The notes under the pieces were generated by a model, which had not been told where the DNA came from, did no database searches, and saw nothing but the letters and a program-made list of their open reading frames with translations. DNA of 30,765 nt, taken from positions 1-30,765 of IMG/VR virus record IMGVR_UViG_3300044845_001067. The stretch is one strand, 5' to 3'. Each line of letters opens with the position of its first letter. Positions within the stretch are counted from its first letter, which is position 1. Positions 1 to 30,765 of the stretch are shown in pieces. This DNA is from a virus. A program made the translations under genes and the position numbers.

Positions 1-60
1 CCCCCTGGCCTTAAAAAATTTTTCCGCCAAAAAATTTCACCAAAAGGGTCAAAGGAAAAA

Positions 61-103
61 CTGTCCACCCATTTCCCCATTATGCAGAAATTGGTTCATA
101 ATA
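61..103 (+). repeat. 43-bp direct repeat, copy 1, upstream of the first gene
   Basis: This 43-bp block matches 442..484 at 40 of 43 positions. It starts CTGTCCAC and ends TTGGTTCATAATA. Each copy lies just upstream of a gene start (23 and 25 bp), so a repeated early promoter or operator is the likeliest meaning. In this copy TTGGTT at 91-96 is followed after 16 bp by TATAAA at 113-118, a plausible promoter, but that -10 lies outside the conserved block and is not repeated in copy 2. The function is inference; the repeat is seen directly. Bases 1-60 hold only A/T-rich sequence with no gene I can support. Confidence 0.75.
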
Positions 104-125
104 AGAAAGCCTTATAAAAACTACT

Positions 126-440
126 ATGCTAACAAAGAAAGAGTATGGTCTTGAAATTGATAATCTAGAAGGAACCTTTGATGAAATAATCAAAAGACTT
201 CAACAGCTAAAGGAATGGTCTCAAACGCCAAGAGATCCCATTACCGATAAACCTGATCCAGATGGAATTAAATACATCGGCATAGGATATGGTGGTCCAT
301 CAGGACTCGGAACTTCTCTATACTACGAGCGAATTGAAACGGACGCAGAATATTCACAACGGATAGAAAGATTACGAAAAGTAAAAGCCAGGACTGAGGC
401 TAAACTTAAGAGATTATCTGAACAGATTGCCGATCAGTAA
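126..440 (+). CDS. Hypothetical 104-aa phage protein
   Basis: I do not recognise this family. The 104-residue protein has an acidic N-terminal third that looks helical, a middle glycine-rich stretch around residues 52-64 (YGGPSGLG) that should be a loop, and a charged C-terminal helix from about residue 72, rich in Arg, Lys and Glu, possibly a coiled coil. It has no cysteines, signal peptide or membrane segment. The ATG lies 23 bp after the first copy of the 43-bp repeat. It is the first gene of the plus-strand run and is followed by a 68-bp gap that holds the second repeat copy, so it may be a single-gene unit with its own promoter. Confidence 0.7.
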   Translation: MLTKKEYGLEIDNLEGTFDEIIKRLQQLKEWSQTPRDPITDKPDPDGIKYIGIGYGGPSGLGTSLYYERIETDAEYSQRIERLRKVKARTEAKLKRLSEQIADQ

Positions 441-441
441 A

Positions 442-484
442 CTGTCCACTCATTTTCCCATTATACAGAAATTGGTTCATAATA
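442..484 (+). repeat. 43-bp direct repeat, copy 2, upstream of the second gene
   Basis: This is the second copy of the block at 61..103, with 40 of 43 bases identical. It lies between the stop of the 104-aa gene and the start at 509. Its conservation in a noncoding gap, when the phage wastes very little space, argues for a regulatory role such as an early promoter or a binding site for a phage regulator. No clear sigma70 -35/-10 pair is shared by both copies. Confidence 0.75.
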
Positions 485-508
485 CCCAAACAGTTCTCTG
501 ACACCCAA

Positions 509-715
509 ATGACAAAAGCAGAATTGGTTGAAGCCTTGAGCCCATTTCCAGATGATATTAAAATAGTTGTAAGAGACTATGATGGTGATGTTTGTGTCGA
601 AGAAGTTAAATTGAATAGTAATAGTTCCCGCTTTATAGTAAATGGAAACCTTTTAGTGGAATATGATTACTACAGGGATGATAAAGGATACACTAATGCA
701 ATTTACATTCATTGA
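509..715 (+). CDS. Small hypothetical protein, MTKAEL family, paralogue 1
   Basis: This 68-aa acidic protein is a paralogue of the next gene. Both begin MTKAEL, have a proline-aspartate turn near residue 14, a hydrophobic strand (IKIVV here, IMVVV there) and end in an Asp/Asn-Ala-Ile-Tyr-Ile motif. The pattern of helix, then a strand ending in VVV, then an acidic loop is common in short phage proteins of unknown function. The start is the ATG 24 bp downstream of the second 43-bp repeat. The next gene starts after a 9-bp gap, so the two are probably co-transcribed. I can assign no role. Confidence 0.7.
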   Translation: MTKAELVEALSPFPDDIKIVVRDYDGDVCVEEVKLNSNSSRFIVNGNLLVEYDYYRDDKGYTNAIYIH

Positions 716-724
716 TTACCCAAA

Positions 725-919
725 ATGACAAAAGCAGAATTGATTGAAGTCTTAAGAGAATTCCCCGATGTTATTATGGTAGTTGTAGGAGGTGGCTGTA
801 CTCCATGGGTTGACATAGAAATGGTAAAATTAAAACTCAATTCAAATCTCGGTGATAATACTTTAGGTCCACATGAAGTAGACGAAGATGGTGATACCGA
901 TGCAATTTACATTTATTGA
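725..919 (+). CDS. Small hypothetical protein, MTKAEL family, paralogue 2
   Basis: This 64-aa acidic protein pairs with the gene at 509..715 (same MTKAEL start and AIYI ending) and probably arose by tandem duplication. The middle has diverged: a glycine-rich stretch GGGCTPW (about residues 20-26) replaces the acidic loop of its neighbour. No known domain is visible. It ends 2 bp before the first LRV gene and so looks like part of the same operon. Confidence 0.7.
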   Translation: MTKAELIEVLREFPDVIMVVVGGGCTPWVDIEMVKLKLNSNLGDNTLGPHEVDEDGDTDAIYIY

Positions 920-921
920 TC

Positions 922-1206
922 ATGGCAATAAACTATTTTGTTCACTATGCCGGCGATAAAACGGGAAGAGGAATTTTGCCTGGTCCGCGAAACCTCGATG
1001 TAAATGGTCTTTTAGAATTAGCGTCAGAGGTTGCTCGCTGTAGAGTTGCATACATCCCCAACACTCCTCCAGAAACTCTAACAGTTCTAGCCCGAGATAA
1101 GATTTTTAGTGTTCGTCGGTGTGTTGAAAGAAACCCAAACGCAACCCGAGAAGTCATTCAAACGGTAAGAGCCTATGAGTTTTATAAGGAGCAATCAACA
1201 TTATGA
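922..1206 (+). CDS. LRV (leucine-rich repeat variant) protein, tandem gene 1
   Basis: This 94-aa protein has a unique N-terminal 40 residues and then degenerate copies of a 24-residue repeat of the form NPNTPPETLTxLARDxxxxVRxxV. That matches the leucine-rich-repeat-variant (LRV/HEAT-like) pattern, an alpha-solenoid unit used as a protein-binding scaffold. It ends with the cap NATREVIQTVRAYEFY that also closes the next three genes. I chose the ATG at 922; a TTG at 916 is also in frame but overlaps the previous gene. The stop overlaps the next start as ATGA, so translation is probably coupled. LRV proteins of Azotobacter carry an N-terminal Fe-S cluster, but no matching cysteine cluster is visible here. 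Confidence 0.75.
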   Translation: MAINYFVHYAGDKTGRGILPGPRNLDVNGLLELASEVARCRVAYIPNTPPETLTVLARDKIFSVRRCVERNPNATREVIQTVRAYEFYKEQSTL

Positions 1207-1430
1207 AACCTTCACCAGAAATCCTAACAATTCTTGCCCGAGATGAGAATTCTAGTGTTCGCTGGAATGTTGCACACAACCCCAACACACCACTAGAAAT
1301 CCTAACAATTCTTGCCCGAGATAAGGATGGGGATGTTCGCTGTAGAGTTGCATACAACCCGAATGCAACAAGAGAAGTCATTCAAACCGTAAGAGCCTAT
1401 GAGTTCTACCAACAACATCCAACATTATGA
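1203..1430 (+). CDS. LRV protein, tandem gene 2
   Basis: This 75-aa protein consists almost entirely of two full LRV-type repeats (PEILTILARDENSSVRWNV and a second copy) followed by the shared C-terminal cap ending in HPTL. It starts inside the stop of the previous gene (ATGA at 1203-1206) and ends the same way at 1427-1430, the arrangement expected for reinitiation by the same ribosome. The fold should be a short alpha-solenoid. A role as an adaptor or inhibitor binding a host protein is inference only. Confidence 0.75.
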   Translation: MKPSPEILTILARDENSSVRWNVAHNPNTPLEILTILARDKDGDVRCRVAYNPNATREVIQTVRAYEFYQQHPTL

Positions 1431-1453
1431 CTTCTTCACTAGAAGCTCTAACA
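1365..1453 (+). repeat. 89-bp perfect repeat spanning an LRV gene junction, copy 1
   Basis: These 89 bases are identical to 1667..1755. The block covers the cap of one LRV gene, the ATGA junction and the first codons of the next gene. Related but diverged junctions occur near 1141-1207 and 1889-1956. Perfect identity over the junction points to a recent duplication of a whole gene unit by homologous recombination, and would allow further gain or loss of LRV genes. Confidence 0.85.
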
Positions 1454-1732
1454 CTTCTTGCCCGAGCTGTGGATTGTCTTGTTCGCTATGGGGTTGCATA
1501 CAATCCTAACACTACACCAGAAACTCTAACGTTCCTTGCTCAAGATGAGGATTGGTGTGTTCGCTGTGGAGTTGCAAACAACCCCAACACACCCCCAGAA
1601 ACTTTAACAATTCTTGCCCGAGATGAGAGCTTTAATGTTCGCTGGAGAGTTGAAAGAAACCCAAACGCAACAAGAGAAGTCATTCAAACCGTAAGAGCCT
1701 ATGAGTTCTACCAACAACATCCAACATTATGA
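1427..1732 (+). CDS. LRV protein, tandem gene 3
   Basis: At 101 aa this is the longest of the four tandem LRV genes, with three full repeats and the common cap. Its first codons and its last 22 codons lie in the two copies of the 89-bp perfect repeat, so the gene is one complete duplicated unit. Variable positions concentrate in the four residues before VR (for example DCLV, DWCV, SFNV) and just after it, the surface loops of an LRV solenoid. The scaffold positions Leu, Ala-Arg-Asp and Asn-Pro-Asn are fixed. It is coupled to both neighbours by ATGA overlaps. Confidence 0.75.
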   Translation: MTSSLEALTLLARAVDCLVRYGVAYNPNTTPETLTFLAQDEDWCVRCGVANNPNTPPETLTILARDESFNVRWRVERNPNATREVIQTVRAYEFYQQHPTL

Positions 1733-1755
1733 CTTCTTCACTAGAAGCTCTAACA
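1667..1755 (+). repeat. 89-bp perfect repeat spanning an LRV gene junction, copy 2
   Basis: This is the second identical copy of 1365..1453, at the junction between tandem LRV genes 3 and 4. The two copies begin 302 bp apart, so recombination between them would delete or duplicate exactly one LRV gene and keep the reading frame and ATGA coupling. Confidence 0.85.
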
Positions 1756-1956
1756 ATTCTTGCTCGAGATAAGAATGTGTTTGTTCGCTGGGGGGTTGCG
1801 TGCAACCCCAACACTCCCCCAGAAACTCTAACGATTCTGGCTCGAGATAAGGATAGGGATGTTCGCCATATTGTTAAAAGAAATCCAAATGCAACAAGAG
1901 AAGTCATTCAAACCGTAAGAGCCTACGAGTTTTATAAGGAGCATCCAACATTATGA
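1729..1956 (+). CDS. LRV protein, tandem gene 4
   Basis: This 75-aa protein has the same build as tandem gene 2: two LRV-type repeats and the cap, here ending YKEHPTL as in tandem gene 1 (YKEQSTL) rather than YQQHPTL. It begins in an ATGA overlap with gene 3, and its own stop overlaps the following Trp-rich gene (1953-1956). The cap variant suggests the array grew by inserting units between an original first and last gene. Confidence 0.75.
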   Translation: MTSSLEALTILARDKNVFVRWGVACNPNTPPETLTILARDKDRDVRHIVKRNPNATREVIQTVRAYEFYKEHPTL

Positions 1957-2303
1957 CAGTTTCAAGACCTATTTTAGCAACAGATAAGACCAAACTGAAT
2001 TGGTGGAATTATTGGATTGAACATTGTTGGATGACAGGGTGGACATCCATGTATAATAATTTTCATACCTGGATGGATCTTGTATGGTTTAATGACAATC
2101 AAAAGAATTATACTCTTCTAGATGATGATGATCCATTTAAAGAATGCTATTTAACTTTCTGGTATAATTTGAATGAAGATGATACCTATCCTAAAGAATT
2201 TTTAGAGGATTTAATGGAAATGACCGCAAACATTAATCTGGACGACTGTGTTCCATTGGATGAAAATTTTTTTGATGATCTTGAGGACCTTTACAATGAT
2301 TAA
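1953..2303 (+). CDS. Hypothetical Trp-rich acidic protein
   Basis: This 116-aa protein is not recognised. The N-terminal half is unusually rich in tryptophan (seven Trp between residues 17 and 45, including NWWNYW and HCWMTGW). The C-terminal half is strongly acidic, with DDDD near residue 60 and many Asp/Glu at the end. There is no signal peptide, and the Trp-rich part is too polar for a membrane segment. Acidic, aromatic-rich small proteins are common among early phage inhibitors of host enzymes, but that is only a suggestion. Translation is coupled to the LRV array upstream and to the next gene (8-bp overlap). Confidence 0.65.
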   Translation: MTVSRPILATDKTKLNWWNYWIEHCWMTGWTSMYNNFHTWMDLVWFNDNQKNYTLLDDDDPFKECYLTFWYNLNEDDTYPKEFLEDLMEMTANINLDDCVPLDENFFDDLEDLYND

Positions 2304-2526
2304 ACTATTCACCTTTAATAAGGCCGACGATTACTCTTTCGGTTTTTTGTGTACTTCTCGGGGAACTCTAATTCAAATTTCTTTTGGCTATGATACTAAA
2401 CCCGCGCTCTGGCCCTATTGGCAGATAAGCATGGGTGGAAATCAGCTTCTTAGCTTCTTCTGTTATTTTTGGAAAGTTGGGTTTTCAATTGATCTTTTGG
2501 GCCACACTTGGCCAGAATTAAAATGA
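2296..2526 (+). CDS. Hypothetical 76-aa protein
   Basis: I chose the ATG at 2296, which overlaps the upstream stop by 8 bp, rather than an in-frame ATG at 2248 that would overlap the previous gene by 56 bp. The 76-aa product is rich in aromatic and beta-branched residues (LFTF, QISFGY, WPYWQISMGG, FFCYFWK). It may be a small beta-sheet protein, and the hydrophobic stretch around residues 52-68 could interact with membranes. No family is recognised. Its stop overlaps the next gene's start as ATGA. Confidence 0.6.
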   Translation: MIKLFTFNKADDYSFGFLCTSRGTLIQISFGYDTKPALWPYWQISMGGNQLLSFFCYFWKVGFSIDLLGHTWPELK

Positions 2527-2705
2527 ACATTAAAATTGAGTACAGATCTAAAACCGATTCTTATGAATGGGTAATGTATGATGGACCCGATGGTATTGAT
2601 GATTATTGCGGACGGGAGAATAGTCTCGGTCAGGTTTTTGAGAGAATTATTTACTACCGGACACTAATTGAAAGGAGTTATACGGAGGCACTTAACGATG
2701 AATGA
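2523..2705 (+). CDS. Hypothetical 60-aa protein, paralogue of the gene at 3081
   Basis: The start is the ATG of the ATGA overlap with the previous gene; an ATG 15 bp further upstream is in frame but less economical. The protein begins MNIKIEYRSKTDSYEW and is clearly homologous to the 61-aa product of 3081..3266. Shared blocks are MNI-[KE]-I-x-YR, a Tyr/Trp strand, GP-x-G-[IV]-D, and SLG-[QE]-VFERIIYY in the C-terminal helix. The predicted order is beta-hairpin then helix. Function is unknown. It overlaps the following Cys-rich gene by 8 bp. Confidence 0.65.
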   Translation: MNIKIEYRSKTDSYEWVMYDGPDGIDDYCGRENSLGQVFERIIYYRTLIERSYTEALNDE

Positions 2706-2913
2706 ACCACAAAGATGTCACAACTGCCTTTATTCGAGAACCTATGAAGTTGTGGATATTGTTTTAGAAAAGCTTGAGAGTGCATTTAAGACACAATCAA
2801 CAATAACAAAATGCCATTTACAGGGAAAGCCCGAAATAGTTAATTCTAAGTTAGATTGGTGCTATCAATGGAACCCGTCAGACCCTTGTTTTGGAGAATT
2901 AGATGAAAATTGA
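2698..2913 (+). CDS. Small Cys-rich protein, possible zinc binder
   Basis: The start is the ATG at 2698, which overlaps the previous stop. The 71-aa product has a CHNC motif near residues 7-10 and three further cysteines at about residues 39, 55 and 64. A four-Cys zinc site is therefore possible: CxxC plus two of the later ones. No larger family is recognised. It sits inside a run of duplicated small genes and overlaps the next short gene by 11 bp. Zinc binding is inferred from cysteine spacing only. Confidence 0.6.
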   Translation: MNEPQRCHNCLYSRTYEVVDIVLEKLESAFKTQSTITKCHLQGKPEIVNSKLDWCYQWNPSDPCFGELDEN

Positions 2914-3079
2914 TTTAGATGTTTTGGCACGGATTTATATCAAACTTATAGCGGAGCAGGTTTCTTATCGTGTTGTTCGCGAGTGGAATTCTGAAGAGCA
3001 GGAAACTTTATTTAATGAATACTTTGAAATAGCCAAGACCGCAGCCAAAGTTTATTCTGAAAATATTAAAGGAGAATGA
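2903..3079 (+). CDS. Hypothetical 58-aa helical protein
   Basis: This short gene encodes 58 residues beginning MKIDLDVLARIYIKL. It is predicted to be almost wholly alpha-helical, with a hydrophobic first helix and a charged second helix ending IKGE. The N-terminal MKIDL is shared with the protein at 3256, and the DNA of the two starts matches over about 15 bp (atgaaaattgattta). The two may therefore be diverged halves of a duplicated pair. The start overlaps the preceding gene; the stop is followed immediately by the next start, whose Shine-Dalgarno (AGGAG, 3070-3074) lies in this gene's last codons. Confidence 0.55.
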   Translation: MKIDLDVLARIYIKLIAEQVSYRVVREWNSEEQETLFNEYFEIAKTAAKVYSENIKGE

Positions 3080-3080
3080 A

Positions 3081-3266
3081 ATGAACATTGAAATATGGTA
3101 CAGACCCGAAAATGACCAGTATGTATGGTCATTAGATGTTGGCCCAGCCGGCGTGGATGTTTACGAGGGCGCAGAACATAGTCTAGGCGAGGTTTTTGAG
3201 AGAATTATTTACTATAAGACTGTGAATTCCATGAGTTATATGGAGGCAACCCACAATGAAAATTGA
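3081..3266 (+). CDS. Hypothetical 61-aa protein, paralogue of the gene at 2523
   Basis: This 61-aa product shares the MNI-x-I-x-YR start, the GPAGVD turn and the SLGEVFERIIYY helix with the protein of 2523..2705. The pair shows a duplicated gene block. It has a good Shine-Dalgarno (AGGAG) 6 bp before the ATG. The downstream gene begins within its last codons (11-bp overlap, 3256-3266). No function is known. Confidence 0.65.
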   Translation: MNIEIWYRPENDQYVWSLDVGPAGVDVYEGAEHSLGEVFERIIYYKTVNSMSYMEATHNEN

Positions 3267-3558
3267 TTTAAATAAACTCTCCTTTGCAGAGCTGCAACAA
3301 CTTGAAACAGACATTGAAATCCATATGGCATCTCGTAAAGATATGAGATGTTATAAGGTTACTTTTTATGTTGGGTTTATTGCAAAAGAACACACAAATG
3401 ATGAATTATGCGGGCCGAATACTTTTAGTGATTATTTTGGCGTTCACCTGTACGACCATATAGCTGATGGTTTTGGTTTGGGGGAACATGAAGATGTTTC
3501 CCGTTGTGAAGTAGTAGAATTGAAACCAGAAGAGTTTCCCGAGGAGTTTAAGCTATGA
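3256..3558 (+). CDS. Hypothetical 100-aa protein
   Basis: The product starts MKIDLNKLSFAELQQLETDIEIH, a typical N-terminal helix, followed by an aromatic-rich region with strands (YKVTFYVGFI) and an acidic C-terminus ending EEFPEEFKL. There are no metal-binding or catalytic motifs. The first residues match those of the 58-aa protein at 2903, which suggests shared origin. It overlaps the upstream gene by 11 bp and the downstream ribbon-helix-helix gene by an ATGA, so it belongs to the same coupled run. Confidence 0.65.
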   Translation: MKIDLNKLSFAELQQLETDIEIHMASRKDMRCYKVTFYVGFIAKEHTNDELCGPNTFSDYFGVHLYDHIADGFGLGEHEDVSRCEVVELKPEEFPEEFKL

Positions 3559-3734
3559 CAATAAAACGGATTCAATTTAGTGCCAGTAGCGATTTTGTTG
3601 ATCGCTTAGAAGAGCTATCAGCAAGCATGAAAGTACCGAAAGAGGAGGTAATTAGAGCCGCAATTGATACCCTTGAGCTGGTAGTAGCCGCAGATCGCGA
3701 AGGAAAAGGATTTTTGTTCGTACCAAAACCCTAA
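3555..3734 (+). CDS. Small ribbon-helix-helix (CopG/Arc-like) DNA-binding protein
   Basis: This 59-aa protein has the full layout of a ribbon-helix-helix regulator. An N-terminal basic strand (IKRIQFSAS) is followed by a helix (residues 13-24, FVDRLEELSASM), a turn at VPKEE and a second helix (residues 30-44, EEVIRAAIDTLELV). Such proteins dimerise through the strand and put it into the DNA major groove. The start is the ATG of an ATGA overlap. The next gene starts in the overlapping TAATG. It could repress the phage's early promoters, for example the repeated blocks near 61 and 442, or act on host genes; that is inference. The fold call is by pattern only. Confidence 0.6.
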   Translation: MTIKRIQFSASSDFVDRLEELSASMKVPKEEVIRAAIDTLELVVAADREGKGFLFVPKP

Positions 3735-3970
3735 TGTGCAAGTTTTTTCGTAGCTGTAATCTGGTAATTCGAAACTACCGTGATAACACACCAACCTTAA
3801 TACTGGCAGCAGTCTGTGCCATACAATGCCTAGTTTCTTGCTTGGCGATAGCTCTCGGAGTCCATGCCCCAGTAAGTTTTCTCTCCGTCACAAGTGTACT
3901 ATTAGGCTGGCTCGGACTTGTATTTACCTTGTATATACATCGGCCAAACTTCAACAGACCAGACATCTAG
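3734..3970 (+). CDS. Small two-helix membrane protein
   Basis: This 78-aa protein has a short basic N-terminus with two Cys (residues 2 and 8), then two hydrophobic segments: about residues 21-42 (ILAAVCAIQCLVSCLAIAL) and 46-68 (VSFLSVTSVLLGWLGLVFTLYI). It ends in a short polar tail. The charge pattern suggests both ends lie in the cytoplasm. The ATG overlaps the previous stop (TAATG). Candidates include an inner-membrane effector, a holin-like protein or a superinfection-exclusion factor, but no family is recognised. It is the last gene of the early-type run. Confidence 0.6.
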   Translation: MCKFFRSCNLVIRNYRDNTPTLILAAVCAIQCLVSCLAIALGVHAPVSFLSVTSVLLGWLGLVFTLYIHRPNFNRPDI

Positions 3971-4097
3971 GGATAATAGTTTTCACGGAAGCCGAATTGA
4001 CCGGGTCTGTTTCCCCGGCACTACTCCTTATGGAATATGGTAGTTGATTATTCAAAACGAAACTAAGAGGACACTCCCTCAACTGACACAACACCCC

Positions 4098-4125
4098 TTG
4101 ACTAATCCACAGAAAGTGTTACCAT
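4098..4125 (+). promoter_or_regulatory. Sigma70-like promoter for psbA
   Basis: TTGACT (4098-4103), a 16-bp spacer and TACCAT (4120-4125) form a host sigma70-type promoter, with five of six and four of six matches to consensus. It lies about 150 bp upstream of the psbA ATG, which would give a long leader containing the hairpin at 4204-4224. Transcription by unmodified host polymerase would make psbA an early or middle gene, as in other cyanophages. Confidence 0.5.
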
Positions 4126-4203
4126 ACATACACAAGCAGGTCAGGGATTCCTAACTTGCTCCCGTGCTTACCGAGACTTTGCACGTTAAATACGTCTCTC
4201 ATA

Positions 4204-4224
4204 TCTTCTCTAGGGGTGAGAAGA
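4204..4224 (+). promoter_or_regulatory. Leader hairpin with an AGGGG loop upstream of psbA
   Basis: TCTTCTC (4204-4210) pairs perfectly with GAGAAGA (4218-4224) around a 7-nt loop TAGGGGT. It lies 48 bp before the psbA start, which itself has no obvious Shine-Dalgarno. A loop exposing a purine-rich AGGGG could bind a protein or ribosome, or protect the 5' end of the mRNA. The structure is seen directly; a role in psbA mRNA stability or translation is inferred. Confidence 0.45.
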
Positions 4225-4272
4225 AATAATAATCACGTTCGTCCCTACGAACATTTGTTACCTTTTTCAAAT

Positions 4273-5352
4273 ATGACCGCTTCAATTGCTACACGTTCGG
4301 AGAGTAATCTCTGGGAACAATTTTGTTCCTGGGTTACTTCAACGAACAATCGTTTATATGTGGGATGGTTTGGAGTCCTTATGATTCCTTGCCTTCTTGC
4401 TGCTACTATTTGTTTTATTGTTGCATTTATTGCAAATCCGCCAGTAGATTTAGATGGGGTAAGAGAACCAATTGCCGGTTCACTTATGTATGGAAATAAT
4501 ATTATTTCCGCTGCAGTTTTGCCTACATCAAATGCTATCGGTCTTCATTTTTACCCAATTTGGGAAGCCTCAAGTATTGAAGAATGGTTATACAATGGAG
4601 GAAGTTGGCAACTTATTGTATTCCATTTTCTTATTGGTATTTGGACTTACCTTGGACGCGAATGGGAACTATCATTTCGACTGGGTATGAGGCCGTGGAT
4701 TGCAGTTGCTTATTCTGCTCCTGCAATTGCCGCAACTTCAGTATTGTTCATCTATCCTTTTGGGCAGGGTTCTTGGAGTGATGCACTTCCTCTTGGAATC
4801 AGTGGTACGTTTAATTTTATGATGGTGCTACAGTCTGAGCATAATGTACTATTTTCACCATTCCACATGGCTGGGGTTGCTGGAGTTTTTGGTGGTGCTC
4901 TTTTTGCAGCACAACACGGTTCATTGGTCACAAGTTCTATTATTCGGGAAACCTCTGAAACTGAGTCTCAAAATTATGGTTACAAATTTGGCCAGAATGA
5001 AGAGACTTATTCAATTGTAAATGCTCATGCGTATTTCGGTAGGCTATTCTGGCAATACGCCTCATTTAATAACTCTCGCTCTTTGCACTTTCTATTGGCA
5101 GCCTGGCCTGTTGTAGGAATCTGGCTTGCCTCCGTTGGCGTTATGTGTTTCTCCTTCAATGTCAATGGATTTAACTTTGTCCATAGCATTCAGGATAATC
5201 AAGGAAGAACCATTCCATCCTGGGCCGATGTATTAAATCGGGCCAATTTGGGAATTGAAACCGTTCACGAAAAAAATTCACATCAATTTCCATTGGATCT
5301 TGCTAAATCTTCTTCTTATGAAGTCGCTTTAAAGTCTCCAGATATTGGTTGA
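4273..5352 (+). CDS. psbA: Photosystem II D1 protein, D1'-like variant
   Basis: This encodes the D1 reaction-centre subunit of photosystem II in the host thylakoid membrane; phages carry it to replace photodamaged host D1. The start at 4273 gives 359 aa and exact D1 numbering. Visible functional residues: Tyr161 (YZ), His190, the Mn-cluster ligands Asp170, Glu189, His332, Glu333, His337, Asp342 and Ala344, the P680 ligand His198, iron ligands His215 and His272, and QB-site Ser264/Phe265. The C-terminal extension after Ala344 has 15 residues for CtpA removal. Glu130 is the high-light type. The protein carries Ala80, Leu158 and Ala286, the three substitutions that define D1', the isoform induced under microaerobic conditions. 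It also has His195 replaced by Ser and Met214 by Gln. There is no intron. A terminator follows. Confidence 0.97.
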
Positions 5353-5375
5353 TTTGAAACTGGAATAATGGTATA

Positions 5376-5405
5376 GTAAAAGGAACTCTTCGGAGTTCCT
5401 TTTAC
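5376..5405 (+). terminator. Strong intrinsic terminator after psbA
   Basis: A perfect 13-bp stem (GTAAAAGGAACTC with its complement) closes a TTCG tetraloop, with CTTTTAC as the 3' arm. It starts 23 bp after the psbA stop. With its own promoter upstream, psbA is therefore an isolated transcription unit. A late promoter box for the next gene begins at the base of the stem. Confidence 0.9.
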
Positions 5406-5412
5406 ATAAATA
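5405..5412 (+). promoter_or_regulatory. T4-type late promoter (CATAAATA) before the endonuclease-like gene
   Basis: CATAAATAG matches the T4-like late promoter core TATAAATA at all but the first base. It follows the psbA terminator directly and is 67 bp before the ATG at 5480 (9 bp before a possible GTG start at 5422). Similar boxes lie before several other genes in this window. Confidence 0.5.
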
Positions 5413-5479
5413 GAAGTAACCGTGAGCGGCAAAAATTAACTCAAAATATACAGACGAAGATAGAAAAATTTGGGAAGAA

Positions 5480-5674
5480 ATGTATATTTCTGGATTATCA
5501 TCCCACGAAATTGCAAGACAACTTAATATCCCCAAACCAACTGTATATAAACATTTACAAAAATGTGGTATTACAAGAAACTGGTCCGAATGGCAAAGGG
5601 AGAAAGAACCTTGGAATAAGGGATTAAAGGGGGCGCAAATTCCTTGGAATAAAGGAATGAAAGGTGCTTATTAA
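5480..5674 (+). CDS. Homing-endonuclease-like protein, N-terminal part (HTH and NUMOD-like motifs)
   Basis: This 64-aa frame holds a helix-turn-helix (about residues 1-28, GLSSHEIARQLNIPKPTVYKH), then a repeated PWNKG-[LM]-KG motif like the NUMOD DNA-binding modules of phage homing endonucleases. It stops at TAA 5672-5674, just before an 18-C run. The matching C-terminal part continues in another frame from 5664. Removing one T at 5671-5672 would give PWNKGMKGAYKPPPPPP and fuse the two. Upstream, HTH-like coding continues back to about 5432 in the same frame. A GTG at 5422 would join it only if one A were lost from the run at 5431-5435. It is therefore either a genuinely broken gene, a split gene or an assembly error. 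Confidence 0.6.
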   Translation: MYISGLSSHEIARQLNIPKPTVYKHLQKCGITRNWSEWQREKEPWNKGLKGAQIPWNKGMKGAY

Positions 5675-6140
5675 ACCCCCCCCCCCCCCCCCCAAAAAAA
5701 GAAAACCAAATCCAGCGGCAAGAGTTCCTTGCTCACCCGAAAAGGCAAAGAAAATCAGAAATTCTTGGAAGAAGAAACTTGATGAAGGTTGGGTTGGTTT
5801 CGGTGGATATGGCAGATTGCCCACAGAAGAGCATAGGGAACTTCCTTGCTTTTTATATCTGGTTCGTTATATTGATGATGAAGGAACTCATTTTAAATTA
5901 GGTATAACAGTACGAAGTCCACAAGAAAGACTAAAAAAGCATCTAATTTCAATAGTAAATATTTATAAATCTACATTGGGTGAATGTTTTGATATAGAAC
6001 AACAGCAACTTAAATATGCAAAAGATAATGGGTGGAGATATTCAAGTCATTCAACAACTGAACTCATAAAACCTGAAGGTATTCCCCATATTTTAGAGGT
6101 ATTTTCAAAATTAAAAACGCCTCTTGACCAATCTAATTAA
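5664..6140 (+). CDS. Homing-endonuclease-like protein, C-terminal part (T5orf172/GIY-YIG-like)
   Basis: This frame (GTG start, 158 aa) begins with a Pro6 tract encoded by the C18 run, then a basic region with a NUMOD-like SPEKAKKIRNSWKKK (about residues 28-42). From about residue 72 a domain reads FLYLVRYIDDEGTHFKLGIT followed by RSPQERLKKH. That layout (LYLVRY ... FKLGIT-x-RSPQERLKKH) fits the T5orf172/MUG113 branch of GIY-YIG nucleases, with Arg and Glu conserved after the second strand. It ends with an E-Q-Q-Q-L-K-Y-A helix and a short tail. Together with 5480..5674 it would make one protein of about 225-245 aa. Its place directly downstream of psbA recalls S-PM2, where a free-standing endonuclease lies after an intron-bearing psbA. 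Confidence 0.6.
   Translation: MLIKPPPPPPKKRKPNPAARVPCSPEKAKKIRNSWKKKLDEGWVGFGGYGRLPTEEHRELPCFLYLVRYIDDEGTHFKLGITVRSPQERLKKHLISIVNIYKSTLGECFDIEQQQLKYAKDNGWRYSSHSTTELIKPEGIPHILEVFSKLKTPLDQSN
5676..5700 (+). repeat. C18-A7 homopolymer tract
   Basis: Eighteen C (5676-5693) are followed by seven A (5694-5700). In the frame used downstream they encode Pro6-Lys-Lys. A run of this length is a slippage hot spot in replication and a common place for sequencing or assembly errors, so the exact length should be treated with caution. Confidence 0.95.
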
Positions 6141-6154
6141 GAACCCCTAACACT

Positions 6155-6402
6155 ATGATAGAAGAACAATTTTATCAAAAAATCAAGAATTCCATCAAAG
6201 AAAAAAAAAACTTATAATTGATGCTGTTAGTTTTCAACCAGTAATGAAGATTGTATTGGAACTTCCTTTGGAACCCGCAACTGATTCATCTATTTGTAAA
6301 CAAAAAATTTATGAACTGATTGGAATGGCAATTTTGGAAGCCCAAGTTGAAACACCGGGTCCTCCTACTGGGAAAATTTTTGACTTAAGTAAAAAAATAT
6401 AA
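6155..6402 (+). pseudogene. Frameshifted small hypothetical gene
   Basis: From the ATG at 6155 the frame reads MIEEQFYQKIKNSIKEKK and then hits TAA at 6215, immediately after a run of ten A (6201-6210). From there, good coding sequence runs in the neighbouring frame to TAA at 6400-6402 (LIIDAVSFQPVMKIVLELP and so on). One extra A would restore an 82-aa protein, so this is either a broken gene or a homopolymer-length error. The restored protein has an N-terminal charged helix, a hydrophobic middle and a TPGPPTGK turn near its end. No family is recognised. Confidence 0.6.
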
Positions 6403-6430
6403 GACACTTTAAGAACCGACACAACCCACC

Positions 6431-6458
6431 TTGACGGCGAGGGGTTTTGTGATATGAT
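6431..6458 (+). promoter_or_regulatory. Sigma70-like promoter
   Basis: TTGACG (6431-6436), a 16-bp spacer and TATGAT (6453-6458) match sigma70 consensus at ten of twelve positions. The -10 is 24 bp before the ATG at 6483. It is the best sigma70 match I see in the window and suggests that the genes from 6483 to about 8272 can be read by unmodified host polymerase. Confidence 0.65.
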
Positions 6459-6482
6459 ACCCACATACAAACCTGAAACTTT

Positions 6483-6734
6483 ATGACTACCAACTTCAGC
6501 GAAGCGCATCAGCGGATGGCAACAAAAATTATTCAATTCTTGAACGAAAAAGGTGGACGCGCAAAACTTAGCGAAATTCAGATTAATTTTGAGAATGAAA
6601 CACTTGAATCCGTCAAAACTCTCTCAGTCGCACCAGGATCAGTAGTTCTTGACTTGATCGCAAGCAACAAGCTCTATCTCGATTCCGACTGGGAAGTTGG
6701 AATTAGACCCACCAGTGCAGAAGACGCCAACTAA
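6483..6734 (+). CDS. Hypothetical 83-aa protein, possible winged-helix fold
   Basis: The first ATG after the promoter at 6431-6458 starts an 83-aa product. A first helix (about residues 6-24, EAHQRMATKIIQFLNEKGG) is followed by AKLSEIQINFE, a third helix ending PGSVVLDLIASNK and a short strand pair LYLDSDWEVG. That order of helix, helix, helix and beta-hairpin suits a small winged-helix DNA-binding domain, but no diagnostic motif is present. The C-terminal codons overlap a short frame starting at 6715. It is the leader gene of a sigma70-driven plus-strand unit. Unrecognised otherwise. Confidence 0.65.
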   Translation: MTTNFSEAHQRMATKIIQFLNEKGGRAKLSEIQINFENETLESVKTLSVAPGSVVLDLIASNKLYLDSDWEVGIRPTSAEDAN

Positions 6735-6840
6735 GGAACCATGGGATGGTATCAATTTCTTTCTCGACCTAGAAGGGAAGAAGCAACTTGAAGCGATAGA
6801 TGCGGCCTGGAACCATCGCACTGCCAGGCAGCCCGAGTAA
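6715..6840 (+). CDS. Possible 41-aa protein overlapping the previous gene
   Basis: A GTG at 6715 opens a 41-codon frame that overlaps the previous gene by 20 bp and fills the gap before 6864. The product (MQKTPTKEPWDGINFFLDLEGKKQLEAIDAAWNHR.., residues given in part) looks like a normal soluble peptide with a helix in its second half. No Shine-Dalgarno is obvious, and the alternative that this gap is noncoding remains open. Confidence 0.35.
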   Translation: MQKTPTKEPWDGINFFLDLEGKKQLEAIDAAWNHRTARQPE

Positions 6841-6863
6841 ACTCACACCAGATAATAAAACAC

Positions 6864-7706
6864 ATGTTTAAACTAACAAATTACTCAGACGATAAGAACT
6901 ATATTGGATATTCATTTACGGTATCCAATCCAGACGAATACTACGAGACCGGAGAGAATGCCACAAGATATTGTCAATTGAATATCAGACTTGGATCGCG
7001 CTCTTGGTGGTGGCAGATTCCAGAATTATTTAAGCCTAAAAAAGAATGGGTAGACACATCACAATACGCCTGGAGCACTTCAGAAAACAAAGGATATTGG
7101 GAATACATTCAATATCAATATGGATTTCATATACAAGATGAATACGTTCACGTCTATTATGGCATTCAGCCCGGTTGTTGGTCTAGCACCGATAAGAAAA
7201 ACTCAGACCATAGTAAATTATTTGAAATTCCATGGAAAATTAAACGTCAGGTTCGCCATTCTTTTATGACTCCAACATGGAACTTGTATTGTTCACTAAA
7301 TCCTGAATTATTGCGGCCAAATTATTTTAAGTTTGTCGGATGGGCACAAGAAGCTGTCCCCAAGATAAAATTTAAGTTCAATGATTTTGATGGTGAAGAA
7401 ATTATTGCAACATGTTATATTGAGGAGCGGCAATATGAACACGGAACTGGTTGGTTTAAATGGCTGAAATACTTCATAAAACCTGAAATTTATCGTAGTC
7501 TTGATATATATTTCAATAAAGAAGTTGGCTACGAGAAAGGTTCGTGGAAAGGCGGAACTACAGGACATTCTGTTGTTATTGAAAACGGAGAAAGTCCTTT
7601 AGAGGCATTTAAACGTTATGGTTCGGCGGAAGATAGATATAAAAACCATGGCATAAAGAACCGTAATTTTAGCAATATTCAGGTTATTTCTCCTTATACC
7701 GCATGA
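6864..7706 (+). CDS. Hypothetical 280-aa aromatic-rich protein
   Basis: I do not recognise this 280-aa protein. It is rich in Tyr, Trp and Phe (WWWQIPELF near residue 48, GYWEYIQYQYGFHI near 76) and looks like a mostly beta protein. From about residue 170 it has a more regular stretch (KIKFKFNDFDGEEIIATCYIEERQYE) and a C-terminal glycine-rich segment GSWKGGTTGHSVVIENGE followed by a short helix SPLEAFKRY. No signal peptide or membrane span is visible. The stop overlaps the next start as ATGA, so the two are a coupled pair. A structural or DNA-metabolism accessory role cannot be separated on sequence alone. Confidence 0.7.
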   Translation: MFKLTNYSDDKNYIGYSFTVSNPDEYYETGENATRYCQLNIRLGSRSWWWQIPELFKPKKEWVDTSQYAWSTSENKGYWEYIQYQYGFHIQDEYVHVYYGIQPGCWSSTDKKNSDHSKLFEIPWKIKRQVRHSFMTPTWNLYCSLNPELLRPNYFKFVGWAQEAVPKIKFKFNDFDGEEIIATCYIEERQYEHGTGWFKWLKYFIKPEIYRSLDIYFNKEVGYEKGSWKGGTTGHSVVIENGESPLEAFKRYGSAEDRYKNHGIKNRNFSNIQVISPYTA

Positions 7707-8272
7707 TTAAACTACTAACACCGGAACAGGCCAGGACAATAGAAGAAATTATTAGTGCTTGGCCTGGCTTCACCACGTCTTATATGTATAAGCATCATGT
7801 TACAAATCTTAATGATGCATCTTTCGATAGTCTTATTGAGCATTTTGAATGGCTCCAAGAAGTAAACAGTAAACCGATAACAGGCTCACCACGACCAAAA
7901 CCTGATACGTGTGATTTAAATTTTAAAGATAAGCCCTGGTGTGAGTTTACCTTAGGATTGTCCGATAAAACTTATGGTTTTTGTAAGAAATGTAAAAGAG
8001 ATTACGTTTTAGAAAATGCTAAATTTGGAAAAGATCGTTACGATATTCTTGAGGGAACTTGGACAGTTATAAAATATGATCTAGAAAAAGCGTTAGATTG
8101 TTACGGTGGAACCCTAGGTGTAAAATGGGCGAATAGTGTATTGGAAGATTCTGATATGTGGCAAGTTTCTGTGATTGAATATGCTCAGAATATTTTAAAA
8201 GGAAACCCACCCGAAACTATTCAGCTGAACCCAAAGGATGAAGTATTTTTGGTACTAAATCTCATAGGTTAG
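7703..8272 (+). CDS. Hypothetical 189-aa protein with a CxxC knuckle
   Basis: The protein is 189 aa and starts in an ATGA overlap with the previous gene. The first 60 residues are helical with an aromatic cluster (AWPGFTTSYMYKHH). Cysteines at about residues 70, 80, 94 and 97 (DTC..WC...FCKKC) could form one zinc site, with CKKC as the clear knuckle. The remainder is helical and acidic, with one more Cys near residue 133. No catalytic motif is seen. The pairing with the 280-aa gene suggests they act together. Zinc binding is inferred from spacing only. Confidence 0.7.
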   Translation: MIKLLTPEQARTIEEIISAWPGFTTSYMYKHHVTNLNDASFDSLIEHFEWLQEVNSKPITGSPRPKPDTCDLNFKDKPWCEFTLGLSDKTYGFCKKCKRDYVLENAKFGKDRYDILEGTWTVIKYDLEKALDCYGGTLGVKWANSVLEDSDMWQVSVIEYAQNILKGNPPETIQLNPKDEVFLVLNLIG

Positions 8273-8291
8273 AGCGAGAGCAATCCCCCTG

Positions 8292-8298
8292 CTAAATA
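8292..8298 (+). promoter_or_regulatory. Late promoter box (CTAAATA) before the fifth LRV gene
   Basis: CTAAATAAG lies 17 bp upstream of the ATG at 8316, at the right distance for a T4-type late promoter. It would place this LRV gene in the late class, unlike the tandem LRV array near 1-2 kb. Confidence 0.5.
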
Positions 8299-8315
8299 AG
8301 ACACACAACCATAAA

Positions 8316-8861
8316 ATGAACATGACTGAAATAATTCTACCAGAAATAACCGCCGAAGACCTTGAGGCACTTGAACGTCTCGCAGAAGAAAATCTAAAAA
8401 CTGAACAGAATATTAAGCTAGCCGAAAATTCAGAAACTTCACCGGAAATCTTGAAGACTCTTTATCAAGAAAAAGATTCATATCTCCGTAGTAGAGTTGC
8501 ACTCAATCCCAACACTCCACCAGAAACTCTAACAATTCTTGCCCGAGATGAGGATTTGAATGTTCGCTTGAATGTTGCACGCAATCCCAAAACTCCTCCA
8601 GAAACTATAACGTTTCTTTCTCTAGATGAGAGTGTAAATGTTCGTCATTGGGTTGCATGGGACACCAAAACTCCACCAGAAACTCTAACAATTCTTGCCC
8701 GAGATGAGAGTGCGGGTGTTCGTTGTGGAGTTGCATCCAATCCTAACACTCCACCAGAAACTTTAACGTTTCTTTCCCGAGATGAAGATCCTTCCGTCTC
8801 TTCTGTCGCCGAGGCAAATATAGACCGGAATCATGTAGATGAAATACGATCACCCTTTTGA
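8316..8861 (+). CDS. LRV protein with five repeats
   Basis: This 181-aa protein has an N-terminal Glu/Leu-rich helical region (about residues 1-45) and then five LRV-type repeats of 24 residues (NPNTPPETLTILARDEDxxVR), the last ones slightly degenerate (WDTKTPPETLTILARDES). It lacks the NATREVIQTVRAYEFY cap of the tandem genes and ends in a polar tail. It should fold as an alpha-solenoid used for protein binding. A second in-frame ATG lies at 8322. It has a late promoter box and overlaps the next gene by 23 bp. The family is recognised by its repeat; the target is unknown. Confidence 0.75.
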   Translation: MNMTEIILPEITAEDLEALERLAEENLKTEQNIKLAENSETSPEILKTLYQEKDSYLRSRVALNPNTPPETLTILARDEDLNVRLNVARNPKTPPETITFLSLDESVNVRHWVAWDTKTPPETLTILARDESAGVRCGVASNPNTPPETLTFLSRDEDPSVSSVAEANIDRNHVDEIRSPF

Positions 8862-9135
8862 ATTTGTATTAGAAACCATCAAACAAATAAGACGATTAAA
8901 AGCTGAGTATAATCTTTCTTCTAAAACAATTGATAATTCATTTATTTACATAAAAAATGACGTATCGAAACTGGGTCTGTTATTGCTAACCGGATTTGAC
9001 ATTGCGAGATTATGTCAAGTCAAAAATCTATACGTTAATTTTATTGATGAAACAGATGCTGAAAATAATTTCTGCATTAAATTTGGAGAAAATAAACAAT
9101 TTGTAGAACATGCTCCAACTCCTCCTATTCTTTGA
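8839..9135 (+). CDS. Hypothetical 98-aa protein
   Basis: This 98-aa protein begins inside the end of the LRV gene (23-bp overlap) and is likely co-translated with it. It has an N-terminal helix (FEFVLETIKQIRRLKAEYNL), a central hydrophobic stretch (SKLGLLLLTGFDIARL, residues 46-61) too short and mixed for a clear membrane span, and a C-terminal strand-rich part. No known motif is seen. It is the last plus-strand gene before the hairpin at 9175 and the convergent minus-strand genes. Confidence 0.65.
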   Translation: MKYDHPFEFVLETIKQIRRLKAEYNLSSKTIDNSFIYIKNDVSKLGLLLLTGFDIARLCQVKNLYVNFIDETDAENNFCIKFGENKQFVEHAPTPPIL

Positions 9136-9174
9136 ACTCTTCGGTATATTCATACTATCACTGTTAACCTGACA

Positions 9175-9203
9175 AGGGGTTCTCTTAATAAAAGAGAACC
9201 CCT
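9175..9203. terminator. Hairpin between convergent genes, probable terminator
   Basis: A 12-bp perfect stem AGGGGTTCTCTT / AAGAGAACCCCT surrounds a 5-nt AATAA loop. It lies between a plus-strand stop (9135) and a minus-strand stop (9215), where a two-way terminator is expected. Neither side has a long T run, so termination strength is uncertain. Confidence 0.6.
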
Positions 9204-9214
9204 AAAAATTTCAC

Positions 9215-9469
9215 TTATGGGTTATTAACGTCAACCATAATTTTAGCTTTCTTCGCCTCAACGATACTCTCCAACCATTCATCACTCATAGCCTCTAAAA
9301 CACATTCAGCCGACTCATAATAATCAACGTAGCCTTCATTTACAAGATAATTTAAGACGTGCTCACGCATATCAGTTTCTTTATCTTGACCCCCTAGATT
9401 ACCAGTAGATTTCATCTCGTAAATGGACGCATAAGATTCATACAAATTAGAAAGTTCTCTAATGTCCAT
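9215..9469 (-). CDS. Late virion-type protein with the shared C-terminal helical domain (84 aa)
   Basis: The product begins MDIRELSNLYESYASIYE, nearly the same opening (LYESY-x-S-[IV]-Y) as the 155-aa protein at 12788. It ends in a domain shared with two other minus-strand proteins here: YLVNEGYVDYYESAECVLEAMSDEWLESIVE, two helices with an NEG turn. I know this C-terminal pattern from many small proteins of T4-like cyanophages, where it is unassigned. It is expressed from its own late box (9491-9500). The Ile-x-Glu in SIYE could be a prohead protease site. A role in the head, core or packaged protein set is inference. Confidence 0.65.
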   Translation of the reverse strand: MDIRELSNLYESYASIYEMKSTGNLGGQDKETDMREHVLNYLVNEGYVDYYESAECVLEAMSDEWLESIVEAKKAKIMVDVNNP

Positions 9470-9490
9470 TTCACAAATTACTTACTAAGT

Positions 9491-9500
9491 CTATTTATCC
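9491..9500 (-). promoter_or_regulatory. Minus-strand late promoter (GGATAAATAG)
   Basis: Read on the minus strand this is GGATAAATAG, 21 bp upstream of the ATG at 9469. It lies in the 46-bp gap after the ART-like gene and would give the 84-aa gene independent late expression. Confidence 0.55.
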
Positions 9501-9515
9501 CGGTCTTAATTTATA

Positions 9516-9962
9516 CTATTTTCGTTTTGGTTGAGTTTTGGTTTTCCTCTGAAAAGCCTTTGGCAATAAATGATGAAATTCCTTTTCCGTTTTGGGCGCC
9601 CTAACAATCCCCGATGAATCTTTCACTCTTTTCTTTGTGGCATAATCTCTATCCATTGCAACTGAAAAGTGATCTTTTCCCCAAATATCAGTTCCTCTCT
9701 GTCCATCAGTTTTAACGGCTTTTGCCGGAACATTCGGCTTAATACTTTTAGTTGGAACCAAGAGTTCTAAAGTCTTCGGCTTTTCGCTATATCTTGCCCC
9801 AAATCCCGATGCAATTCCTCTTGATGTTGAAGCATAAACCTCTGGTGACTTAAATCCATGCTTTTTAATTTTCTCAGCAGATTCTGGAGATGTTCCGTGA
9901 TACAGCCTAGTAAAACGTAATTTTTTAGGTGCCTCGTTTATAAACTGATTAAAAGATTTCAT
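9516..9962 (-). CDS. Small ADP-ribosyltransferase-like protein with a capsid-targeting N-terminus
   Basis: The 148-aa protein starts MKSFNQFINE-A, matching the T4 internal-protein targeting peptide with an Ile-x-Glu gp21 cleavage site after residue 10. The mature part opens with TRLYHGTSPESAEKIKKHGF (His22-Gly-Thr), then VYASTSRGIASGFG (Ser-Thr-Ser near 45-47). These resemble the NAD-binding H-G-T and S-T-S blocks of PARP/2'-phosphotransferase-type ADP-ribosyltransferases. The third catalytic position is not certain; Glu126 or Glu128 near the C-terminus is a candidate. The tail is very basic (KRKTKTQPKRK). T4 Alt, a packaged and injected ADP-ribosyltransferase of 682 aa, is the functional parallel; this would be a much smaller analogue. 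Translation is coupled to the gene upstream (ATGA at 9962-9959). Confidence 0.6.
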   Translation of the reverse strand: MKSFNQFINEAPKKLRFTRLYHGTSPESAEKIKKHGFKSPEVYASTSRGIASGFGARYSEKPKTLELLVPTKSIKPNVPAKAVKTDGQRGTDIWGKDHFSVAMDRDYATKKRVKDSSGIVRAPKTEKEFHHLLPKAFQRKTKTQPKRK

Positions 9963-10243
9963 AGTCCCAACCTTTGTGCGGCTCTTTCCATTCTACTGGG
10001 AAGAGTTCTTTTTCTTGCTTCTTTTTTAATAAGCTCTGGATTCGCTCTTCTCTCTTGAGCATATTCAATGTCTCTCTGCCTTTGAGCCTCTCTTTCACGT
10101 TGGCGTGCTCGGGCTTCTTCTCTGCGGTCATTTTGAGCAGTTATTTTCTGAGCCGCACCTGGAATTTTTCTGCCTCTAGTTGTAGCCCTAGTGGCTGCAA
10201 TGGCTTCAGAAAGAAATTCTTCAAATGTCTTGTTTGGTTGCAT
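9959..10243 (-). CDS. Basic coiled-coil protein with a capsid-targeting N-terminus
   Basis: I chose the ATG at 10243 (MQPNKTFEEFLSEA) rather than a longer frame to 10333, because it restores the shared K-T-F-x-E-F-L-x-E-A motif and has a late box 11 bp upstream. The 94-aa protein is rich in Arg, Glu, Ala and Gln (EEARARQREREAQRQRDIEYAQERR) and should form a long helix or coiled coil. It is strongly basic and could bind DNA in the head or neutralise charge, as T4 internal proteins do. Cleavage after LSE would leave about 80 residues. It overlaps the ART-like gene by ATGA. Confidence 0.6.
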   Translation of the reverse strand: MQPNKTFEEFLSEAIAATRATTRGRKIPGAAQKITAQNDRREEARARQREREAQRQRDIEYAQERRANPELIKKEARKRTLPSRMERAAQRLGL

Positions 10244-10253
10244 CTTTTTTATT

Positions 10254-10637
10254 TTATTTATCTTTTGGTTGCCTGATATGTGTATCTCTTGTGGTAAAGT
10301 CTTTGTTTCTTCCTTTATTGGGCTTGAACCCAAAATTTTTATAAAATGTGTCCAACTTTTTCTTATAACCGGGGGCTGGGGCCTGATTTAAAGAGACTTT
10401 AGAGCCCTGTTTATCTGCTAATCTCGTTACTCCTTTCATAACTCTACCACCAACACCTTTGCCCCTCAAATGAGACGGCACAAATAAGTCGTGAACTCTT
10501 ATATGATCTTTATTTTGAGTTGCATATACGTTGACTCCCTTATAATTTGGTCTTCTTTCCCAGTTTTTACTGATAGTTTTTAGTGCATCGGGTTTGGGTT
10601 GATTTGCCTCAAACAAAAATTCTTCAAATGTTTTCAT
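10254..10637 (-). CDS. GNAT-family acetyltransferase with a capsid-targeting N-terminus
   Basis: The 127-aa protein begins MKTFEEFLFE-A, close to the T4 packaging signal MKTYQEFIAE, with Leu-x-Glu for prohead protease cleavage after residue 10. The remainder is a compact GNAT domain: strand IRVHDLFVPSHLRGKGVGGRVM with the acetyl-CoA pyrophosphate loop R58-G-K-G-V-G63, then SLNQAP, then the LDTFYKNFGF motif B near 95-104. It should move an acetyl group from acetyl-CoA to an amine on a protein or small molecule. If packaged, it would reach the host at injection. The target is unknown. It is coupled to the upstream gene by ATGA (10637-10634). Confidence 0.75.
   Translation of the reverse strand: MKTFEEFLFEANQPKPDALKTISKNWERRPNYKGVNVYATQNKDHIRVHDLFVPSHLRGKGVGGRVMKGVTRLADKQGSKVSLNQAPAPGYKKKLDTFYKNFGFKPNKGRNKDFTTRDTHIRQPKDK
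10255..10262 (-). promoter_or_regulatory. Minus-strand late promoter (GATAAATA) overlapping a stop codon
   Basis: On the minus strand GATAAATA ends 11 bp before the ATG at 10243 and overlaps the TAA stop of the acetyltransferase gene. It is the likely reason why the 10-bp gap between these two genes breaks the otherwise continuous ATGA chain. Confidence 0.5.
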
Positions 10638-11272
10638 TCTACTTTACCCATCATACGATTTGTAACGGGGCTCATTTTACTGGCATTAGGAAGTAGCTTT
10701 TTATATAACTTAGCCCTGGAATTTCTTCCGGCTTTTTCTGGACCGCCACTTTGAGTTTGACCGGGTTTTCCAATAACAACATCACCAGACTTTGCCCCGG
10801 CCTTTTTAATTTCTCTTGGAACATTTCCAACAGCCTTTTTGAGATTTTGAGTTCTCTTTTTGATATTCTCAAAATCGCCATGACCTCTTTCTAAATTTGG
10901 AACAATATCAGCAGTGAATACTGCTCCCTTTGGGTTTCTACGGTTCTTGGTTACTTGCTTTCTTAGTTGATTTGCCCTAAATGCTCTTTCCGAATTTTTA
11001 ACGACTACGTTTTTACCATTAATAGTATTAACTTTTGGTGTTTCTCCGGCTGCATAATGCGCGGGATTTTTATATTTTCTAATCTCTATTGAGACATCAT
11101 CTGGATCAGATGTGGTGTGAATGTGTTCATCACTTCCTCCTCTGATTTTGGCCCTAGTCCCCATTCTTCTCTTTAGAATTTTTGAAAGATTTTCACCTCT
11201 TTGTTGCCTTCTTTCTCTTGAACTACTCGCCCCGTGCTTGGCTTCATTGATGAATTCGTCAAAAGTTTTCAT
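10634..11272 (-). CDS. Basic 212-aa protein with a capsid-targeting N-terminus, unknown function
   Basis: It begins MKTFDEFINE-A, the same N-terminal signal with an Ile-x-Glu cleavage site. The 202-residue remainder is very rich in Arg and Lys, with a Ser/Arg-rich start (SSSRERRQQR). A middle block with HIHTTSDPDDVSIEIRKYKN looks like a folded strand pair, and the C-terminal half (GDVVIGKPGQTQSGG then NSRAKLYKKLLP) may be a second module. No catalytic family is recognised. By position and signal it belongs to the proposed set of packaged proteins. Both ends are coupled by ATGA (11272-11269 and 10637-10634). Confidence 0.65.
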   Translation of the reverse strand: MKTFDEFINEAKHGASSSRERRQQRGENLSKILKRRMGTRAKIRGGSDEHIHTTSDPDDVSIEIRKYKNPAHYAAGETPKVNTINGKNVVVKNSERAFRANQLRKQVTKNRRNPKGAVFTADIVPNLERGHGDFENIKKRTQNLKKAVGNVPREIKKAGAKSGDVVIGKPGQTQSGGPEKAGRNSRAKLYKKLLPNASKMSPVTNRMMGKVE

Positions 11273-11544
11273 TTAGAATTCCTAGCTACTCTTTCAATAA
11301 AACTCTCGCTCATAACATCAAGAATGACATTCAAAGAATCCTGAGAATCAACAAAGCCCTCATTGAACAAAATATCTGCAACGATTTCCTTGTATTCTTT
11401 CATTAGCTTATCGCGTTCGCTCTTAAATTCTCTTTCAGCCTCATCTGTTTGGGTTCTATTTGTCTTTCCGTGAGCTGGTGGCTTGCTCAATTTAGCGGAC
11501 TTCTTTGCAATGAGCTTCTTCAGTTCGGCAGTATCAATGGACAT
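11269..11544 (-). CDS. Late virion-type protein with the shared C-terminal helical domain (91 aa)
   Basis: This is the first gene of the minus-strand coupled run, with a late box 24 bp upstream. The N-terminal half is Lys-rich (IAKKSAKLSKPPAHGK) and helical. The C-terminal 35 residues (ADILFNEGFVDSQDSLNVILDVMSESFIERV) match the domain at the ends of the 84-aa and 155-aa proteins in order and spacing: NEG/DEG, a short acidic turn, a helix ending MSE, and a final aromatic helix. It lacks the LYESY opening. Function is unknown; a head or core role is inferred from company and late promoter. Confidence 0.65.
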   Translation of the reverse strand: MSIDTAELKKLIAKKSAKLSKPPAHGKTNRTQTDEAEREFKSERDKLMKEYKEIVADILFNEGFVDSQDSLNVILDVMSESFIERVARNSK

Positions 11545-11568
11545 TCATTTACTCTACGTTCTTCAAAT

Positions 11569-11576
11569 TATTTATG
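11569..11576 (-). promoter_or_regulatory. Minus-strand late promoter (CATAAATA) for the packaged-protein operon
   Basis: On the minus strand CATAAATA lies 24 bp before the ATG at 11544. It would drive the coupled genes from 11544 down to at least 10254. It sits at the divergent boundary with the plus-strand gene at 11578. Confidence 0.6.
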
Positions 11577-11577
11577 A

Positions 11578-12459
11578 TTGAAGAGCACCTATATAGGACG
11601 CATTATTGCAAAAGCGAACAATATGGCAAAGGGGTTTCAAATTAAAGAGAGGCAACCAACAGTTGCTGAGCCTGAATGGGATTATAATAAAATCAAGCAA
11701 AAGATGCAGGGTAAATCTATAGTTTTATGTCTACCTGGAAGAGGTTGCTCTTATAACTTTCTAAAAAATTTCGTGCAGTTGTGTTTTCAAATTGCCCAGA
11801 ATAATATGCAATTGCATCTTCAACAAGATTATAGCAGTATGGTAAATTTTGCCCGATGTAAGGTTCTTGGGGCCAATGTTCTTGCGGGCCCCCATCAGGT
11901 TCCCTGGCAGGGGCAAATAGAATATGATTATCAAATGTGGATTGATAGCGATATTGCATTCACACCGGAGAATTTTTGGCAATTGTGTGATCTTGCTCTA
12001 CCAGATGAGGCGGTTACATATGATGAGGTGCGAGATGATGAAGGTAAACTACTAGGATTACATCAACATATTGATCAATCTAAGACTAGGGCAATTGCAT
12101 CTGGTTGGTATTCAACCGAAGACCGCGAGCATACCGCATGTGCATTTTGGTTGGAATCTGATGAATTTGTCAAGAATAAAGGAATGATGAATATGGAAAA
12201 GATTGAAACGATGCTAGCACGCAAGAAGCCATTTACTTGTGATTATGTTGGGGGTGGCTGGCTGATGGTTCAAAAAGGTGTATTTGAGAGTATGGAATAT
12301 CCTTGGTGGCCGCCATTACTCCAGACCTTTAATAAAGGTGAGATTGTTGATTATTGCGGTGAAGATGTTGGCTTCTGCTTGACCGCAAAGGAAAAGGGGA
12401 TTCCGGTATGGGTGGATCCAAGAATTAGAGTTGGCCACGAAAAAACTTTCGCAATTTAA
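11578..12459 (+). CDS. Glycosyltransferase-like protein
   Basis: The 293-aa protein has a first strand KSIVLCLPGRGCSYNFL (residues about 44-60), then a region Q-Q-D-Y-S-S-M-V-N-F-A-R, and YQMWIDSDIAF with W121-I-D-S-D125. The Asp-Ser-Asp looks like the DxD metal/nucleotide-sugar motif of GT-A glycosyltransferases. Late motifs GGGWLMVQKGVFE and YCGEDVGFCLTAKEKGI (EDVxF) match the acceptor-side pattern in that fold. Similar proteins occur in T4-like cyanophages. The start is uncertain: TTG at 11578 overlaps the divergent promoter zone, ATG at 11623 is the alternative (278 aa). It may modify phage DNA, virion protein or host surface; the acceptor is unknown. Confidence 0.65.
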   Translation: MKSTYIGRIIAKANNMAKGFQIKERQPTVAEPEWDYNKIKQKMQGKSIVLCLPGRGCSYNFLKNFVQLCFQIAQNNMQLHLQQDYSSMVNFARCKVLGANVLAGPHQVPWQGQIEYDYQMWIDSDIAFTPENFWQLCDLALPDEAVTYDEVRDDEGKLLGLHQHIDQSKTRAIASGWYSTEDREHTACAFWLESDEFVKNKGMMNMEKIETMLARKKPFTCDYVGGGWLMVQKGVFESMEYPWWPPLLQTFNKGEIVDYCGEDVGFCLTAKEKGIPVWVDPRIRVGHEKTFAI

Positions 12460-12461
12460 AA

Positions 12462-12602
12462 ATGATTAACATTCTATACGACGGTAAAGTAATTCACAAA
12501 CAGGTATCCGAAGAGGAATCTCTTGTTATACTAGTTGAATTAGCCGAAAAAGCTTATAAAGGCGAAATTGACGAAGACAAAGTAGATTTTAATTACGTTT
12601 AG
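12462..12602 (+). CDS. Small acidic 46-aa protein
   Basis: This short gene begins 2 bp after the previous stop and ends 10 bp before the next start. It encodes MINILYDGKVIHKQVSEEES and a Leu/Glu-rich helix, ending DFNYV. The layout suggests a beta-hairpin then a helix. It contains most of the Shine-Dalgarno (AGGAG, 12601-12605) of the next gene in its stop region, so the two are probably expressed together. No family is recognised. Confidence 0.6.
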   Translation: MINILYDGKVIHKQVSEEESLVILVELAEKAYKGEIDEDKVDFNYV

Positions 12603-12612
12603 GAGAACAACC

Positions 12613-12747
12613 ATGGCAGCAAAGACAAAGAGTTCAAGCGACATTCAATCTAGACCAAAGAAGTCTAGACAAGGAGATGGTAAGCATACAAAATATGCTT
12701 CTACTAGCTCAAATAAGGCCCGAAAGCGTTATCGAGGTCAAGGTTGA
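12613..12747 (+). CDS. Small basic protein conserved in cyanophages (44 aa)
   Basis: The 44-residue product is Lys/Arg/Ser-rich (MAAKTKSSSDIQSR then KKSRQGDGKHTKYASTSS) and ends ARKRYRGQG. I recall short proteins of this type, with a KK-[ST]-RQG-x-GK-[HN]-[ST]-KY core and a YRGQG end, from T4-like cyanophages, where no function is assigned. It has a strong Shine-Dalgarno AGGAG 7 bp upstream. It is followed by a two-way terminator 5 bp later. A nucleic-acid-binding or capsid-associated role is plausible from charge alone. Confidence 0.65.
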   Translation: MAAKTKSSSDIQSRPKKSRQGDGKHTKYASTSSNKARKRYRGQG

Positions 12748-12752
12748 CATTA

Positions 12753-12777
12753 AAAAGCCCCCGATTTGGGGGCTTTT
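12753..12777. terminator. Two-way intrinsic terminator
   Basis: AAAAGCCCCC (12753-12762), loop GATTT and GGGGGCTTTT (12768-12777) form a 10-bp stem with T-rich arms on both strands. It separates a plus-strand gene ending at 12747 and a minus-strand gene ending at 12788. Confidence 0.9.
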
Positions 12778-12787
12778 ACTTTTTAAT

Positions 12788-13255
12788 TCATTTAGCGGAT
12801 TTATAGTCTTCAACAATAGCATCAACCCAACTCTCGCTCATGTGGGCCATCATAATCTCAGCATTTTCAACTGATTCACAAAGACCTTCATCAAGAAGAT
12901 ATTCTAGAACTAGATCATATAGATCGGTGGATTCATTGGTAGATCTCAGTTTTGATTGTGATTCCTTTTCAGTTTTATATTCATCGGGCTCTCCAGACTT
13001 TTTTGACTTGGATCGTGCAGTTGTCCTTTTTACAAATTCTGCACCAACTTTAGCCATTTTAGGGTCTCTATAACCATGAGGATCTTCTTTCGTGCCCATC
13101 CCCATGCCACCCCGTTTTGAGAGTTTGGCTAAATATTCTTTTCTATTGAATTTTGGATCGGTATAGCCCTCTTTCATCTCATCAAGCTCCTCTACTTCTT
13201 CAGTATAAACACTTCTATAAGATTCATACAAACCCTTAAAATCTACGCTTTCCAT
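12788..13255 (-). CDS. Late virion-type protein with LYESY start and shared C-terminal domain (155 aa)
   Basis: The 155-aa protein opens MESVDFKGLYESYRSVYTEE, related to the 84-aa protein at 9215. It has a long polar middle with a Gly/Met run (GGMGMGTKEDPHGYRDPKM) and many Lys/Arg/Ser, and ends in the shared domain LVLEYLLDEGLCESVENAEIMMAHMSESWVDAIVE. The arrangement of conserved ends around a variable, disordered-looking linker resembles an internal head or scaffold-associated protein. It has a late box 21 bp upstream, within the palindrome at 13277-13290. Function is inferred only from its company and architecture. Confidence 0.65.
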   Translation of the reverse strand: MESVDFKGLYESYRSVYTEEVEELDEMKEGYTDPKFNRKEYLAKLSKRGGMGMGTKEDPHGYRDPKMAKVGAEFVKRTTARSKSKKSGEPDEYKTEKESQSKLRSTNESTDLYDLVLEYLLDEGLCESVENAEIMMAHMSESWVDAIVEDYKSAK

Positions 13256-13276
13256 TTTAGTTTATCAATGTAACAT

Positions 13277-13290
13277 TATTTAGCTAAATA
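13277..13290. promoter_or_regulatory. Palindromic divergent late promoter
   Basis: The 14-bp sequence TATTTAGCTAAATA is a perfect palindrome that contains CTAAATA on each strand. The minus-strand copy is 21 bp before the start at 13255 and the plus-strand copy 22 bp before the start at 13313. It should drive both directions from one overlapping site. Confidence 0.6.
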
Positions 13291-13312
13291 GGTTCAGTCA
13301 TTTAATAATACA

Positions 13313-13438
13313 ATGGAACAACCAAAATTAATCCGAGAAGTGGATAGTGAAGAATTCATGGAATCTTCTCTAGAAGAAGAAACAGAGTTATTTGAACGTA
13401 GAGAAACTAAAGATAAAGAAAAAGTTTTATTGGGCTAA
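13313..13438 (+). CDS. Small acidic 41-aa protein before gp25
   Basis: The 41-residue product is extremely acidic (REVDSEEFMESSLEEETELFERR) and ends KEKVLLG, with a short charged helix as the only likely structure. It lies between the divergent late promoter and the late box of gp25. No family is recognised. Its position suggests a late role, perhaps a baseplate or head chaperone, but nothing in the sequence proves it. Confidence 0.55.
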   Translation: MEQPKLIREVDSEEFMESSLEEETELFERRETKDKEKVLLG

Positions 13439-13444
13439 TAAATA
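13437..13444 (+). promoter_or_regulatory. Late promoter (AATAAATA) of the baseplate wedge operon
   Basis: AATAAATAG overlaps the TAA stop of the 41-aa gene and lies 23 bp before the gp25 ATG. It would start transcription of the gp25 - gp6 - gp7-like series. Confidence 0.6.
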
Positions 13445-13467
13445 GATATAATGATTACTTTATAATA

Positions 13468-13869
13468 ATGGCAGTAGAGCGAAAAAGTCAATCTTTCAAA
13501 GACATTTCTTCTTCCTTTAAGGTTAGCCCTTTAACGTTTGATCTAATTGTCATAAAAAATGAAACAGCAATATCTCGCTCTATTCGTAATCTAGTCTATA
13601 CTCTGCAAGGTGAGAGATTTTTTCAAAGTAATCTTGGATGTAGTGTTTCTAGAATCTTATTTGAAAACCTAACCGAATCTACTGCCTCTAATATTCAAAG
13701 TGAAATTGATAATACGATAAGAAACTATGAGCCTAGAGTATCATTATCATCTGTTGACGTAAATCCTAATTATGATGAAAATGCCTACGATGTTGTCATA
13801 AGATATGATATTATCGGAATTGATGCCCAGCCTCAACAATTAACCTTTGCTCTTCAACCGACACGTTAA
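13468..13869 (+). CDS. 25: Baseplate wedge subunit gp25
   Basis: At 133 aa it matches the size of T4 gp25 (132 aa). The protein has the lysozyme-inhibitor-like/gp25 core: NETAISRSIRNLVYTLQGERFFQSNLGC (about residues 31-58), a helix ILFENLTESTA, the strand region YEPRVSLSSVDVNPNYDENAYDVVIRYDI and a short C-terminal tail. It caps the sheath-proximal side of the T4 baseplate wedge and starts sheath assembly. The stop TAA overlaps the gp6 start (1 bp), so expression is coupled. No catalytic activity is expected. Identification rests on the core motif and the following gp6. Confidence 0.92.
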   Translation: MAVERKSQSFKDISSSFKVSPLTFDLIVIKNETAISRSIRNLVYTLQGERFFQSNLGCSVSRILFENLTESTASNIQSEIDNTIRNYEPRVSLSSVDVNPNYDENAYDVVIRYDIIGIDAQPQQLTFALQPTR

Positions 13870-15761
13870 TGGCTACATCACCCATAGTCAATTTCACTAC
13901 ATTAGATTATGACCAAATTAGGATAGCTCTAAAAGAGTATCTAAGGTCTAATTCAAACTTTACCGATTATGATTTTGAAGGCTCAAATCTATCGGTAATT
14001 ATAGACGTTCTTGCATATAATACCTACACAAATGCCTTTATTGGAAATATGCTTTCCAATGAAGCATTTCTTGATAGTGCGACTTTAAGAGAAAATGTCG
14101 TTTCCGCTGCCAGAGAAATCGGCTACTTGCCGAGGAGTTCTACTGCAGCACGGGCTAATATTTCTTTTTTCGTTGATACTTCATCTTTTTCTAGCAGCCC
14201 AATTTCATTAACTCTAAAGAAGGGCCTCGTTTGCTCTTCTCTGGCATTTGGAAATGAATCTTATACTTTTTCTATTGCCAACGACATAACCGTGCCGGTT
14301 GTAAATAATATTGCTCTTTTTGATTCAATTGAGATTATTGAAGGCTCATTCGTAATTGATACTTTCACTGTAGATTCTTTGAATCCAAATCAAAAATTTA
14401 TTTTAGATAATCCGAAAATTGATACTTCAACCATTAGAGTGACCGTAAGAGATAGTGCTAATGTATCATCATCAAATAAGTTCACATTTGCGGATAATCT
14501 TTTTAATGTAAATTCAACCTCAAAAATATTCTTTATCCGTGAAATTGAGGATCAAAGATATGAACTCATTTTCGGAGACGGAATCTTTGGAGCTAGCTTA
14601 AGTAATCAAAATTATATTGAAGTCTCTTATGTTACTACTAATGATTCTACTGCTAATGGTGTATCTTCTTTTTCGTTTATTGGGCGACTTGTAGACAATA
14701 ACAACAATTCGGTAACCTCTGGAGTGTCAGTAGTCACAACAAATATTGCATCCAGTGGTGGTAAAGAAATTGAATCAATAAATTCAATCAAGAATCTAGC
14801 CCCCAAAAACTATGCAGCTCAGGGGAGATGCGTAACACCGGAAGATTATGAATCAATAATTCCAAGAATATATCCAGAAGCTGAAAGTGTGGCCGCATAT
14901 GGCGGTGAAACTTTATTTCCACCTCAATATGGTAAAGTTTTTATCACAATCAAGCCATTTTATGGCAATTTTGTGCCAAATAGCATTAAAGATAATCTTA
15001 AAAATAAGTTAAAACGTTATGCGGTAGGTGGAATAGTTCCAGAGATTATTGATTTAAAATATCTTTTTCTTGAAGTGTTCAGTGAAGTATATTATAATCC
15101 AAATCTTGCTCCATCGCCCGAGTTTGTTCAGAGCGTAGTATTAAACAACCTACAGAGTTATTCAAAATCTTATGATTTGAACAGTTTCGGCGCCAGATTT
15201 AAGTACAGCAGATTTCAAAAATTAATTGATGATAGTCATGCTGCTATAACATCTAATATAACAAAAATTCAGTTAAGAAGAGATGTGAGAGTAGTGTTGA
15301 ATACCTTTGCAAATTATGAAACATGCTTTGGAAATTCATTTCATATTAAAAATATCAATGGTTATAACATAAAGTCGTCAGGATTCACCGTTAGTGGCAT
15401 TTCTGATACCGTTTACCTATCAGACAAACCCCTCAATGAGAACGCAGGCTCTTTATTTCTATTCACGAATAAAGATGCACCTTCAGTTATCCGCAATAAT
15501 GTCGGGACCATTGATTATGTTTTAGGAGAGATTAAAATAAGTTCAATAAATATTTTATCAACAGTTAAGAATAATATCATTGAAATTTCAGTAATTCCAA
15601 AATCAAACGATGTTATAGGTCTACAGGATCTTTATCTTCAAATGGACCTAAATTATTCTACGGTTAATATGGTTTCTGATGATATATCATCAGGCGGGGA
15701 TATATCCGGCTCCAGTTATATTTCTTCTTCAAGTTATCTAAACGGAAATAATACACGATAA
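13869..15761 (+). CDS. 6: Baseplate wedge subunit gp6 (baseplate J-like)
   Basis: The 630-aa protein (T4 gp6 is 660 aa) opens with the gp6 signature: NFTTLDYDQIRIALKEYL, DYDFEGSNLSVIIDVLAYNTYTNA and NMLSNEAFLDSATLRENVVSAA (residues about 9-83), as in the baseplate-J superfamily. The middle has a strand-rich domain and the KNYAAQGRCVTPEDYESIIPRIYP block (about residues 312-336), which resembles the J-family linker between wedge domains. In T4, gp6 dimers tie neighbouring wedges into the inner baseplate ring. The C-terminus is Ser/Gly-rich. It overlaps gp25 by 1 bp and is followed by the giant gene 2 bp later. Confidence 0.92.
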   Translation: MATSPIVNFTTLDYDQIRIALKEYLRSNSNFTDYDFEGSNLSVIIDVLAYNTYTNAFIGNMLSNEAFLDSATLRENVVSAAREIGYLPRSSTAARANISFFVDTSSFSSSPISLTLKKGLVCSSLAFGNESYTFSIANDITVPVVNNIALFDSIEIIEGSFVIDTFTVDSLNPNQKFILDNPKIDTSTIRVTVRDSANVSSSNKFTFADNLFNVNSTSKIFFIREIEDQRYELIFGDGIFGASLSNQNYIEVSYVTTNDSTANGVSSFSFIGRLVDNNNNSVTSGVSVVTTNIASSGGKEIESINSIKNLAPKNYAAQGRCVTPEDYESIIPRIYPEAESVAAYGGETLFPPQYGKVFITIKPFYGNFVPNSIKDNLKNKLKRYAVGGIVPEIIDLKYLFLEVFSEVYYNPNLAPSPEFVQSVVLNNLQSYSKSYDLNSFGARFKYSRFQKLIDDSHAAITSNITKIQLRRDVRVVLNTFANYETCFGNSFHIKNINGYNIKSSGFTVSGISDTVYLSDKPLNENAGSLFLFTNKDAPSVIRNNVGTIDYVLGEIKISSINILSTVKNNIIEISVIPKSNDVIGLQDLYLQMDLNYSTVNMVSDDISSGGDISGSSYISSSSYLNGNNTR

Positions 15762-15763
15762 AA

Positions 15764-18700
15764 ATGAAAGTTAAAATAAGCTCTATCGTTGAAAGCCAAA
15801 TTCCATCTTTTCTAAGAGAAGAATCGCCACTGTTGGTGGAATTTATACGCCAATATTTTATTTCCGGTGAATATGCAGGAGGACCCTTTGATTTAATTGC
15901 CAATATTGATCAATATATCAAATTAGAAAATTTAACAAACAATACACAATCTACAATTTTATCTGAAGATATTTCATTTACCGATACCGATATTTCAGTA
16001 ACATCAACCAGAGGATTTCCAGATTCTTATGGACTATTAAAGATTGATTCTGAAATTATTACTTACACATCAAAAACTGATACGACTTTCAATGATTGCA
16101 TCAGGGGATTTTGTGGTACATCAAATTATGATCTAGAATTTTCAACATCTGAGTCTTCCGGTCATTTAGAAAATACTGTAGTAGAAAATCTTAGTGTTCT
16201 TTTTCTTAATAGGTTCCTGGTTAAGCTAAAGAAACAATTGATTCCTGGATTTGAAGGTAGAGAATTTACCGATAATTTAAACCAGACCACGTTTATTGAA
16301 AAATCCAGAGATTTCTATTCAACAAAAGGAACCGATAGAGCCTTTGAAATTCTCTTCGGGGCTCTTTATGGAGAACCAGTACAAGTAGTAAAGCCAAGAG
16401 AATATCTTTTCACGCCATCCGATGCAGAATATAGAGTAACCAGAGAATTAGTTGTTGACCCAATTTTTGGAGATCCAACACTACTAGAAAATAGAACATT
16501 ATTTCAAGATAAAACTGAAAATTACCCAAAGGCCACCGGGACAATTAGTAAAGTAGAAAAAATAATTCGCGGGGACCGAACTTATTATATTATCAGTCTG
16601 GATTATGATTTTAACAATAATGTGAGCGAGTTTGGAGAATTTTCAATTCATCCCAAAACTCAACTAACAAGCTCGGCATCTATTGGGGCTAAAACCCTGG
16701 ATGTTGATTCAACTGTAGGGTTTCCGCAAACCGGCTCGTTGCTTTTGGGCGATAATTCGGTCATTACCTATACTTCAAAATCTACAAATCAATTTTTCGG
16801 TTGTTCGGGTATTTCTCTTATTCTTAATTCTGGAGATACAGTTGCAGTAAATGCCTTTGCATATGGTTATAGCGGCCAAAATACTGAAGATGTTGTTAGT
16901 GTTCGCGTAACGGGTGTTATTGGAGAATTTAAAGAAACCACAAGTGCCTATCACCTGAATGTTGGCGACACTATTCGGCCAAAATCTTTGGGGAAATTGA
17001 GCAGAGACATTCGCTCAAAAAATTGGCTATACAATATTCCAAATTGTTACAATCTAGAATCAATAAGATTATTAGATTCAGCCACAAGCCAGTATGAATT
17101 TAAAACAATTGACGATAACTTTCTTAATGTTGGAGATGTTATTGGGATATATTATAAAAATGGATCAGTTATTCAAACAACAATCTATTCAAAGATAAAC
17201 TTTAATACCTTTATAGTTCAAGGACAGGGGCAACTTATATTCTCAAATATTGATTATATTGAGAATCAATTAAAAAGGGCATCGGCTATAAATTTTCAAG
17301 ATATTAGTAATTATTCAGCAAATGTTCAAAACGTATATGTTGATTCTACTGAAAATTATTATGTTTCGGCGCCGTCCCTTCCCAGTTATTCTCAGTTGCC
17401 ACTGTTGGCAGATTCCAGAGGGATAATTTTAAATGGTTCTTTCGATGGCACAGTAATAAACTATACAGATCACGGATTCTATAGTGGCGATGTAGTGGTT
17501 TATGATTACACAACGAGCAATCTCGGTATTGCAAAAGGAATTTATTACGTCAAAAAGATCTCAAAAGATTCTTTATCCCTTGCAACAAGTAGGACCAACC
17601 TAAAGGCAGGAATTTTCGTTAATGTTCAGGGTATTGTAACAAATAATACTTTATCATACAATGAGTTTTCTGGTAAAACACTAAATCACCAAAAGCTCTT
17701 TAGAAAAATTTCTGAAGCAGTTCCAACCGTAAAAGTTGTTCCAACTCCTATTGGAAATACCGGCATTTTAAACAATGGAGTTGAGATTCTAAACTACAAA
17801 TCTCGGGATGCTGTTTTTTATGGCCCGATAGAATCTTTTGCAGTCATATCTCCGGGTTCCGACTATGACGTAATGAATCCTCCAGTAATTCAAATAACAG
17901 ATGAATCTGGAATTGGTGCAATAGCCAATTGTGAAGTATCGGGTTCTTTGAAAGAGATTAGACTCATAAATCCCGGTCTTAATTATAATTCAGAGCCTTC
18001 CATCACCATTTCTGGTGGTAATGGTAAAAACGCTCGGGCCAGAGCCGAGATTAGCCTTTTTGAACATTCAGCTAGCTTTCAATCTACTTCAATTGTAAAT
18101 AATGCCATAGGATTTAGTACATTTCATGGTTTTAATAATACTGAAAAAGTAATCTTTAAGCCAGATGGTGTCACTAGAGTTAGCGGCATTTCAACTGATT
18201 CTCAATACTTTGCTTTTGTTGAAAATACCCAAGAAATTAAACTACATAAGAGCTATACTGATGCACTTTCTGGAATTAATACAATTACATTAACTCCAAG
18301 CGGAATAGCAAACCATAGAATTGTTTCGGCAACACCGAAAACAAAAGTGTCATCTATTAATGTAGTTGATTCTGGAGAAGGTTACAAGAATCGTAGAGTT
18401 TCGGTAAACTCTGCGGGTATTAGCACAGAGACAAATATAATCAATAAAGATCAACATGGATTTAAAAGCGGCGAGCTTATTGTATATGAAGACTTTACCG
18501 GTGCTCCAATCGTAGGTATAACAACAAACCAAAGTTACTATGTTACGGCACTAAACGAAGATAGTTTCAAATTATCCGAAGTTGCGGCCACCACTCCCGA
18601 TTTTCTTTACCGAACCAACCAATTTATATCCATCACAAGCTCTGGTAACGGAACGCACTATTTCAATTACGAACCAATTACGGTAAGTATTACCGGAATT

Positions 18701-21700
18701 TCTGAAAATAGTCCACATTTTTCGGCGAAAATTCAACCAATATTCAGGGGAGAAATTACCGATGTTATGGTTGAAAATGGTGGACAAAAATATGGCCAAG
18801 AAGATATTTTAAACTTTAACCGCCAACCTGTTATTAAAATCAATAGTGGCGTTTCTGCTCAGTTGCAGGCAGTGGTAAACGATGGTAAAATAACACAAGT
18901 ATTAGTAATTAATTCGGGATCGGGTTATAATTCTCAACCTGATATTGAAATTGTTGGTAGTGGCAGTGGAGCCAGATTAACCCCTATCGTTGAAAATGGT
19001 GAATTAAAAGAAGTAAAGATTATCAATTCTGGATATGATTATGATTCCAGAAATACATATCTCACCGTAGTCCCAGCGGGTCATGGGGCTGAACTTAGAG
19101 CCAATATTAAAAGATGGACTATCAATAATATTGAAAGATTATTTCAATCCAATAAAATTGTAGATGATGATGGTATAATAACTACTGGCATAAATTCTAG
19201 TTATGAATTACAATATACTCACGGGTATGCCCCAAGAGAATTGAGAAAGATTCTTTCAGCCTCTAAATTTATCTCTGGTAATTTATCATATCAACCAGAT
19301 TTACAACTCATCAATGGCCGAGAAAGTATTTCAGATTCTCATTCTCCAATCCTCGGGTGGGCTTACGATGGAAACCCGATTTATGGGCCATATGGCTATG
19401 AGGCGCAAACCGGAGGAGCTATAAAAATTGTAGAAAGCTCCTATGAAATTACACTATCGAGCGAGCGCCCAAGTCTAACATTATACCCCCAAGGATTTTT
19501 TGTTGAGGATTATCAATTCAAAAATAGCGGAGACTTAGATGAACACAATGGTCGCTATTGTGTGACTCCCGAATTTCCTAACGGAACTTATGCTTATTTT
19601 GCAACAGTTTCAAACAATGGTTATGAAACATCTGGAGCATTTAACAATTACTTCAAACCGACATTTCCCTATTTTATCGGAAATACCTACCACTCAAAAG
19701 CCATAGAATTTAATTTCTCATATTCTTCAAATCAAGATGCAATTGATATAAATGATACTGGTTGGCTCCGAAATGTGGCACCCTTTTCGTTTAATTCCGA
19801 AAATAGTTTCTACAAATATCTCGCTCAACCCTTTGACGATTATGAACAAACAGCAACAATAACTAGCACTCTTTCTGGTTCTCTTGAAAGTGTTATAGTT
19901 TCTAGTAGTGGTGATAATTATAAAATTGGAGACAAATTAGTATTCAACAACGATAATAGCGGTGGTATAAATGCAACAGCCGAAGTTGCATCAATATCTG
20001 GCAAGCCTGTAACATCTATTAGCATTGCCTCAACATCTTATTATGGTGTTGAATTTACCCCCAATTCGGAGTATGGAATTATTGGGTTCTGCAACGAGCC
20101 GCATGTATTTAAAAATAATGACACTGTAAGCATTTCAAATCTATTCCACAATCAATCATATCTACAAAATAGTTTTAACGTTTCAGTTATACCACAAAAG
20201 TTTACACTTAATGCCAACATTGATGCTCCATTTTTTACTGGAAATATAACATATATCAATCTTTATGGTAATCTAAATTATCCTAATATTAGAGAAAATG
20301 ATGTCCTTCAAATAGAGGACGAAAAGCTAAAAGTATTAAACGTTGATACAAAATCGTCAAGATTATTAGTGGAGCGGCAATATGCTGGAACATTAGGAAC
20401 ATCTCACGCGGCCGGTTCGGAAATAGTAGAACTTCCCAGAAAATTCTTTATACCTGCGGGCTCTCATAAATTCAATAATTCCGCTTTTAATAAAGAGCTA
20501 TACTTTAATCCTTCAAAATCTGTAGGTGTAGGTATTGGAACTACGATAATTTTCTCCAACCCCGGAATTGGACCGACGAGTGTATTTGTCCCTACAAAAT
20601 CGATATACATCCCCGATCATGGCTTAAAAACAGGCGAAAAGTTAATCTATAGAAGTAATGGTGGATCAGCATTGGGTGGCGTCTTAAACGACGACACTGT
20701 AGTATATGCTGTATCCTATTCTGGCGATTTCGTTGGACTTTCAACCGAAAAGGTTGGAATAGGTTCTACTGGAAATTATGTCGGATATAATACAACGGCT
20801 GCTGCAAAAATTCTCTCTTTTAATACGAGTGGCTCCGGTGATAAGCATAGCGTTATAACCACATACGATTCAACCGTTGGACAGGTTAATAAAAATTTAG
20901 TAACAGTTTCCACCATTTTGCCACCCGATCTGTCTCCTGGTGATAAGATTACTGTATCAGTAATACCAGCCGAGGATGAAATTGTTAAAATTTCTTACAA
21001 TAAAGAAACACAAAGACTTCTAGTTAATCCAAGGACATTTACCCCAACAGATGTCGTCGGCAATTTTATTACCATAAAAAATCACGGTTATCATAATGGT
21101 AAAAAACTTATTTACACCTCAAGTTCACCTACAATTGGACTAGAAAATGATGGTATTTACTATTCAGTCGTAATCACTTCTGATAAAATTGGTCTCAGTA
21201 GATCATATTACGATGCAGTGATAGCCAATAAGGTTGTAGAATTAACCGGGACATCATTTGGGGTATTCTCTGAAATCAATCCCAGCATTAATATCTTAAA
21301 AGGCAATTCAGTAATATTTGATCTGTCCGATTCATCTCTTTCCGAATCTAATGGATTTGAAAGCATTTCATCTTTTGATTTTGATATTTTTACGGATGGA
21401 CAATTTTCAAATAAATTTTTTACCACCTATAGCGATACCAATTTTAACGTTATTAAAAATGGCAGAGTCGGTATAGATACCAATGCAAGAGTCACTCTAA
21501 GAAATGATTCTAAATTGCCCAATGAATTATATTACAATCTAAGCTCTAAGACCAATAAGATAATTTTTAACGATAAAGAAAACATCACAAATTTCAACAG
21601 AATTAATTTCGTTGAGAGTTCATATTCGGGAACATACCCAGTCAGTGGAATTGGTACAACAACTTTTAGTTATACTATAGCAAATATTCCCGAAAAACCT

Positions 21701-24700
21701 AACTACAATACAAACGTAAAATACACTACAAATTCTAGTAAAGCAACTGGACCTATTGATAAGATTGCCGTCACTTCTGGGGGAAGTGGATATAAGACAC
21801 TTCCGGGAATAAGCTCAGTTATTTCTGATAATGGTTCTGGTGCAATATTTGAGCTTATTAGTCGTTCAATCGGTAGAATAAATGTAGTAAATCTCGATGA
21901 TATTGGCTACGATTATCCTGCAGATTTATCATTAACACCCGTAACTCAAACTCCAATAGTTCTTAAAGTCGTACCTCAAACCGCGCTTAAAACAGTTGGA
22001 ATTTCATCTCAGGGTAGAAACTATGTCTTTGCCCCAAATCTAGTTCTACTGGACGGCTTAACATTGGAGCAAATCTTAGATGTAGACTTAAGATATACAC
22101 TAGGAGATAGTGAAGTAACGATAGCCAAAAATAGTAAAGGAATTAATAACGTCACACCTATCATTGTTCCAACTAATAACTCAAATGGAGTTCAAATAAA
22201 TTCAATTACCTACAATTCTACAACAAAAGATGTAACGGTATTTCTGGCCCAAGGTTATAGCAACCTTTCGGATTTCCCCTTCGTGGTGGGCGACAAAGTA
22301 TTAATTGAAAATGTCTCAATTTATCCTGACCCGCAAGCCAAGGGTTATAACTCATCATCTTACGATTATACCAGATTTCTTATTAAGCAGGTTACTCCAA
22401 ATATTGGAGGTTCTAATGGAAGTATAATCTATAACATTGCAGACAAATTATATGACGATGAATATCCTGGAATTTTTAATTTAGATGTACTATCCGGCAC
22501 AGTAGTTCCAGAAAAATACTTTCCAAAATTTACAATTGACTTGACTAAAAATTCGTTCTTAAGAGATGAAATTGTCACATCTGATACTTTAAAAGGGTCT
22601 GTTCAGTTTTGGAATGAACAGAATGAACTTCTAACAATATCAACCCCCGATGAAATCATTCCAGGAGATGTAATTTTAGGAAAAGACTCACTCTCACGAG
22701 GAATTGTTGGTAAAGTTTATGGATTCCAATCAAATTATATAATCAACTCTTCATCTATAGTTAAAAAGGGTTGGAATACAGAAAAGGGGTTCTTTGATAA
22801 TGAATTCCAGAGAATACAAGACAGTAATTATTATCAGGCATTTTCTTATTCCCTGAAATCTAAAATTGATTATGAAACCTGGGACAACCCCGTCAGTAGT
22901 TTGGCTCACATTTCCGGTTTCAAAAAATTCGGCGATTTTATCGTTGAATCTGAAGTATTATCTTCCCAAATTTCAAATGGTGTTGAATCCTTATCAGATG
23001 TAAACATACTTAAAATTTCAGAAGTAGACCTAAATGCCCATGACGACTACGACTTAGCCACTGAAAATAACTATCAAATTGGTTCAAATCTTGCTTCTAA
23101 TCAAGTTTATTTTACCAACAGAATTTTACAGGATTATTTGCTAGTAGAAGGTAATAGGGTTCTAGTGGTTGATGACATCAGCCCAAAATTTGATGGAATT
23201 ACTCGCCAGTTTGACTTAACCAGCAACACCCGAAACGCCTTCTTGAGGAGTTTTGATGGAAGCTCTCAAGCTATTGTTGATATTCAGAATAATTTCCTAA
23301 AATTACCAAATCACTATTTCACTAACGGGGAAAAAGTTTCTTATACACACGGAGGCAGCCCCATTGGAATACAAACCACAAATATAAGTGGAATAGGTCT
23401 AACCAGCAAATTACCCCAAACATTATATGTCATAAAATATAGCGAATCTGAGATTGGTTTTGCCGATACCGCAGAAAATGCACTCAAAGAAAAGGTAACG
23501 CCAATCATTCTATCTACTGTTGGAATCGGTAGTACACATATACTGAAATCTACAAATCAAAATACCAAGGCAATTATTTCTTTGGGTGGAATTATTCAAT
23601 CCCCGATTGTAGCAACAGCAACCTCAACTAGGACCACATCTTATGTTGGAATTGGTTCCACTTCAATTTCTCTTTTGAGCAATAGAGATTTCGCCAGTGG
23701 GGATTATGCCAAAATTAATGATGAAATCGTAAAAGTTATTTCTGTTGGTATCGCATCAACCAATATCATAGCAATTAACAGATCCTGGGCTGGAACTGGA
23801 ATTTCTACACATGCAATAAACTCTGTAGTTTATAAGTTACAGGGAGATTACAATATTGTTGATAGCACTATACATTTTGTAGATCCACCGAAAGGACCAT
23901 CGCCAATTGGAACAGTTGGGGGTTCTCCTGAAAATGTTGATTTTGTTGGTATAACTTCAACTCTAAGTTTTAATGGTAGAATTTTTACGCGCAATGGTGT
24001 TAAAAATACACCAAATGATGCTTATTATAATAATTTTATTCTGGATGATATTTCCAGTGGTTTCAATGGAATTTCATCAACCTTTACTTTAAAAAGTAAT
24101 TCTCAAAATATCACGGGAATTGCGACCAATAATGGAACCATACTACTCAATGAGGTTTTCCAGGCACCATCAGAATTAACCGGATTCAACCGGGCATATA
24201 ACAGTTACACCATTTCACAAACCGCCGGAATCTCTTCTATAAGGTTCCTAGGAGCCCCTGCAACACAAACGAATGATGTAAATGGGTCAGGGCTACCCGT
24301 AGGAGGAGTAATTGTCTCCATAGGCTTTACGCCGGGTTTCGGGTTTCAACCATTAGTTTCCGCAGGCGGCACAGCCAACGTTTCAATGGCCGGCACAATT
24401 ACATCTATAACCGTAAATAATGCAGGTTCCGGCTATAGATCAGGTCTACAAACTGTAAATGTAAGTGCATATTCTCCAACCGCTGGACTATCAACTTTTC
24501 AGAATATCGGTATAGCCTCCATTTTAAATGGCAGAGTGGTTTCAGTCAATTTAACTAACCCAGGTGTTGGTTATACTTTTACGAATCCCCCAACCATAAC
24601 ATTTGATGCACCACTTACATATTCAAATATACCACTATTGTCTTCTGGAATTGGAACGGGCGCCAGGGCTAATCTAACAGTGGGGATTAATTCCAGTGTA

Positions 24701-27013
24701 ATAGATGTTGAAATAGTCAATCGCGGGTTTGGCTATAAAAAAGGTGATATTTTAACTGTGGCTATTGGTGGTACTGTGGGAATACCTACTGTAACAATTC
24801 CACCCCCACAAGTCGGCAGTGCCATCACATTCACCTTTACTGCCACATCTGCAACCAACGTGCCTGTACCAGACGCAATCAGCAATCCCAGGCCAATGCA
24901 ATATAATCCTTCTGGTGGGGCAATGGCTACGGGCGTAATTCCAAACTTAAGAAACTTTATCTACCAAGGTTTGGTCGGTAGCTATGCCCCCGCCGGAAAT
25001 TGGCGTCCTGTGAGTCAGAGCACTAGCACCACAAATCAGCAGCGATTTGATTATTATTTTAACACTGCATCATCCAGCACAACTGGCGGGGGCTCAGGTT
25101 CTGCAACAGTAAGAAACTGGGTCAATAGACTAGATTTAAATTTTGGTTCATTCTATCTTGATGGTACTTCTAGTTTCTGTGGACCCGCAAACGCCGTCTC
25201 ATTATTAAGCCAAAATAATACGGGTGTGGGGCAGTACATCAATGAATCGCCAAATTCCACATCGGGAAATTCCATATCTGGAAATCAAAATACTTTATCT
25301 AGTGGTATCTATAATATCGTTTTTGGTGCTTCTGGAATTCCGGGCACACTTCAATACACGGCCTTCACAAACGTTACGACAAGCCCCTTTGTGCAAACTA
25401 GTGGTGGCATTATCACTATAGTAACCACTGAAGATGCACCAGCCGCTGGCTCACAATATTCAGACTTTAAGATTTCGGTGGACGAAATTTACAATAATAA
25501 ATTCTCAGGTTGGTCATTTGGTGAATTGCAGTTCATAGACTCAATTGAAGAATTATTTGATGGTTCCAGGAGATCTTTCCCGATTAAAATTGATAATGAA
25601 TTGAAAAGTATCAGAACTAACTTTGGTTCGTTGATTGACATCAACAATATATTCTTGGTATTCGTAAATGGCATTCTTCAAAATCCAGGAGAAGGCTATA
25701 ATATTACCGGTAGTAGTTTCCTAACTTTCAGTGAAGCCCCCAAAGAAGATTATACTTGTTCAATTTTATTCTATCGTGGAACCGGGGAAACTGATGTAAC
25801 TGATGTTGATGTTTTAGAGACAATAAAACCTGGCGATTTAGTCCGCTTACAAGACGATTTTAACTATGACCAAACTGATAGGCTAGTTTCGGCAGTATTA
25901 TCCTCCGATACGGTTAATACGATTGCTTATACTGGTCCAGGCGTCTCCGAGGATGAATCATATATTAGACCCCTTAGATGGAGAATGCAAACCGAAGATC
26001 TCTTCATTAATCAAACTGAAATCGCGAAAAATAGAGAGATTTATGGAGAAATTATAGAACCTTCCACGAATCTTATTAAGACGGCTGGAATTAATACGAG
26101 TGTACTATTTGTTGAAAATGTTAAGACAATTTTTGACAACGTGAGGGAAAATACCGTTCAAAATTACGGAAATGAATTAAGAATTGTATCTCAAGATCAA
26201 GTTAGAGTTGCTATAACCACCGCAACAGTATCAAATTCCGGCTCGATTAGTTCTATAACAATTGTTGATAGAGGTGCCGGCTATATCTCTCCTCCGGAAA
26301 TTTCGTTTCCAATTCCAGTTGGTATGACAACTACTGCGAGAGCATATGCTACCGCATCGGTTTCTTCGGGTTCTATAAGTTCAATCACGATAAACTCTCC
26401 TGGTGCCGGATACACGTTTACCTCTCCACCAAATGCTTTAATTGAACCACCTAGAGGCATTTTTGAAGATGTTACCGCAAGCAATTTCGAGGGCGATTTT
26501 GGCCTAATTTCTGGCATAGGAAAAACTTCCGTTGGAATTGCATCAACAGCTCTTATATTTAATCTTTATATTCCCCAAGATTCCTTTTTAAGAGACTCTA
26601 ATATTGTCGGTTCTGCAATTACAGTTAGTGGTATTCAAACCGGCTATTATTTTGCAGTTAAAAACTCTTATCTTGGTAATGGTATTACCTCTCTAGATGA
26701 GACAGGCGCCCTAATTTCAATCGGCACCTCTTATCTTGATAACGTTTACAGAGTTGCATCTGTATCTGCTGCCAGCACATTTGTTTCTGGTATTGGAATT
26801 ACAGCTATCGTTAGGGTTACTACCTCGGTGGATAATAACAACATTATCGGTCTCGGTTCAACAAGTTTCTATGGCACCTATAGTTGGGGTAGAATTACAA
26901 TACCAAATGGAATCACAAATCAGTTTACTGTCTACAATAATGGAATTTCTGGAATAAATACCTCACCTATAGTGAAACGTATTAATCCTTTGAAATCTAA
27001 AAATTACACATAA
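15764..27013 (+). CDS. Giant gp7-like baseplate wedge protein with a YHYH domain
   Basis: The 3,749-aa protein stands where T4 has gp7 (1,032 aa) and starts with a wedge-type helical region (about residues 131-220, LFLNRFLVKLKKQLIPGFEG then FYSTKGTDRAFEILFGALYG). Cyanophage versions are labelled gp7 or VrlC-like. It then holds many repeats of three kinds: GFPxxGxLxxxxxxITYTS ... RGxxGT modules; HGFxxGDxVxY ... YYVxxxxxxxxxLS modules; and GSGYxxxPxIxIxGxG modules. A YHYH domain lies near residues 1190-1310 (SPILGWAYDGNPIYGPYGYE and NGTYAYFATV). Near 3480-3570 two GSGY-type repeats recur (GAGYISPPEI, GAGYTFTSPP). The late box of gp8 overlaps its TAA. A 210-residue segment near 3015-3230 looks inserted. 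The protein should span the wedge from hub to rim. Confidence 0.85.
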   Translation: MKVKISSIVESQIPSFLREESPLLVEFIRQYFISGEYAGGPFDLIANIDQYIKLENLTNNTQSTILSEDISFTDTDISVTSTRGFPDSYGLLKIDSEIITYTSKTDTTFNDCIRGFCGTSNYDLEFSTSESSGHLENTVVENLSVLFLNRFLVKLKKQLIPGFEGREFTDNLNQTTFIEKSRDFYSTKGTDRAFEILFGALYGEPVQVVKPREYLFTPSDAEYRVTRELVVDPIFGDPTLLENRTLFQDKTENYPKATGTISKVEKIIRGDRTYYIISLDYDFNNNVSEFGEFSIHPKTQLTSSASIGAKTLDVDSTVGFPQTGSLLLGDNSVITYTSKSTNQFFGCSGISLILNSGDTVAVNAFAYGYSGQNTEDVVSVRVTGVIGEFKETTSAYHLNVGDTIRPKSLGKLSRDIRSKNWLYNIPNCYNLESIRLLDSATSQYEFKTIDDNFLNVGDVIGIYYKNGSVIQTTIYSKINFNTFIVQGQGQLIFSNIDYIENQLKRASAINFQDISNYSANVQNVYVDSTENYYVSAPSLPSYSQLPLLADSRGIILNGSFDGTVINYTDHGFYSGDVVVYDYTTSNLGIAKGIYYVKKISKDSLSLATSRTNLKAGIFVNVQGIVTNNTLSYNEFSGKTLNHQKLFRKISEAVPTVKVVPTPIGNTGILNNGVEILNYKSRDAVFYGPIESFAVISPGSDYDVMNPPVIQITDESGIGAIANCEVSGSLKEIRLINPGLNYNSEPSITISGGNGKNARARAEISLFEHSASFQSTSIVNNAIGFSTFHGFNNTEKVIFKPDGVTRVSGISTDSQYFAFVENTQEIKLHKSYTDALSGINTITLTPSGIANHRIVSATPKTKVSSINVVDSGEGYKNRRVSVNSAGISTETNIINKDQHGFKSGELIVYEDFTGAPIVGITTNQSYYVTALNEDSFKLSEVAATTPDFLYRTNQFISITSSGNGTHYFNYEPITVSITGISENSPHFSAKIQPIFRGEITDVMVENGGQKYGQEDILNFNRQPVIKINSGVSAQLQAVVNDGKITQVLVINSGSGYNSQPDIEIVGSGSGARLTPIVENGELKEVKIINSGYDYDSRNTYLTVVPAGHGAELRANIKRWTINNIERLFQSNKIVDDDGIITTGINSSYELQYTHGYAPRELRKILSASKFISGNLSYQPDLQLINGRESISDSHSPILGWAYDGNPIYGPYGYEAQTGGAIKIVESSYEITLSSERPSLTLYPQGFFVEDYQFKNSGDLDEHNGRYCVTPEFPNGTYAYFATVSNNGYETSGAFNNYFKPTFPYFIGNTYHSKAIEFNFSYSSNQDAIDINDTGWLRNVAPFSFNSENSFYKYLAQPFDDYEQTATITSTLSGSLESVIVSSSGDNYKIGDKLVFNNDNSGGINATAEVASISGKPVTSISIASTSYYGVEFTPNSEYGIIGFCNEPHVFKNNDTVSISNLFHNQSYLQNSFNVSVIPQKFTLNANIDAPFFTGNITYINLYGNLNYPNIRENDVLQIEDEKLKVLNVDTKSSRLLVERQYAGTLGTSHAAGSEIVELPRKFFIPAGSHKFNNSAFNKELYFNPSKSVGVGIGTTIIFSNPGIGPTSVFVPTKSIYIPDHGLKTGEKLIYRSNGGSALGGVLNDDTVVYAVSYSGDFVGLSTEKVGIGSTGNYVGYNTTAAAKILSFNTSGSGDKHSVITTYDSTVGQVNKNLVTVSTILPPDLSPGDKITVSVIPAEDEIVKISYNKETQRLLVNPRTFTPTDVVGNFITIKNHGYHNGKKLIYTSSSPTIGLENDGIYYSVVITSDKIGLSRSYYDAVIANKVVELTGTSFGVFSEINPSINILKGNSVIFDLSDSSLSESNGFESISSFDFDIFTDGQFSNKFFTTYSDTNFNVIKNGRVGIDTNARVTLRNDSKLPNELYYNLSSKTNKIIFNDKENITNFNRINFVESSYSGTYPVSGIGTTTFSYTIANIPEKPNYNTNVKYTTNSSKATGPIDKIAVTSGGSGYKTLPGISSVISDNGSGAIFELISRSIGRINVVNLDDIGYDYPADLSLTPVTQTPIVLKVVPQTALKTVGISSQGRNYVFAPNLVLLDGLTLEQILDVDLRYTLGDSEVTIAKNSKGINNVTPIIVPTNNSNGVQINSITYNSTTKDVTVFLAQGYSNLSDFPFVVGDKVLIENVSIYPDPQAKGYNSSSYDYTRFLIKQVTPNIGGSNGSIIYNIADKLYDDEYPGIFNLDVLSGTVVPEKYFPKFTIDLTKNSFLRDEIVTSDTLKGSVQFWNEQNELLTISTPDEIIPGDVILGKDSLSRGIVGKVYGFQSNYIINSSSIVKKGWNTEKGFFDNEFQRIQDSNYYQAFSYSLKSKIDYETWDNPVSSLAHISGFKKFGDFIVESEVLSSQISNGVESLSDVNILKISEVDLNAHDDYDLATENNYQIGSNLASNQVYFTNRILQDYLLVEGNRVLVVDDISPKFDGITRQFDLTSNTRNAFLRSFDGSSQAIVDIQNNFLKLPNHYFTNGEKVSYTHGGSPIGIQTTNISGIGLTSKLPQTLYVIKYSESEIGFADTAENALKEKVTPIILSTVGIGSTHILKSTNQNTKAIISLGGIIQSPIVATATSTRTTSYVGIGSTSISLLSNRDFASGDYAKINDEIVKVISVGIASTNIIAINRSWAGTGISTHAINSVVYKLQGDYNIVDSTIHFVDPPKGPSPIGTVGGSPENVDFVGITSTLSFNGRIFTRNGVKNTPNDAYYNNFILDDISSGFNGISSTFTLKSNSQNITGIATNNGTILLNEVFQAPSELTGFNRAYNSYTISQTAGISSIRFLGAPATQTNDVNGSGLPVGGVIVSIGFTPGFGFQPLVSAGGTANVSMAGTITSITVNNAGSGYRSGLQTVNVSAYSPTAGLSTFQNIGIASILNGRVVSVNLTNPGVGYTFTNPPTITFDAPLTYSNIPLLSSGIGTGARANLTVGINSSVIDVEIVNRGFGYKKGDILTVAIGGTVGIPTVTIPPPQVGSAITFTFTATSATNVPVPDAISNPRPMQYNPSGGAMATGVIPNLRNFIYQGLVGSYAPAGNWRPVSQSTSTTNQQRFDYYFNTASSSTTGGGSGSATVRNWVNRLDLNFGSFYLDGTSSFCGPANAVSLLSQNNTGVGQYINESPNSTSGNSISGNQNTLSSGIYNIVFGASGIPGTLQYTAFTNVTTSPFVQTSGGIITIVTTEDAPAAGSQYSDFKISVDEIYNNKFSGWSFGELQFIDSIEELFDGSRRSFPIKIDNELKSIRTNFGSLIDINNIFLVFVNGILQNPGEGYNITGSSFLTFSEAPKEDYTCSILFYRGTGETDVTDVDVLETIKPGDLVRLQDDFNYDQTDRLVSAVLSSDTVNTIAYTGPGVSEDESYIRPLRWRMQTEDLFINQTEIAKNREIYGEIIEPSTNLIKTAGINTSVLFVENVKTIFDNVRENTVQNYGNELRIVSQDQVRVAITTATVSNSGSISSITIVDRGAGYISPPEISFPIPVGMTTTARAYATASVSSGSISSITINSPGAGYTFTSPPNALIEPPRGIFEDVTASNFEGDFGLISGIGKTSVGIASTALIFNLYIPQDSFLRDSNIVGSAITVSGIQTGYYFAVKNSYLGNGITSLDETGALISIGTSYLDNVYRVASVSAASTFVSGIGITAIVRVTTSVDNNNIIGLGSTSFYGTYSWGRITIPNGITNQFTVYNNGISGINTSPIVKRINPLKSKNYT

Positions 27014-27016
27014 ATA
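27009..27016 (+). promoter_or_regulatory. Late promoter (CATAAATA) before gp8
   Basis: CATAAATAG overlaps the stop codon of the giant gene and lies 15 bp before the gp8 ATG. It would supply gp8 and the next structural gene independently of the 11-kb gene upstream. Confidence 0.6.
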
Positions 27017-27031
27017 GCTAAAAAGAATAAT

Positions 27032-28579
27032 ATGTCTGCAATAATTACAGAACAACATAGAATATCTCTAGCAAAGAATTTTGTAGATTCGGTGTCTACC
27101 GGTAAAGATACATATTATACTTTTATTGGTCTACCTAATGCGACAGATTATCAATCTGATTGGAATACAAATCCTCCAGCTCCGAAAGATAGCTTTGACC
27201 AAGAGAACGATTATTGGGATACAATGATTGCTCTTAAGAAAATTACCGCTAATAATGCCAGACTTGCGGTTAAAAGATCATCTTGGACTTCTGGCACGAC
27301 TTATGATATGTATCGTAATGATATTACCAGAACAAATGTCTCCAAACCTTCGGGTGCAACATCACTATATTCATCAAACTATTATGTTGTTAATGATGAT
27401 TATAAAGTTTACATTTGTCTGTTTAATGGCACCGATCCTGAAAATCCCAATGGAAGACCCTCCCTGAATGAACCAACTTTTATAGATTTAGAGCCAAGAG
27501 GTGCTGGTGATGGGGCTGATGGTTATATTTGGAAATATCTCTACACGATTAAACCTAGCGACATTATTAAGTTTGTAACCACAAATTATATTCCAGTTCC
27601 TTTAGATTGGGAAACAAATTCAGAATATTCATCATTAAGAAATAATGCCACGAATAGCGGTCAACTAAAAGTTGTTACAATTACCAATAGGGGTGTTGCA
27701 GTAGGAACTCCGAACACTGCTATCACTAAGGTTCAAATTAAAGGCGATGGCACTGGAGCCGAAGCTACAATTGTGATAAATAATGATTCAAAAGTTGATT
27801 CTATTACCGTAACGAAAGGTGGATCTGGATATACATATGGAACTGTTGATTTAAGTTCTGCTAATATTCAAGTTGGAACAACTGCCCCATTATTTAATGT
27901 AATTATTCCGCCAAAAGGTGGTCATGGTTATGACATCTACAGAGAATTAGGCTCCACAAGAGTCATTCTATATACTAGATTTGAAAACGACACCTTAAAT
28001 CCAGATTTTATTGTAGGAAACCAGACCGCAAGATTTGGTATCGTAAAAAATGCTCAAACTAATGGATCTTCCACACTATTAAATGTAGATAGAGCAAGTG
28101 CGCTTTATGCAATTAAGGTCTCAGGATCTAATCACAATTCTAATACTTTCCCGGCAAATGCAACATTTACTCAAACTATTGGAATTGGCGCCACTGCGGT
28201 TGGACGAGTTGCGGCATTTGATTATACTAATAATGTCTTAAAATACTGGCAAGATCGCTCTATTGTTGGGTTTAATACCAATGGAACCCAAAATCCCTCT
28301 CCAACATATGGGTTTAATGTGAATGATTTCACGAACGTCCCGGCAACCGGAGGCTCCTTGAATTTATTTTGCAGGGGAAATGTTGTCCCTATTGATATTA
28401 CCTTTAACGGCGATTACAATACAATAAATAATAATTATCTAGGGCAAAGCTTTACAAATGGATTATCAAATCCCGAAGTAAAGAAATATTCTGGAGATAT
28501 TATTCACGTTGATAACAGACCATCTACACCTAGATCAGTTAACCAACAAGAAGACGTTAAAGTAATTTTGCTATTCTAA
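27032..28579 (+). CDS. 8: Baseplate wedge subunit gp8
   Basis: The 515-aa protein (T4 gp8 is 334 aa) shows the gp8 core: AIITEQHRISLAKNFVDSV (residues 3-21), TYYTFIGLP, DSFDQENDYWDTMIALKKI, MYRNDITRTNV, LYSSNYYVVNDDYKVYICLFN (about residues 110-131) and GDGADGYIWKYLYTIKPSD. In T4, gp8 dimers bind gp7 and gp10 in the wedge. The extra 180 residues in the C-terminal half include a GSGYTYG-type module also present in the giant protein upstream, so the two may share a repeat type. It has its own late box and is followed by the next structural gene after 6 bp. Confidence 0.9.
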   Translation: MSAIITEQHRISLAKNFVDSVSTGKDTYYTFIGLPNATDYQSDWNTNPPAPKDSFDQENDYWDTMIALKKITANNARLAVKRSSWTSGTTYDMYRNDITRTNVSKPSGATSLYSSNYYVVNDDYKVYICLFNGTDPENPNGRPSLNEPTFIDLEPRGAGDGADGYIWKYLYTIKPSDIIKFVTTNYIPVPLDWETNSEYSSLRNNATNSGQLKVVTITNRGVAVGTPNTAITKVQIKGDGTGAEATIVINNDSKVDSITVTKGGSGYTYGTVDLSSANIQVGTTAPLFNVIIPPKGGHGYDIYRELGSTRVILYTRFENDTLNPDFIVGNQTARFGIVKNAQTNGSSTLLNVDRASALYAIKVSGSNHNSNTFPANATFTQTIGIGATAVGRVAAFDYTNNVLKYWQDRSIVGFNTNGTQNPSPTYGFNVNDFTNVPATGGSLNLFCRGNVVPIDITFNGDYNTINNNYLGQSFTNGLSNPEVKKYSGDIIHVDNRPSTPRSVNQQEDVKVILLF

Positions 28580-28585
28580 CTCCAA

Positions 28586-30765
28586 ATGCCCCAGGAAACG
28601 AATTTAAATATTAATCCATATAACGACGACTTTAATCCTAAAGATAATTATCATCGGGTACTTTTTAAGCCGTCAAAACCTGTCCAGGCAAGAGAAGTTA
28701 ATAACCTGCAGTCAATTCTACAGAACCAAATTGAAAAATTCGGGAGTCATATCTTTAAAGAAGGTTCAATTGTAATTCCCGGCAATATTGATTACGATGA
28801 CAATCTTCATGTAGTAGAACTCCAAAATTCTTATAACGGAATCTCAGTATCATCATATATTCCGCTTTTAATTGGTAAGACTATCAAAGGTAAGACTAGC
28901 GGCATTAGAGCTACGGTTATATTAATTAAAACACAAGACGAGTCGATAAGAGGCAACGCTTCACTGTATATTAAATATATTGGCTCAGATTCCACCAATG
29001 GTATCGTAGAACTTTTTGCCGATGACGAAGAAATTACTTTAGAAACATCTGCAAATGTAACCATTTCAACTGGAGAAACTGTAGTTCTTACCGAAGGCGA
29101 AACAATCGCGGCAACTATAACAAGCAATTGTAATTCTGTAGCATCCTCGGTTACTGTTTCAGATGGGGTTTATTTTATTAGAGGAAATTTTGTAAACGTT
29201 TACAAGCAAACTTTACTCTTAGAACAATATTCAAACATAGCATCATATAAAGTTGGATTTTTCGTTGAAGAAACCATCATAGGATCCGATGAAAAAATTG
29301 AACTTCTTGATAATGCCAATGGTTCTCCTAATTATACTGCTCCTGGCGCAGACCGGTTCTCTATTCAATTAATTTTAACAAAATATAGTACCGATGAAGA
29401 CAAGCCCAGTAATTTTGTTCAACTCTTAGAAGTCAGAGATGGCAATCTAGTATCAACTCAAGATGTTTCGTCCTATAATATTTTAGAACAAGAATTTGCA
29501 AAAAGAACTTTTGATGAATCTGGTAATTATTATGTAAACCCGCCTTCCGTTTCTATTAGTGAATCTTTAAATGACCTTTTAGGTAACGATGGGATATATG
29601 ACTCATCAGAAATAACTTATAATGGAAATACTCCCAGTGAAGCATTAAGTATCTACCAAGTTTCACCGCTAAAGGCTTATGTTCAAGGATATGAAACTAA
29701 AACCATAAGCCCCACTTTTATAGATTTTAAAAAGCCAAGAACTACCAAGTTACTTGAAAACCAGGAACTCATTTACTATACTGGCTCAAGTTTAACTCTC
29801 AATAGAGTATATGGTTCGCCAACAATTGGCATTTCAACTAATTACACTTTAAGTCTTCGCGATTCAAGAGTTGGGAATATTCAATCAATAGCCCCCGGAA
29901 AGGAGATCGGCCTAGCCAGAGTTTATGATTTTGCTATTGAATCTGGTTCTTATTCTTCTGCCAATCCAAATTTAAACGAATGGGACATTTCCTTATTTGA
30001 TGTTCAGTCATACTCCGAAATAACTCTTAACCAAAATTTAGATAGTAGCACTCTCTATAATATCCCATGTCAAATTGTAGGAAAATCTAGTGGTGCAACC
30101 GGGTTTCTACGATATGATTCAAGAAATAGTGGAATTGTAACCGCATATGATATTAAAGGAACATTTGCAGTCGGAGAAAGGTTAGTCTTCAACGGCATAG
30201 AAAATACTAGAGTGTCTACGGCAGTCACAGCATATTCGTTGAGCGATGTAAAGTCAGTCTACGGTGTAGTTGGTACTGCATTCACCTTTACCGCTGATGT
30301 TAAGCAGTATTCAACTCTACCGATTGGGCAAGTATCTATAAGTGCGGTTGATACTGGTAGTGGTATCTCAACAGTATCAAGGTCAACTGATACCTTTGTT
30401 GGCGTAGTAAATGTTGGAAATATTGTTGCATTCACCTCTCCAGGATTGACCTCGAGCACATTTGCAAAAGTAACCAAAGTAAACTCAAAATCTTTATCGG
30501 TTGTCGGCGTTTCTTCGGTTACTGGAATCTGTGACGGTAAACTTCCGGCAATACCAATTAATCCGTCTGATTTTACGATCCTGTCCTCAAGGTTTACAAA
30601 GTCTCAAGATAACACTCTTTACACAAAATTACCGAAAGAAAAAGTATCAAATGTAAATCTTTCAAAATCTAATTTGGTAATCAGAAGGCAATTTAATGTT
30701 AACATTTCGTCTAATGCTGTTGGTCCGATTTCGGCAGATGTAAACGAGACTTTCTTGCCGTTTGA
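28586..30765 (+). CDS. DUF4815-type tail/baseplate structural protein, 3' end outside the window
   Basis: The ATG at 28586 starts an open frame that continues to the last base of the window, giving at least 726 residues. The N-terminal 70 residues (MPQETNLNINPYNDDFNP, YHRVLFKPSKPVQAREVNNLQ, SILQNQIEKFGSHIFKEGSIVIPGN) match the DUF4815 pattern that follows gp8 in T4-like cyanophages. The remainder is strand-rich with Ser/Thr and Gly repeats, as in a fibrous or wedge-peripheral virion protein. It may take the place of gp9/gp10 at the wedge rim. Truncated by the window edge, not by mutation. Confidence 0.85.
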   Translation, partial: MPQETNLNINPYNDDFNPKDNYHRVLFKPSKPVQAREVNNLQSILQNQIEKFGSHIFKEGSIVIPGNIDYDDNLHVVELQNSYNGISVSSYIPLLIGKTIKGKTSGIRATVILIKTQDESIRGNASLYIKYIGSDSTNGIVELFADDEEITLETSANVTISTGETVVLTEGETIAATITSNCNSVASSVTVSDGVYFIRGNFVNVYKQTLLLEQYSNIASYKVGFFVEETIIGSDEKIELLDNANGSPNYTAPGADRFSIQLILTKYSTDEDKPSNFVQLLEVRDGNLVSTQDVSSYNILEQEFAKRTFDESGNYYVNPPSVSISESLNDLLGNDGIYDSSEITYNGNTPSEALSIYQVSPLKAYVQGYETKTISPTFIDFKKPRTTKLLENQELIYYTGSSLTLNRVYGSPTIGISTNYTLSLRDSRVGNIQSIAPGKEIGLARVYDFAIESGSYSSANPNLNEWDISLFDVQSYSEITLNQNLDSSTLYNIPCQIVGKSSGATGFLRYDSRNSGIVTAYDIKGTFAVGERLVFNGIENTRVSTAVTAYSLSDVKSVYGVVGTAFTFTADVKQYSTLPIGQVSISAVDTGSGISTVSRSTDTFVGVVNVGNIVAFTSPGLTSSTFAKVTKVNSKSLSVVGVSSVTGICDGKLPAIPINPSDFTILSSRFTKSQDNTLYTKLPKEKVSNVNLSKSNLVIRRQFNVNISSNAVGPISADVNETFLPF

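Follow-up and report, generated by a model that had tools for sequence, protein, structure and literature searches.

Results

Five LRV genes in a cyanophage genome fragment

Four complete open reading frames (ORFs) stand side by side on the plus strand at positions 922 to 1956 of the window, by which we mean the whole stretch of DNA analyzed (30,765 bases; virus record IMGVR_UViG_3300044845_001067, positions 1 to 30,765). Their products carry 2, 2, 3, and 2 helix-B units, respectively, and all end in a common C-terminal cap helix, NPNATREVIQTVRAYEFY. The first-pass annotation of this DNA, which had described four neighboring LRV genes with two to three repeats each and one cap, was right on both points; it had overlooked a fifth LRV gene at 8316 to 8861. 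The genes and the features around them are as follows.

58-103 and 439-484, plus strand: duplicated 46-base intergenic direct repeat with the sigma70-like pair TTCCCA-17-CATAAT, a candidate promoter.
725-919, plus strand: small MTKAEL-type gene directly upstream of the array, with a paralogue at 509-715.
922-1206, plus strand: LRV gene 1 (g1), 94 aa; an unrelated N terminus, two helix-B units, and the cap.
1203-1430, plus strand: LRV gene 2 (g2), 75 aa; two repeats and the cap.
1427-1732, plus strand: LRV gene 3 (g3), 101 aa; three repeats and the cap; the protein used for the AlphaFold model.
1729-1956, plus strand: LRV gene 4 (g4), 75 aa; two repeats and the cap.
1953-2303, plus strand: non-LRV gene (PHROG 31449, a family with no assigned function), kept in the relatives G001, G003, and L054; it serves as the right-hand anchor of the locus in relatives.
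8316-8861, plus strand: fifth LRV gene (8.3-kb gene), 181 aa; about five repeats and a different C terminus.

Against the Pfam LRV model PF01816 (curated cutoff, 21.6 bits), g2, g3, g4, and the 8.3-kb gene scored 38.8, 51.2, 35.0, and 93.8 bits, respectively. The score of g1 was only 15.9 bits, below the cutoff, because its first ~33 residues are not LRV sequence; g1 belongs to the family by its cap and position alone, and it matches g3 over 1024-1203 (E value, 4e-25). Six places in the window match g3, itself included (E values, 2.4e-69 to 3e-19), and a protein scan found relatives at 20 viral loci, to which later scans added further loci. Thus, the LRV array is not a product of chance. Neither PHROG nor PADLOC gave a match for the LRV proteins of the window; PADLOC consists mostly of defense proteins, and its silence says little about counterdefense.

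The genes from 13468 on encode baseplate proteins that match those of T4-like Synechococcus phages, such as B23 and S-SM2, and psbA is also present. On this gene content, the window, which comes from a freshwater virus of cyanobacteria, is a fragment of a T4-like cyanomyovirus. The place of gp7 (baseplate wedge protein) is taken by a single, unusually long ORF of 3749 aa (15764-27013). On the minus strand, 9215-11544 holds a cluster of small ORFs with MKxFxxFxxEA starts (9516-9962, 10254-10637, and 10634-11272). We take these starts to resemble the capsid-targeting start of T4 internal proteins, and the products are perhaps injected phage proteins. One ORF of the cluster has a GNAT domain that lies barely above the Pfam cutoff, and one has an ADP-ribosyltransferase-like YHGT motif without a Pfam match.

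Gene junctions and the upstream element

Every junction of the array had been described as an ATGA. This is true of the three internal junctions (1203-1206, 1427-1430, and 1729-1732) and of the exit into the non-LRV gene (1953-1956). The entry is different, with a TGA at 917-919 and an ATG at 922. Among the relatives, the same −4 overlap occurs at 30 of 52 distinct LRV-LRV tandem junctions. Since three non-LRV junctions in the window (2523, 3555, and 7703) are also −4 overlaps, ATGA is ordinary here and common elsewhere in the contig, and we rejected it as a special signature of the array.

An AAGGAG, encoded by the Lys-Glu of the cap, lies 11 bases 5' of the starts of g2 and of the gene at 1953. 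The starts of g3 and g4 have no Shine-Dalgarno sequence, so translational reinitiation at ATGA is likely for both; the array genes are probably carried on one transcript. Copies of the 46-base element that are at least 95.7% identical, with the exact core conserved, lie upstream of the array in relatives. We call this element only a candidate promoter because the whole scan found no more sites than shuffled sequences did.

Predicted fold and a single variable face

The AlphaFold model of g3, built from 27 family rows, has a mean pLDDT of 94.7 and two helices per repeat (17-25, 31-37, 43-51, 57-63, and 69-77), with unit positions 10 to 18 in the second helix. Proteins of the g1-to-g4 type are predicted on this model to be short two-helix alpha-solenoids. 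The top Foldseek match was 1LRV (E value, 5e-3; Z, 8.3), which is also the best PDB sequence match. The nearest PDB folds were 1LRV and artificial alphaRep binders, with Z values of up to 11.4; helical repeats reach a Z of ~11 easily, and so the fold match alone says little.

The 1LRV protein, from Azotobacter vinelandii, is one longer chain that carries a four-cysteine iron-sulfur module at its N terminus. The window proteins share its LRV repeat model, which is over the cutoff in four of the five genes, but they are short, stand-alone, and present in many copies, and they have a hypervariable face. They contain one to three scattered Cys residues each, none of them clustered N-terminally, and the four-cysteine module is absent.

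Each repeat has 26 residues, and we analyzed 22 aligned codons per repeat. Positions 10, 11, 14, 15, and 18, and partly 9, are hypervariable; the other codons are nearly fixed, often even in the codon used. Positions 10, 11, 14, 15, and 18 form one face of helix B. Therefore, the distinction drawn earlier between a fixed scaffold and a few varying positions holds, while the placing of the varying positions in loops does not.

This face has a counterpart in protein engineering. AlphaRep libraries vary positions 18, 19, 22, 23, and 26 (and 30) of a 31-residue repeat, and alphaRep proteins bind their partners by the concave face that carries the variable positions (PMC3754942). Phage positions 10, 11, 14, 15, and 18 fall in the alphaRep register 18, 19, 22, 23, and 26. 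Both repeats are two-helix and HEAT-like, vary at the same five helix-2 positions, and share the DEDxxVRxxAAx motif (LIKALKDEDxxVRxxAAx in alphaRep and LTILARDEDxxVRxxVAx in the phage). They differ in that alphaRep is man-made, has 31 residues, and is varied at position 30 too, whereas the phage repeats are natural, have 26 residues, and belong to the LRV family. By analogy, we tentatively assign the variable helix-B face of the phage proteins to the concave side.

In TALE and Pumilio repeats, too, a handful of residues in each repeat confers specificity on a scaffold that is otherwise fixed, and the LRV proteins could be nucleic-acid readers of this type, with variable residues that specify bases. 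However, their net charge is near zero or negative (+3, 0, −3, and +3 for g1 to g4 and −15 for the 8.3-kb gene), and Trp, Tyr, Arg, Gly, Ser, and Cys are abundant on the face, which shows no small set of recurring pairs, as in protein binders. We judge nucleic-acid reading to be highly improbable and regard the face as a putative protein-binding surface.

Replacement changes accumulate on the variable face

Two cap families recur among the relatives: cap A, TREVIQTVRAYEFY, and cap B, TPxYIKKYLKIQ. The cap A set comprises 147 distinct units from 20 contig pieces, and the cap B set comprises 195 units. In cap A, the variable-face pN was 0.552 and the scaffold pS was 0.196. The ratio of variable-face dN to scaffold dS (Jukes-Cantor; bootstrap over contig pieces) was 4.40 (3.81 to 5.45) for cap A and 2.19 (1.86 to 3.02) for cap B, where the variable class was picked after inspection of the data, which favors a high ratio, and consists of the same six positions in both families. 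The scaffold N/S was 0.40 in cap A and 0.24 in cap B; the core genes of the window and its relative G003 gave 0.08 to 0.15. These N/S values are pairwise counts, not a likelihood test, and are complicated by recombination. The contrast between face and scaffold is made within the codons of the same units and does not need a tree; recombination can mislead tree-based tests of selection, as has likewise been noted in work on fungal NLRs (PMC4986451). Thus, the search for selection at the varying positions, which had been proposed for loops, did find an excess of replacements, located on helix B. The changes on the face are apparently kept by diversifying (positive) selection.

Single codons give the same picture. 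Position 14 is encoded by TGG (Trp) 45 times, TGT (Cys) 36 times, and TAT (Tyr) 31 times, and by the synonymous TGC only 4 times, so that replacement changes build up there while silent ones hardly do. In the scaffold, Arg13 is CGC in 129 of the 147 cap A units, and CGC makes up 9% of the Arg codons of the window; Asn19 is AAC in 115 of the 147 units, compared with 23% in the window. Both codons are rare in the window, which rules out that codon bias froze the scaffold and means that the repeats either share a recent common ancestor or have been homogenized.

Apart from this, almost all units, whatever their family, encode Val12 by GTT (in cap B, 178 GTT and 2 GTC), while Val16 of the same cap B units varies (127 GTA, 50 GTT, and 6 GTG). 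Arg13 is nearly always CGC or CGT in all contigs. This apparent constraint at the DNA level falls on codons 12 and 13, in the midst of the variable codons.

Variation so sharply confined to a few codons could be made by targeted hypermutation from a diversity-generating retroelement (DGR), and one DGR is present in the relative G014. However, 18 of the 19 contigs, which are fragmentary, have no reverse transcriptase; the template in G014 (L041:1-117) finds its match in a C-type-lectin-like ORF rather than in the LRV genes; and T-to-G replacements (TGT to TGG) are frequent, although adenines are the bases that DGRs mutate. On these grounds we rejected a DGR as the maker of the LRV variation and give the idea almost no credence. 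The G014 element itself (L041:1-2561) consists of a reverse transcriptase (125-1156), a template repeat (1-117), and a variable repeat (2434-2550; 88.9% identical) that lies inside the C-type-lectin-like ORF; it has no action on LRV genes.

LRV proteins from cyanobacterial plasmids are up to ~51 to 59% identical, over parts, to a phage LRV protein, which favors the idea that the phage proteins are not free binders but decoys or mimics, each modeled on a host LRV protein whose partner it competes for. A mimic should keep its binding face constant, yet the face is the most variable part, and we consider such decoys unlikely.

Turnover of the locus between close relatives

We compared related arrays for copy number, a check proposed in the first-pass annotation, and found 4, 2, or 1 intact LRV genes at this locus in close relatives. 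G003, whose gp25, gp6, and psbA proteins are 98.5 to 99.4% identical to those of the window, has two LRV genes rather than four, and G001 has one, joined at its start to the MTKAEL gene that precedes it. Three genes near the array in L067 (293, 148, and 155 codons) do not differ from the window by a single nucleotide, yet the array is different. Its last gene continues into the 3' part of the 8.3-kb LRV gene, and window positions 1957 to ~8436, psbA included, are missing. This deletion is probably the derived state, because G003, G001, and L054 all keep the intervening genes. The part of L067 derived from the 8.3-kb gene has 64.5% amino acid identity and a pS of 0.30, compared with a pS of 0 in the nearby genes; thus, the block was replaced by recombination, and point mutation in place is ruled out as the sole source of divergence. 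L071 and L076, which come from two samples, are identical over 1767 bases save for one whole 78-bp repeat. Taken together, the differences in G003, G001, L067, and the L071/L076 pair point to recombination between repeats and to the import of diverged repeat blocks. A member in L067 has only one repeat and 49 aa, and very small members of this kind may be unable to fold alone.

The main caveat for these strain differences is that the contigs are metagenomic and that repeats are prone to assembly error; intact reading frames speak against such error without excluding it. We also looked in the relatives for a single decayed or frameshifted long gene, which had been named as the observation that would count against a functional array. 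None was seen: the arrays were intact, and no stop lay within any repeat match among the matches listed.

The ease with which copy and repeat numbers change, together with recombination among other small paralogues of the region, would also suit a repeat family, neutral or selfish, whose expansion is a by-product of repeat recombination and serves no binding. In that case, purifying selection on the scaffold (N/S, 0.24 to 0.40) and an excess of replacements on the face would not be expected; in addition, the frames stay open and the indels are whole repeats. We find this explanation very unlikely.

Elsewhere in the region, the window contains two pairs of small paralogues (2523-2705 with 3081-3266 and 509-715 with 725-919), and G003 is without ~2702-3079, between the members of the first pair, as if they had recombined. 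In L001 (7587-9518), the psbA of G001 is matched in three separated pieces, as if introns or insertions interrupt it.

LRV genes beyond the array

The relatives, which are freshwater phage contigs, carry many dispersed LRV genes beyond the array alone. Matches to the PF01816 repeat numbered 31 in G009 (37.7 kb), 36 in G012 (45.9 kb), 61 in G014 (100 kb), 71 in G017 (125 kb), and 75 in G019 (179.5 kb). With the repeat model that we built, G014, G017, and G019 have 23, 28, and 24 LRV ORFs, respectively, counts that are approximate since a few overlapping or one-repeat ORFs are included; the 24 ORFs of G019 contain 122 repeats. The gp25 and gp6 proteins of G017 and G019 are ~58 to 60% identical to those of the window, which indicates that these two are T4-like cyanophages also.

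Isolated phages gave no DNA match, and at the protein level only Moorella phage MTATph1 was found, with a distant relative. In cellular genome contigs, a scan with narrow peptide patterns returned distant relatives only. The LRV proteins of uncultured Caudovirales and of MTATph1 have the same repeat and fold and are recorded as annotations or hypothetical proteins; phage LRV repeats as such are already annotated in databases.

Discussion

We think it probable that the array is a repertoire of small protein binders of the alpha-solenoid type, which recombines and is under positive selection. In the mechanism that we propose, the array would encode several short alpha-solenoid proteins of 26-residue LRV repeats, in each of which helix A and the turns would form the fixed scaffold and five helix-B residues the hypervariable face. 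With a face that differs from protein to protein, each would show a different surface, as in the artificial alphaRep libraries. Homologous recombination between repeats would add, remove, fuse, and swap repeats and whole genes, inside single genomes as well as from phage to phage, and diversifying selection would retain changes on the variable face. The earlier idea of a set of binders thus gains strong, though indirect, support from hypervariability on one face, the excess of replacement over synonymous changes, the alphaRep-like fold and register, and the turnover of copy number; it loses the loop positions and ATGA as a special feature.

Poxviruses have gene accordions and ankyrin-repeat repertoires, and they share with these phages a tandem change in copy number and families of viral repeat proteins; the fold, the host, and the size are different. 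Fungal immune receptors, too, are known to have conserved repeats in which one face is under selection. Repeats of fungal NLRs show high internal conservation (defined there by a threshold of 85% or more repeat-to-repeat identity over 100 aa), shuffling, positive selection at binding-face positions, and polymorphism in number (PMC4986451). The phage repeats are likewise near identical, shuffled, and polymorphic in number, with selection confined to face positions (by pairwise counts here and by likelihood in PMC4986451). In the fungi, these are WD, ANK, and TPR repeats at the C terminus of immune receptors, whereas the phage proteins stand alone with no effector domain. In the papers that we searched, we found no description of a phage LRV repertoire, of its selection or turnover, or of any phage-borne, stand-alone, recombining repertoire like this one.

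The signature of an arms race makes host or defense proteins the natural guess for the targets, and we conjecture that the targets are fast-evolving host proteins, defense proteins among them. A narrower version of the binder repertoire is that the LRV proteins are counterdefense inhibitors, each of which binds a host defense protein, so that the repertoire tracks the diversity of host defenses. The pattern of selection and turnover is that of an arms race, and LRV does occur in defense neighborhoods: on the Synechocystis 6803 plasmid pSYSA (L163:5870-9662), a CRISPR I-D locus and a GmrSD gene flank a gene whose 638-aa LRV product has repeats that closely resemble one another. However, the LRV proteins had no match in PADLOC, mostly a collection of defense proteins, and the other plasmid LRV genes that we inspected show no clear defense pattern. 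With pSYSA as the only such case, counterdefense stays a conjecture, possible but on the doubtful side.

Returning to the broader reading of a binder repertoire, we put forward, tentatively and as a real possibility, that cyanophages of fresh water maintain, across their genomes, a rapidly recombining repertoire of natural alphaRep-like binders, up to two dozen or more in number, that neutralize a shifting set of proteins from hosts or competitors. The arms-race idea is directly testable by pull-down. If such a binder repertoire exists, each variant would be a ready probe for a host target, perhaps a cyanobacterial defense protein, and nature would offer in these repeats an alphabet from which intracellular binders can be drawn. 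Repeat-driven recombination would be seen to reshape a psbA-carrying cyanophage region, and some phages would own a combinatorial repertoire of binders that evolved on the helix register that engineers chose for alphaRep.
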